DNA of 64,000 nt, taken from positions 3,957,501 through 4,021,500 of the forward strand of contig NZ_CP098747.1 of assembly GCF_023746535.1 (NCBI RefSeq), in the 5' to 3' direction. The notes under the pieces are model-generated. The model had not been told where the DNA came from, searched no databases, and saw only the letters and a program-made list of their open reading frames with translations. Source of the stretch: Sneathiella marina (GTDB lineage: Bacteria > Pseudomonadota > Alphaproteobacteria > Sneathiellales > Sneathiellaceae). Positions 1 through 64,000 of the stretch are shown here, in pieces. The first letter of the stretch is position 1. The number at the start of each line of letters is the position of its first letter. The translations under genes and the position numbers were made by a program.

Positions 1-329
1 TTGCACTCCGCAATCACCTGCTTTGCCAATGAGGGAACATCACCATCTGCACTTACAACAGCATCAAAACCTTCCTTGCGAACCGCCTCTGCAGATGCAT
101 TTCCCACCGCAAATACTTTGACATTTCTAAATGCAGTTGCACGGCCTAACGCCCGTGCGCCATTGGCGCTGGTTACCAAAAGAGCCTGGACATTCTCGGT
201 TGTAATCTTGGTTCCTGGAAGATTTACAATCGTCATCATTGGCGCAAGGACAGCATCATATCCCTGTGTTCTTAATAACTTGGCGAGACGGCTGGCGTCC
301 GGTTCCGGGCGTGTAACTAGAATCTTCAT
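1..329 (-). CDS. hemD: Uroporphyrinogen-III synthase, N-terminal part (cut by window edge)
   Basis: The minus strand from the ATG at 329 reads MKILVTRPEPDASRLAKLL and runs open through the window edge for about 109 residues. The start matches the HemD fold: a VTRP motif after the first strand, then LLVTSANGARAL and VFAVGNASAEAV, which resemble the family's 'TSxNG' and 'VGxxTA' segments. HemD closes and inverts ring D of hydroxymethylbilane to give uroporphyrinogen III, the step after HemC in cytoplasmic tetrapyrrole synthesis. It starts 10 bases after the hemC stop on the same strand, so the two are probably one operon. No strong ribosome binding site is seen before the ATG, which fits translational coupling. 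The C-terminal half lies outside the window. Confidence 0.9.
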   Translation of the reverse strand, partial: MKILVTRPEPDASRLAKLLRTQGYDAVLAPMMTIVNLPGTKITTENVQALLVTSANGARALGRATAFRNVKVFAVGNASAEAVRKEGFDAVVSADGDVPSLAKQVIAEC

Positions 330-339
330 ATCAGCTACT

Positions 340-1281
340 CTACACCGGAAAGGAGAGCATGTCCTCTCCTGCGCTGTTCTTCAACTCATGGCCAATGCGT
401 TCTCCCAGCTCATGGGCTTGCGTTATCGGTCCAGTACCCTTGGCATCCAAACGGAGGGTACCATCGGGAGAGAGTAAGCTTGCCCTGAAATACAAATTTT
501 CAGCATCGACTATTTCGGCATAACCAGCAATTGGCGTTCGGCAGGAGCCATCAAGCACGGCCAGCATCGCCCTCTCACATTGAACACGTGAAAAACTGAC
601 CGCATCATTAATCGGTGCTAGCAACGCCTTAACATCCTTATCGCTTGTTCGGCGTTCGATGCCAATCGCGCCTTGGGCAACTGCCGGCAGCATTTCTTCA
701 GGACTTAGCAAATCGGTTACAACATTTTCTTTGCCCAGTCGCTTGAGGCCAGCATAGGCAAGAAGTGTCGCATCGGCTTCGCCCTCCTGCAATTTCCTCA
801 ATCGCGTGTCGACCGACCCGCGAAAAATACAAACCTCTAAATCAGGCCGCCGGTTGAGTATTTGCGCTTGGCGTCGAAGGCTTGATGTACCAACAATAGC
901 ACCTGCAGGCAGGTCTGCCAGGCGCGCGCCGTCGGCCGAAATGAAGACATCCCGTGCATCCTCCCGAGGAAGAATGCAGTCAATGACAAGGCCTTGCGGA
1001 AGCCGGGTTTCCATATCCTTCATGGAATGAACCGCAAAGTCGATGGTACCGGTGAGCAAGGCTTCTTCTATTTCCTTTACAAAGAGGCCTTTGCCGCCAA
1101 CTTCGCTCAAAGCCCGATCCTGTATCTGATCACCTGTCGTTTTAATGACGACGATCTCCAAATCCTGCGGAGTGAGGATATCGCTATGAGCTTCCAATAA
1201 ACGAACACGTGTTTCGTCGGCCTGAGCAAGGGCCAATGGGCTTCCTCTCGTTCCAATCTTGTATTTTTTAGCAATCGTCAT
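340..1281 (-). CDS. hemC: Porphobilinogen deaminase (hydroxymethylbilane synthase)
   Basis: A 313-residue protein of normal family length. It joins four porphobilinogen molecules into hydroxymethylbilane in the cytoplasm. Visible family marks are GTRGSPLALAQ (residues 10-20), KTTGD near 48, KGLFVKEIE near 64, FAVHSMKDM near 82 (catalytic Asp region), GTSSLRR at 131-137 and the dipyrromethane-cofactor cysteine C247 in DGSCRTPIAGY. The gene is divergent from tsaD (66-base gap) and is followed by hemD, the usual alphaproteobacterial arrangement. All key residues are present and nothing is odd. Confidence 0.97.
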   Translation of the reverse strand: MTIAKKYKIGTRGSPLALAQADETRVRLLEAHSDILTPQDLEIVVIKTTGDQIQDRALSEVGGKGLFVKEIEEALLTGTIDFAVHSMKDMETRLPQGLVIDCILPREDARDVFISADGARLADLPAGAIVGTSSLRRQAQILNRRPDLEVCIFRGSVDTRLRKLQEGEADATLLAYAGLKRLGKENVVTDLLSPEEMLPAVAQGAIGIERRTSDKDVKALLAPINDAVSFSRVQCERAMLAVLDGSCRTPIAGYAEIVDAENLYFRASLLSPDGTLRLDAKGTGPITQAHELGERIGHELKNSAGEDMLSFPV

Positions 1282-1347
1282 ATTGCGAGATCATCCGTCA
1301 AGTGTTAGAGCCATTATCAATCTGCACCGCTTTGTAATAGAAAACAA

Positions 1348-2418
1348 ATGTCAAAGAAACAAATAGTAGTCCTCGGGCTAGAAAGTAGTTGTGATGAGAC
1401 CGCCGCTTCCGTGGTAACGGGAGATGGCGCTATTCTATCAAATGTCGTCTTATCACAAACCGATGCCCATGCGCCCTTTGGGGGCGTAGTGCCGGAAATT
1501 GCAGCCCGGGCCCATATTGTACAGATGGATCGCCTCATCGCCCAGGCTATGACAGATGCAAATATCGATTTTTCGGACCTGTCTGCGGTCGCCGCAACTG
1601 CAGGGCCCGGTTTAATCGGCGGAGTACTGGTGGGACTGATGACCGCCAAAGCCATAGCTGCCGTGGCGGATATTCCATTGATCGGGATCAATCATCTTGA
1701 AGGTCATGCGTTGACTGCGCGCCTGACAGAAAAAACTACCTTTCCCTACCTGCTCCTGTTGGTTTCCGGCGGTCACTCCCAGTTACTGGTTGTAGAAGCA
1801 GTTGGAAAATACCGCCGCCTCGGCACAACGATCGATGACGCTGTCGGCGAAGCGTTTGATAAAACAGCGAAAATGCTGGAGTTGGGATTTCCGGGTGGCC
1901 CCGCCGTGGAACGGGCAGCTTTGTCAGGGGACCCAAAAAAATATGCGCTGCCGCGACCGATGAAGGGCCGAGAGGGCTGTAATTTTTCTTTCTCAGGCCT
2001 AAAAACAGCTGTCCGTCAGCTTCGTGAAAAAATGGGGCCTAATGCGACATCCCAAGAAATATCTGATCTCGCGGCTAGTTTTCAGCAAGCGGCTATCGAT
2101 AGCCTTGTAAACAGAACGCAACATGCTGTGGATATCTTTAAAGATGAGTTCCCGGATGGAGATACCCTCGTGGTTGCCGGCGGTGTTGCCGCTAATCAAT
2201 ATTTGAAACTGGAGCTAACAAAACTTACCCAGTTCTGCAAAATAAAACTTGCTGTTCCCCCGCCTGCTCTTTGCACAGACAATGGCGCCATGATCGCCTG
2301 GGCCGGCGTCGAAAAATATAAACTTGGGCAGTTTGATTCTCTGGCGCTTGCGGCACGGGCCCGCTGGCCTCTTGATCCAAATGCAGAGCCTGCACCCTAT
2401 GCGGGCTATAAAGCCTGA
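1348..2418 (+). CDS. tsaD: tRNA N6-threonylcarbamoyladenosine (t6A) synthase subunit TsaD
   Basis: A 356-residue Kae1/TsaD protein, formerly called Gcp. With TsaB and TsaE it transfers the threonylcarbamoyl group to A37 of tRNAs that read ANN codons. It opens with VLGLESSCDETAAS. The iron/zinc ligands H116 and H120 lie in INHLEGH, LLVSGGHSQL follows, and CTDNGAMIAWAG near residue 308 supplies the acidic ligand. The start at 1348 is preceded by an A-rich tract but no strong Shine-Dalgarno sequence. rpiA follows after 20 bases on the same strand, so the two may be co-transcribed. tsaD divergent from hemC is a familiar alphaproteobacterial order. Confidence 0.97.
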   Translation: MSKKQIVVLGLESSCDETAASVVTGDGAILSNVVLSQTDAHAPFGGVVPEIAARAHIVQMDRLIAQAMTDANIDFSDLSAVAATAGPGLIGGVLVGLMTAKAIAAVADIPLIGINHLEGHALTARLTEKTTFPYLLLLVSGGHSQLLVVEAVGKYRRLGTTIDDAVGEAFDKTAKMLELGFPGGPAVERAALSGDPKKYALPRPMKGREGCNFSFSGLKTAVRQLREKMGPNATSQEISDLAASFQQAAIDSLVNRTQHAVDIFKDEFPDGDTLVVAGGVAANQYLKLELTKLTQFCKIKLAVPPPALCTDNGAMIAWAGVEKYKLGQFDSLALAARARWPLDPNAEPAPYAGYKA

Positions 2419-2438
2419 CTTAAAAAGGATACGAGAAC

Positions 2439-3119
2439 ATGACAGAAGACGATCAAAAACAAGCAGCGGCGAAAGCTGCGGTGGCATATATCGAAGACGG
2501 CATGGTTCTCGGCCTTGGCACAGGCTCCTGTGCAGCAAAAATGGTTGATTTGCTGGGAGAGCGGGTTCAAGCCGGCTTGAATGTAATTGGCATCCCTACG
2601 TCGGAAGCCACCGCAAAACAAGCCACCAATCTAGGCATAAAGATAGCTGGTTTCGACCAAGTTAAGATTATTGATCTGACAATCGACGGGACAGATGAGG
2701 TCGACCCGCAGCGACGCCTTATTAAGGGAGGAGGAGGTGCTCATCTACGCGAAAAAATAGTGGCCTCCCTTTCCGATCGAATGATCGTCATCGCCGAGGC
2801 AAAGAAACGCGTACAACAACTTGGTGCCTTTAAATTGCCGGTAGAGGTTGTGCGGTTTTCGGCACCGGCCCTTATGCCAAAAATAAGCGCCCTGGGTTGC
2901 ACCCCGTCTCTCAGGCAGGATAGCAAAGATGATCTTTTTCATACTGATGAAGGAAATTACATCATCGATTGTGATTTTGGAGCCATTTCAGAACCGGAGA
3001 GCCTCGCGCTTACCCTCAGCACAATGCCGGGCGTAGTTGAGCATGGACTGTTTATTGATTACGCTGACACAATCATTATCGGAACAAATGACGGTGTCGA
3101 AATAATAGGTGCAACATAA
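2439..3119 (+). CDS. rpiA: Ribose-5-phosphate isomerase A
   Basis: A 226-residue RpiA-family enzyme that interconverts ribose 5-phosphate and ribulose 5-phosphate. Family motifs are GLGTGSCAAKMV (about residues 25-36, phosphate loop), TIDGTDEVDP near 87 with the catalytic acidic residues, and KGGGGAHLREK near 98 with the catalytic lysine region. An AAGGA ribosome binding site lies 8 to 12 bases before the ATG. The gene sits between tsaD (20-base gap) and a beta-hydroxyacid dehydrogenase gene (20-base gap), so a three- or four-gene plus-strand operon is likely. Length and motifs are normal. Confidence 0.96.
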   Translation: MTEDDQKQAAAKAAVAYIEDGMVLGLGTGSCAAKMVDLLGERVQAGLNVIGIPTSEATAKQATNLGIKIAGFDQVKIIDLTIDGTDEVDPQRRLIKGGGGAHLREKIVASLSDRMIVIAEAKKRVQQLGAFKLPVEVVRFSAPALMPKISALGCTPSLRQDSKDDLFHTDEGNYIIDCDFGAISEPESLALTLSTMPGVVEHGLFIDYADTIIIGTNDGVEIIGAT

Positions 3120-3139
3120 GTAAATAGGGAATTATTCAA

Positions 3140-4093
3140 ATGGAAGTAGGGTTCATCGGACTAGGAAATGTGGGCGGAAAACTTGCTGGGTGCCTACAAC
3201 GAAATGGTTTTAACATAACTGTTCGCGATCTGGATAAAAATACTGCCGCCCCTTTCCTGGAAGCAGGCGCGAAATGGGCGGATAGCCCGAAAGCCATGGC
3301 CGAAGCTTGTGACGTTATCATTACATGCCTCCCGAGCCCCGCCGCGAGTTCCGCCGTCATGGAATCCGAAGATGGTATCCTTGCCGGTTTAACCGCGGGG
3401 AAAATATGGGCGGAAATGAGCACAACAGATGAGCAGGAAGTTAAAAGACTGGGCGCCCTTGTAAAAGCCCGCGGCGCATTTCCGGTCGATTGCCCGGTCT
3501 CCGGCGGATGCCATCGGGCTGCCACCGGAAATATTTCCATTTTCGCGGGGTGCGATCGTCCGGTTTTTGAGAAGATGCTACCGCTGCTCACAACCATGGG
3601 GCGTCGGGTACTCCATACTGGTGATTTGGGATCAGCATCGGTACTGAAAGTTGTTACAAATTATTTATGTACCGTACATCTGGTAGCATTGGGTGAAGCT
3701 CTGATGACTTCGAAAATGGCGGGCATGGATCTCGCGACGGCGTATGAGGCCATCCGTATTTCATCAGGCAATTCTTTTGTTCATGAAACCGAAAGTCAGG
3801 TCATCCTGAACGGTAGCCGTGATATCAACTTCACCATGGATTTGGTCGTCAAGGATGTCAGCCTTTTTCAATCTGTTGCCGATAAACATAAGGTTCCATT
3901 GGAGATATCTCCGTTGGTTCTTGATATTTTCAAAGATGGGGAAAGACGCTATGGCCCGCGCGAATGGTCGCCAAATATAGTCGCCCGGCTTGAAGAAGCC
4001 TGCGATGCAAAATTACTCGCCTCCGGGTTCCCGGCGGAAATACACGATGATGAGCCGGAGGAATCTGGATACGAAGTTGTCGTAAATCGCTAA
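3140..4093 (+). CDS. 3-hydroxyisobutyrate dehydrogenase-family NAD(P) oxidoreductase
   Basis: A 317-residue beta-hydroxyacid dehydrogenase. The N-terminal Rossmann domain starts with VGFIGLGNVGGKLAG (glycine-rich loop at residues 6-13), followed by DLDKN as the cofactor-ribose acidic end. The substrate loop VDCPVSGGCHRAATG (about 116-130) and the catalytic-lysine helix with LKVVTNYL (about 172) are present. The family includes 3-hydroxyisobutyrate, tartronate-semialdehyde and related dehydrogenases, and the substrate cannot be read from sequence alone. The canonical GxMG is GNVG here, and the C-terminal tail after residue 290 is longer and more acidic than usual. It follows rpiA by 20 bases. 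Confidence 0.85.
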   Translation: MEVGFIGLGNVGGKLAGCLQRNGFNITVRDLDKNTAAPFLEAGAKWADSPKAMAEACDVIITCLPSPAASSAVMESEDGILAGLTAGKIWAEMSTTDEQEVKRLGALVKARGAFPVDCPVSGGCHRAATGNISIFAGCDRPVFEKMLPLLTTMGRRVLHTGDLGSASVLKVVTNYLCTVHLVALGEALMTSKMAGMDLATAYEAIRISSGNSFVHETESQVILNGSRDINFTMDLVVKDVSLFQSVADKHKVPLEISPLVLDIFKDGERRYGPREWSPNIVARLEEACDAKLLASGFPAEIHDDEPEESGYEVVVNR

Positions 4094-4123
4094 ATCTACC
4101 TTTTGGCCATTATGGAGCTTTGA

Positions 4124-4873
4124 TTGAGCTTGCTCCGCCCGGACAGGACCGATACGGTAAATTCTTATCTTGTCCGGGGGGAAAGACTTGAGAACAATAC
4201 TTTTATCTCATGCATCTATTATCGCTTTACGGTGAAGTACAAGCGACTGGTCATTTTGATCATTCTCTATGCCGCTTTATTTTGGGGCGGATTAATTGCG
4301 GGTGAGTGGCTGACAGGACTACTCAACCCCGAGCCCGAAACAACCGAAGGCCACGCCACACAAATGATGGTTGCGATGACGGCAATAGTTTTTGTCGTAG
4401 TCTCAGCAATACCCTTCGTGCCAGGCGCCGAAATCGGATTGGGCCTGTTAATGGTCATGGGAACGCAGGTTCTCTTCTTGGTTTATTTTTGCATGGTCCT
4501 TGCGCTGAACATTTCGTTTATATTCGGTCGTTTCGTGCCGACCCGCGCGACAATCGCAACGTTTGAATTTTTCGGGTTAAAAAAAGCCAGTGATTTGGCA
4601 AGAGAAATGGCACCGTTGTCCAAAAAAGAGAGGCTGGTTATTCTGACAGATAAAGCTCCTCGTTACATTATTCCGTTTTTATTGAAACACAGATATCTCG
4701 CTCTTGCAGTCGCTCTCAATATACCTGGGAATACGCTGATCGGCGGCGGAGGCGGCATTGCGTTCATTGCAGGGCTGAGTGGGATATATTCCTTCCCAGC
4801 CTACATACTCACGATCTTGATCGCCGTCGCTCCGGTGCCATTGGTTTTCTATTTTTCCAGCCGCGCCTTCTAA
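4124..4873 (+). CDS. Multi-pass membrane protein, possibly distantly VTT/DedA-like
   Basis: A 249-residue hydrophobic protein with about four to five membrane segments (residues about 42-62, 83-105, 110-135, 190-215 and 220-245). Two features recall the VTT/DedA fold: FVPGAEIGLGLL in the first half and the glycine-rich LNIPGNTLIGGGGGIAF in the second. I infer a distant link to that family of lipid or ion transporters and cannot confirm it. The start is TTG at 4124, supported by GGAG six bases upstream. A GTG at 4232, just before the first membrane helix, is an alternative that lacks a ribosome binding site. The gene lies 30 bases after the dehydrogenase and converges with the adenylate cyclase gene. 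Confidence 0.6.
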   Translation: MSLLRPDRTDTVNSYLVRGERLENNTFISCIYYRFTVKYKRLVILIILYAALFWGGLIAGEWLTGLLNPEPETTEGHATQMMVAMTAIVFVVVSAIPFVPGAEIGLGLLMVMGTQVLFLVYFCMVLALNISFIFGRFVPTRATIATFEFFGLKKASDLAREMAPLSKKERLVILTDKAPRYIIPFLLKHRYLALAVALNIPGNTLIGGGGGIAFIAGLSGIYSFPAYILTILIAVAPVPLVFYFSSRAF

Positions 4874-4875
4874 GA

Positions 4876-7851
4876 TTAGTCTTTGGTGTCACTCTTTTCG
4901 TTGCCGTTGTCTTCTTCGGCAATTTGCGACAACACTCTTTGAAGAAGAGCTTCTGTTTTTCGGCGGCCTGCCGATGACATATCCTTCAAATTAATGTCCA
5001 GCTTCAGATTCTGGAATTCTTCATGGATAGTATTAACGGATTGCAATGCTTCATCCCGCTCATTCAATATCTCATAAGTCGCAATCGGAAATTTGATACC
5101 TTTAACTGATACTTGGTTTTTGTTTCCACATTGTATTTCATCTTTGATATTTGCATAGGTTTCATGGGAAATTCGTATTTCTCCCGTTGCTGCCGTTGAT
5201 TCCAAACGAGAGGCAATATTTACTCCATTCCCAATCGCTGTATAATCCATTCGTTCTGAACTCCCAAAATTTCCAACTGTGCAGTATCCGGTATTGATCC
5301 CAATGCGACTCTGAAGCGGTTTTTCTATACCAATCTCGAACCACTCCTCATTCAGTTCCTGTAAACGTTTTTTCATGACAAGTGCCATTTTTGCACAGGC
5401 AACGGCATCTTCCTTGACACCACGGCTTTCAGGATCACCAAAAAATATAACAATCGCATCTCCGACAAATTTATCAATTGTCGCGCCATGTGCTAATGCA
5501 ATCTCGGACATTTCCGTTAAATACTGATTGAGAATTCGCGTAAGGTCTTCAGCTTCAAGACGCTCCGTAATCTCTGTAAAGCCAACGATATCAGAGAAAA
5601 ATACTGTTAGTTTTTTACGCCTGCTCGTAATATCGCCGCGGTTGGTTCCTTCAAAAATAGACGCATAAACCTGCGGTGACAGATATTTTGCAAGCTGGTT
5701 CGACAACCGCTCCAGCGCGGTAGATTGCTCAGCAATGGCCTCTTCCTGCTGCTTGATTTTCGTAATATCGGAATATACCGCTACGGTACTACCGTCTTCC
5801 GCTTTACGTTCATTGATCAAAATCCAGCGCCCGTTAACCCGCCGCTGAACATATGAACTTGAAGGTTTATGGTGGTTCACAAGACTTTCCGCAATCCACT
5901 CTTCATGCCGCCCAACAGCGTCTTCAATGAAATCCTGATCCGCCGCCTCTCGCATGATCGTCTCGAAGGTCTTGCCATACTGCAAGTCGATGGATTGATC
6001 AGGGAAAAACTGGCTGCAATACACGCTATTGCAAACAACCAGTCGGTCATTCGCATCATATAACGAAAACCCTTCTGAAATATTCTCAATGGCGTTTACC
6101 AAACGCCTTCGGGTGACTTCCAGTTCCCGATGATTGGATTCCTGTATCTCCACCGCCGTATCCCTGAAGACTGCCAGTGCATTTGCCATGGATCCCAGCT
6201 CGTCATTTCTATCTCGAGAGGGAATAGCAATCGCGGTATCACCGCCCGCCAGTCTTGTCATGGTATCTGTAATATTTTCCAGCGGCCGGATTATCCTTGG
6301 TCGAATGTAGAATACCATCACGAGTAAAGCTGTTAACACACTTGCCATGGCGACGAGTATAAGAAAGGCTTTTCCTGAAGCGACAACCTTTCCAGAATGT
6401 AATTCAGCCACAACGCTTCTGTCTTTTGCCGTCGAAACAAGATCAGCAACTTCCTTGTTCAGTTCCAGTGATATGGCCCTATTCTTGGTCAGTGATTCCA
6501 CAGCACGTTTTGAATATTCCAATTCACTTCGGCGTGTTTCAAAGAGATTATTGTCTGTTGTCCCAATATCCAACAAGCGGACCGTACTTGCTGCAAGATC
6601 ATTATTCCGTGACGATTCTGAAATATCCTCAAGCATGTCAACAATTCGATCTGAGGAAGCTTCAAATCTTTCCTGAAATGGGCCGATCAATGACATATCG
6701 GATACATTGGCTGCTTCACTTAAGATACCAGCGACGAGATTTCCTTCAGCACGGAGCGAAAGCAACAATTGTAATGTATTGGCACCGATATCAATCAAAT
6801 GATTTATCTCAGCAGATGATGTTGTTGCTTCTTTCTGCGCAGCACTGTCTAGAGATTGCAGATTAGACATCATCATTTGTGAAAACACCTGTTGAAAGCT
6901 CGCATAAGCAGCTTGTAGATAGGTATATTGCTCAATCAATTCGGGAGAAATAACGTTTTCATTGATATCTTGTTGGCGAAAAGAAAGTTGCTTTAAGGAA
7001 AAGATGTCATTTTCACTCTGGCCGATATCAAGAACAGACTGACCAAGCAACACATAAGCCCGGCCACTTTCACTTTGTTGAAGTTTTTTGCCAAGACTGT
7101 CAACGGCTTTTTCTAGCTGGTCAAACTCGCCACGTAAGGTTTCCAGTCGCTTCGGATCTCTCAGGAATATTGCCTCTGACAGCAGGTCTTCAGCAGTATC
7201 AATATTTGTTCGATAGGCGAGAATGGTATTGACTGAAGTCATGGAATCGCCGATCAGGGCCCGAAGATTATCGCCGCTTTTCGCAGAAATTTTTTCACCG
7301 TCCAGAACAAAATTAAATACGGCATCATCAATCAGGGGCTCCATCGTCAGCAGAAAAGACTGATGGATCCGAGCAAGTTCTGCTGTGTTCCTTTCTGTTT
7401 CACTTTTTTCAGCCAGCCGCAATTCGACATCATTCTTCAAATGTGTAAGGCTGGCGGATAATTCCTTTTCTAATTCGTTCAGTTTTCCCCATTTTTCAAT
7501 ATCACCGGACTTAATCGGCGAATTCTCTATGGCCAATCTTAATTTGGCAATTCGCTGATCGAGGGTTTCAATTGTTTTTCGATGATCTCCCATATTGGTA
7601 TTGACCATCAGATCAGGTGCGGAGGAAGAAATTTCGGCGGCATATTCAGCCAATTTCAAAGCGGATTCCATCTCCGGCAGGCTCTGTTTTGTGATCTGAT
7701 CTGTCGACAGAGAAACATGGACAAAAGAATACCAGGCTATTATCCCGGCAATCACGCTCATCGAGGCCAGTAAGCTCAGTGCCAGGAACAGCTTACCATT
7801 GATTTTAAGGTCTAAAAATGTACGTTTTCTATGCGCATTGTCTTCAATCAT
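4876..7851 (-). CDS. Membrane class III adenylate cyclase: periplasmic sensor-HAMP-PAS-CHD
   Basis: A 991-residue transmembrane cyclase. It has a membrane helix at about 21-45, a large, mostly helical periplasmic region (about 46-495), a second membrane helix (about 496-517), HAMP (about 518-570), a PAS-like domain (about 585-700) and a class III cyclase domain (about 745-930). The catalytic set is complete: metal aspartates D754 (FSDIVGFT) and D798 (VGDAIV), K794 and T871 as an adenine-selecting pair, and N878 and R882. It should make cAMP. The long helical-bundle sensor resembles the TorS type, which reads a periplasmic binding protein. Its start overlaps by 8 bases the end of such a binding-protein gene, which strongly suggests a partnership. 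The acidic tail after residue 930 looks disordered. Confidence 0.88.
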   Translation of the reverse strand: MIEDNAHRKRTFLDLKINGKLFLALSLLASMSVIAGIIAWYSFVHVSLSTDQITKQSLPEMESALKLAEYAAEISSSAPDLMVNTNMGDHRKTIETLDQRIAKLRLAIENSPIKSGDIEKWGKLNELEKELSASLTHLKNDVELRLAEKSETERNTAELARIHQSFLLTMEPLIDDAVFNFVLDGEKISAKSGDNLRALIGDSMTSVNTILAYRTNIDTAEDLLSEAIFLRDPKRLETLRGEFDQLEKAVDSLGKKLQQSESGRAYVLLGQSVLDIGQSENDIFSLKQLSFRQQDINENVISPELIEQYTYLQAAYASFQQVFSQMMMSNLQSLDSAAQKEATTSSAEINHLIDIGANTLQLLLSLRAEGNLVAGILSEAANVSDMSLIGPFQERFEASSDRIVDMLEDISESSRNNDLAASTVRLLDIGTTDNNLFETRRSELEYSKRAVESLTKNRAISLELNKEVADLVSTAKDRSVVAELHSGKVVASGKAFLILVAMASVLTALLVMVFYIRPRIIRPLENITDTMTRLAGGDTAIAIPSRDRNDELGSMANALAVFRDTAVEIQESNHRELEVTRRRLVNAIENISEGFSLYDANDRLVVCNSVYCSQFFPDQSIDLQYGKTFETIMREAADQDFIEDAVGRHEEWIAESLVNHHKPSSSYVQRRVNGRWILINERKAEDGSTVAVYSDITKIKQQEEAIAEQSTALERLSNQLAKYLSPQVYASIFEGTNRGDITSRRKKLTVFFSDIVGFTEITERLEAEDLTRILNQYLTEMSEIALAHGATIDKFVGDAIVIFFGDPESRGVKEDAVACAKMALVMKKRLQELNEEWFEIGIEKPLQSRIGINTGYCTVGNFGSSERMDYTAIGNGVNIASRLESTAATGEIRISHETYANIKDEIQCGNKNQVSVKGIKFPIATYEILNERDEALQSVNTIHEEFQNLKLDINLKDMSSAGRRKTEALLQRVLSQIAEEDNGNEKSDTKD

Positions 7852-9031
7852 TTGGAAGTTCTTCTATTGCGTTATATTTTCCTCCGGCAAGTATTTCTGT
7901 CAAAAACACCCCCTCCATGCCCTGATTATCGTCAGGACCGAACACAAGATCAATTCCACCCAGTTCAAATTGTGCTTTTCGATCTATTTGGTCAATAAAC
8001 CCTTCACGGGTCGGCTTGTTTCCCAACCTCTGCAAAATTGCGACAACCAACTTACCCGCTATGTACCCCTCCAGCGACACGAACCCGGGTTCCAAGGAAG
8101 AGTTTAAGTTTCTTAGGGATTTTTTATATTGGACAACCAAGGGAATACTATTGTCCGTTGGAAAAGGAACCACTTGAGTGACATAGACTTTCTCCCCATT
8201 CCCATCCAGTTCAGTTGCCAAAGCTTTACTGCCTACGAATGAAATATTCAAAAACACAACATCAATGTTCAATTGGCGGGCTAATTTTATGAATTTTGCG
8301 CTTGCTTTGTATGTTCCGATCATGGCGATAGCTTGTGGATCACCGGCGCGAATTGACAGCAAGGCTCTTTTAATCGCAGTCGTATTACGCAGATATTTAC
8401 CTTCAGCAACAACTTTCAAATCTCTTTTTTCAAGCGCCTTCGTGACCCCTGCAAGGCCTGCTCGCCCAAAGGAATCGTCCTGATAGAAAACCGCGACCCG
8501 TGTTATCCCCAAGTCTTTGGTAAGATGCGCTATCCAGGCTTCTGTTTCCTGCTCATAAGAAGCACGGACATTCACAACATTTCGCAACGCAGGATCTCGT
8601 AAAAACGCCGCGCCGGTAAAAGGGGCGATAAAAGGAATATTGGCATGGGTTGCGATTGGCTGAACTGCTTTCGCTGTTGGTGTTCCGACACCGCCTATTA
8701 GGGCAAAGACCTTATCGACTTCCAAAAGCTGGTTAACGTTCTCAATCGCTTTTCCCGGATCATAACCATCATCATAGGATTTTAAGGCCAGGCGGCGACC
8801 GTGAACCCCTCCCATTTCATTTGCTTCATGGAAAGCTGCCAAAATACCATCCCGCATGCCCTGCCCAAGTGCAGAAGCAGGCCCTTCAATTGCAGCAGAT
8901 TGGCCAAATAGAATTTCTGTGTCACTAATACCGGTTTCCGCATATGAAAACCGAGAAAATTCCAATGACGCACCAAGACAAAAAGCTGCAAGCAAGATTG
9001 GGCGAGCGCTTTCACAAAGTTTTTTTATCAA
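7844..9031 (-). CDS. Periplasmic branched-chain amino-acid-type ligand-binding protein
   Basis: A 395-residue type I periplasmic binding protein (Peripla_BP_6/LivK class). It has an N-terminal signal peptide ending near ...SYAE (about residue 31), then ILFGQSAAIEGPASALGQGMRDGI, ALIGGVGTPTAKAVQPIA and the hinge segment VAVFYQDDSFGRAGL. The start is TTG at 9031, with an AGG-containing site just upstream. No ABC permease or ATPase gene is adjacent. Instead its 3' end overlaps the adenylate cyclase by 8 bases. I infer that the protein presents a ligand to the cyclase sensor domain, as TorT does for TorS, and is not feeding a transporter. The ligand is unknown. A transporter elsewhere in the genome remains possible. 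Confidence 0.88.
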   Translation of the reverse strand: MIKKLCESARPILLAAFCLGASLEFSRFSYAETGISDTEILFGQSAAIEGPASALGQGMRDGILAAFHEANEMGGVHGRRLALKSYDDGYDPGKAIENVNQLLEVDKVFALIGGVGTPTAKAVQPIATHANIPFIAPFTGAAFLRDPALRNVVNVRASYEQETEAWIAHLTKDLGITRVAVFYQDDSFGRAGLAGVTKALEKRDLKVVAEGKYLRNTTAIKRALLSIRAGDPQAIAMIGTYKASAKFIKLARQLNIDVVFLNISFVGSKALATELDGNGEKVYVTQVVPFPTDNSIPLVVQYKKSLRNLNSSLEPGFVSLEGYIAGKLVVAILQRLGNKPTREGFIDQIDRKAQFELGGIDLVFGPDDNQGMEGVFLTEILAGGKYNAIEELPND

Positions 9032-9126
9032 AACCGCCTAAGTATCCCTCTAAGATAGTCTGAATCGCACCATATTGGCGATTTGTACTATAACGACGTC
9101 AACTAACAATATATCTCCAATGACAT

Positions 9127-10716
9127 CTAAGACAAGGAAAAGCCTTTATAGCCCTCATTGACAATCTCTTCACAAGCAGCCAAATAGCGCTGAAATCCCA
9201 GATACGGCATAAAAATGCGAGGCTTTCCAGGAATATTTGCACCCAAATACCATGAGTTACACGTCGGAAACAAAGTGTGGCTGGCAAGTTCATTTGTCTG
9301 GGCAACCCATGCCTCTTCCGCATCGTTGGACGCTTCAACCCGATTGCAATTGGTGTCCCGACAATGGTTTATACAATCAGAAATCCACTCCACATGATGC
9401 TCAATTGCCGGCATCATATTTGCCAGAACAGAAGGGCTGCCAGGGCCTGTTATAATAAACAAATTTGGAAATCCGGAAATAGCGACACCAAGATATGTTT
9501 TCGCACCCTCAGCCCATTTCTCTTTCAAGGTCGTTTTATTTCTGCCTTGAATGTTAATTTTTGCGAGCGCGCCGGTCATGGCATCAAATCCCGTTGCGAA
9601 AACCAGCTCATCCAGCTCGATTTCTATTCCGCCACGTCGGATACCGGTTTCCGTAATTGCGTCAATTGGCTGCTCTGAAACATCCAGCAAAGTTACATTT
9701 TCCCGATTATACGTTTGATAGTAATTTGTATCGACGCACATTCGTTTACAGCCAACGACGGTTTGCGGCGATAACTTCTCTGCAATCTTGGGATCGTCAA
9801 CCACGTCGTGGATTTTGCCTCGAACAAAATCTGCGGCTGTATCATTGGCTTCCTTGTTTGTTAGAAGATCATTGAATGCTCCCAGGAAAGTTAATCCGCC
9901 CCTTTTCCAGCGTTTTTCATATACTGCCTGCCTTTCTGCATCACTAACGTCCATCGCCATATCTTCATTAATAGCGAGGAGAAATCCGGATCGAGAATTT
10001 TTGGCTTCTTCACGATAGAATTTATAGTTTGCTTTTCTCTCGCGTTCATACTCAGGGTCGTAAGGCCCATTATAGGCAGGTATCGCATAGCTTGGCGTTC
10101 GTTGAAAAACATAAAGATGCTCGGCTTGTTCAGCTATCAATGGGATAGATTGGACCCCTGAAGAGCCAGTACCGATAATCCCGACTTTCTTTCCGGTAAA
10201 ATCAGGCTCGGTATGTGGCCAGTTTCCTGTGTGATACGTCCCTCCTGAAAAGGTATTTCGGCCTTCAATTGATGGAATATTCGTCGACGAAAGACACCCT
10301 GTCGCCATGACACAAAATCTGGAAACAACCGTCTCACCATCTGATGTGGTAGTTTTCCAGCTATTCGACGCTTCATCAAAATCCATTTCTGCAATATGCG
10401 TATCAAACTGGATATCCCTGCGCAAATCAAACCGGTCCGCCACATGATGAGCATATCTTAAAATTTCGCCCTGCGTTGCATACCGTTCCGACCAGACCCA
10501 TTCTTGCTGTAACTCATCTGAGAACTGATAAGAATATTCGAGACTTTCCACATCACATCTCGCTCCGGGATAGCGATTCCAATACCAGGTGCCGCCAATG
10601 TCTCCTCCAGCTTCAAAAACTTTTACTGAAAAGCCTCGATTACGCAGGTTATGCAGCATGTACAAACCGGCGAACCCGGCGCCCACGACAACGACGTCAT
10701 AGCTATTTTTGGTCAT
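9127..10716 (-). CDS. Flavin-dependent Baeyer-Villiger-type monooxygenase
   Basis: A 529-residue class B flavin monooxygenase. It has an FAD Rossmann motif VVGAGFAGLYML (about 10-21), the GGTWYWNRYPGARCD segment (41-55), the Baeyer-Villiger fingerprint FSGGTYHTGNWP (156-167) and a second NADPH Rossmann motif IGTGSSGVQSIP. These enzymes insert one oxygen atom into ketones or oxidise heteroatoms using NADPH and O2. The closest named class is the cyclohexanone/phenylacetone monooxygenase group, and the real substrate cannot be told. It is transcribed towards the binding-protein and cyclase genes with a 95-base gap, so it may belong to the same regulon. The upstream neighbour gpsA is divergent. 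Confidence 0.9.
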   Translation of the reverse strand: MTKNSYDVVVVGAGFAGLYMLHNLRNRGFSVKVFEAGGDIGGTWYWNRYPGARCDVESLEYSYQFSDELQQEWVWSERYATQGEILRYAHHVADRFDLRRDIQFDTHIAEMDFDEASNSWKTTTSDGETVVSRFCVMATGCLSSTNIPSIEGRNTFSGGTYHTGNWPHTEPDFTGKKVGIIGTGSSGVQSIPLIAEQAEHLYVFQRTPSYAIPAYNGPYDPEYERERKANYKFYREEAKNSRSGFLLAINEDMAMDVSDAERQAVYEKRWKRGGLTFLGAFNDLLTNKEANDTAADFVRGKIHDVVDDPKIAEKLSPQTVVGCKRMCVDTNYYQTYNRENVTLLDVSEQPIDAITETGIRRGGIEIELDELVFATGFDAMTGALAKINIQGRNKTTLKEKWAEGAKTYLGVAISGFPNLFIITGPGSPSVLANMMPAIEHHVEWISDCINHCRDTNCNRVEASNDAEEAWVAQTNELASHTLFPTCNSWYLGANIPGKPRIFMPYLGFQRYLAACEEIVNEGYKGFSLS

Positions 10717-10892
10717 CTTTTTTGCAGTCCTCGTTTTTTATTATATTTTTTTAAGGCTCTATCTACAGGCTTGCAGTTTATCACAAGTTGCTTACACAGC
10801 AACACCTGCAGACAATTCAGTGCTTTTTGTTCCGCGGCGTTCATGCTAATCAAACCCCATAAATACGTGATAAAAGCAACTATGGGAAACAG

Positions 10893-11894
10893 ATGACTAA
10901 GCTGACTGTAATAGGAGCAGGTGCGTGGGGAACAGCCTTGGCAATTACGGCGAGGAAAGCTGGAAGTGATGTTGTGTTGTGGACCCGCCATAGCGCCCAT
11001 TCTGATTTGCTCAATACGGAAAATGTCAACTCCAGCTACTTACCCGACATCCCGCTCGCTGCCGGTATAACGGCAACTTCTGACATCCGCCACGCGGCTC
11101 AAGCTGATATTCTGCTATTGGTGACACCGGCGCAGCATGCTCGGGAAACACTCTATAGATTGAAGCCAGAACTTGAGGCCGAAACGATACTCGTGATGTG
11201 TTCGAAGGGAATAGAGCAGGAAAGCGGGCGCTTGATGAGCGAAATCATGGAAGAAATTGCTCCGTCTAATCCCCATGCCATCCTTTCCGGCCCAAATTTC
11301 GCCGCAGAAATCGCACGCGGACTACCGGCCGCTGCTACACTCGCCTGTCGACATCAAGAACTTGGTGAAAGTCTTGTGAAGGCAATCGGTTTACCCACAT
11401 TTCGACCGTATTTGACCGATGATGTGATCGGTGCGCAAATTGGCGGGGCTGTAAAGAATGTTCTCGCTATCGCTTGCGGCCTTGTAGCTGGCGGTCGATT
11501 GGGAGAGAACGCCCGAGCAGCACTTATCACGAGAGGAATGGCCGAAATATTACGGTTGGGAGAAAAGCTGGGCGCAAGGGCCGAAACTCTTATGGGTTTG
11601 TCCGGCTTTGGAGATCTCATTCTTTGCTGCACTTCCCAGACTTCAAGAAATTTTTCTCTTGGCGCTGCATTGGGGCAAGGTGATATTCTGGAAGAGATAC
11701 TTCAAGAACGAACCGCTGTCACAGAAGGGGTCTATACAGCCTCAGCTATCTGTAGGTTGGCTGAAAAATTTGGTATCGAAATGCCAATTTGTGCCGCAGT
11801 TGACGAGATTTTGAACGGTGGAACCGCCGTTTCCAGCGCCATTGAAGATTTACTCGCCCGTCCGTTTAGAGATGAGAAGCTCGCCGGATTCTAA
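10893..11894 (+). CDS. gpsA: Glycerol-3-phosphate dehydrogenase [NAD(P)+]
   Basis: A 333-residue GpsA. It reduces dihydroxyacetone phosphate to sn-glycerol 3-phosphate for phospholipid synthesis. The dinucleotide loop IGAGAWGTALA lies at residues 5-15, then MCSKGIE, SGPNFAAEIARGLP and GGAVKNVLAIACGL, which carries the catalytic lysine. LSGFGDLILCCTS follows. The ATG at 10893 has GGGAAA upstream. YciI follows after 22 bases. Length and motifs are normal. Confidence 0.97.
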   Translation: MTKLTVIGAGAWGTALAITARKAGSDVVLWTRHSAHSDLLNTENVNSSYLPDIPLAAGITATSDIRHAAQADILLLVTPAQHARETLYRLKPELEAETILVMCSKGIEQESGRLMSEIMEEIAPSNPHAILSGPNFAAEIARGLPAAATLACRHQELGESLVKAIGLPTFRPYLTDDVIGAQIGGAVKNVLAIACGLVAGGRLGENARAALITRGMAEILRLGEKLGARAETLMGLSGFGDLILCCTSQTSRNFSLGAALGQGDILEEILQERTAVTEGVYTASAICRLAEKFGIEMPICAAVDEILNGGTAVSSAIEDLLARPFRDEKLAGF

Positions 11895-11916
11895 TTAAAG
11901 ATTTGAAGGAAAAAAT

Positions 11917-12204
11917 ATGCTGTTTATCGCCCATTGCACGGACAAACCCGACCATCTGCAAGTCCGCCTGGATGCCCGACCTAACCATCTCGAATTCCTA
12001 AAAAATAAGGGAGATGCCTTAAAAATTGCTGGCCCTACACTAACTGCTGACGGCGAAAACCCAAACGGTAGTCTGATTATTTTTGAAGACCGTGATCTGG
12101 AAGCTGCAAAAGCTTGGATTGCCAGCGATCCCTATGCAGGGGCGAATTTATTCGAAAGTGTGATCGTCAAGCCTTGGAAACATGCCATCGGCAACGGTGT
12201 CTAA
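11917..12204 (+). CDS. YciI-like protein
   Basis: A 95-residue YCII-domain protein (ferredoxin-like fold). MLFIAHCTDKPDHLQVRLDARPNHLEFL carries the conserved His/Asp region, followed by IAGPTL and SLIIFEDRDLEAAKAWIASDPY. Family members are small cytoplasmic proteins with poorly known activity; some have been proposed as hydrolases or dehalogenases. A clear AAGGA site lies before the ATG. It follows gpsA by 22 bases, a pairing often seen in alphaproteobacteria, so co-transcription is likely. Confidence 0.9.
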   Translation: MLFIAHCTDKPDHLQVRLDARPNHLEFLKNKGDALKIAGPTLTADGENPNGSLIIFEDRDLEAAKAWIASDPYAGANLFESVIVKPWKHAIGNGV

Positions 12205-12304
12205 GCACTGAAGTTTGCAATATTCTCCTCAAGGATAGATGTTGCTCCGATTGTTTTCTTGTGATCTATTATTTGAAAATAATAATCAAGAAACGAGGTG
12301 TACT

Positions 12305-13465
12305 ATGCTGTTTACCCAAGAGCATAATGAACTTAAGCGGACCGTAACCCGGATTATCGACGAGGATCTCAATCCAAATGTAGACGAGTGGGAAAAAGCT
12401 GACATTTTTCCCGCCCATGATGTCATGAAAAAAATGGCCGATGCCGGTCTTCTTGGAATCGGCAAGCCTACAGAATATGGCGGACTTGATCTGGATTTTT
12501 CGTATGAAATGGTTTTCGCTGAAGCGTTGGGCGGTATCCGCGCTAACGGTGTTTCAACATCAATTGGCGTTCAAACCACTATGTGTACTCCTGCACTCAC
12601 AAATTATGGCAGCGAAGAGCTCAAGCAGGAATATTTAGTCCCAACAATTTCCGGAGACCTTGTTGGGTGCATCGGGGTAAGTGAAGAGGCGGCAGGGTCC
12701 GATGTGGCTAATACCCGAACCCACGCTAAAAAGGACGGAGGTGACTATATCATCAACGGATCGAAAATGTGGATAACCAATGGTGTGCAGGGTGACTGGA
12801 TCTGCCTTCTTTGCAATACCGCTGAAGAGGGTGGTCCGCATCGGAACAAGTCCCTGATTATTGTACCGCTGAAAAGCGAAGGCGTTTCCGTTACACGCAA
12901 ACTGGACAAACTGGGCTTGCGTTGTTCTGATACGGCACAGCTTTTCTTCGATAATGTCCGCGTGCCCGTCCGCAATCTAATTGGCGAAGAAAACAAGGGT
13001 TTTACGTATCAAATGCGGCAGTTTCAGGAAGAACGGTTATTTGTCGCCGCTCGTGCCCTTCGGGGAATGGAAATGGCAATTGAGGATACCATTGAATATA
13101 CGGGTCAGCGCAAAGCCTTCGGTGGTACCATTTTGGACAATCAAGTCGTCTATCACAAACTTGCAGAAATGCAGAGTGAACTGGAGGCTGCACGCGCATT
13201 ATTATATAGAACCACTGAGCAATATGTTGCAGGCGAAGACGTCACAAAACTTGCTTCCATGACTAAATTTTTAATGGGTAATTTGGCGAATAAAATCCCC
13301 AGCGCCTGTTTGCAATATTGGGGCGGACAGGGGTTCATGTCTGAAAACTGGATATCCCGAGCTTACCGGGACCTCAGGCTGACTGGGATCGGGGGCGGCG
13401 CAAATGAAATAATGCTGGAAATTGTTGCCAAGAAAATGGGAATATATCCTGGCATGCGAAATTGA
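12305..13465 (+). CDS. Acyl-CoA dehydrogenase
   Basis: A 386-residue FAD-dependent acyl-CoA dehydrogenase. It has the helical N domain, FAD-binding CIGVSEEAAGSD (about 122-133), KMWITNG (154-160) and the C-terminal RKAFGG and QYWGGQGFM segments. The catalytic base of medium-chain enzymes (YEGT region) is replaced by IGGGANEIM. A Glu is present instead in QEERLFVAAR (E243), where isovaleryl-CoA and long-chain enzymes keep theirs, so the enzyme should be active with that geometry. A branched or terpenoid-type acyl-CoA is possible but unproven. I chose the ATG at 12305; the in-frame TTG at 12239 would add 22 residues unlike the family. The EVE gene follows after 19 bases. Confidence 0.92.
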   Translation: MLFTQEHNELKRTVTRIIDEDLNPNVDEWEKADIFPAHDVMKKMADAGLLGIGKPTEYGGLDLDFSYEMVFAEALGGIRANGVSTSIGVQTTMCTPALTNYGSEELKQEYLVPTISGDLVGCIGVSEEAAGSDVANTRTHAKKDGGDYIINGSKMWITNGVQGDWICLLCNTAEEGGPHRNKSLIIVPLKSEGVSVTRKLDKLGLRCSDTAQLFFDNVRVPVRNLIGEENKGFTYQMRQFQEERLFVAARALRGMEMAIEDTIEYTGQRKAFGGTILDNQVVYHKLAEMQSELEAARALLYRTTEQYVAGEDVTKLASMTKFLMGNLANKIPSACLQYWGGQGFMSENWISRAYRDLRLTGIGGGANEIMLEIVAKKMGIYPGMRN

Positions 13466-13484
13466 GCAAAGACAAGGACAGCCC

Positions 13485-13898
13485 ATGAATACTTGGTTAA
13501 TAAAATCGGAACCTGGAGCATGGTCTTGGCAAGACCAGTTGGACGCAGGCGAGAAAGGGACCTTCTGGGACGGCGTTCGCAACTATCAAGCTTCAAACAA
13601 TATGAAAGCCATGAAAATAGGAGATCAATGTTTTTTTTATCATTCTGTTAAAGAGAAAAGCATTGTCGGAATTGTTGAAGTTATCAAAGAGTACTATCCG
13701 GATCATACAGACCCCAAAGGTCGCTTCGGCATGGTGGATGTGAAGGCTGTACAGACCTTTCCCACGCCGGTGACCCTCGCCGAAATAAAAGCGGACCCGG
13801 AATTGGAAAATTTGGCATTGGTCAGGCAGAGCCGGCTTTCAGTGGTTCCTATTGACGCAGCGTCCTGGAAGCATATTTGTAAAATGGGTAAGCTGTAA
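13485..13898 (+). CDS. EVE domain-containing protein
   Basis: A 137-residue protein made of a single EVE domain (PUA-like fold). It starts MNTWLIKSEPGAWSWQDQ, then WDGVRNYQASNNMKAMKIGDQCFFYHS, IVGIVEVI and a closing SRLSVVPIDAASW. These proteins bind modified bases in nucleic acids. The stand-alone form is widespread in proteobacteria and is often found near gpsA/YciI genes. I chose the ATG at 13485; longer in-frame starts run into the acyl-CoA dehydrogenase gene. Function in this host is not known. Confidence 0.92.
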   Translation: MNTWLIKSEPGAWSWQDQLDAGEKGTFWDGVRNYQASNNMKAMKIGDQCFFYHSVKEKSIVGIVEVIKEYYPDHTDPKGRFGMVDVKAVQTFPTPVTLAEIKADPELENLALVRQSRLSVVPIDAASWKHICKMGKL

Positions 13899-13983
13899 TA
13901 TTTGGACCTGAAAGCATTAGGTAATTTTCCCCCGATCCCGTAAGGTTTCTGGCGCAGAAACATCTTTCGTCAAATTGGACCCC

Positions 13984-14892
13984 ATGAACCCCAACGCACC
14001 AACCGCCGGCAGCAACCTGCAGGCATACGCATTTCTGGTATTGACTACCCTATGCTGGGGTATGAACGCAGTATTGGGTAAATTTGCTGTCGGTGAAGTC
14101 TCGCCGATGGCTCTGGTTTCGTTGCGATGGTTGGGGGTCGTAATTTTAATGACAATTATCGCCCGTCGTCAGGTTGCAAGAGACTGGCCGATCCTGAAAA
14201 AAAGACTGCTTTACATGCTGATAATGGGCAGTCTTGGATTCACCGGCTTTAACACATTATTTTATGTTGCCGCTCATTCCACAACCGCCGTCAATATTGG
14301 AATTCTTCAAGGGTCAATCCCCGTATTTGTTATCACTGCCGCCTTCTTTGCTTTGAAAGACAAGGTAACTCCCCTGCAGATCATCGGGGTTCTTGTGACC
14401 ATCATCGGCGTGATCATTGTAGGTTCGGGCGGAAGCCTGGAGCGATTGGCCCGCCTTGAACTTAATCGCGGTGATGTCATGATGCTCGGTGCATGTGCAC
14501 TCTATGCCGGATATACCGTTGGCCTTCGTTTCAAGCCCGACGTTTCCGCCTTAAGTTTTTTCGCCATAATGGCGACGGCAGCCTTTGTTACGTCGTTGCC
14601 GTTCACATTTGTCGAAATTCAGCTTGAACATTTCTTGGCACCAACTTCAAGCGGGTGGATTGTTGTTGTCCTGGTGACGCTCTTTCCTTCATTTATCGCA
14701 CAGCTCACCTTTATTCGCGGCGTTGAAATTCTCGGCCCCGGACGTGCAGGTGTTTTTGCAAACCTGGTGCCGGTATTCGCTTCTATTTTCGCAGTGAGTT
14801 TCCTGGGCGAGCCATTTGAAATATATCAAGGAACAGCACTAATCCTTGTTCTTTTCGGTATCTGGATATCTGAGCGTGGGAAAGCGACTTAG
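13984..14892 (+). CDS. DMT-superfamily transporter (EamA family)
   Basis: A 302-residue inner-membrane protein with ten predicted helices in two EamA repeats. It begins [36 protein letters not shown], the typical first-repeat pattern. The second repeat starts near residue 160 ([20 protein letters not shown]). Family members export amino acids, nucleosides or other small metabolites, and the substrate cannot be predicted. I chose the ATG at 13984; a TTG nine bases upstream is possible. The 3' end overlaps that of the minus-strand SDHAF4 gene. Confidence 0.9.
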
Positions 14893-15068
14893 AAATCGCT
14901 TACAATGCCATTGCGCTCCCAATCTCCATATCGTGTCGGTTCCAGGCCCTTGGGGCCGCCGATCTCACCATCTGCCTGGGTTTGCTTTATGGCTGAATTG
15001 CCGGCTTTTTCCGTATCTTTTTCCGTGGACTCCTGTCCGTCGTCCATCGCTTTTTTGTCGTTCTTCAT
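14889..15068 (-). CDS. Succinate dehydrogenase assembly factor 4 (DUF1674)
   Basis: A 59-residue protein, easily missed because of its size. It starts [10 protein letters not shown] and ends with the diagnostic tail: [20 protein letters not shown] (residues 35-54) followed by IVSDF. This [18 protein letters not shown] tail defines the SDHAF4/Sdh8 family. Its members bind the flavinylated SdhA subunit and help assembly of succinate dehydrogenase. The charged, likely disordered N terminus is normal. The ATG at 15068 is preceded by an A/G-rich tract (AAAGA). It is divergent from rsmB and its stop overlaps the stop of the DMT transporter, so it is probably a single-gene unit. Confidence 0.9.
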
Positions 15069-15192
15069 TTCTTTTAGTCCGCTTAGATTGCTCGAATGTC
15101 TTATGGCATAAAAATAGGGCAGTTATCCATAGACTTCCAGTATTTCCAACCCTTCTATAGACCGCCGGGTCAATTTCCCGTATGACACCGAC

Positions 15193-16473
15193 ATGAATAA
15201 CATCCAAACCAACCCCAGGCGCGCTGCGGTCCATCTTCTGACACGTGTTTTGCAAAAACATCAGCTTTTGGAAGAGATCCTGAATCCTGTCCTCAAAGAT
15301 TTATCACCGCGAGACAGGTCCCTGTCGCGAGCTTTGGCCTCGACGACACTTCGTCATCTCGGGGTCATCGACGGTTTGATAGATAAGATGCTGGATCGAC
15401 CCTTGTCAGAAAAGATATTCGAAATCAGGCATATTCTGCGAATTGGGATCGCACAAATCCTGTTTCTCAACATTCCGTCGCACGCCGCCGTTCACGATAC
15501 GGTAGAATTAGTTCCGGAAAAGAGTAAATACCGGGGAATGGTCAATGCATTGCTCAGGCGCACTGACCGGCAAGGAGCCAAGCTATTACATCAAATGGAT
15601 GTCCCCAAGCACAATACGCCGCCTTGGCTTTGGGAAAACTGGGTGGCACATTACGGCGACGAAACCGCCCATGAAATTGCTGCCGCCAATATGACGGAAG
15701 CCGAACTGGATATCTCTGTTAAAGGCGATCCGCAGAAATGGGCGAAATTGCTCGACGCTGATATTCTTGCAAACGGGTCTTTGCGTCGGCCTGCCGCAAG
15801 CGACATAACATCTTTGCCGGGTTTTAGCGACGGGGAATGGTGGGTTCAGGACGCAGCCGCGTCAATCCCAGCCGCTCTGTTCGGCAACGTTGAAGGAAAA
15901 ACCATTCTGGATTGTTGTGCAGCACCGGGTGGCAAGACCGCTCAGTTGGCCGCTTCCGGTGCCAAGGTAATTGCCCTTGATCGGTCAAAAGGCCGAATGA
16001 AGCGCTTGGCCGATAATATGAACCGACTGCAATTGACCGTAGATATACAGGTTGGGGAAGCCGAAAACTATTCTCCCGAACAAAAACTGGACGGTATACT
16101 TCTCGACGCACCCTGCTCCAGCACCGGGACTCTCCGCCGTCATCCAGACGTTGCTTATCTAAAATCACCTGCGGACATAGAAAAACTCGGGTCATTGCAA
16201 ATGCGGCTTCTTGATGCCGCGTCAAAGCAGCTCACGCCGGATGCAATACTCGTATACAGTGTTTGCTCCTTACAAGCTGAAGAAGGTGAACATCAAGTCG
16301 ACAACTTGCTGAAGCGTGATTCTAGCCTTAAACGGCAGCCGGTCAATGCCGCGGAAATTGGTGGGCTTTCCGAAGTGATAAATGCAAAAGGCGATATTCG
16401 TTGCTTACCCCAGCATTTAGGTGGCATGGATGGATTTTTTGCCGCCCGGCTTGTTAAATTATCTGGTTCATGA
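15193..16473 (+). CDS. rsmB: 16S rRNA (cytosine-C5) methyltransferase RsmB
   Basis: A 426-residue RsmB (Sun/Fmu) protein. The N-terminal NusB-like helical domain (about 5-130, RRAAVHLLTRVLQ) is followed by a Rossmann methyltransferase. SAM-binding LDCCAAPGGKTAQLA lies at about 239-253. The two catalytic cysteines are C308 in DAPCSSTGTLRRHPDV and C358 in YSVCSLQ. It methylates a cytosine (C967 in E. coli) of 16S rRNA in the cytoplasm. rpe follows after 37 bases; rsmB, rpe and the heparinase-like gene are likely one operon. Confidence 0.95.
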   Translation: MNNIQTNPRRAAVHLLTRVLQKHQLLEEILNPVLKDLSPRDRSLSRALASTTLRHLGVIDGLIDKMLDRPLSEKIFEIRHILRIGIAQILFLNIPSHAAVHDTVELVPEKSKYRGMVNALLRRTDRQGAKLLHQMDVPKHNTPPWLWENWVAHYGDETAHEIAAANMTEAELDISVKGDPQKWAKLLDADILANGSLRRPAASDITSLPGFSDGEWWVQDAAASIPAALFGNVEGKTILDCCAAPGGKTAQLAASGAKVIALDRSKGRMKRLADNMNRLQLTVDIQVGEAENYSPEQKLDGILLDAPCSSTGTLRRHPDVAYLKSPADIEKLGSLQMRLLDAASKQLTPDAILVYSVCSLQAEEGEHQVDNLLKRDSSLKRQPVNAAEIGGLSEVINAKGDIRCLPQHLGGMDGFFAARLVKLSGS

Positions 16474-16510
16474 GCTTGAGCAGAACCGCTTGAAATGTTA
16501 AAGGAATATC

Positions 16511-17176
16511 ATGCGTAAACCCGTTAGAATAGCTCCGTCAGTTCTCGCCGCAGATTTTGCGAAACTGGGAGAAGAAGTCGCCGCCATCACAGCCGCCGGT
16601 GCAGATTATATCCATCTGGATATAATGGATGGACATTTTGTCCCCAACATCAGTTTTGGGCCTGCTGTGACAAAATCAATTCGCGATTATTCTGATAAGC
16701 CCTTCGACTGTCATTTGATGATTTCACCATTTGATCCGTTTGTTGAGGAATTCGTTGATGCAGGTGCTGATATTATTACCTTGCATCAAGAATCTGGCCC
16801 ACATGCCCATCGAAGCCTGCAACTGGTAAAATCACATGGTTTAAAAGCAGGCATCTCATTAAACCCGGCGACGCCAGCCTCAACACTTGAACATGTGATG
16901 GATGAAGTTGACTTGATTTTGGTGATGAGCGTCAACCCCGGCTTTGGCGGTCAAAAGTTTATTGCCTCCCAACTCGACAAAATTAGAACCCTTCGATCGA
17001 TGATTGATGCTTCTGGACGTGATATCGATTTACAAGTTGATGGGGGTATCAACGCGGAAACAGCCCCTCTGGTTATCGAGGCGGGCGCCGACTTACTTGT
17101 TGCGGGAAGTGCCGCCTTTAAAGGCGGCCCAAGCCAGTATGCCGAGAACATCAATTTGTTGTTGGGCAGAGCATGA
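16511..17176 (+). CDS. rpe: Ribulose-phosphate 3-epimerase
   Basis: A 221-residue TIM-barrel epimerase that interconverts ribulose 5-phosphate and xylulose 5-phosphate. It reads [33 protein letters not shown] (metal-binding His/Asp), [19 protein letters not shown] and [11 protein letters not shown], covering the catalytic aspartates D39 and D177 by family position. An AAAGGA site lies before the ATG. Its TGA overlaps the ATG of the following heparinase-like gene (ATGA), so the two are translationally coupled. Confidence 0.97.
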
Positions 17177-18819
17177 CAGCCGCCGCGAATTTGCCTAATG
17201 AAGGAGGCATACCGAAGCGGCGTACAGTTCTGGATATCATTTTCTCCAGCGGACCCTATCAGGCCAGCCTGAAATCGCGGGTTCCCAAACGACTCTCTCT
17301 TGTTCCAGTTGATGTTTTTCCGGGCGATAGTGATCGGGCAGATAATATTTTTCAGGGACATTTTGATTTTGCGGGCCATGAATTTTTCTTAGCGTCGCCG
17401 GAACCCTGGCACGCAGAAGGGCAACCGCTTGCTTGGCACAGGGAGCTCCATGAATTTGGATGGCTCCGAGATTTTTCAGCGAACGGCAGTGAAGCCGCAA
17501 AACGCCATAGCAGAGCGCTCATTTTATCCTGGATTTCGCACTTTGAAACATATGTACCCTATGTTTGGGATGAAGATGTTTTATCTCAAAGAATAATCAA
17601 CTGGTTTTGTTACAGCGGTTTTCTCATGGAACGAGAGGACAGTGATTTTAATTTCAGGTTTCTTCGCTCCCTCAGACGGCAATATCTACATTTATCGCGA
17701 ATAAGTAAAAGAAAGCCGCTACTTCAAGATCGCTTTTGCCTCTGGCAAGCCCTGCTATATGGCACATTATGTTTCCCTGACTTACAAAAACAGACTGACA
17801 AAATCATGGCCAGTCTGGAAACGGAAGTCGGACGGGTCGTTATGACAGATGGCTGCCACATTTCAAGAAACCCCGAACATCACCTGATGTTACTCGGACG
17901 TCTTGTCGGGCTACGCAATACTCTGATGGCGGCTAATGTAATTGTTCCAATTATTCTCAATAATACCATTGATCGACTTGCCCCCGCAGTCCGGTTTTTC
18001 CAACATGGGGATGGAAGGCTGGCTCTGTTTAACGGAGGAAGCCAGATGGACGAGGGGTATTGCGATATGCTTCTCTCTCAGTCTGATGCAACAGGCCGGG
18101 CTCCACATCGATTTCCGCAAGGAGGGTTTGAACGGCTCAAAGCAGGACGTGCCCTTCTTATAATTGAAACCGGTGAAGGCGGCAGAACGAAACATGATCT
18201 TCGACATTCAGGCCTCCTTGGATTTGAATTCAGTTACGCCAGAGAACGATTAATTGTCAATTGTGGTGGATCTCGCGATTTGGACTCCTCCTGGGGGAGG
18301 GCCCTTGCGTCCACCGCGGCACATTCGACACTTGGTTTTGACAATTTGAACGCTGATTTCCCAACCAGTCAGGAAGTAGAGCAGAGCGCGGTTGTTCGTA
18401 ATGAAGAGGAAGGAAATGTTTGGCTCGACCTGGAAAGTAGCGGCTATTTATCATCTGTCGGTTTGCGCCATCGCCGGCGCTTATTTATTGATGCAAGCGG
18501 GCTAGCCTTACGTGGCGAGGACCAACTCATTCCAGAAAGGCAGCCGTCGACGCGCCGATCCCGTTTTACACTCCGGTTTCATCTCCACCCTGATTTGAGT
18601 ATTTCGCGAAGTGCTGGTGGCAAGAATATATTGATCCGAACCCCGAGCGGTTCCGGCTGGAAATTCCTGACAGGTGCTCCCCTGCTTACACTGGAGGAGA
18701 GCGTTTATTGCAGTGTTCCCGGCGAACGGCGCCACAATCAACAGATAGTTATTGCCGGCCAATTGGAGAATGAAAACCCCGTCCTCGTTAAATGGGCACT
18801 TACTCGATTATCGGAATGA
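17173..18819 (+). CDS. Heparinase II/III-like protein
   Basis: A 548-residue protein of the heparinase II/III-like group. It has an N-terminal alpha-alpha-barrel-like half ([14 protein letters not shown] near residue 92, [26 protein letters not shown] near 117) and a C-terminal beta-sandwich half (about 290-548). Family enzymes cleave acidic polysaccharides. Members next to rsmB and purH are common in alphaproteobacteria and their substrate is unknown, so the housekeeping position argues against a simple catabolic role. No signal peptide is evident, so where it acts is unclear. The start overlaps the rpe stop by ATGA. Confidence 0.85.
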
Positions 18820-18853
18820 AGCTGAAGTTGCAAATAGCTGCTCGAGAACAGCT

Positions 18854-20131
18854 TTAAAGTTGCCATCGCTTGATATCTGCTGAAAATTCTGTATCTCGCC
18901 AAATCCCCTTTACATCGGCAAGAAGACCCGTTTTCGTCATCATTCCTTCCAGAGCGGAGGACGAAAGGGTTCTATATACGGAATGCGCTACGGCGCCTAT
19001 TACCGCATCATATCCAGTAAGATTTGATAAACTCTCAATTAAATCAATATCCAGAAACTGTCGGGCTTCCGCTTTGTCAGCAAGCGGATCATGAATATCC
19101 ACTTGATGTCCCAGCTCACGCAGCCTGGAAACAATATCTGTGACTTTAGTGTTCCTTAAATCAGGCACATTCTCTTTAAAAGTAATGCCGAGGATCAGAA
19201 TTCTACTGTTTCCGTCAAGCTTTGTATCAACGCTTTCGGCGATGAAACTTCCCATGGAATCATTTATACGCCGGCCCGTCAAAATCAAATCTGCAAAATG
19301 CCCGACCTCGCCAGCTTTATGAGCGAGATAAAACGGGTCAATGCCAATACAATGACCACCAACTAGGCCAGGTGTAAAATTCAGGAAATTCCACTTTGTT
19401 CCAGCCGTTTCCAGTACATCGAAAGCCGAAAGACCCAACTTCTGGAAAATCATTGTAGCTTCATTTACAAAAGCGATATTAATATCCCGCTGCGCATTTT
19501 CAATTACTTTAGCCGCTTCTGCCGTCTTGATATTTCGGGCACGAAATACGCCACCGGAAGTCGCGGCGCCATATATATCTGATAGAATATCCGTAACCTC
19601 TTCGGTTTGCCCCGATACCACCTTGATAATTTTATCGACTGTATGCACTTTATCGCCAGGGTTAATACGTTCCGGTGAATATCCTAGATAGAAATCCTGC
19701 CCCGAAACCATACCAGAATTTTTCTCCAGCAGAGGACCGCATACATCCTCCGTTACGCCGGGATAAACGGTACTTTCCACGACAACAATTGCGCCCTTTT
19801 TCAGAATAGAGCCGACGCTGGCGCAAGCGCCTTCCAACGGTGTAAGATCGGGTTTGTTACTCTCGTCAACTGGGGTCGGGACAGTAACAATATGGATATC
19901 AGCATCGGCAATATCCTCAATTTCGGTCGTAAAAACCATGCTGCTTGCCCGTAACAGCGGAGGATCAATCTCAAATGTCCTGTCCATTCCCTGGCGAAGT
20001 TCCTGAACACGCTCTTCATGAACGTCATATCCAATAACTGTAAACTGCCGCGCAAGTGCAACCGCCAACGGTAACCCAACATATCCAAGACCAACAATTG
20101 CGATAGTTGTCTTGTTACTGACCTCGTCCAT
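18854..20131 (-). CDS. Nucleotide-sugar 6-dehydrogenase, TviB/WbpA-like (UDP-HexNAc type)
   Basis: A 425-residue UDP-glucose/GDP-mannose dehydrogenase-family protein. It has the NAD loop [32 protein letters not shown] and the catalytic cysteine C261 in [18 protein letters not shown]. The [11 protein letters not shown] form is typical of TviB/WbpA/Cap-type enzymes that oxidise UDP-N-acetylhexosamines to uronic acids, not of UDP-glucose dehydrogenases. The product would be a precursor for an acidic surface polysaccharide. I chose the ATG at 20131 ([14 protein letters not shown]); an ATG at 20179 would add 16 unrelated residues. It stands alone between the heparinase-like gene and purH, away from the main polysaccharide region. 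Confidence 0.88.
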
Positions 20132-20300
20132 ACCATGTAAGGCCGCCAATAAAGAATGCGCCATAAAGTCTCTATCCAATTTTGATTTACACGTCTTTGG
20201 TACTGCCGCAAGAAGAGAATGTCTAAGTATTTTTCGTTATTTGTTCCGAAAACCTGCCCGTCATGCTATAGCGCCAGCATGTCTTCAATTACCTTCATCA

Positions 20301-20313
20301 AGGATATTATCCT
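20301..20313 (+). promoter_or_regulatory. 13-bp perfect palindrome at the purH ribosome binding site
   Basis: AGGATA-T-TATCCT is a perfect inverted repeat ending two bases before the purH ATG at 20316. Its left arm holds the only plausible Shine-Dalgarno sequence (AAGGA). As RNA it could pair and hide the binding site. The stem is short and A/U-rich, so the effect may be small; it could equally be an operator or chance. Confidence 0.35.
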
Positions 20314-20315
20314 CC

Positions 20316-21914
20316 ATGCCCGCCAGTGATCTTCAACCCGTGAAACGAGCTCTCATTTCTGTCTCTGATAAGGCAGGGCTTATTGATCTGGGAAACGCCT
20401 TAATCGCACAAAATATTGAAATTCTATCAACCGGTGGAAGTGCTAAAATGTTGCAGGATGCTGGAATTTCCGTCACCGAAGTTGCGGATCATACTCATTT
20501 TCCAGAGATGATGGATGGACGGGTCAAGACTCTCCATCCAAAAATACATGGCGGTATCTTGGGTCTTCGAGATAACGACGATCATATGGCTGCCATGGAC
20601 CAGCATGACATTGGACCAATCGATCTCGTGGTTGTAAATCTTTATCCATTTGAAGAGACTGTTGCAAAAGGTGCCGATTTTCACACCTGTATAGAAAACA
20701 TAGATATCGGCGGTCCGGCAATGATTCGATCCGCTGCCAAAAATTACGGTTTCGTAAACGTCGTCGTCGATTCAGAGGATTATGGCCCGGTCGTTGAAGA
20801 ATTAATGGCCCATAATGGTAAGACCAGTATCGAACTGCGCAAGCGTTTGGCCGCCAAAGCCTATGCACGCACCGGTGCCTATGACGCAGCAATTTCGTCA
20901 TGGTACGCGACGCAATTAGGAGAGGTGTTTCCTGATCGTATGGTGTTCGGCGGAACCCGGCAGCAAATTATGCGTTACGGAGAAAACCCTCATCAACAGG
21001 CAGCTTTCTATTCGAATGACGAAAACCGGATCGGCGTCGCGTCATCGACACAATTGCAGGGCAAAGAGCTATCGTACAATAATTTCAATGATACTGATGC
21101 TGCATTCGAATTGGTTGCGGAATTCGACCCGAATGTTTTTGGGCCCGCTTGTGCCATTATAAAGCATGCCAATCCTTGCGGCGTTGCTTTGGGTTCGACT
21201 TTGGCAGAAGCTTACAAATCTGCGTTCGCCTGTGACACAACATCAGCATTTGGTGGCATAATCGCGTTAAATCAGACTTTGGACATGGCGACAGCTGAGG
21301 AAATTGTCAAAATTTTTACCGAAGTAATTATTGCACCGGATGCGGACGACGACGCGAAGGCTGTCATCGCATCGAAGAAAAACCTCAGGTTGCTGCTGAC
21401 AGGCGGACTTCCAGAACCCACGACAAGTGGTCAACTAATCAAATCCCTGGCTGGTGGATACCTGGTTCAAGATCGCGATAACCAGCTAACAGCACAAGCC
21501 GAATTACAAGTTGTCAGTCAGAAAGTGCCGACAGAACAGGAATTATCCGATATGAAATTCGCGTTTACTGTTGCCAAGCATGTTAAATCCAACGCGATCG
21601 TTTATGTTCGAGATGGCGTAACCGTCGGCATTGGCGCCGGCCAGATGAGCCGGGTTGACTCCTCTAAAATTGCCGCAAGTAAAGCCCTTGAAGCAGCTCA
21701 GAATGCGGGTGACGAAATATCCTGGGCAAAAGGCTCTGTCGTTGCTTCAGATGCATTTTTCCCTTTTGCAGATGGCCTTCTGGCCGCCGCAGAAGCAGGC
21801 GCGACCGCTGTTATACAACCCGGTGGATCCATGCGCGACGACGATGTTATAAAGGCAGCAGATGCCGCCGGTCTGGCCATGGTCCTAACGGGTATGCGGC
21901 ATTTCAGGCACTAA
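20316..21914 (+). CDS. purH: Bifunctional AICAR transformylase/IMP cyclohydrolase
   Basis: A 532-residue PurH that catalyses the last two steps of purine synthesis. The N-terminal IMP cyclohydrolase (MGS-like) domain has [21 protein letters not shown] and [15 protein letters not shown] (69-83). The C-terminal transformylase domain holds [22 protein letters not shown] and [12 protein letters not shown]. The ATG at 20316 ([16 protein letters not shown]) matches the family start; a longer in-frame opening to 20112 would add an unrelated 68 residues. YbjQ follows after 28 bases. It is divergent from the TviB-like dehydrogenase gene. Confidence 0.96.
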
Positions 21915-21942
21915 ACCACTTTCGAATTGAAGGAGCGCGCGA

Positions 21943-22257
21943 ATGATTATTACAACAACAGGATCCGTTGAAGGAAAAACGATCACGGCTTATCATGGCG
22001 TTGTTGCTGGTGAAGCGGTTATGGGCACCAATTTCGTTCGCGATTTTTTCGCCAAAGTAACCGACAAGATCGGCGGCAGGTCCGATGCCTATCAAAAGGA
22101 AATCAAGAATGCCAGAGGCCATGCCCTCGAAGATATTCAAGAAGAAGCGGAGGAATTGGGCGCGAACGCCATTGTTGGTGTCAGTGTTGATGTTGAGGTA
22201 ATAGGCGACAGCATGCTTATGGTCGTTGTTTCGGGAACAGCCGTCTCCGTCTCCTGA
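21943..22257 (+). CDS. YbjQ/UPF0145 heavy-metal-binding-domain protein
   Basis: A 104-residue protein of the YbjQ (DUF74) family. It starts MIITTTGSVEGKTITAYHGVVAGEAVMGTNFVRDFFA and continues with the conserved RSDAYQKEI, ALEDIQEEAEELGANAIVGVSVD and VVVSGTAV. The family forms small pentameric beta assemblies and is often annotated as heavy-metal binding, with no firm function. A strong AAGGAG site precedes the ATG. It follows purH closely and converges with the MFS gene 9 bases away. Confidence 0.92.
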   Translation: MIITTTGSVEGKTITAYHGVVAGEAVMGTNFVRDFFAKVTDKIGGRSDAYQKEIKNARGHALEDIQEEAEELGANAIVGVSVDVEVIGDSMLMVVVSGTAVSVS

Positions 22258-22266
22258 TCCCAAGTT

Positions 22267-23619
22267 TTAATGTTCAGGCTCGCGGACAAAGCTCATCAAG
22301 GCGGCACCGATCAGCAGCAGAATAAAAATCACAATCATTGCCGGCCGCTGCTGTCCAGTTGCCGTCGTCACAATGCCGATTGTCAACGGTGCAACAAAAG
22401 CGGTTGCCTTGCCGGAAAGAGCAAACAGGCCAAAGAATTCCCCGACCTTATCTGGTGGAGAGAGGCGCGCAATCAATGTCCGGCTGGCGGCCTGCGCCGG
22501 GCCGAAAAACAGTCCCATAATAAAGGCAAAGCCCATAAAGACCATTTCTGCCGGGCTTGCAAACAAACCACCGCCTTCAACGGGCATAGCTGCCGGAAGG
22601 CCGAACAAAACCTGGCCATGACTGATGGACAACACGCCAATGGAGGCAAATGACAATCCTAAAACCGAAATGACGATTGTCGGCTTGGACCCGATCTTGT
22701 CATCCAGCCAGCCACCGACAAAGCAGCCGCCGATGGCAAAGATAATTATCAAGATGCCGAAAATGCCAAGCTGGGTCGTTTCCCAACCGAACAGGCCTGC
22801 CGCATAAATGCCGGAAAACCCGATCAATGCTAAAATGCCATCGTTGTAAAACATCCGGGCAATCAGGAAAAACACAATATTCTTGTAATTTCCCAACGTT
22901 CGCAGAGTGCTCGCCAGCGAAGTAAGCCCCTGCTTGATGGCCACCCTCTTGGAGATACCTGTTGGTTTTGTATCCGGGGTAAATAACAGCATCGGGATAA
23001 TGAAAACCAGCAGCCAAACCGCCGCCATCGGCCCGGTGATCCGGTCAGGCTCATGTGTCGCCTTATCCAATCCGAACAAAGGCTCTGCCGGCATGGAGAA
23101 GCCAAGGAGAACTATAAACAAGGCAATAAGCCCGCCAATATATCCAAGCCCCCAACCGAAACCGCTCAAACGTCCCATTTTCGACTGGGGCACCAAATTG
23201 GGCAACATGGCATTATTGAAGACCAGACTAAATTCAACACCGATTGTGCCAATTACGATCGCAATAAGGATCCAGATGATCCCGCTTTGCTGCCCTGGAA
23301 CCGCCCACCACAAAGCAAAGGCGCCGACGGCGCACATGATCGAGAAAAAAACAATCCAGGGTTTCCGGGCCCCTCCGGCGTCGGCGATAGAGCCAAAAAC
23401 CGGGCTGAGAAGGGCAATTAGAATTCCGGCCGCGGCTTGCGTATAGCCCCAGTAAGCTTGACCTTGCGCAGGGGTTGAGGCCACAAAGGAGGTAAAATAC
23501 GGCGCAAAGATAAAGGTTGTCACAACCGTGAAATAGGGCTGATTGGCCCAGTCGAACATGGCCCACGAAAATTTTCCGAGGCGGCTCGCTTCCGGCTCTC
23601 CTGTCCGACTTTCCCCCAT
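22267..23619 (-). CDS. MFS transporter, UMF1/Atg22 type
   Basis: A 450-residue membrane protein with about 12 helices. The opening SWAMFDWANQPYFTVVTTFIFAPYF is the signature of the UMF1 family (vacuole effluxer Atg22-like MFS proteins), which begins WALYDWANSA. Loops contain GSIADAGGARKPW and GGWLDDKIGSKP, the MFS repeat motif. Substrates of bacterial members are unknown; export of amino acids or related compounds is often suggested. It lies 93 bases downstream of the glutamate dehydrogenase gene on the same strand, without an obvious terminator between them. Confidence 0.88.
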   Translation of the reverse strand: MGESRTGEPEASRLGKFSWAMFDWANQPYFTVVTTFIFAPYFTSFVASTPAQGQAYWGYTQAAAGILIALLSPVFGSIADAGGARKPWIVFFSIMCAVGAFALWWAVPGQQSGIIWILIAIVIGTIGVEFSLVFNNAMLPNLVPQSKMGRLSGFGWGLGYIGGLIALFIVLLGFSMPAEPLFGLDKATHEPDRITGPMAAVWLLVFIIPMLLFTPDTKPTGISKRVAIKQGLTSLASTLRTLGNYKNIVFFLIARMFYNDGILALIGFSGIYAAGLFGWETTQLGIFGILIIIFAIGGCFVGGWLDDKIGSKPTIVISVLGLSFASIGVLSISHGQVLFGLPAAMPVEGGGLFASPAEMVFMGFAFIMGLFFGPAQAASRTLIARLSPPDKVGEFFGLFALSGKATAFVAPLTIGIVTTATGQQRPAMIVIFILLLIGAALMSFVREPEH

Positions 23620-23712
23620 GATCCCCTCCTTGACTGGATACGCAGTCCCGTCAAGCTACGCCATTGTCACAGCTTATTCAATCTTGATCAGGTGTGCGAA
23701 ACAATCTTACCC

Positions 23713-26700
23713 CTAACTGATCATGGACCGGAACTGACGGTTAGCATAGGCCAATTTGGAAACATCCAGAACGCCCATGGTTTTAAACTCCTTGATCAGC
23801 TCCGAAGACCGTTTGATTGGCGTTTGATGCTGTTTTACCCAATGTTCAAATGCTTGCCGCCCGGCATGACCGTTGGATCCGACGAAAACAGAGTTCGTAA
23901 GCGCCCGTTGCTGGCCATAAAGATCATCGATTATCGCCGCAATGGCAAGTCGGTCCCAGTTGGTTTCAGGTTCAATTCCTTCGGCCGCCGACCGCAACCA
24001 ATCCAGATTAAGCTCGGCTCCAACGGCAAAATAGACTTCTCCCACTTCCGTAATGGGTCGCGTGTTGCTGTTGCCCACTTGAACAACATCCAGCGACGAT
24101 CTCAATGGACCCAGTGCGGCCATACGGCGGGCAAGATCTTCGGGAACACCCGCTGAAATCAGCTGATCGGACCGGTCGACGAACAGATTGCGTCCCTCGT
24201 CACTCAACAAGCCTTCCAGGCCACGTTCAAGTTTCCGCATATCTGCAGATAACAGTTTAACCTCTGCGGCAATGTCAACGCTGCTGGACAACCGGCGGAG
24301 ACACCAAAGTGTCGCCCGGCGTGCCAGTTTCTGCGTTACATCAATCATCCGTCCCTGGATATCGCTCGAGATTTTATTGTCCTGCGCCTCAATACCTGCC
24401 CATAGACTATTCAAGTCAAACACATCGCAAACCAGGGCAAACGCACGGGCAACTTCTTCCGGACGGCTTCCCGTTTCTTCCACCATCTGCATGACAAAAG
24501 TCGGGCCAGCGCGATTGACCAACTGGTTGACAATGATTGTTGTGATAATTTCCCGGCGCAGTCTATGGCTCGAGATAAAGGGCGCATATTTCTTACGAAG
24601 CTGTGGCGGGAAATATTCCGTCAACCAGCTGTCATAATAGGTATCGTCCGGTAGTTTCGTTTCCAGAATATCAATATATAACGTCATTTTGGCATAAGCC
24701 AGCAGCACCGACATTTCCGGCCGGCTTAAGCCGCGCCCGGTGGCCTGCCGATCAGCCAGCTCTTCATCATCGGGAAGAAATTCCACATGCCTGTTAAGGC
24801 GGTCCTTTTTCTCCAGACCGATCATAAAGCGGACATTTTCGGAAAAGTTATTCAGGCCTTGCCGCTCAGATGTGGTTAGCGCCTGGGTTTGCAAATAGTT
24901 GTCCTGCAAAACGTGATCAGCAACATCATCGGTCATCTCGACCAGTATCCGGTCCCGCTGTTTACCAGTCATCTCCCCGTCATCGAGTACGGCGCGCAGC
25001 AGAACTTTGATATTTACTTCATGGTCGGAGCAATCCACACCGGCTGAGTTATCGATGGCATCCGTATTCAGGCGGCCACCGCTTTCTGCATATTCAATTC
25101 GGCCGAGCTGTGTAACTCCCAAATTACCGCCTTCACCAATAACTTTCGCCCGAACCTCACTCCCGTTAACGCGGATGGCGTCATTCGCCCGATCCCCGGC
25201 ATCACCGTTACTTTCATCCGCAGACTTAATATATGTGCCAATACCACCGAACCAGAGAAGATCGACCTTGGATTTAAGAATGGCAACCATCAATTCGTTT
25301 GGCGGCACTTCCGCTTTCTTGATATCCAGAAGTTTTTTAATTTCCGGCGAAAGTTTGATAATTTTCGCTTTACGATCAAATATACCGCCACCCTTGGAAA
25401 TCAATTTCTCATTATAATCTTCCCAGGAAGATCGGGGTAATTTGAACATGCGTTCGCGTTCGGCAAAACTTTTTGCCGCGTCCGGCCGCGGATCAATAAA
25501 AATGTTTCGATGGTCAAAAGCCGCGACCAGCTTGATATGCTTGGACAGCAGCATGCCATTGCCGAACACATCACCGGACATATCGCCGATACCGGCGACT
25601 GTAAAATCCTTTGCCTGGATATCATGACCGACTTCGCGGAAATGCCGTTTAACGGATTCCCATGCACCGCGGGCGGTAATGGCCATCTTCTTGTGATCAT
25701 ACCCCGCGGCACCGCCAGAGGCGAACGCATCGCCAAGCCAGAAGCCATAGGAAATTGCGACTTCATTGGCAATATCGGAAAATGTTGCCGTACCCTTGTC
25801 TGCCGCCACGACGAGATAGGGATCGTCTGCGTCATGCCGGACCACATTTTCCGGCGGGACAACCTCACCACCGACATAATTATCCGTTACATCCAACAGT
25901 CCGGATATGAAGGTCTTGTAGCAGGCAATACCTTCAGCCTGCACCTCTTCACGAGTGCCGCCACTTGGCAGCCTTTTGGGGACAAATCCGCCTTTTGACC
26001 CCACGGGAACAATAACCGTATTCTTGACCATTTGTGCTTTCATCAAGCCCAGGACTTCTGTCCTGAAATCTTCTCGGCGATCGGACCAGCGCAACCCGCC
26101 ACGCGCAACTTTGCCGCCCCGTAAATGGACACCTTCAACGCGCGGGCTATAGACGAAGATTTCCACATGCGGTCGGGGGAGTGGTAAATCGTCGAGTTTC
26201 TGACTGTCTAATTTGAAAGAGAAATATGATTTGTCCGTGTTTCTGGCATCTTTCTGATACACGTTTGTCCGCAATGTATTGATAATCAAATTGACGAAGC
26301 GCCTCAGAATACGATCATCGTCGAGGCTGGCCACATGGTCAAGCTCATCCCAGATATGCTTAAGGATACGCGATACACTCTCGGTCCGGTCTTCGGGAAA
26401 TGACGGATCGAAGCGGGCTTGAAATAGCTCAACCAATCGTTTTGAAATATTGGCATTTTCCGACAGGGTATTCGACATATATGACTGGCTGAACGTGATG
26501 CCGGCTTGCCGCAGATACTTTGCATATGCCCGCAGAACAACAACATTTGACCAGGCTAATCCGGCACGCATAACCAACCGGTTAAAGCCGTCACTTTCCA
26601 TTTTCCCTTTCCAGACACGCTCGAAAGTTTCTTCAAATTTTTTCTTCAGAATATGGAGTTCGAGCGCTTGCCCGCCTGGTTCTACAAGTTCGAAATCGTG

Positions 26701-28566
26701 AATCCAGATCGCCTCTTCCTTTCCCCCGATCGAGACAAAATACGGATTTTCCGACAATACCTTAAGCCCCATATTCTCCATCATCGGCAGACAGTCCGAC
26801 AGGGAAAGCGGCTCTCCGGGGCTATAGACTTTAAACCTGACCTTATTGTCCGGATCATCAATCCATCGGTACAGGTTTAGCTCGACGTCCTTGGTTTTTC
26901 GAACACGCTCGGTCTTTTCGATGTCATGCAGTGACAGTTCTGCATTGAACCGCTCCTTATAGGCAACCGGGAAGGCATCTCCGTACTGGGCCTTCATGCG
27001 AAGACCCTTTTCCTCTCCCCATTTATCCAGTAACGCATCATAAAGATCGTCAGACCATTCTCTTGCAGCGGCAACCAGTCGCCGCTCCAGATCCACAACA
27101 TCCACTTCCGGCTTATGCTTGCTTTTCAGCGCGATGATATAATGAATGCGGGCCAGCGCATCGTCCCCAACCAGCGCATAATGTGAGGACAGGGTGCCGT
27201 TATGGACATCTGCCAGTATATCCGCAAATTTCTTGCGAAGTTCCGTATTGAATTTTTCCCGTGGTACATATACCAGCACGGAAACAAAGCGCTCAAACCG
27301 GTCCCGCCGGATCAAGGCGCTAATTCGCGGTCGCTCCTGCAGGGTAAGGATTTTTGAGGATGTCTTGAATAGATCATCGACAGAAATCTGAAATAATTCA
27401 TCGCGTGGGTACGTCTCCAGAATATGGGCCAGCGCTTTTTCGTCATGACTGCTTTTCGCCAGCCCGGCTTTTTCCAGAGTTTGCTTTACCTTGCGGCGCA
27501 AATACGGAATATCACTGGGAATGCGGTTATAGGCAGCGGAGGTAAACAGCCCGGTAAAACGATACTCACCGATAACCTCGCCTTTCTTATTGAATTTTTT
27601 AACGCCAACATAATCCAGGTGAACGGCACGATGAACCGTAGAGCGGATATTGGCCTTGGTAACAATGATCAATTCGCGACGACGCAGAAAATCCCTTACT
27701 TCCGGTGTCATTTCCCGGTTTCCCGTCATTATGCGACGGGTTGGATCACGTAATATCCCCAAACCGGAATCCTTGACGATATCCCAACTGTCTTTTCGAC
27801 CCTTTGCCGCCTCTCCAAATTCAAATTCTCTATAGCCGAGAAATGTAAAATGATTGTCTGACATCCAGTTTAACAGCGCGCGCGCTTCATCCACTTCCTC
27901 TTTTTCCAAAGGCGGTGGATTATCTGTCAGGCTTTTGATGATATGGTCGACTTTGCCCAGAATAGGCTTCCAATCCTCAACTGCCAGCCGGACATCCGAC
28001 AATGTATTTTTAAGTTCATGCTCAATATCCGAAAGGACTTTTGGATCTGATTGTTCATCAATTTCCAAATGCATGATACTTTCGCGCTGACTTTTCTGAC
28101 GAGCTGTCGGTGGCGTGTCAAAGATGCGGTTGCGCTTCCCTTTTTCGTCCCGCTCCACATTTAGAACGGGATGAATAACCAAATGAACGGTCAACCCTCT
28201 ACGGCTCAAAGTTGACGTAATACTATCCACCAAAAACGGCATATCATCGTTGGCAATCTCAATGACAGAATGGGATGTTTTCCAGCCATGTTCTTCCAGG
28301 TTTGGACTGAAAGCCCGTAATTTTGCCTTTCCGGGAGGGCGCTTTTCAGAAAATTTATACAGGGATAATGCTGATCCATAGAGATGCTCCGCCGAGACCT
28401 CGAGAATATCCTCAGGAGAGAGGCGTTCATAGTAGTGGCGCACAAATACCTGCACGTCATCGGCTTTTTTCTTGTCCAGCCGATCTGCTACCATAGATAG
28501 AACTTCTTCAATTTTCTCGGTCTTTAACTCTTCTGCTTTCGTTACCATTTCGACGTTTCCCAGCAC
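23713..28566 (-). CDS. gdhB: NAD-dependent glutamate dehydrogenase, large (180 kDa) type
   Basis: A 1,617-residue GDH of the large bacterial NAD-GDH class, which oxidatively deaminates glutamate to 2-oxoglutarate for catabolism. The N-terminal half carries regulatory ACT/PAS-like segments (DMPFLVDSITSTLSRRGLTVHLVIHP near 108). The catalytic core includes RGGLRWSDRREDFRTEVLGLMKAQMVKNTVIVPVGSKGGF near 820-860, VAGIGDMSGDVFGNGML near 995 and GEGGNLGVTQLGRIEYA near 1140. Length is typical of alphaproteobacterial enzymes. The ATG at 28566 or the one at 28548 (MVTKAEELK) could be the start; neither has a strong ribosome binding site. It is likely the first gene of its unit, with a palindrome in its upstream region. 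Confidence 0.94.
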   Translation of the reverse strand: MLGNVEMVTKAEELKTEKIEEVLSMVADRLDKKKADDVQVFVRHYYERLSPEDILEVSAEHLYGSALSLYKFSEKRPPGKAKLRAFSPNLEEHGWKTSHSVIEIANDDMPFLVDSITSTLSRRGLTVHLVIHPVLNVERDEKGKRNRIFDTPPTARQKSQRESIMHLEIDEQSDPKVLSDIEHELKNTLSDVRLAVEDWKPILGKVDHIIKSLTDNPPPLEKEEVDEARALLNWMSDNHFTFLGYREFEFGEAAKGRKDSWDIVKDSGLGILRDPTRRIMTGNREMTPEVRDFLRRRELIIVTKANIRSTVHRAVHLDYVGVKKFNKKGEVIGEYRFTGLFTSAAYNRIPSDIPYLRRKVKQTLEKAGLAKSSHDEKALAHILETYPRDELFQISVDDLFKTSSKILTLQERPRISALIRRDRFERFVSVLVYVPREKFNTELRKKFADILADVHNGTLSSHYALVGDDALARIHYIIALKSKHKPEVDVVDLERRLVAAAREWSDDLYDALLDKWGEEKGLRMKAQYGDAFPVAYKERFNAELSLHDIEKTERVRKTKDVELNLYRWIDDPDNKVRFKVYSPGEPLSLSDCLPMMENMGLKVLSENPYFVSIGGKEEAIWIHDFELVEPGGQALELHILKKKFEETFERVWKGKMESDGFNRLVMRAGLAWSNVVVLRAYAKYLRQAGITFSQSYMSNTLSENANISKRLVELFQARFDPSFPEDRTESVSRILKHIWDELDHVASLDDDRILRRFVNLIINTLRTNVYQKDARNTDKSYFSFKLDSQKLDDLPLPRPHVEIFVYSPRVEGVHLRGGKVARGGLRWSDRREDFRTEVLGLMKAQMVKNTVIVPVGSKGGFVPKRLPSGGTREEVQAEGIACYKTFISGLLDVTDNYVGGEVVPPENVVRHDADDPYLVVAADKGTATFSDIANEVAISYGFWLGDAFASGGAAGYDHKKMAITARGAWESVKRHFREVGHDIQAKDFTVAGIGDMSGDVFGNGMLLSKHIKLVAAFDHRNIFIDPRPDAAKSFAERERMFKLPRSSWEDYNEKLISKGGGIFDRKAKIIKLSPEIKKLLDIKKAEVPPNELMVAILKSKVDLLWFGGIGTYIKSADESNGDAGDRANDAIRVNGSEVRAKVIGEGGNLGVTQLGRIEYAESGGRLNTDAIDNSAGVDCSDHEVNIKVLLRAVLDDGEMTGKQRDRILVEMTDDVADHVLQDNYLQTQALTTSERQGLNNFSENVRFMIGLEKKDRLNRHVEFLPDDEELADRQATGRGLSRPEMSVLLAYAKMTLYIDILETKLPDDTYYDSWLTEYFPPQLRKKYAPFISSHRLRREIITTIIVNQLVNRAGPTFVMQMVEETGSRPEEVARAFALVCDVFDLNSLWAGIEAQDNKISSDIQGRMIDVTQKLARRATLWCLRRLSSSVDIAAEVKLLSADMRKLERGLEGLLSDEGRNLFVDRSDQLISAGVPEDLARRMAALGPLRSSLDVVQVGNSNTRPITEVGEVYFAVGAELNLDWLRSAAEGIEPETNWDRLAIAAIIDDLYGQQRALTNSVFVGSNGHAGRQAFEHWVKQHQTPIKRSSELIKEFKTMGVLDVSKLAYANRQFRSMIS

Positions 28567-29084
28567 ATATATAAGATCATGTTTCCGTCACGCATTTTAA
28601 GAAACTTTAATTAAATTATCCTTTAAGGAATAAAATGCAATGAAAAATACTTTGTAAAAAGTCACGTTTTATCAATGCGTTAAATATCCTCTGCCTAAAT
28701 TATATGCAGAGGAAAGATTTACGATACAAATTGCCGTGATAGGAGGGAGAGAAGAAAGGCGCAGGCTAAGATTGCCATGGCCTTAAATCAAGAGAGCAGC
28801 CGTTCTGAACTTGAACATAAGAGAATTATTTTGTTGTAGCGCGCTAAAAATAACAAACGTTTGATTGTAGCTATCCAAGGCGGGCCGGGTCGTCTTTTTC
28901 TCTCGTTTTTGAGGATGGCTTTTGCGGAAACAGAGGCAAGGACTTTATGCTTACCGGTATCCGGTCAACAAGCAGATGAAAATTTTACGCAATCTTCGGC
29001 AATCGCAGAAAGAGTATTGGATTTTGACGTCCCGCCTAGCAAATACTGATTTAGTTCCCTCTAAATCGGTTTCGGACAGTAAGG
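28567..29084. other. Gene-poor 518-base region upstream of the glutamate dehydrogenase gene
   Basis: I see no convincing gene. A plus-strand frame from 28861 (62 residues, TTG start) lacks a ribosome binding site and any recognisable motif. The region near the GDH start is A/T-rich and holds an inverted repeat around a TATAAT box (28688-28712). No clear terminator for the glycosidase-like gene that ends at 29085 was found. Confidence 0.5.
28688..28712 (-). promoter_or_regulatory. Inverted repeat around a TATAAT box upstream of gdhB
   Basis: CCTCTGC-N11-GCAGAGG is a perfect 7-bp inverted repeat. On the minus strand its spacer contains TATAAT, read towards the GDH gene whose start lies about 120 bases further on. 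No good -35 box sits 17 bases upstream, which would suit an activator-dependent or repressor-covered promoter. The layout suggests an operator, by inference only. Confidence 0.4.
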
Positions 29085-30278
29085 TCACCGGCAGTTCGGA
29101 ACATCCTTCTTAAGCTGATATAAATGCACTGCATAGGGATCGAATGTATCTTGGAAGATTTTATTTTTCAGGGAAACAGATCTGCTTTCATCAAAAACCG
29201 TAAAATTCTGGTCAATAATATTATGTTTCACGTGAAACGTTGCCTCCACGGTCAATCGGCTCTTCGATCCCGCAAAAATATAAAGATTGCATCGGTCCTG
29301 CTTGACCAATGCGGTCACCGCCGGAACCTTGCCCGCTTCCTCGACACTCACCGCATTCCTTATTTGAGCGCTGTTGAGCACCGGAGCAAGAGAAGTGATG
29401 CGTCGGTTGATATCCTTCACTGCCGCACTCAGGTCCTTATGTTGCAATAACCCCGCTTCGACAAATCTCGGTTTAAACTGATGCACGAAGTAAATGATCC
29501 CTTGGGCACCGTGGATAATACTTAGCCAAACCTGTCGCCGAACCTCATCGCCAGTGGGCAGGATATCAGGGTTATTTATACGGCTGGCTCCAATAACGCT
29601 CCAGATCGGCTTGCGCCCATCTGTCCAACGGATGAGGCGGTCCACACCCTTGGGAACCATATCCAGCCGACCTGAAATTTCAGGGCTTTGATGTGTGACC
29701 GGATAAATATCGAAGCTGACAATGTCTCCTGCCTTCACATATTCAAGATAGTCTTCCGGATGATTTGTTCTGACCCCACGGCCAAACCATTGATCCCAGG
29801 AAACCCCCTGTCCCAAAATGAGCATCACCGGTCGGCTAGGATCCAGGTTTCGAATATGTTGATAGTATTTGATCACTTCTTTGGGAGGGATTGGCAGCCC
29901 GTGTTTTTTTGTTCCCGGAATTGGCTGTGCGTTGTCCGGCTCATCCTGCATCAACCAACCAGCAATGATAGTGTTGTTGATACTGTTGAGACCAACCTCA
30001 TTTACCTTCGTCATGACTGGCATCTTGGCTTTCTTGAGGCGAGCCAGCTGTTGTTCCGTCGGCCCTTTCCATAACCCGACATAAAGATTTATGCCTAGTT
30101 TCTGGTAGCGCTCTACGTTTTCCGGATCCTGAAGCACAACTGCCAATGGGAAAAAATCATCTTGTTCGAATATACTTTTCGGAAAGTTGCTGAGCTCTGC
30201 ACTCTCGCTGCCCGCTGGCAGATGAAACATGAAGGCGAATATCACTATCGGTAAAACAAAAACGCGCCTTATCAACAT
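29085..30278 (-). CDS. Secreted TIM-barrel glycoside-hydrolase-like protein
   Basis: A 397-residue protein with a signal peptide (MLIRRVFVLPIVIFAFMFHLPAGSES, cut near residue 27). The body resembles clan-A glycoside hydrolases: GINLYVGLWKGPT, then IIAGWLMQDEPDN with a likely acid/base E113, LDPSRPVMLILG, VSFDIYPVTH, KPIWSVIGAS and WLSIIHGAQGIIYF. I cannot assign a family number or substrate. The ATG at 30278 shares its A with the TGA of the upstream phosphatase gene (TGATG), which fixes the start and implies translational coupling. Placed at the edge of the exopolysaccharide region, it may trim that polymer (inference). The C terminus after about residue 300 looks like a separate beta domain. 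Confidence 0.7.
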   Translation of the reverse strand: MLIRRVFVLPIVIFAFMFHLPAGSESAELSNFPKSIFEQDDFFPLAVVLQDPENVERYQKLGINLYVGLWKGPTEQQLARLKKAKMPVMTKVNEVGLNSINNTIIAGWLMQDEPDNAQPIPGTKKHGLPIPPKEVIKYYQHIRNLDPSRPVMLILGQGVSWDQWFGRGVRTNHPEDYLEYVKAGDIVSFDIYPVTHQSPEISGRLDMVPKGVDRLIRWTDGRKPIWSVIGASRINNPDILPTGDEVRRQVWLSIIHGAQGIIYFVHQFKPRFVEAGLLQHKDLSAAVKDINRRITSLAPVLNSAQIRNAVSVEEAGKVPAVTALVKQDRCNLYIFAGSKSRLTVEATFHVKHNIIDQNFTVFDESRSVSLKNKIFQDTFDPYAVHLYQLKKDVPNCR

Positions 30279-31063
30279 CACAGTATTTTTTTGCTGTTTC
30301 CGTAAAGCACAAGACAAGTCAGGTCATTCGAATAAAACGCACCGGTGTCAATTCCAATTCGATTATCCCTGAACTCTGGCTGGGCGGAAATACTATGACC
30401 GTGAACAATCACTTTTTCATATAAGCCGTCATGGGTCAGAAATTCACTTCTGATCCATAATAAGTCACGCTCCGACTGCTCTGCAAGAACGCGCTTTGGA
30501 TTTATCCCCGCATGGGTGAAAAAGAAATCTCCCAACGAATAATGACCGGTAAGGCCGTAGAGGAACTTTTTATGGCTCGGGGACAATGCCATCTCGAGCT
30601 CTGCCGACTTTGCGACCAAATCCGCCTCTGTCAGGTCGTCCAATGAAACATCTATTCCATAGCTTCTCAATGTAGCATCGCCGCCATAATGCAGCCATCG
30701 CTTACCCTTAACCGGGTTCTCCAGAAATCCTCTCATGGAGGCTTCATGGTTGCCGTCCAATGTCACGATATTGAATTCGGGGAGATCGAGATCAATGAGA
30801 GTCTGAATAACTTCCTTGCTCATCTTGCCTCGATCCACATAGTCACCGAGAAAGACAATATGTCGCTTTTGATAATCCGGAACATATTCGTGAGTCGTAA
30901 TGCGTTCAATTACCGAGAGAAGCAAGTCATTCCGCCCATGAATATCGCCAATAACAAATGCTAATTCATCCGCAGGCATGCGGGCATCCGCCAGCGGAAT
31001 AGTTTCGCCTTGGGCTTTGTGTGTCAGCTTCGACACCATGGTTGAAATTCGCGGCAGCGCCAT
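30278..31063 (-). CDS. PPP-family metallophosphatase (PrpE/ApaH-like)
   Basis: A 261-residue calcineurin-like phosphoesterase. The metal-binding motifs are all present: GDIHG (39-43), GDYVDRG (73-79), GNHE (104-107), then FFTHAGINP and VIVHGHS. The family covers bacterial serine/threonine protein phosphatases and diadenosine tetraphosphatases, and the sequence does not decide between them. No signal peptide is present, so it acts in the cytoplasm. It overlaps the start of the secreted glycosidase-like gene by one base, an unusual pairing of a cytoplasmic signalling phosphatase and a secreted enzyme. Confidence 0.88.
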   Translation of the reverse strand: MALPRISTMVSKLTHKAQGETIPLADARMPADELAFVIGDIHGRNDLLLSVIERITTHEYVPDYQKRHIVFLGDYVDRGKMSKEVIQTLIDLDLPEFNIVTLDGNHEASMRGFLENPVKGKRWLHYGGDATLRSYGIDVSLDDLTEADLVAKSAELEMALSPSHKKFLYGLTGHYSLGDFFFTHAGINPKRVLAEQSERDLLWIRSEFLTHDGLYEKVIVHGHSISAQPEFRDNRIGIDTGAFYSNDLTCLVLYGNSKKIL

Positions 31064-31170
31064 AACGCAGTGACCTTAAAGTAGGAGTGACCTGATAACA
31101 TTCGGGCTCATTAATCTAATCCAAGCCCGACTTTAGCACATTAACCAATATTTTTTTTATCTTCTGAGGC

Positions 31171-31201
31171 AAAAAAAATGGTAGCCCAGAAGGCCACCAT
31201 T
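31171..31201 (-). terminator. Rho-independent terminator of the PEP-CTERM-like gene
   Basis: On the minus strand AATGGTGGCC, loop TTCTG, GGCTACCATT form a 10-bp stem with one G-U wobble, followed by eight T (the A run at 31171-31178). Read on the plus strand the same position is an A-C mismatch, so the hairpin is better suited to minus-strand transcripts ending after the gene at 31308. Confidence 0.75.
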
Positions 31202-31307
31202 TTATATGTATTTAAAAATTTACTTCTCAAAAAAACTTGAACCTCCGCCAATAAATCGGCTTTGCTTCACTAAAAATTTGCTTTGTAAAATTCAGATATC
31301 CTTAAAT

Positions 31308-31652
31308 TCAATCCTTAACCAAGAAACTCTTTTTTCGCTTGCGACCCATCCAGCCAATTGCTGCAAGGGCAAAGCCAAACAATATCAGCGCGGGAGAAAA
31401 CGGGATCTTGCCTGTGCTTAAGTCATCTGCCATGTTACTAAACACGCCTTTTGTACCTGCGCTATCGACAGCTTTTACCATCGGCGCCTGTGCGACCTCG
31501 GAATACTCGGTCATATTAAGTTGTGTCTGCACAGCAGGGTTGGCTGCATCAGGTGTTTGAGCTGCCCCTGTTGACAGCGGAGCTGCGCTGACAGAACCCA
31601 TATGCAACATCGTTGTCAAAATCACGACCTGGCATGATAGTCTAAATTTCAA
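31308..31652 (-). CDS. Small secreted protein with PEP-CTERM-like C-terminal anchor
   Basis: A 114-residue protein with an N-terminal signal peptide (LKFRLSCQVVILTTMLHMGSVSAA), a polar middle and a C-terminal tripartite tail: IPFSPA, a hydrophobic helix (LILFGFALAAIGWM) and basic GRKRKKS. This layout matches exosortase or PEP-CTERM-type sorting signals, although the exact PEP motif is absent. I chose TTG at 31652 because AGGAG lies 8 bases upstream of it; the ATG at 31673 has no ribosome binding site. It sits beside export genes of the kind linked to exosortase systems and has its own terminator. It could also be a plain anchored membrane protein. Confidence 0.6.
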   Translation of the reverse strand: MKFRLSCQVVILTTMLHMGSVSAAPLSTGAAQTPDAANPAVQTQLNMTEYSEVAQAPMVKAVDSAGTKGVFSNMADDLSTGKIPFSPALILFGFALAAIGWMGRKRKKSFLVKD

Positions 31653-31747
31653 GGTGGCAACTCCTATGTCCATGCAAAAACGATGGTTTCTCTGTTATTC
31701 TGTCTCTATGTTGATTACAGAATTAGGACATCTTGAAAGAACCTGCA

Positions 31748-31770
31748 TCCCTCATTTGGGGGATGAGGGA
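31748..31770. repeat. 8-bp inverted repeat between the CTERM-like gene and hlyD
   Basis: TCCCTCAT - TTGGGGG - ATGAGGGA forms a perfect 8-bp stem with a 7-base loop. It lies upstream of the CTERM-like gene and about 100 bases past the hlyD stop. There is no T run on either side, so it is not a standard terminator; an operator or a factor-dependent terminator is possible. Confidence 0.4.
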
Positions 31771-31870
31771 GAAGATTATTCAAACTTTTGATGAAAAAGA
31801 GGTGCTAATTCTTGACAAATTACTGCGCGATATAACATTCCCTACGATTATTTTGAAGGAAATGGACCAT

Positions 31871-33154
31871 TTACTCTTCCCTTAACGCTCTATTAAAGCT
31901 CAGGATTATTGGGTCAACAAAATAGTCAAGTGCAGTGCGTTCGCCGGTCGTAATCATAACGTCAGCCTGCATGCCGGGACGCAATTGTGTAACCTCGATA
32001 TTCGCGTTTTTAAGGTTGTCAATTTTTACCCTGGCAAGATAATGATAGGTACCCGTTCTTTCGTCTTCCAGGCTATCGGCGGAGACGCTTATCACCGTCC
32101 CCTCCGCCGGTAAGGAGACGCGTTGATTGAAGGCTGGAAACCGGATCTGCGCCGGTGAGCCAATAAAGACAGAATCAATATCCCCAGTACTAACTTTGGC
32201 TTCCACGATCAGCGTCACGTCATCCGGAACAATATCCAGCACAGTTGCGCCTGGCGCAATCACACCGCCTGAAGTATGGACTTGCAAATCCACAACATAG
32301 CCGGCCGTAGGTGCCCTGATATCCGTTCTGCTCAACACATCTTCCGACGCGCGGGATTGTTCTTCCAGATCAAATAACTCTGCCTGAATTTCCCGCAACT
32401 CGCCGACGACTTCGTCGATCAAACTATTTTGCAGTTCATTTATTTGCAGTTTTACTTCACCGATGGCTTGCCGCGACTGGGCAATTTTCGATAAATTCTG
32501 ACTGCGGTTTCCGCGTAGTTCCGCAAGATTGCGTTGCAATGCGCGAAGACGTGGACGCTTTGCCAGGTTTTTTTTCACCAGGCTATCGACATCCTTGATT
32601 TCCTCGCTAATGAGCTTTATCTGCCGATCCGACGCAAAGACCTGTCCGCCCAATCCCTTTATTTCTTCGTCCAGTTGGGCAATTTTTTGCTCAAGAATTG
32701 TTATTTGCCCCAATCTGCTTTTGCGGCGAGATTCAAAAATATTCTGCTGACCCTGCATCACTTCCTGTACGTTGGGCTCCGATTTTCTCTCCTCAAGCCA
32801 TTCGGAGAAAAGAATTTTATCGAGACCATCGCGTTCTGCTTCCAACCTGGATTTTTGCGCTAGCGCAACAGTCCTGCGCCCCCGCACAATCTCCATGGAC
32901 GCTTTCGATTGAATTTCATCAAGAATAATCAGAATTTGACCTTCCTCGACGAATTCACCATCCTTGACTTTAATTTCAGAGACAATTCCGCCCTCAAGAT
33001 GTTGAATGGACTTGCGGTTGCCTTCAACGCTCACAGTGCCTTGCGCTATGGCAGCACTGCCCAAAGGCGCAAAGGCGGCCCAGCCCATAAAAGCGCCAAA
33101 AAATATTAGAATAACGACTAAACCGAATATTATCGGCCCACGCACATCCATCAT
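31871..33154 (-). CDS. Type I secretion periplasmic adaptor (HlyD/PrtE family)
   Basis: A 427-residue membrane fusion protein. It has an N-terminal membrane helix (about 7-29), the lipoyl half GTVSVEGNRKSIQHLEGGIVSEIKVKDGEFVEEGQILIILDE, a long coiled coil (about 115-270), the second lipoyl half (DIRAPTAGYVVDLQVHTSGGVIAPG) and a beta-barrel to the end. It bridges the inner-membrane ABC exporter and an outer-membrane TolC-type channel. The ATG overlaps the ABC gene stop (ATGA), showing coupling. No TolC homologue is in the window. The likely cargo is the beta-helix protein at 60196, by inference. Confidence 0.92.
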   Translation of the reverse strand: MMDVRGPIIFGLVVILIFFGAFMGWAAFAPLGSAAIAQGTVSVEGNRKSIQHLEGGIVSEIKVKDGEFVEEGQILIILDEIQSKASMEIVRGRRTVALAQKSRLEAERDGLDKILFSEWLEERKSEPNVQEVMQGQQNIFESRRKSRLGQITILEQKIAQLDEEIKGLGGQVFASDRQIKLISEEIKDVDSLVKKNLAKRPRLRALQRNLAELRGNRSQNLSKIAQSRQAIGEVKLQINELQNSLIDEVVGELREIQAELFDLEEQSRASEDVLSRTDIRAPTAGYVVDLQVHTSGGVIAPGATVLDIVPDDVTLIVEAKVSTGDIDSVFIGSPAQIRFPAFNQRVSLPAEGTVISVSADSLEDERTGTYHYLARVKIDNLKNANIEVTQLRPGMQADVMITTGERTALDYFVDPIILSFNRALREE

Positions 33155-35277
33155 CTCTTAAGGTCCTCCAGGTAGCTCAAGGCACCCTTTTGATCCCCTT
33201 TTACAAACATTGCATATATTCTCGATATCTCTGCATCGCTAAGCGGGTGTGTTGTCAGCGATTGAATTTTCGTTTTGATTTTGTCACTCGGTCCCATTGT
33301 CAAAACTGCGGCTTTCCTCTTAATTTTCGCAGGCGCCCCATTGAGTTGCAAATTCCCCGGCTGCAAAGGCTTAACAGAGATTTCCGTACCATTGGCGGGG
33401 GCGGGGGTTCGGGCGCATTTTACGCCATTTTGCTTTGGCTTCTCTGCCGGTTCCGAATAATGTTTAGGTTTCACTGTCTCATGTACAAAGGGTTTAGGTG
33501 AAACAATACCCTGCCGGTCCACATCCTCTCTCTCCTGTCGAGCGGTGAAGCTCTGCTGAGTTCTTGGCGCAGGCAGAGATTTTTGCGGGCCTTGTAATTT
33601 CATCATGACGTCATCCCGCCCGCCGAAGTCCTGAAGCATGCCATCTTTCAAAACAAGGATTTTGTCCACATGCTTAAGAATATTGGGCCGATGAGCAATA
33701 ACGATAATTGTCATTCCTTCGGCGCGCAGGTTTTCCATCGCGCTCATCAAGGCACTTTCGCCAACACTGTCAAGATTTGCGTTTGGCTCGTCCAATACCA
33801 AAAGACTTGGATCACCGAAAAGGGCACGGGCAAGGGCTATACGCTGACGCTGGCCGCCGGAAAGAGCAGCACCACCTTCGCCGATTTCAGTCTCATACCC
33901 CTTTTCCATCCGCAGAACCATTTCATGGATACCCGCTTTTTTGGCGGCAGCAATGACATCTGCGGGATCGCCTTCGCTCATTCTGGCGATGTTTTCACGA
34001 ATTGTGCCGGAAAACAGTTCGATATCCTGAGGCAGATAACCAATATGCTTTCCGCGATCATCAGCCCCCCACTCCGCCACATCCATTTCATCCAAGCGGG
34101 CAAATCCAATTCTCGACTTTAAATTTCCAACTAGAATTCGGACCAGCGTCGTTTTCCCTGCAGCGGTTGGACCGATAATTCCAAGAATTTCCCCGGGATT
34201 AATTTTGAAATTGATATTTCGAAGGATAGGCTCCGTTGTGTTTTTATGTGTGTAGCTCAACCCTTCAACCGAGATACTGCCTTTCGGTTTGGGCAAGGGC
34301 ATCGCAGTTTCACGAACGGCACTTTCATCAAGTTCCTTCTTTAGCCGGCTATACGCCGCCCGCGCGGACAGGAAGCCCTTCCAAGAACCAATTGCCTGTT
34401 CAACCGGCGCCAAAGCACGGCCCATTATGATCGAGCCTGCAATCATTGATCCGGGACTCATTTCAGCCTGAATCACAAGCCAGGCGCCTGCTCCTGTGAC
34501 ACCAATTTGCAACATGACGCGGACTAGTTTGGACGCCGCAGCGAACATGCCACCACGATCGCTGGCGGAAGCTTGCATCGCAAGAGCATCTGCATGCCGG
34601 TCATTCCAGCGTTGAATAAGTTGCGGCATCATACCCATTGCCTCAACTACATCGGCATTGCGAGACGCCGTTTCCGCTTGCTTCATGGCGACCATGGACT
34701 GACCACCGGACATATTCAGGAGTTTGCGCGTCGCCCGCTCATTGGCAATGGCAATCGCCAACAATACAATTGCGCCAATAACGGAAATCCATCCCAAGAG
34801 TGGATGTAATAGAAACATAACGCCCAAAAAGATCGGGGCAAAAGGAGCATCCAATATGGGGAAAACATTCGGGCCGGTCAAAAATGACCGAAAATTCCCG
34901 AGATCGCGTAGCGCCTGAACACTGGCATCTTTACCGGATGTCAAGGTCGATACAATGCTCGCCGTGAGAGCCGCACCGCCTATTTGCTGATCCAGCCAAC
35001 TACTTATTCGGACAAGAACAAATGTACGCGCCCCTTCAAGAAGCGACATAGTCAGCAAGGCAAATCCGGCGATCAACATCAACAGTATCAACGTATCTGT
35101 ATTGCGGCTGGTAATAACGCGATCAAAGACCTGCATCATGAACAGCGGTGCTGTCAACATGAGCATGTTTATTGCCAATCCAAAAACGGCAATCACAATA
35201 AAAACCCGTGAACATTTGTCGAGAGTCTCTTTAAGCAGCGGGTTTTTGTTGTTACTCACTCTTTCCCCGATTTTCAA
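33151..35277 (-). CDS. Type I secretion ABC exporter with long C-terminal extension
   Basis: A 708-residue PrtD-type ABC permease-ATPase. It has six membrane helices (about 25-310), Walker A GPTAAGKT (369-376), signature LSGGQRQ (472-478) and Walker B LLVLDEP (492-498). It exports unfolded proteins with C-terminal signals in one step across both membranes. The ATPase domain ends near residue 562. About 145 further residues follow, rich in Pro, Lys and Gln, closing with a predicted helical stretch (SDAEISRIYAMFVKGDQKGA). That extension is not usual for this family. The gene is divergent from the polysaccharide export gene and coupled to hlyD. Confidence 0.92.
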   Translation of the reverse strand: MKIGERVSNNKNPLLKETLDKCSRVFIVIAVFGLAINMLMLTAPLFMMQVFDRVITSRNTDTLILLMLIAGFALLTMSLLEGARTFVLVRISSWLDQQIGGAALTASIVSTLTSGKDASVQALRDLGNFRSFLTGPNVFPILDAPFAPIFLGVMFLLHPLLGWISVIGAIVLLAIAIANERATRKLLNMSGGQSMVAMKQAETASRNADVVEAMGMMPQLIQRWNDRHADALAMQASASDRGGMFAAASKLVRVMLQIGVTGAGAWLVIQAEMSPGSMIAGSIIMGRALAPVEQAIGSWKGFLSARAAYSRLKKELDESAVRETAMPLPKPKGSISVEGLSYTHKNTTEPILRNINFKINPGEILGIIGPTAAGKTTLVRILVGNLKSRIGFARLDEMDVAEWGADDRGKHIGYLPQDIELFSGTIRENIARMSEGDPADVIAAAKKAGIHEMVLRMEKGYETEIGEGGAALSGGQRQRIALARALFGDPSLLVLDEPNANLDSVGESALMSAMENLRAEGMTIIVIAHRPNILKHVDKILVLKDGMLQDFGGRDDVMMKLQGPQKSLPAPRTQQSFTARQEREDVDRQGIVSPKPFVHETVKPKHYSEPAEKPKQNGVKCARTPAPANGTEISVKPLQPGNLQLNGAPAKIKRKAAVLTMGPSDKIKTKIQSLTTHPLSDAEISRIYAMFVKGDQKGALSYLEDLKR

Positions 35278-35397
35278 AATTTGTATTCATCGTAAATCAT
35301 ACCGATTTTAGCCATTTTTGCCAATGCCCAATCAAGAAGAAACACTACAAATAAAACGCTGCCAAATCGTTAATTTGCAGTGGCAGATCGTCATTTT

Positions 35398-35426
35398 TGG
35401 AATGTATCTTGATGATCAAGTATAAT
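35398..35426 (+). promoter_or_regulatory. Sigma-70-type promoter with palindromic spacer for the EPS export genes
   Basis: TTGAAT (35398-35403), a 17-base spacer and a perfect TATAAT (35421-35426). Positions 35408-35420 of the spacer are the perfect palindrome CTTGAT-G-ATCAAG, directly touching the -10 box. It points towards the export gene at 35608 and would leave a leader of about 175 bases. The layout is what a repressor-controlled promoter would show. Confidence 0.6.
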
Positions 35427-35607
35427 TGCATTACGGAATAATGTTGCATTATGGCCCTTATTGGAGAAATACTAGGCAAAATTATGTCATTTAGCTTAGA
35501 AAATTGAATTTGGCTGTGCTAAAGACTGAGAAACACCGTCTGTTTGTTTAGATTAACCAGTTCTGGCGAATAGTTCAGAATGCAATTCATTAGGGGGAGG
35601 CATTAAA

Positions 35608-36240
35608 GTGTTTACGCTTACACAAATTCAGTCCGCTGCCACCCGGACATTAATATTATCACTAGCTCTGTTTTTTGCGGCTTGTTCAGCACAAAATGAA
35701 GCGGCGTCAACAGCACCGGTCACTCTTTCGGGGTCTGCGGAATACATTATCGGACCGAACGACGAATTGGATGTTTTTGTCTGGCAAAACCCCGATCTTT
35801 CCGTCACGGTTCCCGTTCGCCCAGATGGTCGAATTTCAACACCTCTTGTCAATGACATGGTTGCAGCCTCAAAAACTTCTGCACAGCTCTCTAAAGATCT
35901 GGAAAAAGAGCTCAGCCAATACGTGAAAGACCCTCTTGTAACGGTCAGTGTTTTGACATTTAACGGCCCTTTCAGTCAGCAAATCCGAATTGTCGGACAA
36001 GCGTCGCAACCAATGGCAATTCCCTTCCGTAATCGCATGACTGTTCTGGATGCAATGATTGCAGTTGGTGGTATGACTGAATTTGCCGCCGGCAACCGGA
36101 CCGTTATTGTTCGTGAAGAGGGTGGCGAGAAAAAATCTTATGGCGTTCGTCTAGACGACCTTCTCCTGAACGGTGATGTCAGCGCCAATGTTCCCTTAAT
36201 GCCTGGTGACATACTTATCATCCCGGAAAGTTGGTTCTAG
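35608..36240 (+). CDS. Polysaccharide export lipoprotein (Wza/EpsE-like, Poly_export + SLBB)
   Basis: A 210-residue outer-membrane export protein. The lipobox FFAAC gives the lipidated C26. The Poly_export domain follows (YIIGPNDELDVFVWQNPDLSVTVPVRPDGRISTPLVNDMVA), then an SLBB domain (IRIVGQASQPMAIPFRNRMTVLDAMIAVGGMTEFAAGNR) and a final MPGDILIIPESWF. It is short, like the EpsE-type proteins in loci with PEP-CTERM systems, and lacks the C-terminal membrane helix of Wza. The start is GTG at 35608, with a strong GGGGGAGG site before it. The beta-barrel gene follows after 66 bases. Confidence 0.92.
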   Translation: MFTLTQIQSAATRTLILSLALFFAACSAQNEAASTAPVTLSGSAEYIIGPNDELDVFVWQNPDLSVTVPVRPDGRISTPLVNDMVAASKTSAQLSKDLEKELSQYVKDPLVTVSVLTFNGPFSQQIRIVGQASQPMAIPFRNRMTVLDAMIAVGGMTEFAAGNRTVIVREEGGEKKSYGVRLDDLLLNGDVSANVPLMPGDILIIPESWF

Positions 36241-36306
36241 AGTAGGCGCTATTGATATTGCCGATGATTTGGCATTTGGGAACATAAAAAAGGTAGTCGT
36301 ATCGTG

Positions 36307-37767
36307 ATGTCTTCTCGTCCATCAGTTTTCGGATTACGGTCTTTAAAAGCTAGTGTTTTTAGCTTTGGCTTGCTGGGAAGTGCTGTCGTAAGCACGTCAA
36401 CAGCAGTGGCTGCAGACTGGATCTTCACGCCATTTGTGGGGATCAGGGAAGCCTACACTGATAACGTTTTGTCCACAGCGACAAATACAGAAAGTGATTT
36501 CATCACGACACTCAACGCCGGCTTTACGCTTGATGGTATTGGCAATCGGCTTAACATACTTACATCTTATGATGGCGCTTACGATATTTATGCAAATACC
36601 TCAGATTTAAATGGATTTCGCCATAATCTGCTGGGTAGTGCCAACGCAGAACTTGTTCAGGATCATTTTTTCATCGATGGTCAAATTGCCTATACGCCTG
36701 AAGACTTATCGACTACCGGGGCGTCTTCCGCGATTGATAGAACATTATCAAATAGCCAAACCCAAGTTCTAAATTACAGTATTAGCCCTTATTATTTGCA
36801 ACGGTTTGGTGGAACTGCTGTCGGGATCGCCCGGTATCGTTTTTCCCAGCTTAGATTTGACGAGACAGATGTTGGCGGGGCTGTCGACAATCCCGGCAAT
36901 GAAACAACGAATGAAGTTAATCTGATCTTGGAAAGTGGCAGAAACTTTAGTCGAACCAGCTGGTCTCTTGAAGCATTTGGCGTAGATACGGTTGTTGAAG
37001 ATGGCGATGATCTAAAACGCGGAACGTTTGTTGCTTCCGGCCAATATTCGATAAATAGAAATGTCGCGCTACTCGGTATAACGGGATATGACGAATTTGA
37101 CGGCGAAAATATTGATAACGATGACATCAGTGGCGCCTTTATCGGTGCTGGCGTTCGCCTCACACCCGGCCCAAGAACAGATTTGAGCCTGGGCTACGGT
37201 TATCGGTATGGCGGTGGTATCTGGAACATGGATTTCTCCTATATTGTCTCCAGCGCGGCGATTCTCACAGCGTCCTATGTAGTTGATGTCGGAACGGGCG
37301 GCCAGGCTTATACCAATAGAGATGTGCTTGATGAAGATGGTGAGCTTGTAAACACAAATTTCTCGAATTCCGATTTTGTCGGCACAACGACCAAATATGA
37401 AACTTTCGATGTTGGGATAAGAGGTACGCGTGGGCTAAATGGGTATTCAGCAGGCGCGACATATGAAAAGCGAGACTTTTTAACGGCCAACACAAATGAT
37501 GAAACGGTGTCGTTTTTCGGTTTTTATTCAAGGGAACTTTCCCCGAAACTCGGCCTCTCAGTCGATGGATCATGGTCGAAAATCATTGAACCGGAAACCC
37601 CAGGAGAAGCGGAAACAACTATTAGAGCAGGGGCGGCGCTAAATTACAGGTTCGGTGATAATTTTACCGGCTCATTGGCTTATAACTATTATGACCGGAA
37701 TGCTGATATTGCAGCGGATAACATTAAAGAAAATGTCATCTCTGTGTCCCTAAACAAATCTTTCTAA
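36307..37767 (+). CDS. Outer-membrane beta-barrel protein of an EPS/PEP-CTERM-type locus
   Basis: A 486-residue protein with a signal peptide (ending ...STAVAADW near residue 37). The body is made of alternating hydrophobic strands, such as IFTPFVGIREAYTDNVLS and GDNFTGSLAYNYYDRNADI, and the final residues VISVSLNKSF end in Phe, as outer-membrane barrels do. It resembles the barrel proteins seen next to EPS export and exosortase genes (BBP2/TIGR03016 type, by recollection). It may form or line the export pore or act as an anchor. The ATG at 36307 and the GTG just before it are both possible starts. It is likely co-transcribed with the export lipoprotein. Confidence 0.8.
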   Translation: MSSRPSVFGLRSLKASVFSFGLLGSAVVSTSTAVAADWIFTPFVGIREAYTDNVLSTATNTESDFITTLNAGFTLDGIGNRLNILTSYDGAYDIYANTSDLNGFRHNLLGSANAELVQDHFFIDGQIAYTPEDLSTTGASSAIDRTLSNSQTQVLNYSISPYYLQRFGGTAVGIARYRFSQLRFDETDVGGAVDNPGNETTNEVNLILESGRNFSRTSWSLEAFGVDTVVEDGDDLKRGTFVASGQYSINRNVALLGITGYDEFDGENIDNDDISGAFIGAGVRLTPGPRTDLSLGYGYRYGGGIWNMDFSYIVSSAAILTASYVVDVGTGGQAYTNRDVLDEDGELVNTNFSNSDFVGTTTKYETFDVGIRGTRGLNGYSAGATYEKRDFLTANTNDETVSFFGFYSRELSPKLGLSVDGSWSKIIEPETPGEAETTIRAGAALNYRFGDNFTGSLAYNYYDRNADIAADNIKENVISVSLNKSF

Positions 37768-37807
37768 GTTACTCCACAGAGACATAACGACACTTCAGAT
37801 ACAAGGC

Positions 37808-38761
37808 TCAGGTGTGAGGGCGGAGCTTTTTGAAAATCAGCTTCGCCAATTCCTTATCGTGAATAACGAGCGCCGGCTTGTCTTCCGGATTCTCTTCCTT
37901 GTTATCAAGCGCGACAATATTGTCATCGGAACTGGTTTCTTTTGGCGGCCCGACATCAAAAATGCCATGCTTTCGTTTGTCTTCAATTACTTCTTCGACA
38001 ATTTTCGCGTCAATTTCAGGTGCCATTCTGGCAAATCCATAAACCAGAGATGTATCGCATAAAATATTGATTATTCTTGGGATACCACGGCTCGCGTCAA
38101 ATAATTTTTCGCAAGCCTCGCGCGTGAATAGAGGCATTTCCCGGCCAGCTACCAATAACCGGTGCGCTACATACACTTCTATGTCATCGGCGGAAAGCGG
38201 GGAAAGATGGAAGTCAGAAGCCACGCGCTGCGCGAACTGAACAAGTTCCGGGGCTTGTAAAAGTCCCTTCAGCTGTGGTTGCCCGACAAGGATCAATTGG
38301 AGGAGCTGATCATTATCAGCATTAATATTTGATAAGAGGCGAAGCTGCTCCAACAGCTTGGGCCCAAGATTTTGCGCCTCATCAACAATTAATATGGTAC
38401 GCCTACCCGCTGCGTACTCGCGAATTAGAAACTGTTGTAATTCATCATGCAGGGCAACATGGGATTTGTCTTCGTAAGGCTGCCCAAAGGCCATGAGAAC
38501 CCATTGAAGCAGCTCACCATCCTGTATGTTGGAAACCAGGCCCACTGTATATTCTTCATCAAGCCGTTCTAGCAGATGCCGGATAAGTGTTGTTTTCCCA
38601 CAGCCAATCTCACCGGTTACAACCGTAAAACCCGCCCTATTCATAACGCCATATTCCAGCATGGCGTAAGCGAGCGAGTGACTATGGCCCCAGTAAAGAT
38701 AATGGGGGTCCGGCAAGATTGAAAATGGTTTTTGGGTTAATCCGTAAAACTCTCTATACAT
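37808..38761 (-). CDS. ExeA-like AAA ATPase of an EPS/PEP-CTERM-type locus
   Basis: A 317-residue ATPase that starts MYREFYGLTQKPFSILPDPHYLYWGHSH, the characteristic opening of GspA/ExeA-like and XrtA-associated ATPases. Walker A is GEIGCGKT (50-57) and Walker B is ILIVDE (123-128). It is probably cytoplasmic and may drive assembly of the export apparatus. It lies 63 bases downstream of the TPR lipoprotein gene on the same strand and converges with the beta-barrel gene. Confidence 0.88.
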   Translation of the reverse strand: MYREFYGLTQKPFSILPDPHYLYWGHSHSLAYAMLEYGVMNRAGFTVVTGEIGCGKTTLIRHLLERLDEEYTVGLVSNIQDGELLQWVLMAFGQPYEDKSHVALHDELQQFLIREYAAGRRTILIVDEAQNLGPKLLEQLRLLSNINADNDQLLQLILVGQPQLKGLLQAPELVQFAQRVASDFHLSPLSADDIEVYVAHRLLVAGREMPLFTREACEKLFDASRGIPRIINILCDTSLVYGFARMAPEIDAKIVEEVIEDKRKHGIFDVGPPKETSSDDNIVALDNKEENPEDKPALVIHDKELAKLIFKKLRPHT

Positions 38762-38824
38762 TCAGGCATTCTTCCACCGGGTAAACCAGGTATTTAAAAA
38801 TGGTTTTCAAAAATAATAGTTTAG

Positions 38825-41248
38825 CTAATTTGCCTTGGCAGCGCGGACTTCTTCCAACGCCAGCTTGGCCTCTTCCACTTGAGAAAAATTTTGTTGTTCA
38901 GCAAGCTTCAAAGCTGCTTCAAGTTCTTTTTCTGCTTCATTAAAGTTGTTTTCCGCCTTATGGGCCAACCCCAGATGATATCTAACGATGGCCATATTCG
39001 GCAGAGCTTCCGCGGCCTCTTTAATCAGCGGGGTCGCCATTTCATATTCACCCAAACGATAATGTATCCAGCCTAATGTATCTTTAAAAAACGGAACTTT
39101 CGTATTTCGGAATCTTTTCGCGAGTGCATACGCTCTTCGCAGACTTTCTTCATCTTCCGCACCTTCCGCAATCAGGCTGGCCAGATTATTGACAACTATT
39201 TCGGAATTAGGCCTGGTGACCAATAACTTCTCATATATGGCAATTGCATTATCAGCTTCACCGTTCGCCTCAAAGAGCCCGGCCTGCGTCAAGTTCATGG
39301 TAAAATTATCCGGGAGCGCCGCCAATCCGGCCGTTAAAACGTCCTGCGCCTCATTTTGCTGGTTGCTCGCCAGATAATATCTGGTCAGCATCATATAACC
39401 TTCCGGACGATCGGGGTCATTTTTAATCAGGTCCAGAAATTCCGTTTCCGCTTTTTCACGCTCTCCCTTACCAAGCGCAATTTGTGCCAGCAACATTTTT
39501 GCCAGGTAATTATCCTCGCTTCTTTCAAGAACCGAGTTTAAAAAGCTTTCTGCTTTGTCAACTTTACCATTTCTAAGGTAGGATTGAACCAGTGACAACA
39601 TGGTCTGTCCTGAATCCGGAGTAGACTCATATGCTTTTTCAAATTCCTGTTCACTGTCATCTGCCTTTTGTAATCCCGCGGCCGCAGCCCCGCTTATCTG
39701 AAGCCCAATGACATCCGTCGCATCAATTTCCTTAATTCTGTCCGCAAGTTCCTCGGCTGCGCCCCAATTCTGTTTTCGCAATTGCAATTGTGCCATAGCC
39801 TTTAACACATCCGTATTCCTCGGATTTCTTGCAATCATTTTCTGTAACAGGTCTTCCGCCCGCTCCGGTGCGGATTGGCGCAAAAAGAATTGCACGTACG
39901 CCAAGCCCACTTCCGGTGCCTGCTTGCTATATCGATAAGCTGCCGCCAATCTATCTTCCGCTAATTCAAAAGCACCATTTATTTCATGAGCTTTTGCCAG
40001 CAATATGGATGTATTAACGGTATCAGGATTTTGCTTGAGCGAAGATCGCAAATTAGAAATTGCGTCTTCTATGTTGCCTTCGTCAATTTGCATAGCGGCA
40101 CGCATAACCAGAGCTTGGGCATTTTGCGCGTCGGTAGCCAAAACTTCATCTACCAGAATTCTGGCTTGAGCCAAATCACCTTTGGTCAGATATGTTCGGG
40201 CTACCCGGTTCCGGGCGATCAATGCATCTTCGGCAACTTTTGCATTATCGATTATTGATTGAAGTATTGCCTGCGACTTGTCTTCATCACCCATCCTGGC
40301 CCAGAGTTCAGCAAGCGCAAAGCGGTATCTAAACACTTCCGGATACTCTGCAATCAAGCCTTCCAACTCCGCAACAGCAGCTGAATCATCCTTTGTCGTA
40401 CGGATGAATTTAACAACATCGAGTTTTGCATCGATATCTTCTGGATTGTCAGTTGCAATGCCCCGCAAAACGGTTTCAGCCTCAGCAAAACGATTTTTCG
40501 ATTCCAAGAAGGAAGATAACCCTTGTCTATATTCTTTGCTTTCCGGATTTTCAGCAATGAGTTCCTGGAATACACTGATAATTCCCTCATCATCATCCAG
40601 TGCAGTCAATGCCCTCATTTTTACAATTTGAAGCGGTGTGCTTCCAGGACGATGCAGCAGCCCTTCATCAATTATCGTTACAGCACCTGCCGGCTCCTTC
40701 GCGTCTAATCTTTCTGCCGCCAACACCGTCACGGCATCGATATTAGAAGGATCGATTTTCAACGCCGCCGTTGCAGCTGCCACAGCGCCGGGTTTATCAT
40801 CTAGCCGAAATAAAACCGCCGCCTTCAATGCGAGTGAATCTGCACTATTCGGATCCAGTTCCATTACCAGATCACTTGTTTTTAATGCATCCTCAAGCCG
40901 CCCGGAGAGGAGCATGATTTTCCCATATCTTGATTGGGCTTTGACATGTTTGGGATCCAGTTCAATAGCCTTAAGGATATCGCCTGCATATAGCCGTAGA
41001 TTGCCTTCACTCTCTTCAACGAGTGCCAGACCATACCATGCATCTGCATAGTTTTCCTTGAGTTGAAGGGCGTTTCTAAATTCAATACCCGCCTTGATGA
41101 AATTTTCTTTTTCAACGAACGCCATTCCCGATTCATAATGGGATTTAGCTTTTTCTTCCGGTGAATCACAGGCTGCTAAAACCAACATCAGCAAACTTGC
41201 AAAAATCAAAGCGGGACCTGATTTAAATTGTGCAATCCGTTCAATCAT
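38825..41248 (-). CDS. TPR-repeat lipoprotein (PrsT-like)
   Basis: An 807-residue protein with a lipoprotein signal (LLMLVLAACDSPEEKAK, lipidated Cys at the LAAC box) followed by about twenty tetratricopeptide-type helical repeats to the end, for example ADAWYGLALVEESEGN and AIELDPKHVKAQSRYGKIML. Size, lipobox and repeat content match the PrsT-type proteins found with PEP-CTERM and exosortase EPS loci. The likely role is a periplasmic scaffold of polysaccharide export. It is upstream of the ExeA-like ATPase gene in one unit. The residues ATPEE-type charged linker and the repeats show nothing broken. Confidence 0.87.
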   Translation of the reverse strand: MIERIAQFKSGPALIFASLLMLVLAACDSPEEKAKSHYESGMAFVEKENFIKAGIEFRNALQLKENYADAWYGLALVEESEGNLRLYAGDILKAIELDPKHVKAQSRYGKIMLLSGRLEDALKTSDLVMELDPNSADSLALKAAVLFRLDDKPGAVAAATAALKIDPSNIDAVTVLAAERLDAKEPAGAVTIIDEGLLHRPGSTPLQIVKMRALTALDDDEGIISVFQELIAENPESKEYRQGLSSFLESKNRFAEAETVLRGIATDNPEDIDAKLDVVKFIRTTKDDSAAVAELEGLIAEYPEVFRYRFALAELWARMGDEDKSQAILQSIIDNAKVAEDALIARNRVARTYLTKGDLAQARILVDEVLATDAQNAQALVMRAAMQIDEGNIEDAISNLRSSLKQNPDTVNTSILLAKAHEINGAFELAEDRLAAAYRYSKQAPEVGLAYVQFFLRQSAPERAEDLLQKMIARNPRNTDVLKAMAQLQLRKQNWGAAEELADRIKEIDATDVIGLQISGAAAAGLQKADDSEQEFEKAYESTPDSGQTMLSLVQSYLRNGKVDKAESFLNSVLERSEDNYLAKMLLAQIALGKGEREKAETEFLDLIKNDPDRPEGYMMLTRYYLASNQQNEAQDVLTAGLAALPDNFTMNLTQAGLFEANGEADNAIAIYEKLLVTRPNSEIVVNNLASLIAEGAEDEESLRRAYALAKRFRNTKVPFFKDTLGWIHYRLGEYEMATPLIKEAAEALPNMAIVRYHLGLAHKAENNFNEAEKELEAALKLAEQQNFSQVEEAKLALEEVRAAKAN

Positions 41249-41497
41249 CTTAGCAATCCTGTTTCCTCAATCGCCAGTTCAAGTTACCAGCTCAATAATA
41301 TCTTTATTCGGCATTTGCGTTTATATCTTATAACATCACAGCTTCACTTTTTGGTTTATAAAAAATGGAAGCGTCGCAGCATAAAGAACAATGTATACTG
41401 CAATTCAACTATACATAGGTAAATATTAATACAAATTTCTCAAGATATACTTAATATCTCAACGATTCCCGGCGACTAGAAACTGAATATGTATGTT

Positions 41498-42670
41498 TTA
41501 GAGTTCTTTCCATACTTCGTTCGCTTTAGCATTCCAGGTGTGATTTCTCACTCTTTCACGACGAGAGATCTTATCACCGCGATTCTCCAGGTTATCCTTT
41601 ATAAGGGAGGCAAAATCATCAGAGTCTTTTGCAACAGCAATATGGTCTCTAAAATATTCTATTTCTGGAAAATAAGTGCTCACTACTGGTCGTCCAACAG
41701 CTAAATACTCTTTCATTTTCACCGGGTTACAGGCTTTTATCCAGTCGCTGTCATTCCAAGGCATGATGAGGACATCACAAGCCGCCATATAGCTGGCAAC
41801 TTCTTCATAGGGCCGCCGCCCTAACTGGTAAACATTATCATATGGGCACCAATCCTCCGCAAGTGAGCAGGCTCCAATCAAAACAAAGCTTACATCCGGT
41901 AATTTTTTGACAACATCGACGAATAAATCAGGATCAAAGGTGTGTGAATCTATTCCGCCGATAAAACCGACACGCGGTCCTTTAATGGAAACCATATCTT
42001 CCGGTTCCCCCAAACCGTTATCCGCATCGATACCAGCCTTTTCGAAAACATCGAAATCTACACCATGATCAACAAAAACCGAGCAAGAGTTTTCATTTTT
42101 CTCAGCTTCGAAAAGTTCGCGCGCACAGAAAAGCACGATATCCGATTTTTGCTTAAGCTGTTTATCGAAAGATTTGATTTTTACTGGATCGACATCTTTA
42201 TAGTCTTCAAAACGGTCTGTTCTTTGATAAACCGTAAGTTCGGGCTTTAGCTCATCAAGTATGGTGACGCCGGGTGGGCAGGCGACCCAAACCAGCGGAT
42301 TTTTTATATTACATTTACGGGCCGCCATTTTAACTTGTATTGCTAACGCTTTGCGGGATATCCAAGCACTAAATTTACCGTCGCCTCCCGCTGGCAGGGT
42401 AATCGGGCTGCTGACGAAGAAATTTTCTCGAATTTTCACCAGCCCTCTTAGAAGGCTTTTGAATTTCCGGTGCAGGCGTTTGAAAAACATTGCGCCCTCG
42501 GCAATCTTTGGGCCACGCATACCTATGGAGTTCACATACAATACTGGCAGTTTTTGACTAAACTCCCGCATCATCTGTAAATCGTAATGACCGTGATTAT
42601 GATACCACCAGTCCTCTCCACCAAAGCAGATCACTCCGTCAATAGCGGCGCCCGATTTTGATCTGATCAT
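41498..42670 (-). CDS. Glycosyltransferase, GT1/TuaH-like
   Basis: A 390-residue GT-B glycosyltransferase. Visible parts are GVICFGGEDWWYHNHGHYDLQMMREFSQKLPVLYVNSIGMR at the start, PLVWVACPPGVTILDELKPELTVYQRTDRFEDY, the second-domain opening RVGFIGGIDSHTFDPDLFVDVVKKLPDVSFVLIG, and a donor-site-like segment ACDVLIMPWNDSDWIKACNPVKMKEYLAVGRPVVSTYFPE. It resembles the teichuronic-acid TuaH group. It probably adds one sugar of the exopolysaccharide repeat on the cytoplasmic face. It is the last gene of the algA-algD-GT4 unit, after a 287-base gap in which I see nothing. Confidence 0.85.
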   Translation of the reverse strand: MIRSKSGAAIDGVICFGGEDWWYHNHGHYDLQMMREFSQKLPVLYVNSIGMRGPKIAEGAMFFKRLHRKFKSLLRGLVKIRENFFVSSPITLPAGGDGKFSAWISRKALAIQVKMAARKCNIKNPLVWVACPPGVTILDELKPELTVYQRTDRFEDYKDVDPVKIKSFDKQLKQKSDIVLFCARELFEAEKNENSCSVFVDHGVDFDVFEKAGIDADNGLGEPEDMVSIKGPRVGFIGGIDSHTFDPDLFVDVVKKLPDVSFVLIGACSLAEDWCPYDNVYQLGRRPYEEVASYMAACDVLIMPWNDSDWIKACNPVKMKEYLAVGRPVVSTYFPEIEYFRDHIAVAKDSDDFASLIKDNLENRGDKISRRERVRNHTWNAKANEVWKEL

Positions 42671-42957
42671 GTTCCTTCTTTTCCAGTATCCAACAAATTT
42701 GATTTCAAGTTCCTGCTGCTTTTACGAACCCGTCTCACCATGTTTTTCACCTAAACATATATTCTCGAAATCTTCTGTAACTCCAGCAAATACAACTAGT
42801 TCAATACCATCGAATACATTAATAATTGGCTAATTCCACCCGAACAATAGAGGGCCTGGCCAATAGTCAAATAAAGCTTCTGACGCATTTTCCATGACTA
42901 GAGATACAAAACAGATTTAAGGTATGTTGCAAGAATGGTAACAGAACTTCCGCCATG

Positions 42958-44229
42958 TCAGATTTTCAATATGCGCTTATATGCCTCCAGTAACGGCTTA
43001 ACCTGATGCGACCAGGACAATTCATTCACTACACGTTGCCTACCGTATTCTCCCATCTTTTTCCGTCGGTCCGGGTCGGCCAGCAATTCAATGATCTTAC
43101 TCGCCATATCAACGGGATTATTCGGCTCAGCATATAAGGACGCCTCTTGCGCAGAAAACCGTCCCTCGACGACGTCAAATTGTATAATCGGCTTTTCGAA
43201 TGCCATATATTCCATGATTTTATTCATCGTGGATTTATCGTTCATCGTATTTACGAGGTCCGGATTTACACAGACGTCGGAAGTAGATAACACTTCAAAT
43301 AATGTTTCATCGGGCGCACGGCCAGTAAAAGTTACATACTCCGAAATCCCCATTTCCTGTGACAAGGATTTCAAATTTTCAAGACTGGATCCGCCGCCAA
43401 CCAGGCAAAATTGTATATCTGTTCGCTTAAGGCTAAAGACAATATGCTTTACGGATTCAAGGAGCAAATCAATGCCTTCCTGTTCACCCATGACGCCCAC
43501 ATATCCAATTAAAAATTGCCGGCCATTTTTCCAGGCATCATTCGGCGGCAGGCGCTGAATCCTGCTCAAGTTAGGCCCTGATCTCACAACAAATACGTCG
43601 TCGGGAGACATGTTGCCCCGCTCTACAGCGATTTCGCGGTAGCTGTTATTCGTTGCAATTGAAACCGTCGCTACCTTGAATGTGAGTTTTTCAAATATGC
43701 CCATCAATTTCCAGAAAAACCCTCGCTTACCATACTTCGCTTCATATAGTTCGGGGTTAATGTCATGATGATCAAACAGGTATTTTACCCCTAGTAACTT
43801 GAAGGGTAGTGCGACTAAAAATATTAAGTCCGGGGGATTGCAGCCATGGATAACATCAATTCCACGTGTAAAATAAACCCTCAATGTCAGAACAAATTCC
43901 CAGAATAAAGCACAGCTATATTCAACAAGGTACCCCAGCGCACCTGACGCATCGAGTGGGAGCGGGTGCCTGTAAATATGGATCCCTTCCAATTCTTCCC
44001 GGCGGTCCGTAAAACCAACCCCGGTCGGACATATGATTGAGACGTCCGCTCCGGCAGCTTTCAAGGTAAGAGCTTCATGCCAGACCCGACGGTCAAATGG
44101 AACAGGAAGATTTTCGACAACAATCAGAACTTTTTTGTTTTTCAGCGGTTGTTCAAGAGACAGATCGACTGTCTCATCTGCTTTGTCATCCAGCGTTATG
44201 TCATATGTTTCTTGCGGATTTATATTCAT
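42958..44229 (-). CDS. Glycosyltransferase family 4 (WbuB-like)
   Basis: A 423-residue GT4 enzyme. The N-terminal signature VLIVVENLPVPFDRRVWHEALTLKAAG is typical of the WbuB-like group. The C-terminal donor domain holds FLIGYVGVMGEQEGIDLLLESVKHI, the EYVTFTGRAPDE segment and NDKSTMNKIMEYMAFEKPIIQFD in place of the usual EX7E region. I chose the ATG at 44229 because it overlaps the algD stop as ATGA; the longer opening from 44262 would overlap algD by 37 bases. It probably transfers a sugar to the lipid-linked repeat unit in the cytoplasm. Confidence 0.88.
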   Translation of the reverse strand: MNINPQETYDITLDDKADETVDLSLEQPLKNKKVLIVVENLPVPFDRRVWHEALTLKAAGADVSIICPTGVGFTDRREELEGIHIYRHPLPLDASGALGYLVEYSCALFWEFVLTLRVYFTRGIDVIHGCNPPDLIFLVALPFKLLGVKYLFDHHDINPELYEAKYGKRGFFWKLMGIFEKLTFKVATVSIATNNSYREIAVERGNMSPDDVFVVRSGPNLSRIQRLPPNDAWKNGRQFLIGYVGVMGEQEGIDLLLESVKHIVFSLKRTDIQFCLVGGGSSLENLKSLSQEMGISEYVTFTGRAPDETLFEVLSTSDVCVNPDLVNTMNDKSTMNKIMEYMAFEKPIIQFDVVEGRFSAQEASLYAEPNNPVDMASKIIELLADPDRRKKMGEYGRQRVVNELSWSHQVKPLLEAYKRILKI

Positions 44230-45500
44230 GAAATTGTACCGATATTTACTTTTTGCGGACAATTAATTTCCAGCTTGCCGAAATCGTCGTTTGCCGAAAT
44301 TACCAGCTGGTAGTCTGAACTTTCAGCGATTTCCTTAGTAACCAACAGCCTGTCAAGTGTTGGCAGATGCGAATAAGCATATCCTAGATTTTGGCCGATT
44401 AGGCGCGAGGCATCCAGGCTTTCATCGTAAACATCCAACTCAAAACCGTCTTCCAACAAACGGCGAGCCATATCAAGATTAGGGCTTTCTCTTAGATCAT
44501 CTGTGTTGGCTTTAAACGCCAGCCCGACAAGAAGTACCTTGCTTCCAGCGGGCAGGTTGGCAACGGCCTGCTGAAATTGAAACAGTTTATGAGTGTCATT
44601 TGACGGCAACAAGGAATCTATTAAATATGTACCGGCACCCACATCCAGCGAAATTTTCTGCAAAGCCCTAACGTCTTTTGGAAGGCAGGATCCGCCGAAA
44701 GCGCCTCCTGGACGTGTATAATAACTTGAAATATTGAGTTTCGTATCCGAGACAAATATCTCATGAATTTTTCGGGCACTTATGTCCATTTTTTGACATA
44801 CACGGCCAACTTCGTTAGCAAAGGCGACTTTAACAGCGTGCCATGTGTTATCGACAAACTTTGTGATTTCAGCTTCCCGATAATTCGTATAGAAGACCTC
44901 TGCATCAATACCTTCATGGAGCTTTTCCATATTTGCCGAGGCTTCACCATCATATGTGCCGATAACTATTTTGGGCGGATTAAAATAGTCGTCAATCGCA
45001 GTTCCCTCCCTCAAAAATTCCGGATTATAGACAAGCTCAATGGATTTCATTCCCTCGGCACCGAGACTGGTTTCAAAAATTGGAGAAACAAGCTGCTCTA
45101 TTGTCCCTGGCCGAAATGTCGAACGGAAGGCAATCGTCAAGCTACTCTCCCGATCCAGGTCGAGTGAAGAAGCGAGCTTCTTGGTTACATTTGCAATGAA
45201 GCCCATGTCGTGAGATCCATCAATATTGCTTGGCGTTCCGACACAAACGATGGCCATGTCAAAAGAAGACAAGCCCTCAGGTATGTCGGTCGTTGCCGAG
45301 AGGCTGCCGGAGGCGACGCCTTCCTTTAATAATTCATCAAGCTTGGGCTCTCTTATGGGTGAAATACCAGCATTGAATTCCGCAACTTTCTTTTCATTGA
45401 CATCAATACCAACAACCTGATGTCCCTGCTTTGCGATACAACATGCGGCCGTGCAGCCGACATACCCAAGTCCAAAAATAGCAATACGCATACTTTTCAT
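44226..45500 (-). CDS. algD: GDP-mannose 6-dehydrogenase (AlgD-like)
   Basis: A 424-residue nucleotide-sugar dehydrogenase with the NAD loop RIAIFGLGYVGCTAACCIAKQGH and catalytic C272 in GGAFGGSCLPKDVRAL, the AlgD form. LVYNPEFLREGTAI and VDNTWHAVKVAFANEVGR fit as well. It oxidises GDP-mannose to GDP-mannuronate, the alginate precursor. Gene order supports this: the GDP-mannose-making algA homologue is directly upstream (56-base gap). The start could be M1 or M4 (MRIAIFG). No alginate polymerase (Alg8/Alg44) is present, so the mannuronate is probably one part of a heteropolymer and not true alginate. Confidence 0.9.
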   Translation of the reverse strand: MKSMRIAIFGLGYVGCTAACCIAKQGHQVVGIDVNEKKVAEFNAGISPIREPKLDELLKEGVASGSLSATTDIPEGLSSFDMAIVCVGTPSNIDGSHDMGFIANVTKKLASSLDLDRESSLTIAFRSTFRPGTIEQLVSPIFETSLGAEGMKSIELVYNPEFLREGTAIDDYFNPPKIVIGTYDGEASANMEKLHEGIDAEVFYTNYREAEITKFVDNTWHAVKVAFANEVGRVCQKMDISARKIHEIFVSDTKLNISSYYTRPGGAFGGSCLPKDVRALQKISLDVGAGTYLIDSLLPSNDTHKLFQFQQAVANLPAGSKVLLVGLAFKANTDDLRESPNLDMARRLLEDGFELDVYDESLDASRLIGQNLGYAYSHLPTLDRLLVTKEIAESSDYQLVISANDDFGKLEINCPQKVNIGTIS

Positions 45501-45556
45501 CCATTTTGAAAAACTAATTTAAATGATTTTGATTTGTAACCGTGTAAAAAATGCCG

Positions 45557-46969
45557 TCATGTTCTGCCAAACTCATCATCAATTCTGATAATGTCGTCTT
45601 CGCCGAGATAGGCACCTGTTTGAACTTCAATGAGCTCAAGAGATATTTTTCCGGGGTTTTCCAGTCTATGTTCACAGCCCATCGGTAAGTATACATTTTC
45701 GTTTTCATATACTAGAAATGTCTCAGATCCTCGCGTTACATTTGCCGTTCCCTTAACGACAATCCAATGTTCCGCCCGGTGAAAATGCTTTTGGAGCGAT
45801 AGCTTGCCTCCCGGCTTTACGGAAATGCGCTTGACCTGATGCCGGCTACCCAAATCAAGTGTCTCATAATCACCCCAGGGCCGGTACATTCGCAGATTTT
45901 CCACGACTTCAATTCTCTCGTCTGATCTTAACTGTTCAACGAGCTGCTTAACCTGAGATACATTATTTCGATCGACAACCAGCAATGCATCCTTTGTGGA
46001 CACTACAATTAGATTTTCACATCCAATAAGTGCCATAAGCCGCCCGTCGCCATGAACGTAACAGTTTTTTGAGCCCATGATATAGGCCTCTTGGTTCGAA
46101 GCATTTCCTTGTTTATCTTTTTTGGATAGGTCCCAAATGGACTCCCAGGTCCCCACATCCGACCAGTCAAATCCAGCGCGAACCACTGCGGTGACATTGG
46201 TTTTTTCCATCACCGCATAATCGATGGATAGTTTTGGGCATTGAGAAAAAGACGTTTCATCGAGCCGGAGAAAGTCCAGGTCAATTTTCGCGTTTGCGAC
46301 TGATTTACCGGCAACATCCAGCAATTTAGGACAATGTGTCTGCATTTCAGTTAGCATAGTTTTCGCGGAAAACATGAAATTGCCCGAATTCCATAGAAAT
46401 CCGTTTGCCAGATACTTCTCGGCTAGTTTTTTATCCGGCTTTTCCACAAACTGTTTTACAGAATATCCGTTTTTATCAATTGGCTGGTTCTCATCCATTT
46501 GAATATAACCAAATTCACTGGAGGGCTCATGTGGCTCTATTCCAAAGGTTGTAATATGGCCAAGCGCTGAAATTTTTGCGGCTTCCTTTACGGTTTTTCG
46601 AAATTCGGCAAGGTTGTTCACGACATGATCCGATGCAAGAACCAACAGCATCGTGTCCGGATCCTCTTCATTTGCCAGAATAGCGGCAACCGCAATTGCA
46701 GCTGCTGAATCGCGCGGCTCGGGCTCCAGAACAATCTGTGCTTTCGTGCCCAGTTTTTCCACAGCCTCACCAATCAAAAACCTGTGCTGCTGATTTGCAA
46801 TAATCAGTGGGGATAAAAAAAGTTTGTCGTCGGCAATTCGTTCAAGTGTCATTTCAAACGTTGTACGGCCGTCAACCAAAGGCACAAAGGGTTTTGGCAA
46901 ACACGCGCGAGAAACAGGCCATAACCGAGTAGCGGACCCACCGCATAAAATGACTGGTCTTATTTTCAT
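45557..46969 (-). CDS. algA: Mannose-1-P guanylyltransferase / mannose-6-P isomerase (AlgA-like)
   Basis: A 470-residue bifunctional type II enzyme. The N-terminal nucleotidyltransferase has VILCGGSATRLWPVSRACLPKPF (6-28), the VEKPD active-site segment and DWSDVGTWESIWD. The C-terminal cupin isomerase domain (about 350-470) has RPWGDYETLDLG, KPGGKLSLQKHFHRAEHW (metal-binding His) and LIEVQTGAYLGEDDIIR. It makes GDP-mannose from mannose 6-phosphate in two steps. GGSATR replaces the more usual GGSGTR. It is the first gene of the unit with algD and two glycosyltransferases. This family is also called ManC or CpsB. Confidence 0.92.
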   Translation of the reverse strand: MKIRPVILCGGSATRLWPVSRACLPKPFVPLVDGRTTFEMTLERIADDKLFLSPLIIANQQHRFLIGEAVEKLGTKAQIVLEPEPRDSAAAIAVAAILANEEDPDTMLLVLASDHVVNNLAEFRKTVKEAAKISALGHITTFGIEPHEPSSEFGYIQMDENQPIDKNGYSVKQFVEKPDKKLAEKYLANGFLWNSGNFMFSAKTMLTEMQTHCPKLLDVAGKSVANAKIDLDFLRLDETSFSQCPKLSIDYAVMEKTNVTAVVRAGFDWSDVGTWESIWDLSKKDKQGNASNQEAYIMGSKNCYVHGDGRLMALIGCENLIVVSTKDALLVVDRNNVSQVKQLVEQLRSDERIEVVENLRMYRPWGDYETLDLGSRHQVKRISVKPGGKLSLQKHFHRAEHWIVVKGTANVTRGSETFLVYENENVYLPMGCEHRLENPGKISLELIEVQTGAYLGEDDIIRIDDEFGRT

Positions 46970-47398
46970 GGAACTAGAAACCCTTGCTCATATTTCTTGT
47001 AAGCGATGCGGTAAAATAGCTAAGCCTCGATAAATCCATACAATTTAAAGTCGCTTCCACCTACTGACTGATTTAAGAAGATAGAATATGTTCATCTTTC
47101 TCCAACATTACAAATAGACAGCAAACCTACATATTTAGTTAATTTTTGCCAAATATGTTTCACCTTCTATGTGAGCCGAAGCCAGGCGAAAAAATTCAAA
47201 AAACAATAAAACCTTACCGTGATATAACTGAAAATCACCCCAAGCGAAGGGTATCAATTTAGATTTTCTGTTTCACTCGTTTGACTAATAGAATTCTTAC
47301 ACATTCCAACACCATCCTATATGTACTATCAGATGCTATCATAAGAACCTGGCTCTTGTTAATATATCGTGTTCTTTCAAACAAGATCTTCTCTTACT
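46970..47398. other. A/T-rich intergenic region between algA and the flippase gene
   Basis: About 430 bases without a credible gene in any frame. It should hold the algA promoter on the minus strand and the end of the flippase transcript. I found no clear hairpin-plus-T-run terminator and no convincing -35/-10 pair. Confidence 0.5.
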
Positions 47399-48883
47399 CT
47401 ATATTCCTTTTGAGAAGAACCGATTGCTTGCTGTTTTTAAAATGCCTGTAAAAATATTAAATATGTAAGTATCCAGTAATAACAGCGTAATAATTGCAAT
47501 TCCCCCTGATCCAAAGCCACTCAAAACAAACCGAGCAAAAAGATCCCATGATTCCGGAATTAAATAATTCAATAGAACATAACCACTCGCCAGCCCGGCT
47601 AAAAATGAAGATAATGGTGCAAATAGTAACTTGGAAAGATATCCGGGTGGAAATTTCACGGTCCAATTGATAAGTAAAAAATTAGCGGGAACATTTATTA
47701 CAACAAAAACCAACGCGCGCATTCCCGCCAACGCAGCTAGTTGGTATTCGACGGCTTCATCTCGGAAAAAATGGGCTACTACAATGAAAGATACAACGCT
47801 TGTGCAAGTTGTTCCCCATGTTAAAGCAGCCCCTATTCCTGGCTTTCCAATTGCCTGCAATAGATAAGGGGTGAGTATAGAAAATGACTGCACGGCTCCG
47901 ACAACACATAACATGATCAAGCCTAGCCAGGCCACCGCCCACTCATCCCCCAAAATCTCCAAAACAACGGATGACATTCCACCCAGCACGCCTAGAATTG
48001 GAAATGATAATCCTGCACTCAATCGGATACACTTCTCAACAATTTGCGCCAATTTTGCAGTATCATTTTGATGCTGTGAGGCGTATGGCAGTATAAAAAC
48101 GGCAATTGAACGGGAAAGAAGAGAATTTACGATATCAACCAATCTATCGCAGATCCGGTATAACGCTATCAAGATAGGACCAAAGAGGATTCCGACTAGA
48201 ATAGCTTCCATACGTGACTGCGCAAAACCACCCATCTCGTTTAAAAATGCCCCGCCAGCAAAAGGCAATACATCCTTTAAATATTTCCAGGAAATATCGA
48301 ACCCAACTGCATACGGATTGAAAAACCAGGCGAGCGTCATAAAAATCACAACTCCAACCCATTGTTGAACGACTAACGCCCATATTCCATACCCGTTTAA
48401 CGCCATGTAAACGCCGATCAATCCACCAAGGATTCCGCCGATTACATGTATATATGTAAGATGCTTGAAATCCATTGCTCTCACTAGCATGCCAAGCGGA
48501 AGCGTCGTCAAACCTTTCAGCAATATTAGCGGCGCCATGGCAATAATGACGTTAGTCACCTCTGGCGTATTATTTATTTTCCCCCAAAATCCCGACGCAG
48601 AATAAGCGACAACAGACATTAGCAGACACCAGACAATGCTCACCCAGAAAATTGTGTCCAAATGCCCTTTTTGCAAATCTTTTCGTTGAATGATAACTGT
48701 GCTGAGAAATTGGCCCGCCACGATCTGTATAAAGAAAACAAAAATTCCGGCAATTGCAACAATTCCAAAACTTTCGGGGCCCAGTATTGCGGCTAATATA
48801 AAAGCCATCACACCGCTGATTCCGAGCGAAGACATATTCATCGCAAAAGACCAACTGAGAGCCTTCCTGGGATTGCTTGCCAT
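47399..48883 (-). CDS. Polysaccharide flippase (Wzx/MOP family)
   Basis: A 494-residue membrane protein with about 12-14 helices. It opens RKALSWSFAMNMSSLGISGVMAFILAAILGPESFGIVAIAGIFVFFIQ, the classic start of lipopolysaccharide/EPS flippases of the MOP superfamily (Polysacc_synt_3 type). It likely moves undecaprenyl-linked repeat units across the inner membrane, with the ligase/polymerase-like protein at 58436 acting later. It lies 32 bases after the tandem GNAT genes on the same strand. Confidence 0.88.
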   Translation of the reverse strand: MASNPRKALSWSFAMNMSSLGISGVMAFILAAILGPESFGIVAIAGIFVFFIQIVAGQFLSTVIIQRKDLQKGHLDTIFWVSIVWCLLMSVVAYSASGFWGKINNTPEVTNVIIAMAPLILLKGLTTLPLGMLVRAMDFKHLTYIHVIGGILGGLIGVYMALNGYGIWALVVQQWVGVVIFMTLAWFFNPYAVGFDISWKYLKDVLPFAGGAFLNEMGGFAQSRMEAILVGILFGPILIALYRICDRLVDIVNSLLSRSIAVFILPYASQHQNDTAKLAQIVEKCIRLSAGLSFPILGVLGGMSSVVLEILGDEWAVAWLGLIMLCVVGAVQSFSILTPYLLQAIGKPGIGAALTWGTTCTSVVSFIVVAHFFRDEAVEYQLAALAGMRALVFVVINVPANFLLINWTVKFPPGYLSKLLFAPLSSFLAGLASGYVLLNYLIPESWDLFARFVLSGFGSGGIAIITLLLLDTYIFNIFTGILKTASNRFFSKGI

Positions 48884-48915
48884 TTGCTATTTGCTTTCCA
48901 CGGGAACTTGATTAA

Positions 48916-50211
48916 TCACAACTTAGCCTTGACCCAAAAGGCCCATAGCGGCCTGCTTCGTAATCGGAGCTTAGGAGATAGTTTTTTAAACCAAAGACGA
49001 TAATAGAAAAAATCCAGATATTCAGACATCAGCAAATAAATCCTCATCCTCACCCTCGATGAAAATCTTGTAAATATCAGCCTTTTCATCTGATATTCTT
49101 TGCCGCCAAGCGCCGTTTTGTAATCGTAATGCCCCGGACCTGCTTCAGCAAGCTTCAAACCGTCATCTATTAGAAATTCCAGACATTTACCATGTCCTAC
49201 GCGCCCCAAAGAAAATCTCATCATTTCTGGATCCGGATCTCGAGCTGACAATCTCATATAGGATATCTCGCCCAGTTCAAACAAATATGTCATGCATAAC
49301 GGTTTTTCTTCTGCAGAAAAATCATGAAATTTAGCCTGCCCCTTAGGCGCCAATTTGCGAACGAGTTCTCTATTAAATTCGAGGCCGTCCGGCCATTCTC
49401 CAAAATGACCCAATTTACCCACATGCTTCCAAAGTTTCGTATGCAAGCTTGCAAAATTGTCAAAAAATTTTACCGCACTTTCCCCTTCAACTATCCGATT
49501 CTCAATTTTGAAATCGTCCGAAAGCAAGCGGTTACTTTTATTGTAACTCCTTCTCGTGCTCTTTCCAAAAGAGTGCAAATACTCGTCAAATGTATCAGGT
49601 AAATCGAAAACAGTGTGGATTCCGACGTCCTTTTTTTCCTGGAAACCAAACTTATTGTCAGAAACCTCATCCCAGTTTTCTATCAATGATAATGGGTTAA
49701 TTCCTGAAAGAGGCGAAAGACAGACTGCGTCGATCTTATTGTTGGCGAATAATGAAGAGAGTACTGCCTTCATCACCGGAACTTCAAAACCAGGCTCAAT
49801 AGGAGGTGAAAGAACTGACATCGTCCCGTACGAACCCACAACTCTTACAACTCGTATTGAAATAAAGCCAATTCGAAGGCGTTCAATACAAAACGGCAAT
49901 ACAGCTACTATCTTTTCCTGTTGGGTGACTACGTAACACTTAATCTCACTGTTTTTTCCGTAAAATTTCAACCAGGTTTGAAGCCAATCAACCACAAAAT
50001 AAATATCACTGCCAGCAGCCTCGACAAAGTGGTCCCACTCCTCTTGATATTGGATGAGTTCCTCCACAGACTGCAATATGGTAAGCGAGAGCTGACCGCC
50101 TGCAGCAGTATCCTGACTAAAATCCATCTTGCTTTGACGGCTCCCGACCAAATGATTGAAATCGCAATCTGTGGATCGCGAGAATTCTATTTTTTGTGGG
50201 GTTCGAGCCAT
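48916..50211 (-). CDS. GNAT/CelD-like acyltransferase, copy 1
   Basis: A 431-residue protein of the CelD/BcsL GNAT group (double acetyltransferase fold). It has LTILQSVEELIQYQEEWDHFVEAAGSDIYFVVDWLQTWLKFYG, the conserved SFGKSTRRSYNKSNR loop and a C-terminal EAGPGHYDYKTALGGKEYQMKRL. Such proteins sit in EPS and cellulose loci and probably acylate the polymer or its precursor. It is a tandem paralogue of the next gene upstream. The ATG at 50211 shares its A with that gene's TGA and has AAGG upstream; an ATG at 50127 corresponds to the start of the paralogue and would give 403 residues. Confidence 0.8.
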   Translation of the reverse strand: MARTPQKIEFSRSTDCDFNHLVGSRQSKMDFSQDTAAGGQLSLTILQSVEELIQYQEEWDHFVEAAGSDIYFVVDWLQTWLKFYGKNSEIKCYVVTQQEKIVAVLPFCIERLRIGFISIRVVRVVGSYGTMSVLSPPIEPGFEVPVMKAVLSSLFANNKIDAVCLSPLSGINPLSLIENWDEVSDNKFGFQEKKDVGIHTVFDLPDTFDEYLHSFGKSTRRSYNKSNRLLSDDFKIENRIVEGESAVKFFDNFASLHTKLWKHVGKLGHFGEWPDGLEFNRELVRKLAPKGQAKFHDFSAEEKPLCMTYLFELGEISYMRLSARDPDPEMMRFSLGRVGHGKCLEFLIDDGLKLAEAGPGHYDYKTALGGKEYQMKRLIFTRFSSRVRMRIYLLMSEYLDFFYYRLWFKKLSPKLRLRSRPLWAFWVKAKL

Positions 50212-51428
50212 CACAATTTCGCCTTTACCCAAAAGGCCCATAACGGCCTGCTTCGTAATCGGAGCTTAGGAGATAATTTTTTAAACCAAAGACGATAATA
50301 GAAAAAATTTAGATATTCAGACATTAACAAATACAGCTTTGTTCTGGCGACAACAGCCAAAGAAGTATTCGTAAATATCAATCTTTTCATCTGAAATTCT
50401 TGGCCGCTAAGCGCCAATTTGTAATCGTAATGGCCCGGCCCGGTTTCCGCGAAATTTTTGCCTTCATTTATTAAAAACTCTAGATTTTTGACGTATCCGA
50501 TGCGACCCAATGCAAATTTCTTTAACTCCTGGCTTGGATCACGCGCTGTTAGCCTTCTGAATGACGATGAGCCCAGTTCAAAACTATAACCGGCACTCAA
50601 AAGACGCTCGCCAGCGGACAATTCAAAAAATTTGATATGTCCCTTGGGCGCCATCGTACGAACAAGCTCTCGATTAAACTCAAGACCATCCGGCCATTCG
50701 CCAAAATGACCCAATTTACCGACCTGCTTCCAAAGCTTAGTATGAAAATCCACAAAAACATCGAAATAATCTACAGCTTCTTGATCTTCAATAAGTCGAT
50801 TTTCAACGTCAAACTTTTTTGACAATGAGCGGTTTGTGTAAAGATATTTCTTTTTCTGGCTTTTGCCCAATGATGTTAAATATTCATCGAACGTGTCCGG
50901 CAAATCAAATACAGTATGAACCCCCACATCTTTTCTTTCTAACAGATCAATTCTTCCATCAAAAACCTCACTCCAGTTCTCTATTGTAGATAAAGAGCTT
51001 AGTCCAGAAAGTGGTGAAAGACAGACAGCGTCACAATTTCCCGTTGCGAGTAGGTCAGAAACTGCCAATTTTATTACAGGCTCTTCTTTTCCAGCTTGAA
51101 TTGGGGGAGAAAATACAACTATTGTCCCATATGAGCTCACAAATCTTGCTATCCGAATTGAAGCAAACCCAATACGAATGCGCTCAATACAAAAAGGAAG
51201 CACAGCAACTATCTGCTCATTCTGTTTGGCTATATAAAATCTTATTTCACAGGTTTTTCCATAAAATTTCAGCCAAGTTCGAAGCCAGTCGACCAAAAAA
51301 TAAACATCGCTGCCAACAGCTTCGACAAAATGGTCCCATTCTTCCTGATGTAGGATGAGATCTTCAACAGACTGCAATATTGTAAGCGAGAGCTGACTGC
51401 TTGCAGTCGTATCTTGGTCAAAATCCAT
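50211..51428 (-). CDS. GNAT/CelD-like acyltransferase, copy 2
   Basis: A 405-residue paralogue of the gene at 48916. It shares LSLTILQSVEDLILHQEEWDHFVEA, VDWLRTWLKFYGK, SLGKSQKKKYLYTNRSL, LGHFGEWPDGLEFNRELVR and the final YYRLWFKKLSPKLRLRSRPL nearly residue for residue. The last 90 or so bases of both genes are almost identical. The middle differs enough that their substrates may differ. The ATG at 51428 lies one base after the stop of the GT2 gene, pointing to coupling; an in-frame TTG at 51452 is less likely. The likely role is acyl transfer in polysaccharide synthesis. Confidence 0.8.
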   Translation of the reverse strand: MDFDQDTTASSQLSLTILQSVEDLILHQEEWDHFVEAVGSDVYFLVDWLRTWLKFYGKTCEIRFYIAKQNEQIVAVLPFCIERIRIGFASIRIARFVSSYGTIVVFSPPIQAGKEEPVIKLAVSDLLATGNCDAVCLSPLSGLSSLSTIENWSEVFDGRIDLLERKDVGVHTVFDLPDTFDEYLTSLGKSQKKKYLYTNRSLSKKFDVENRLIEDQEAVDYFDVFVDFHTKLWKQVGKLGHFGEWPDGLEFNRELVRTMAPKGHIKFFELSAGERLLSAGYSFELGSSSFRRLTARDPSQELKKFALGRIGYVKNLEFLINEGKNFAETGPGHYDYKLALSGQEFQMKRLIFTNTSLAVVARTKLYLLMSEYLNFFYYRLWFKKLSPKLRLRSRPLWAFWVKAKL

Positions 51429-51429
51429 C

Positions 51430-52404
51430 TTACTTCGACGGCTCCTTACCAAACGTATGAAATTTTAACCCTTGTATCGCAAGAAATGCTTTTGTGCGAA
51501 ATCCTCCTTGCTGAGTAAAAAGGGATAGAATTACAAACAAAACACTACGCATAAGCATCGAGGCAAAATATAAAAACCTAAATTCTAAATAGCCAAGTAG
51601 TCCGTAGTATTTTCGCGCATAAATCAATTTACTTTTCTGAAGCTGTACATACATTTTAGCAAGTATTTGATCTGTGCTCTTATTCCCACCATCCCTATGA
51701 ACAACATGTGTTAATGGTGTGAAAACGCACCTATACCCATGGGCTCGGATACGACGGCACCAATCCGCCTCTTCAGCATAAACAAAGAAATCATCATCCA
51801 TACCACCGACCTCTTCAAGCACCTTTCTGGGGACAAGCATGAACATTCCCGAAACGACATCCACTTCCATTTCCGTACGGCGATCCCACCAATAATAATG
51901 TGGCTTACCCCAGAACCGGCTCGATTTCGAAACTCGAGCCAACCCGGTTAGCACCAAAAACGTGCTCCAGACAGTCATGTCGCTAAAGCATGTATTTTGA
52001 ATTACGTTTTCAGATTCAAAAACTTGACATCCACCGCAGCCAATAGAAGAATCTTGCTGTATCCACTGAAGCATTTTATCAATTGCGTTGTCTACAACCA
52101 GAGTATCGGGATTTAACAGAAGTACATATTCACCTTGCGATACTGCCAGAGCCTGATTATTTGCAGCAGCGAATCCTCTGTTGCTATCATTTGCAATGAT
52201 TTTTACGGAACTAAACTTGTCCTTTATGGCATCTACCGAACCATCAGAGCTATCATTGTCGACAACAATAATTTCATAAGTTGATCGTGTTTGTTCGATA
52301 ATCGATCCTATGCAATCTAGGACCATATCGCGTACGTTCCAATTTACTATTATTACTGACACTAATGGTTTCATTTTCCGGGCTTTCGCGATCATAAATT
52401 CCAC
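51430..52404 (-). CDS. Family 2 glycosyltransferase (rhamnosyltransferase-like)
   Basis: A 324-residue GT-A enzyme. It has VSVIIVNWNVRDMVLDCIGSI, IIVVDNDSSDGSVDAI, NRGFAAANNQAL and VLLLNPDTLVVDNAIDKM with the metal-binding acidic site. Then come VSGMFMLVPRKVLEEVGGMDDDFFVYAEEADWCRRIRAHGY and a C-terminal hydrophobic stretch (about 270-300) that may anchor it to the membrane. This matches the WbbL/rhamnosyltransferase-like group. Starts at residues 1, 4 or 11 are all possible; the family alignment favours MKPLVSV (52374). It is the first gene of a unit with both GNAT genes and the flippase. Confidence 0.9.
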   Translation of the reverse strand: MEFMIAKARKMKPLVSVIIVNWNVRDMVLDCIGSIIEQTRSTYEIIVVDNDSSDGSVDAIKDKFSSVKIIANDSNRGFAAANNQALAVSQGEYVLLLNPDTLVVDNAIDKMLQWIQQDSSIGCGGCQVFESENVIQNTCFSDMTVWSTFLVLTGLARVSKSSRFWGKPHYYWWDRRTEMEVDVVSGMFMLVPRKVLEEVGGMDDDFFVYAEEADWCRRIRAHGYRCVFTPLTHVVHRDGGNKSTDQILAKMYVQLQKSKLIYARKYYGLLGYLEFRFLYFASMLMRSVLFVILSLFTQQGGFRTKAFLAIQGLKFHTFGKEPSK

Positions 52405-52935
52405 CGGAATCCAGTTTCCGGTATTTCTCTATACCCCGAGGAGTATTTCGGGACCATATTTCAACATTGTAAATTATTCGTTATTTTAACTAAAATAGAA
52501 TTTGTTTAATTTGTCTGTGTAGCTGAAATTACTAAGAAATTTACATCCGGCGACGAGAGACGAAAGTGATACGCTCTAATAGAGATCCGAAGTATGATCT
52601 TGACCGGCTTCGATGTTGAACTTCACGACCAATTGCTATCTGACTCCTATATTTTCGATATCGCTTTTAGCCATTTACTTATCAATTTTTTGATTTTAAT
52701 TTAACTTTTATTAAAGTTTTTTTGCCAAATTGGAATGTCATTGGTTCTTTGTTTGGCGAGGGCACATTTGCGAAGCCAAAAGTGTAGAAATAAGGCGATG
52801 AGGAACCATGTTGTAAGCTCTGTAAAATCAATTTTGACCTGCAGCGAAGATGGAAGTGATCTGATTAACGGGCGCAAGTCTAAATCAAAGCAAGGATTAA
52901 TTGCCATCTAGTTTTCTAACTTAAGGATTGTTTTA
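52405..52935. other. A/T-rich 530-base divergent intergenic region
   Basis: It lies between the divergent GT2 and acyltransferase genes and must hold both promoters. A minus-strand 68-codon frame (52701-52907) and an overlapping plus-strand frame have no ribosome binding site and no motif I can name. The stretch 52720-52920 is less A/T-rich than its surroundings and might be a decayed gene fragment. Confidence 0.4.
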
Positions 52936-54957
52936 TTGAAATATCGTGCCGAAATTGACGGTTTGCGAGCACTTGCCGTCATCCCCGTTATTCTCTTTCA
53001 TGCAGGATTTAAACTCTTTAGCGGCGGATTTGTAGGTGTAGACGTGTTTTTCGTTATCAGTGGCTATCTGATAACAACAATTCTTATTGATGATATTGAG
53101 AACAATCGCTTCAGCATTGTTAACTTTTATGAAAGAAGAGCGCGGCGAATACTCCCCGCTCTATTTTTTGTGATGCTGTGCTGCTTACCATTTGCTTGGA
53201 TGTGGATGCTTCCAAATCAAATGAAGGATTTTTCGAAAAGTCTCATAGCTGTCAGTCTTTTTGTTTCCAATATTCAATTTTGGCGTGAAAGTGGGTATTT
53301 TGATACTGCCGCCGAAGAAAAGCCCCTACTCCATACTTGGAGTTTGGCTGTTGAGGAGCAATATTACGTTCTTTTTCCAATATTTCTTTTTTTAGCCTGG
53401 AAATTTGGTAAGAAAAGTGTGTTTTGGATGATTGTCGCATTTGCGGCAATCAGTCTTGTATTAAGTGAATGGGGCTGGCGAAACTATGCAACGGCAAATT
53501 TTTATCTCGCTCCAACTCGTGTCTGGGAACTGTTCGCCGGTTCCATAGCAGCCTTCATCGTACAAAGTCGAGGCGTCAGAAAAAATAATATTCTCTCACT
53601 TTTAGGGCTTTCTGCAGTCGTTTTTTCCATATTTGTATTTGATGAAAGCACTCCGTTTCCAAGTGTTTACTCTATAGTACCTGTCTTTGGCGTAGTTCTT
53701 TTAGTATTGTTTGCAGACAAGGAGACGATTGCAGCAAAGCTGCTCAGCACAAAAATCTTTGTTGGCATTGGTCTAATTAGTTACAGCGCTTATCTATGGC
53801 ATCAGCCTTTATTTGCATTTGCTCGAATTCGGCAAATCGAACCTCCCAGCGATGTGTTGATGTTGGGGCTTACTGTTTCATCCTTGGTATTAGCGTATTT
53901 CAGCTGGTTATGGGTTGAACATCCTTTTAGACAAAAATCAAAAGTTAACCGTCAGAATATATTTCTATTTTCACTTATAGGAATAGTTTCATTCTGTGCA
54001 ATTGGCGCTTATGGAATTTTCAAGGATGGGTACCTTAACAAGGGTTTTGTATATGCACCTAACATTGAGTATGCATCGATGAGCGAGAAAATACTTAAAG
54101 TAGGAGATGTTTGTATCCCTGAGTTTGTACAAGGATTGAAATGGACAAAAGAATGTGAATTTGGTGATACTCAAGCGGATAAGACAATTGTACTTATTGG
54201 TGATTCACATATTCAAGCACTTTCCTGGTCACTTGATGAGCTCTTCAAGAAAAATAATATAAAAGGGATCTCCATAGAACTCGATGGATGCGAACCTATT
54301 CCTTACATGAGAGTAGACAAAAATACATCTGTTAGTAATTGCAACGAACGGTTTGACGAATTTCTGAAACATGTTGATTCCAAAGAATCTGATGTAATTT
54401 TGTTAAATCGTTGGAGTTATCGGCTGTATCCTATCGAAGGCTTGATTGTAGAGATGCCATACAAGGGTAGCGAAGGACATGTTGAAAGTGATGTCAAATA
54501 TTTCGAAAGTGATGTCTTGGTAAATGGTGAATTTTTCCGCGACGCTGACACGAAGGGGGCATTCCTAAAGAAATATGTTGAGAAGATTGCTGAAGTGTCG
54601 AAATCGCTCTTTCTAGTCTATTCTATCCCGGAAACCGGGATTAATGTAGAGAAGCTCAATCGCTTCCACTATGGCAGCAACAATACTGTCCTCGATGAAA
54701 TATCGATTCCCTATGGTGATTACACAAAGCGAAACAAATTTGTCGCCGAAGTTTTTGAGAGAATTGAAAATTCAAATATAGTTCGTATCTATCCGGCAAA
54801 TTTACTATGCAACACTTATATTGATGGAAGATGTGCTGTTCAGATAGATGGTGTTCCCATTTACTATGATGATGATCATCTTTCAAAAACAGGAGCAGAT
54901 ATTCTTGTTGAAGAGATTATTTCTAATTCAAACTGGACCCAGCCCTTCACCAAGTAA
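52936..54957 (+). CDS. Acyltransferase-3/SGNH O-acyltransferase (OafA-like)
   Basis: A 673-residue membrane protein. The N-terminal acyltransferase-3 domain (about 1-340, ten helices) begins YRAEIDGLRALAVIPVILFHAGFKLFSGGFVGVDVFFVISGYLIT and has LLHTWSLAVEEQYYVLFP. The C-terminal periplasmic SGNH domain has LIGDSHIQALSW (about 421) and the catalytic pair DDDHLSKTGA (about 645). It O-acylates surface polysaccharide using an acyl group passed across the membrane. The start codon is TTG with AAGGA eight bases upstream. G+C is lower than in the core genes. It is a single-gene unit. Confidence 0.92.
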   Translation: MKYRAEIDGLRALAVIPVILFHAGFKLFSGGFVGVDVFFVISGYLITTILIDDIENNRFSIVNFYERRARRILPALFFVMLCCLPFAWMWMLPNQMKDFSKSLIAVSLFVSNIQFWRESGYFDTAAEEKPLLHTWSLAVEEQYYVLFPIFLFLAWKFGKKSVFWMIVAFAAISLVLSEWGWRNYATANFYLAPTRVWELFAGSIAAFIVQSRGVRKNNILSLLGLSAVVFSIFVFDESTPFPSVYSIVPVFGVVLLVLFADKETIAAKLLSTKIFVGIGLISYSAYLWHQPLFAFARIRQIEPPSDVLMLGLTVSSLVLAYFSWLWVEHPFRQKSKVNRQNIFLFSLIGIVSFCAIGAYGIFKDGYLNKGFVYAPNIEYASMSEKILKVGDVCIPEFVQGLKWTKECEFGDTQADKTIVLIGDSHIQALSWSLDELFKKNNIKGISIELDGCEPIPYMRVDKNTSVSNCNERFDEFLKHVDSKESDVILLNRWSYRLYPIEGLIVEMPYKGSEGHVESDVKYFESDVLVNGEFFRDADTKGAFLKKYVEKIAEVSKSLFLVYSIPETGINVEKLNRFHYGSNNTVLDEISIPYGDYTKRNKFVAEVFERIENSNIVRIYPANLLCNTYIDGRCAVQIDGVPIYYDDDHLSKTGADILVEEIISNSNWTQPFTK

Positions 54958-55291
54958 ATGATTTCGAAGTTAGCTTGAGTTGAGGAGAAATCCGACTCCT
55001 CACTGATGCCCGTCAGCATTCGCAAGATATAATATTGAGTTTGCAAAAGGTCGAACATTATACCCATGCGATAAAATCCCGAATTTTTCCTGAACCCGCC
55101 AAAATTTTGATCAAACGGCCGCAAATTTTTTAATAAAACAAAACGTGCCAAACGCTAAACATTTGAAGCATGGCGCTTGCAAATCGACCATACTGCCGCA
55201 TAATATTAACACTTTGGCGGACCAAAGACACTCTTAGTTAAGCAATCGTCTGTCTCAAAAACACTGGCTTTGAATTGGAGGGATAAGTTCC
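54958..55291. other. Intergenic region with two hairpins
   Basis: TGAGGAG (54981-54987) pairs with CTCCTCA (54996-55002) just after the acyltransferase gene; no T run follows, so it is at best a weak terminator. CTTTGG-CGGA-CCAAAG (55212-55227) lies about 65 bases before the beta-helix gene and may be part of its leader or an operator. No gene is seen. Confidence 0.4.
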
Positions 55292-56599
55292 TTGAAATAT
55301 TTTATTGTTTTGGCCTTATACCTTAATATCAGTTTTCTATTCGCTGCTTTGTTGCCATCACATGCCCTCGCATCTTCACGAACTTTTTACGTTGATATTA
55401 ATACACAAGATTCAGCCAAACAGGACGGTAGTGTAGAAAATCCGTGGAACTCAGTTGAAGACGCGCTCGGGGGGAATACCGTCAGAGGTGGAGATACGGT
55501 TATTCTTCGGAAAGGAAACTACGGAAATTTGATCATTGAAAATCTCCGTAATGAAGAGTCCATAACAATAAAAGCTCAGGATGGCCATAATGTTCAATTT
55601 AGTGGTATTCAAATTTATGCAAGTAGTAACTGGGGCATCAAAGGTTTAATAATTAATGGGTCATCGGAACAGGGCAAAAGAAAACGGCATCTTGTTACAA
55701 TTGATAAAAAAAGCGATCGAATTTTATTGAGCGATCTCTCCATCAAATCAACAACCGATACCAAATTATGGACAGACGAAGACTGGACTTCAAAAGCGTC
55801 AAACGGAATATTCTCACAAGGTACGAATATAGTAATTAGGAATAATCTAATTCGTAATATTAATCACGGAATATGGATACTTGGCGAACAAACTCTCGTT
55901 TCCGGGAATACGGTAGATTATTTTTCTGGAGACGGAATGCTAGGTTTAGCAAATCACCTTATTTTCGAAGACAATTTAGTCAAAAATTGTGTGGAAGTTG
56001 ATGATAATCATGATGATGGATTTCAATCATGGACAAAGGGTTCGGATGGAAAAGTTGGTACGGGTACAATTTCAGATGTGATCCTGAGAAGAAACTCATT
56101 TATCAATTCAGTACCTCCAGATAAAGAATCTGAATGTGATATGCAGGGAATTGGCTTATTTGATGGAATATATGAAAACTGGGTCATTGAAAACAATCTC
56201 ATTGTGGTAGATCACTGGCACGGCATAAGTGTCATGGGCGCGAAAAATGTCAAAATTGTAAATAACACTGTTTATGATCCGAATACCAGACGGCCGGGGC
56301 CGGCATGGATTCAAATCTTTTCTCACAAAAATGGAACAGAATCGACAGATTCCCTTATCGCAAACAATATCGCAGGCTCATTTGGGAAAAAAATGTACGG
56401 TGTTTTATATACGGGTAATATGGTTCTAAGAAATGCGCAGAGTGTATTTAGAGATGCGGAGAGTTTGGATTTCGAGCTTTCGCCAGACAGCATCGCGAAA
56501 CAAGGAGCAAATCCAGATTACTTACCCGAAACAGATCTCAAAGGGCGAAAAAGACAAAAAAATGGCACCGGAGATATTGGCGCCTTTCAGACCCCTTAA
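55292..56599 (+). CDS. Sec-secreted parallel beta-helix protein
   Basis: A 435-residue protein with a signal peptide (cut near LPSHALAS, residue 28) and a right-handed parallel beta-helix (about 60-380) of the kind found in polysaccharide lyases and mannuronan epimerases. Possible active residues are the cluster VDDNHDDGFQSW (H240, D241, D242), D214 in SGDGM, and H310 in WHGISV. The same order (RHLVTI, GDG, HxD, HGISV, then ANNI...DFELSPDS) occurs in each module of the large protein at 60196, so the two are homologous. The DPHE motif of AlgE/AlgG epimerases is absent. TTG start with GGAGGG nine bases upstream. Its likely target is the exopolysaccharide, and cleavage versus epimerisation cannot be told. 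Confidence 0.8.
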   Translation: MKYFIVLALYLNISFLFAALLPSHALASSRTFYVDINTQDSAKQDGSVENPWNSVEDALGGNTVRGGDTVILRKGNYGNLIIENLRNEESITIKAQDGHNVQFSGIQIYASSNWGIKGLIINGSSEQGKRKRHLVTIDKKSDRILLSDLSIKSTTDTKLWTDEDWTSKASNGIFSQGTNIVIRNNLIRNINHGIWILGEQTLVSGNTVDYFSGDGMLGLANHLIFEDNLVKNCVEVDDNHDDGFQSWTKGSDGKVGTGTISDVILRRNSFINSVPPDKESECDMQGIGLFDGIYENWVIENNLIVVDHWHGISVMGAKNVKIVNNTVYDPNTRRPGPAWIQIFSHKNGTESTDSLIANNIAGSFGKKMYGVLYTGNMVLRNAQSVFRDAESLDFELSPDSIAKQGANPDYLPETDLKGRKRQKNGTGDIGAFQTP

Positions 56600-56612
56600 A
56601 TTTGGCCTTTAA

Positions 56613-57359
56613 CTATCGAACGCTACTCATTACTTCGGAGACAGAGCTGATCTGACAATTTCTTCTAAGTGCGTAATCCATCGCGAATTCAAGTGTTTTC
56701 GGCTTCACTCCATATGCAGTGGGTGAATTTTGAACATCATGCGTATAAAAGATAAGCCATCCTTTTCTTTGCAGGGCTGCATCAATAAGGTCAGCAATAC
56801 TTTTCTCTGTAATCTCCTCTTCATAAAGCGCGTTTGCTTTTAAACAGGATAGGTCTACTTTCCCCAAATTTAAACCTGGGCTGATACCCCGCCCCGACAA
56901 AAACTGATCAGAAATCATCTTTTTTGCGCGTAAGTTTATTGATCCGAATGGATAAGAGAAACTAAGAGGCTTTCTGTTACCTGTTATTGAGTTCAAATAA
57001 TCTATACTTTGTTCAATTTCCAAAGTCAGGTCATGTTTACTTAATGTTTCACATCGCTTGTGGTTGTAGAGATGTGAGGCTAATTCATGATTGCTTTCTT
57101 TAAGATACTCAAGATCATCTTCTGTTTGACAAGGCAGCTCATTTTCAAAACCATTCGTCAATCCCCCGCATAAATAAAATGTTCCTGACAACCCCCTGTC
57201 TCTCAGCATTTTACCACCAACAGTTATTGCAGAACGCGGACAATCATCAAATGTAAAGCTTACAACCGGCTTTTCAAACGTCAAAACTCTAGAGTTTATA
57301 GGCGCATATCGAGCAATTTTTCGATCGAACTTTCCAATAATTTTTTCAGCAAAAGTCAT
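56613..57359 (-). CDS. Polysaccharide deacetylase (NodB/CE4 family)
   Basis: A 248-residue CE4 deacetylase. The metal-binding motif TFDD lies at 36-39 and the H-x-x-x-H pair H96/H100 in NHELASHLYNH. SYPFGSINLRAKKMI and a final GWLIFYTHDV match the remaining family motifs. It removes N- or O-acetyl groups from polysaccharide. No signal peptide is evident, so it may act in the cytoplasm on precursors or be exported in another way. It is the last gene of a unit with the FemAB-like and ligase-like genes and converges with the beta-helix gene. Confidence 0.9.
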   Translation of the reverse strand: MTFAEKIIGKFDRKIARYAPINSRVLTFEKPVVSFTFDDCPRSAITVGGKMLRDRGLSGTFYLCGGLTNGFENELPCQTEDDLEYLKESNHELASHLYNHKRCETLSKHDLTLEIEQSIDYLNSITGNRKPLSFSYPFGSINLRAKKMISDQFLSGRGISPGLNLGKVDLSCLKANALYEEEITEKSIADLIDAALQRKGWLIFYTHDVQNSPTAYGVKPKTLEFAMDYALRRNCQISSVSEVMSSVR

Positions 57360-57374
57360 TTAGTTGATGCCCGC

Positions 57375-58427
57375 TCATTTGGATTTTTTCAGCGAATTGT
57401 ATGTCTTTTCTGCCAGTTTTACCAAACCGATAATGACTTGGTTTCCAATCTCATAGGGCCCGGCCGCAGTTACGTCGTCGCCGTTAAAGCCTTTTTTGAA
57501 ATGAAATACACCTTTATTGCCGTCTGGATCGATACCGCCAAGGTCATACCACTTGCAGCCTCGGGATTTTGCCTCAACTATTGCGTTCCATTGCAATAAA
57601 TATGACGCTTTAAGTTGGTTACCTTCTGCCGTAGAAGCCCCGAGAAGATAAACAGCAGTATCACCAACATAACTGCCAACATGGGCTGCTAACACGTTAT
57701 CGTCTTTAGACGCAATTTGAATGAAAAATTGATCGTCACCCGACAAACCTTCTTGAACTCTTTCATAGAAATCAACTCCCAATGAAACGTCAAAGCCCTT
57801 TTTTTGTTTTAATTGGATAAACAGATCCTCGAATTTTTGAAACCAAGGTCCGGATGTTCCAGTAGAGATGGTCAAGTCATTTTTTTGCGCACGATTAAGC
57901 TGATTTCTCCATTTTCCATTCAGTGAAGATCGAATTTCATCAGTATCTTTTTCAATATCAACGACAAAAGTCCTGTATTGGTCCGATTGATTAATTTTCC
58001 GGAATCCAAGATCCTCAAAAATAATAGATCGATTAGCGTTTCCTTCTTCTGTGTATACAGAGCATTTAATTCTCAAAACGAAATTTCGAGACCGAGTATA
58101 TTCAGCAATCAGGGCCTGTAGGCACAGTTTAAAATCCTGCTCGGCTTGAGCATCATTGCTATCTCGAACATGAATAGGGCCTCCGTTTACGTAAGCAATC
58201 CCTAGTGGAAAAATGGGTAATTTCTTAAGCCGTACATTCGTGAGCCCTATCAGTTTTTCCTGATTAAAGATGCCAACAAACTCTGATTTCGCTCCAATTC
58301 GAGCTGCGCTTTCAACACCATAACTCCAGAACTGCCTGTAATTATGATCGCTAAATTCCGCGATATGCCTTTTCCATTCATTTTCATTTAGAAAATTTAA
58401 TTTGAGACCGTTCATTCCAAGGACCAT
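57375..58427 (-). CDS. FemAB-like GNAT aminoacyl/acyltransferase
   Basis: A 350-residue FemX/FemAB-type double GNAT protein. It has RQFWSYGVESAARIGAKSEFVGIF near the start, SSLNGKWRNQLNRAQKNDL in the middle and the family hallmark WYDLGGIDPDGNKGVFHFKKGFNGD near the end. FemAB proteins of EPS loci are often listed with exosortase systems. The reaction here is unknown; transfer of an amino acid or acyl group to a sugar is the usual guess. Starts at residue 1 or 5 (MNGLKLNF) are possible. It starts 8 bases after the ligase-like gene and ends 15 bases before the deacetylase start. Confidence 0.85.
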   Translation of the reverse strand: MVLGMNGLKLNFLNENEWKRHIAEFSDHNYRQFWSYGVESAARIGAKSEFVGIFNQEKLIGLTNVRLKKLPIFPLGIAYVNGGPIHVRDSNDAQAEQDFKLCLQALIAEYTRSRNFVLRIKCSVYTEEGNANRSIIFEDLGFRKINQSDQYRTFVVDIEKDTDEIRSSLNGKWRNQLNRAQKNDLTISTGTSGPWFQKFEDLFIQLKQKKGFDVSLGVDFYERVQEGLSGDDQFFIQIASKDDNVLAAHVGSYVGDTAVYLLGASTAEGNQLKASYLLQWNAIVEAKSRGCKWYDLGGIDPDGNKGVFHFKKGFNGDDVTAAGPYEIGNQVIIGLVKLAEKTYNSLKKSK

Positions 58428-58435
58428 TCTTTCTG

Positions 58436-59806
58436 CTAAGAGGACCTATTTCTTATAGGTGGTGCTAACTGGTGCGTTGGCTGCTGATCGCCAGTTGTTT
58501 CATTTAAATTACGGGCTCGTTCCATTGCATTTTTTCGTGCATTGGCGATAATTGTAACTGCAAGGCTTACGCTTCCTCCAAGGAACAAATAGAAAGCATT
58601 CAGCATTTGGCCAAAATAAGAAACGGCCAAAAAACTCATACAATGAACAAATAGGACACTTCCGGCTCCCCACAAAACCCATCTATCCCCATTGGTTTCC
58701 GACGCCTTAATACCGCGTCCAATTATTTTGAATATGGAATAAATAAACAGGATAAAGAGGACAAAGCTCAACAACCCTCCGCGAACAGCTTCCAATATAA
58801 ATTGATTAGTTACATCCTGAAGCCCATAGTCCCAATGAGCGGTAGATCGAACACCAACAAGCCACCATTCATTAAAGTTGTCTATAAATTTTTCGATTAA
58901 ATTATATCGATGCCAACCCGTTGATCCGCCTGAAATATCAATTCTGGAAATCAGGTGCCAAACCGGTGCTTTCATCACCATATGCAACGCAAGTAGGATC
59001 AAAAGTATGCCCCATCGGACATACGACATAACGGAGCGAAATACATACATCGCCATGGCTAAGCAGCCGAAGAAAACTGACATAACAGGCGTACTGGAGG
59101 CGGTATTCAATAAAATGCCCAAGCAACAAATACCAAATATGATCAGAAGTATCCGAGGTATTTGTTTATTCATCCAGAACGCTCCGAACCAAGGCAGTAT
59201 CACCGCCCAGAATACGCCCGCCATAATCGGATGAGAGAAGGGGCCTTGGCACCGAAGCCTGCCATCTCTAATGGCGGTATACTTCGGAACACCACCGAAT
59301 TCTGCAAATAAGTTACGGCCAGTTACTCTTTCCACTGAGAAAACTATAAACATTGGAATAGAAGCAAAACCTATAAACAATATATTCCGTCTTAGATCCG
59401 CTACGGTTCGAATAAAAATTCGCCCTAAAAAATAAGCTCCGGCCGCATCAAGCATATACCCAATTCTAAAGACGAAAGCCCCGACATTGCCATATAAAAT
59501 TCCATATGCGAATATTCCCCATATCATAGATACAAGAATATAGACGTCCGGCGCTTTCATAGTGAAACCCAGGTACTCTCGTCTAAACATGACGCGTATA
59601 ATTGCCGCAATAATCACTATTCTAATAAAACTGAAATCTATTGTTGCAATAACAATGCGTTGGGCACTTGGAATCGCCATGATCATAATCAAAAGCGGAA
59701 TAATCGCATAATTTCTGCGCAGCATTATCGTGGCTATCGCGCACAGAGCAACCAAAGCGATACCAACAGGATGTGCTGTTGTTTCATTCGCCCAGCTTAT
59801 AAGCAT
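58436..59806 (-). CDS. O-antigen ligase/polymerase-like membrane protein
   Basis: A 456-residue membrane protein with about 11-12 helices and a large loop near residues 290-340 (RIDISGGSTGWHRYNLIEKFIDNFNEWWLVGVRSTAHWDYGLQDVTNQFILEAVRGGLLSFVLF). That loop pattern, with R/W-H and the following helix, is typical of Wzy/WaaL O-antigen polymerases and ligases. It may polymerise the repeat unit in the periplasm. It heads the unit with femAB-like and deacetylase genes. The C-terminal tail is polar. I considered an exosortase but see no Cys/Arg/His exosortase motifs. Confidence 0.82.
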   Translation of the reverse strand: MLISWANETTAHPVGIALVALCAIATIMLRRNYAIIPLLIMIMAIPSAQRIVIATIDFSFIRIVIIAAIIRVMFRREYLGFTMKAPDVYILVSMIWGIFAYGILYGNVGAFVFRIGYMLDAAGAYFLGRIFIRTVADLRRNILFIGFASIPMFIVFSVERVTGRNLFAEFGGVPKYTAIRDGRLRCQGPFSHPIMAGVFWAVILPWFGAFWMNKQIPRILLIIFGICCLGILLNTASSTPVMSVFFGCLAMAMYVFRSVMSYVRWGILLILLALHMVMKAPVWHLISRIDISGGSTGWHRYNLIEKFIDNFNEWWLVGVRSTAHWDYGLQDVTNQFILEAVRGGLLSFVLFILFIYSIFKIIGRGIKASETNGDRWVLWGAGSVLFVHCMSFLAVSYFGQMLNAFYLFLGGSVSLAVTIIANARKNAMERARNLNETTGDQQPTHQLAPPIRNRSS

Positions 59807-60195
59807 CGTGCATCATCTTTCCGCCCTAAATATTGATCAAAAGAGTACTCTCGAAAGTATACTTCTTAAAATCTCGATCTACTAGAATGTAGCTGGATCA
59901 AACCTTGATTTACATTTCTTTCTCATAACCGGCGGTGAACTGAGATATTTTTGTTCACCTGAATTACATCAAAACACTACCAAATAGATCACAACGTTAT
60001 TCCGCAATGATAGAGTTTACATCTATTCTTACGTCAATTTTATCTAAACGTTTTAGGAAATTTGAGTTAAATATATATTAAAGGCGTACTCAATGAACGC
60101 CCGCATATAGAAAATTTACAAGGCTGTAATCAAAAAAAAGCGGGTAAATGAACACCAAATGGTGACATTTACCCGCTTCTATACCCCAGTGACAG
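59807..60195. other. Gene-free region between the beta-helix gene and the ligase-like gene
   Basis: About 390 bases, A/T-rich. It holds the terminator of the minus-strand beta-helix gene (60132-60176) and must contain the promoter of the ligase unit. I see no gene. Confidence 0.6.
60132..60176 (-). terminator. Strong rho-independent terminator of the large beta-helix gene
   Basis: On the minus strand GCGGGTAAATG (60176-60166) pairs over 11 bp with CATTTACCCGC (60150-60140). An inner CACC/GGTG pairing extends the hairpin, and eight T follow (the A run at 60132-60139). It sits 20 bases after the stop of the gene at 60196. Confidence 0.9.
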
Positions 60196-63100
60196 TTAAG
60201 TCAGGAAATCTGAATTTTCCAATTCATATAAAGAAACCCCAATCAACTCGGGTTGAATGTCTACTGCATGATCGCCATCAAAATCGATACGGAAATCATT
60301 GGTGCTTTCCTCAGCATTAGCCTGCGCACCAGAGGCTTCCTCAATAAATTCTTCATCACCAACGGTACCAGCTGGCTCCGAAGCCATTACATCAAATGAG
60401 AACTTTTCATCAGAGTCGGCATCAATGTCGGAATTCGCAACTTGTTTGCTAGAAACCTGACTATTGTCATTTTCATCAGTAAACTCAATAATGTCCGAGC
60501 CTTCTTCTGCTGTAAATATGCCAAACCCTGCTTCGGTATTCGCTGAAGCATCTGATGTGTCAGTATCATTTTCTTTCAGTGCATTAACATCTGCACCTGC
60601 TGACAAGCTAGAAGCTATTTCGAAATCATCTGGATCTACTGAATAACGATCCAGAGTATTCGTAAATACACTGCTATACGCAAGCTGGTCACCGGAGGCA
60701 CTTGTTTCTGCAAGCACATTATTTGTGAGTGTAATGGAAGAGTCGTCGCCATTAGCCCTAATATCATTCGAGACATTATTCTCGATTTCGGCATTTTCTA
60801 CGTCAAAGGCACCTATCCATACAGGGTTCTCTGTACCCGGAGGAGAAACAACCGTATTGTCCCTAATTTCCAAGCCATCAGCATGGTAGACGCTAATGCC
60901 ATGATATCCTGACTGATAAACTACATTGTTTTCAATGAGAACATTTTCGTATTGAGATCCAGATTGAGAGTTTAGGAAAATTCCCTGGGCATCGTCTCCA
61001 TCTCCCTGCAAAATCATATTATCACGAATAATAATATCAGAATTTGCCTGTTTCCCATTTTGACCATAGAACTGAATAGCATTTAAAGAGCCGCTCGTTG
61101 AATACATGTCAGTGATTGTATTCCCTGAAATTTCTACTCCTTGGACGGTAGAAAATGAAAAGCCCTTGGAGCCAATATCATGCACATTATTGTCAGAAAT
61201 GTTTAAATCTTGCGAGTTACGCACATTAGTGCCGATGCCAAGATTACTAAATTCGTTACCAGTCACGTCAATACCAGTTGAGTTTGACACAGACAGACCA
61301 TAAAAATTGTCCGCCAGTGATTGACCCTCATTACCAAACTGATTATTTTTCAGGACGATATCCGAACTTCTCTGTATTGAAGTAAGATGTTCACCCCAGG
61401 AACCAATAGGATCGTCATCTGAGTAGATCGCAAGTTGCTCTATTGTAATATTGGAAGAATTATTAACATAGAGATTTTCAAGATGCGCCGGGCTCCCTGA
61501 ATCTGCAGATATAATTGTTACCGGCGTGTCAAAATTAAAGTTCCTTAAACTAACACTACCGTAATCACCGGAGAGCAAAGTTATCACTTCGCCCCCACTC
61601 GCATTTTTCATCGCAGCCATAAGTTCAGCTGCACTGCTTACCTCAATTACGTTACCACCGGATTGATTGTCGTTAGTGTCGTCCGTATCATCATTTGATT
61701 GCGGCTCATCTTGACCATTGATAAATACTTCAACTTCCGTCTCTACTCCGCTTGCAGTTTTAACGACGAATGTTTCTGTTAAATTTTCACCTGTGTCCAA
61801 TGCTTGGATTTGCGAAGAATCTACGGCGGTATAGCTCCAATTACCTTCTGTATCGACAGAAAAATTACCATGTTCCCCTGTCAGGTTTTCCGCTAAGAAT
61901 TCTTCGTTTCCACTGCCGCCGTCTATATCAAGATCCCCAGATGTAGTTAGAGAGCCGTCTTCTACAACAGAGCCAGAAGTATCACCAGATACGGTTACTT
62001 CGACTTGATCCTGGTTATCGGACTGATCGTCTCCGTCACCAGAATTATCTGTTGTGTCGTCTGTTGTGTCGTCTGTTGTGTCGTCTGTTGTGTCGTCTGT
62101 TGTGTCGTCTGTTGTGTCGTCTGTTGTGTCGTCTGTTGTGTCGTCTGTTGTGTCGTCTGTTGTGTCGTCTGTTGTGTCAGTATCTTTCAGTGCATTAATA
62201 TCTGCACCTACTGTCAAGCTGGAATTTACTTTGAAATCATCTGGATCTACTGAATAACGATCCAGAGTATTCGTAAATACACTGCTATACGCAAGCTGGT
62301 CACCGGAGGCACTTGTTTCTGCAAGCACATTATTTGTGAGTGTAATGGAAGAGTCGTCGCCATTAGCCCTAATATCATTCGAGATATTATTCTCAATAAC
62401 GGTATTTTTTACTTCAAAACCACCTATCCATACAAAGTTCTCAGTATCTGGAGGAGATACAACCGTATTGCCTTTAATTTCAAGTCCATCGGCACGATAA
62501 ACGCTAATGCCATGATATCCTGACTGATAAACCACATTGTTTTCAATGAGAACATTTTCGTATTGAGACCCAGGCTGGGAGTTCAAGAAAATTCCCTGAG
62601 CATCCTCTCCATCTCCCTGCAAAATCATATTATCACGAATAATAATATCAGAATTTGTTGGTCCGTCAGCGTAGCCTTGGAACTGAATATGGTCAGAATG
62701 ATCACCAGCCATAGGATACATGTCCGAGATCGTATTCCCTGCAACCTCAACCCCCTGGACACCGGAAAAATGCAGACCATCAGAGCGTATATCGTGAATA
62801 TTATTATCCGATACGTTCAAATCCTGTGAATAAGAAAAATGAGCACCATAGCCGAGATTACTAAACTCGTTACCGGTCACGTCAACACCAGTTGAGTTTG
62901 ACACAGACAGACCATAAAAATTGTCCGCCAGTGATTGACCCTCATTGCCAAACTGATTATTTTTTATGACGATATCGGAGCTTCTCTGTATTGAAGTAAG
63001 ATGCTCTCCCCAGGAACCAGAAGCTCCGTCTTCCGAATAGACCGCCAATTGTTCTATCGTGATATTGGAAGAATCGTAAATATATAGATTTTCCAAATGT

Positions 63101-63285
63101 GCCAGATTCTCAGAATCCGCAGAGGTTATCGTAACCGGCGTATCAAAATTATAATTACTTAGACTAACACTACCATAGTCACCGGAGAGCAAAGTAATTA
63201 CATCACCCCCACTAGCATTATTCATCGCCGCCAAAAGCTCGGCTGCGTTGCTTACCTCTATTACATTTGAATCTATAGAACTCAT
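60196..63285 (-). CDS. Tandem beta-helix protein with VCBS-like domain, likely type I secretion substrate
   Basis: A 1,029-residue acidic protein without a signal peptide. Beta-helix module 1 covers about 8-366, a (DDTT)n linker 368-413, a VCBS-like domain about 428-525 (SGSVVEDGSLTTSGDLDI, GNFSVDTEGNWSYTA), module 2 about 546-904 and an acidic tail 905-1029 ending ELENSDFLT. Lack of a Sec signal, VCBS content and the tail suggest C-terminal-signal export through the ABC/HlyD pair at 31871-35277. Both modules are homologous to the Sec protein at 55292. Module 1 keeps D169, the DHSDH cluster (195-199) and H258. Module 2 has K707 and SLNA at the first two sites but keeps H795. A GGAG lies before the ATG. 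Polysaccharide binding, cleavage or epimerisation are all possible. Confidence 0.82.
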   Translation of the reverse strand: MSSIDSNVIEVSNAAELLAAMNNASGGDVITLLSGDYGSVSLSNYNFDTPVTITSADSENLAHLENLYIYDSSNITIEQLAVYSEDGASGSWGEHLTSIQRSSDIVIKNNQFGNEGQSLADNFYGLSVSNSTGVDVTGNEFSNLGYGAHFSYSQDLNVSDNNIHDIRSDGLHFSGVQGVEVAGNTISDMYPMAGDHSDHIQFQGYADGPTNSDIIIRDNMILQGDGEDAQGIFLNSQPGSQYENVLIENNVVYQSGYHGISVYRADGLEIKGNTVVSPPDTENFVWIGGFEVKNTVIENNISNDIRANGDDSSITLTNNVLAETSASGDQLAYSSVFTNTLDRYSVDPDDFKVNSSLTVGADINALKDTDTTDDTTDDTTDDTTDDTTDDTTDDTTDDTTDDTTDDTTDDTTDNSGDGDDQSDNQDQVEVTVSGDTSGSVVEDGSLTTSGDLDIDGGSGNEEFLAENLTGEHGNFSVDTEGNWSYTAVDSSQIQALDTGENLTETFVVKTASGVETEVEVFINGQDEPQSNDDTDDTNDNQSGGNVIEVSSAAELMAAMKNASGGEVITLLSGDYGSVSLRNFNFDTPVTIISADSGSPAHLENLYVNNSSNITIEQLAIYSDDDPIGSWGEHLTSIQRSSDIVLKNNQFGNEGQSLADNFYGLSVSNSTGIDVTGNEFSNLGIGTNVRNSQDLNISDNNVHDIGSKGFSFSTVQGVEISGNTITDMYSTSGSLNAIQFYGQNGKQANSDIIIRDNMILQGDGDDAQGIFLNSQSGSQYENVLIENNVVYQSGYHGISVYHADGLEIRDNTVVSPPGTENPVWIGAFDVENAEIENNVSNDIRANGDDSSITLTNNVLAETSASGDQLAYSSVFTNTLDRYSVDPDDFEIASSLSAGADVNALKENDTDTSDASANTEAGFGIFTAEEGSDIIEFTDENDNSQVSSKQVANSDIDADSDEKFSFDVMASEPAGTVGDEEFIEEASGAQANAEESTNDFRIDFDGDHAVDIQPELIGVSLYELENSDFLT
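60622..60773 (-). repeat. 152-base exact repeat, module 2 copy
   Basis: Identical base for base to 62233-62384, inside the large beta-helix gene. It encodes the end of the beta-helix module (from about SNDIRANGDD to DPDDF). DNA on either side has diverged. Confidence 0.85.
62051..62178 (-). repeat. 12-base tandem repeat coding for (DDTT)n
   Basis: The plus-strand unit GTTGTGTCGTCT occurs ten times without change (62051-62170), followed by eight bases of an eleventh copy. On the minus strand it encodes the Asp-Asp-Thr-Thr linker between module 1 and the VCBS-like domain. Because the unit is 12 bases, gain or loss of copies keeps the reading frame. Confidence 0.95.
62233..62384 (-). repeat. 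152-base exact repeat, module 1 copy
   Basis: Identical to 60622-60773. It codes for the end of beta-helix module 1. The rest of the two modules is similar but not identical, so this block has been duplicated or homogenised recently. Confidence 0.85.
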
Positions 63286-64000
63286 TTTGTTATATTCTCC
63301 TAAAGCGCAGCCCAGAATATTAAGCTTCGCACCTATATAAATTAGGGTTTTAAAAAGTAAGTGAAAAGTACTAACAAATAGTTACTGTTTTCAATTATTA
63401 AATAAAATAAAAAATATATCTTAAGTTAAATAAAATTTTATATAATTATTTAATCAATAATATTTGTGATTATTTATATATTTATAGTATTTGATAAAAA
63501 AATTTATAAATATTCTAGTAATAAAAATAAATAAATTTCATAATTATTATAAATACACAAATTTAGATAAACTTATACTAACAAATTTCGAACTCACTTT
63601 CATTTCATACTCTGTTTATTTATCAAAAACCTTCGATAAAAATCCTAGAAGACAGATGTCCTTCTGCAGTCTATTTATCAAAGGAAATCTTGGCCGAATT
63701 AAGACAAGATTACGAAGATACTAAGAAAACTGCTTTGAAATTGGTAAATTGTAGTTTGACGGGAAAAGTACTTATGGACCATACGAAATTAGGAGTGTTT
63801 TGTTCTACCGCACAACTCAGTAAATTTACGCGAAATACTATGGTATTTATACTCTAGGTTCGAGCATACATAGGTCAGGTTGTAGAAGACAATGCTCACC
63901 AGCCGGTACACACCATCGACACAGGAGTGTGAGGAAAAAGATCTTCGCTTCCCTAAACCCGCAGACTCTCAGCTTTCATGAAGTTTGATAGTCTTGCGTT
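63286..64000. other. Very A/T-rich region with no recognisable gene
   Basis: From about 63340 to 63610 the sequence is extremely A/T-rich; beyond 63640 it returns towards average composition. A plus-strand frame at 63491-63724 reads like low-complexity Lys/Asn/Ile sequence and has no ribosome binding site. The region must contain the promoter of the large beta-helix gene. I find no tRNA or known element before the window ends. Confidence 0.5.

Follow-up and report, generated by a model that had tools for sequence, protein, structure and literature searches.

The 64,000-nucleotide window of the Sneathiella marina genome analysed here encodes two proteins, A and B, that share a right-handed beta-helix domain. 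By profile comparison, A is a distant relative of the polysaccharide lyases of family PL9 that lacks the base of PL9. A and B are rather likely to be a pair of extracellular enzymes, one exported by Sec and the other by a type I system, which process the exopolysaccharide (EPS) of their own locus. More tentatively, A together with the module of B that is held to be catalytic may constitute a new carbohydrate-active family, derived from PL9, in which the lysine was swapped for a ladder of His, Asp and Gln: a thinly spread surface enzyme that occurs here in two export versions for the strain's own exosortase-type EPS. Exosortase-type EPS loci are common, and to our knowledge hardly any enzymes have been described that shorten or alter the polymers they produce. 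The A/B family provides concrete candidates for such EPS-processing enzymes in two export forms.

Proteins A and B share a homologous domain

The sequence-only reading had ascribed a signal peptide to one protein only, and this is what was found. A carries a classic Sec signal peptide from M1 to A28 with SHALA at its end (read by eye), and B begins with MSSIDSN and has none. Protein B is arranged in the order module 1, (DTTD) repeat linker, VCBS domain, module 2 and acidic tail. The VCBS-like part that had been noticed was matched by TIGR01965 (E 2.5e-15), and the likewise noticed acidic C-terminal part has 34 D/E versus 3 K/R within 124 residues. The positions of all features are listed in Table 1.

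The homology of the two proteins was analysed with BLASTP and with profiles. A was 28% identical to module 1 over 328 columns (E 2e-18) and matched module 2 with E 1e-13. When a profile of 68 A relatives was compared with a profile of 11 B modules, the match reached 99.8% (E 4.8e-29, score 218, 298 columns), whereas the reversed profile scored 25 and none of 24 block-shuffles exceeded 63.8. With BLASTP matches of this strength and a profile score far above the shuffled controls, the homology of A and B is real, and the proposed family of homologous beta-helix domains in one EPS locus stands.

Six segments had been described as an ordered set common to the three domains. In A and module 1 they follow each other in that order as RHLVTI/EHLTSI, (G/S)DG, NHDD/DHSD, WHGISV/YHGISV, ANNI/TNNV and DFE/DFK. 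The description does not extend to module 2, which has lost both the D-G turn (SKGF for SDG) and the H-x-D cluster (SGS-LNAIQF for GDHSDHIQF). ANNI and TNNV cannot be paired with certainty, as BLAST places the ANNI of A against ENNIS of module 1, and the closing D-F-E is found in A but reads D-F-K in module 1. The closing D-F-E belongs to the generic tail of such proteins.

Table 1. Positions of the features of proteins A and B and of the surrounding locus in the window
Feature	Position	Strand	Basis or remark
Protein A, 435 aa, single-domain right-handed beta-helix, Sec-exported, PL9-related (predicted)	55292..56599	+	coordinates and reading frame confirmed
A signal peptide, residues 1-28, hydrophobic core, SHALA preceding mature start	55292..55375	+	sequence, by eye
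A ladder rung 1, SGDGMLGL, D214 in 68/68	55925..55948	+	alignment, AlphaFold model
A ladder rung 2, NHDDGFQSW; N239, H240, D242, Q245 invariant, 68/68	56006..56032	+	
A ladder rung 3, DMQGIGLF; Q285, G288	56138..56161	+	alignment
A ladder rung 4, WHGISV, H310 in 68/68	56216..56233	+	
Protein B, 1029 aa, two beta-helix modules, type-I-exported (predicted)	60196..63285	-	coordinates and frame confirmed
B module 1, full set of ladder residues	62191..63276	-	
Module 1 rung 1, RSDGLHF, D169	62767..62787	-	
Module 1 rung 2, GDHSDHIQF, H196 and D198	62680..62706	-	
Module 1 rung 3, DAQGIFL, Q230	62584..62604	-	
Module 1 rung 4, YHGISVYR, H258	62494..62517	-	
B linker, (DTTD)-type repeat, residues 370-410	62056..62178	-	
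B VCBS domain, residues 455-528	61702..61923	-	TIGR01965, E 2.5e-15
B module 2, recent copy of module 1, ladder residues lost	60586..61665	-	
Module 2 lost rung 1, GSKGFSF, D to K	61153..61173	-	
Module 2 lost rung 2, SGSLNAIQF, H deleted, D to N	61069..61095	-	
B acidic C-terminal tail	60199..60570	-	homologous to tail after RTX repeats in orthologues; no RTX motif
HlyD-type membrane fusion protein, type I secretion system	31871..33154	-	
PrtD-type ABC transporter, type I secretion system	33151..35277	-	TIGR01842, 706 bits, cut-off 510
Wza-like exopolysaccharide export protein	35608..36240	+	TIGR03027
Outer-membrane protein	36304..37767	+	TIGR03016
XrtA-associated ATPase-like protein	37808..38761	-	TIGR03015
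PrsT-like TPR protein	38825..41248	-	
Nucleotide-sugar dehydrogenase, nearest UDP-glucose 6-dehydrogenases, possible uronic acid source	44226..45500	-	
GDP-mannose pyrophosphorylase/PMI (ManC)	45557..46969	-	
Wzx flippase	47399..48883	-	
HfsH-like polysaccharide deacetylase	56613..57359	-	
Wzy-like membrane protein	58436..59806	-	matches no family; name based on its location and many hydrophobic stretches

The conserved residues form a ladder in the predicted structures

AlphaFold2 predicted a right-handed beta-helix both for A (pLDDT 94.1, pTM 0.93) and for module 1 (pLDDT 85.4, pTM 0.84). Structure prediction had been proposed as a check on the conserved Asp and His residues, and in both models the D, the H-x-D cluster, the Q and the H lie at the starts of four strands that follow one another in one sheet, making up a four-rung ladder with conserved turns at the strand starts (DG; H-x-D-G or H-x-D-H; QG; HG). 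In the model of A, numbered as the residue minus 28, D186, H212/D214, Q257 and H282 precede or start the strands 188-190, 214-218, 257-261 and 282-287. The corresponding residues in the model of module 1 are D166, H193/D195, Q227 and H255 at the strands 168-171, 194-201, 226-233 and 255-260. The stacking was derived from the order of the strands in the models, with side-chain distances that we infer. The ladder may be the active site of both proteins.

The residues D214, N239, H240, D242, G243, Q245, G286, G288 and H310 are invariant across 68 aligned A relatives from many phyla, and likewise G283 in model numbering. No Lys, Arg or Tyr is invariant in this alignment. At the position of Leu217, next to D214 in the A of the window, 67 of the 68 relatives carry Arg.

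Module 2 is 81% identical to module 1 in protein and 83% in DNA, which points to a recent duplication. It retains the rungs 3 and 4 (QGIF, YHGISV), and its fold is preserved without stops despite the loss of three ladder residues. Should the lost residues be catalytic, module 2 would be dead; it is probably inactive and is possibly a copy that only binds.

The generic beta-helix fold serves binding proteins too. A and B might be non-catalytic, cation-dependent EPS-binding matrix proteins for which the ladder is dispensable, as module 2 with its preserved fold would show. The matrix-type LamG, cadherin and VCBS modules in the B orthologues would agree with such a role, and rhizobial EPS is bound by the cadherin-like RapA2 and RapD (PMC9298526). 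However, the loss in module 2 adjoins an intact copy, and binding by itself hardly accounts for H, D, Q and H being fully invariant between phyla at identities of 35-64%; a purely binding role is improbable.

A is related to PL9 but lacks its catalytic lysine

The relation to PL9 was analysed with PL9-type sequences drawn from 20 genomes that also carry A relatives. Comparisons with single sequences were weak (64-96%) and could not be told apart from the value for one generic beta-helix (62%), and a six-sequence profile with shuffles was therefore used. The A profile matched it with 99.3% (E 4e-20, 359 columns, score 155.8), whereas a generic beta-helix family reached 16.6% and the best of 24 block-shuffles scored 55.5. 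B gave no direct match to the PL9 profile; B matches A. The search with PF22842 in 200 genomes of the phylum returned no usable PL9, and the A members were not matched directly by PF22842.

In the alignment, the DG turn of PL9 falls on SGDG of A, the Ca-binding NSDDG(F/W)D on NHDDGFQ and the G-F-K turn on G-I-G. The PL9 enzyme PpPel9a has the ligands D202, D226 and D230 and the base K271 (PMC6627557), and the PL9-type sequence L178 has exactly its ligand spacing of 0/24/28. For the Ca-1 site in A, D214 and D242 are kept in 68/68 and D241 in 63/68 relatives, and the third ligand Asp is Gln in 68/68. The catalytic Lys of PL9 is aligned with G288, which is Gly in 68/68, and A was therefore not filed as PL9.

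The PL9 kinship and the remnants of the cation site favour a lyase. A and B could then be PL9-type lyases in a wide sense, where the Asp pair and the Gln hold a cation that neutralises the uronate and H240 or H310 replaces the lysine. D214 and N-H-D-D-G-F-Q align on the Ca-1 site, PL9 structures are among the best structural matches of A, and the UDP-glucose 6-dehydrogenase-like gene of the locus can supply uronic acid. Against this, the catalytic Lys and one Ca-ligand Asp are replaced in every relative, and a lyase would usually be expected to keep at least one invariant Lys, Arg or Tyr, which leaves lyase activity possible rather than probable.

The structural matches were obtained with Foldseek. 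For A they included PL9 pectate and rhamnogalacturonan lyases, PL6, RbmB and GH136, with GH136 lacto-N-biosidases at the top. Module 1 matched RbmB best (9ozd, 9ozl), and it also matched GH87, GH28, PL6, PL31 and AlgE4. The TM-scores of only about 0.35-0.65 indicate a likeness at the level of the fold.

A hydrolase is favoured by the make-up of the ladder, which consists of Asp, His and Gln and lacks Lys, Arg and Tyr. The stacked D214 and D242 would act as acid and base or nucleophile, like in other beta-helix hydrolases. The invariant ladder residues are carboxylates, His and amides only, and both GH136 as the top match of A and GH87 and GH28 as matches of module 1 agree with a hydrolase. The sequence kinship, however, is to PL9 and to no GH family. 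In addition, GH28 enzymes have Asp and His on adjacent coils, and the Asp/His order of the ladder is unlike theirs. A glycoside hydrolase is likewise possible rather than probable.

PL6 enzymes have a catalytic Lys and Arg on central coils. PL6 was rejected, as no Lys or Arg is invariant in the 68 A relatives and Arg217 is gone in the A of the window; PF14592 was matched by 2 of the 68 members (best E 0.0016). PL31 was also rejected, because the A relatives have no conserved Tyr/Lys pair; the catalytic residues of the PL31 alginate lyase PsAly are Tyr184 and Lys221 (PMC6796002).

The family is widespread but rare

When the GTDB genomes were scanned with the A profile, 180 loci were confirmed. 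The top 80 of them, at 33-63% identity, belong to Sneathiella, Deltaproteobacteria, Myxococcota, Planctomycetes, Verrucomicrobia, Spirochaetes, Chitinivibrionales, Ignavibacteria and others. A family confined to Sneathiella was rejected, since A spans many phyla. B-type modules also occur in a few other alphaproteobacterial families. The A family is rare, as among 299 genomes across the phylum a full-length match was found in the window's own genome only.

MYXO-CTERM-like tails close many of the delta/myxococcal A members, and type-IX-like tails are found on some members from Fibrobacter, Chitinivibrionales, Ignavibacteria and KSB1 (both named by eye). These tails suggest that the A family lives at the cell surface, and the RTX, LamG and cadherin modules of the B orthologues likewise suggest a surface or extracellular life.

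Pfam and NCBIfam gave no good match to the A/B family except a generic beta-helix and a choice-of-anchor Q tail. The PDB sequence search found nothing of weight with A, the A profile or the combined profile, and weak, repeat-like stretches only with the B profile. At the sequence level there is thus no strong match to a characterised family among the curated families and solved structures. The earlier proposal of an undescribed polysaccharide-active family holds in this respect, but the profile-profile comparison gives a remote kinship to the PL9 lyases, and the family is therefore not an orphan. It is a new family of a known superfamily, broadly distributed yet rare; its set of residues is unusual, it uses two export routes, and its function is a prediction.

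B is a probable, derived type I substrate encoded in an EPS locus

The export of B by a type I system had been a guess. The B of the window contains no RTX nonapeptide GGxGx(D/N), and in the genus 10 of 12 B orthologues carry RTX repeats with 1-4 such motifs behind one beta-helix module. Most of these RTX-bearing orthologues have LamG and cadherin-like domains. In L072, the closest relative by synteny, the genes for A, HfsH, FemAB, the Wzy-like protein and B follow the same order, and its B consists of two LamG (by eye and similarity) and three VCBS domains, the helix, RTX with 4 motifs and the tail. The tails of the two B proteins are 38% identical over 110 residues (E 7e-24). With the tail kept, the RTX gone and the helix duplicated, the B of the window would be a rearranged, derived type I substrate. 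The type I reading holds because of the RTX repeats in the orthologues, the shared C-terminal tail and the PrtD/HlyD pair in the locus.

The window is part of a complete 4.07 Mb genome. Glycosyltransferases are also present in the EPS locus, and just right of the window lie an exosortase above the XrtD cut-off, a chain-length regulator, a tyrosine kinase and the initiating transferase WcaJ. The gene content is that of a full Wzx/Wzy EPS cluster of the exosortase type, which includes a PrtD/HlyD pump.

A is flanked by the XrtA-type ATPase on one side and the Wza/PrtD/HlyD genes on the other in five other Sneathiella genomes, and B lies within EPS loci in almost all other Sneathiella genomes. 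In seven Sneathiella-type loci A is found at a housekeeping place between the asd and citE/sdh genes. Outside Sneathiella, neither EPS neighbours nor a conserved neighbourhood of A were observed, with most recurrent clusters consisting of ORFs that overlap A. The link between A and EPS clusters does not hold everywhere in the range of A. Because of the housekeeping places and the missing EPS neighbours outside the genus, a substrate other than the EPS of the strain itself is conceivable.

Proposed function and comparison with known systems

The EPS of the surrounding locus is the most likely substrate. A would be released via Sec. B would leave the cell directly through the type I pump PrtD/HlyD, and its VCBS-type module may bind the matrix. 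Both would most likely act on the acidic EPS, trimming or remodelling the emerging chains. Two chemistries are candidates, that of a lyase which is assisted by a cation and has another base in place of Lys, and that of a hydrolase using two Asp. The family presents a case of a putatively rebuilt active site, with the PL9 fold and remnants of its cation site but without the lysine that PL9 chemistry needs. This little-described offshoot of PL9, in which the lysine is gone, may process sugar polymers in a novel manner. The module 2 of B, predicted to be dead beside a live one, is a natural built-in control.

A similar arrangement is known from Azotobacter, where one EPS is served by Sec-exported and type-I-secreted RTX enzymes, the periplasmic AlgG and the secreted AlgE; the A-modules of AlgE occur in duplicate, and AlgY is a homologue without activity (PMC4444821). 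Like A and B, these are a Sec and type I pair of beta-helix homologues with a duplicated module, and AlgY has a parallel in the putatively dead module 2. A and B could by the same logistics be C5-epimerases, and module 1 matches AlgE4 structurally. However, unlike AlgE, A and B have no sequence-level match save repeat-like pieces, and their nearest sequence kin are lyases. The DPHD/DPHE motif is absent, as had been noticed for DPHE, with no DPH in either protein; the catalytic Tyr is missing as well, with no near-invariant Tyr on the ladder of A. AlgE/AlgG was rejected as a family, epimerase activity is very unlikely, and the comparison with the mannuronan epimerases is an analogy only.

In Rhizobium leguminosarum, PrsDE exports the EPS-cutting glycanases PlyA and PlyB, which have a cadherin-like module and act at the cell surface (PMC9298526). 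The likeness to B would lie in the type I export of EPS-cutting enzymes. The pump and its substrate are encoded in one EPS cluster in Sneathiella, whereas the substrate genes are scattered in Rhizobium. RbmB is a Vibrio polysaccharide lyase that is encoded with its own EPS system (PMC11637428); its likeness to module 1 is structural only, with no sequence match. The PL31 lyase PsAly (6kfn) has a beta-helix core that is covered by module 1 (TMt 0.67) and a cation in its cleft, but its Tyr184 and Lys221 are without a conserved counterpart in the A/B family. The PL9 enzymes Pel9A, rhamnogalacturonan lyase 5OLQ and PpPel9a share with A the fold, the full-length profile and the DG and DDG(F) turns in order and register. 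Unlike PL9, A has a new invariant His ahead of the DDG turn.

Genomic place of the Sec-exported protein and variants of the two-module protein

In seven Sneathiella-type loci (L074, L083, L088, L091, L095, L104 and L122), the gene of the Sec-exported beta-helix protein is flanked by asd and citE/sdhCDA, which is a housekeeping place outside any exopolysaccharide (EPS) cluster. Position 217, which adjoins rung 1 of the conserved ladder, is leucine in the window protein (site 55925-55948) and arginine in 67 of the 68 aligned relatives; the arginine is kept in the closest relative (L072).

For the type-I-exported two-module protein, a fusion of this beta-helix type to a G8 domain was found, an arrangement not seen in Sneathiella. 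A divergent branch (L067, L068) retains the H-x-D but has no RTX repeats, no D-G turn and no final His. Its genes adjoin the type I pump and Wza.

Possible polymer-modification genes and exosortase

Since the locus encodes a tandem GNAT-type pair and an AT3-SGNH acyltransferase, its polymer may be acylated. Three PEP-CTERM-like tails were observed elsewhere in the same genome, distant from the exosortase-EpsI fusion. This fusion scored above the cut-off for XrtD, the VPLPA-CTERM type.

Features in the window and in other loci
Feature	Position	Strand	Remark
Beta-helix-G8 fusion	L159:1-3309	-	another alphaproteobacterial family
Divergent branch	L067:9134-11854
Divergent branch	L068:9469-12300
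Two tandem similar GNAT-type (Acetyltransf_6) genes	window 48916-51452		inside EPS cluster
AT3-SGNH acyltransferase	window 52936-54957
Heparinase II/III-like gene	window 17173-18819		adjoins purH, outside EPS cluster
Exosortase-EpsI fusion	G000:C1:4024514-4026055 (same genome) = L205:3115-4656		3 kb right of window
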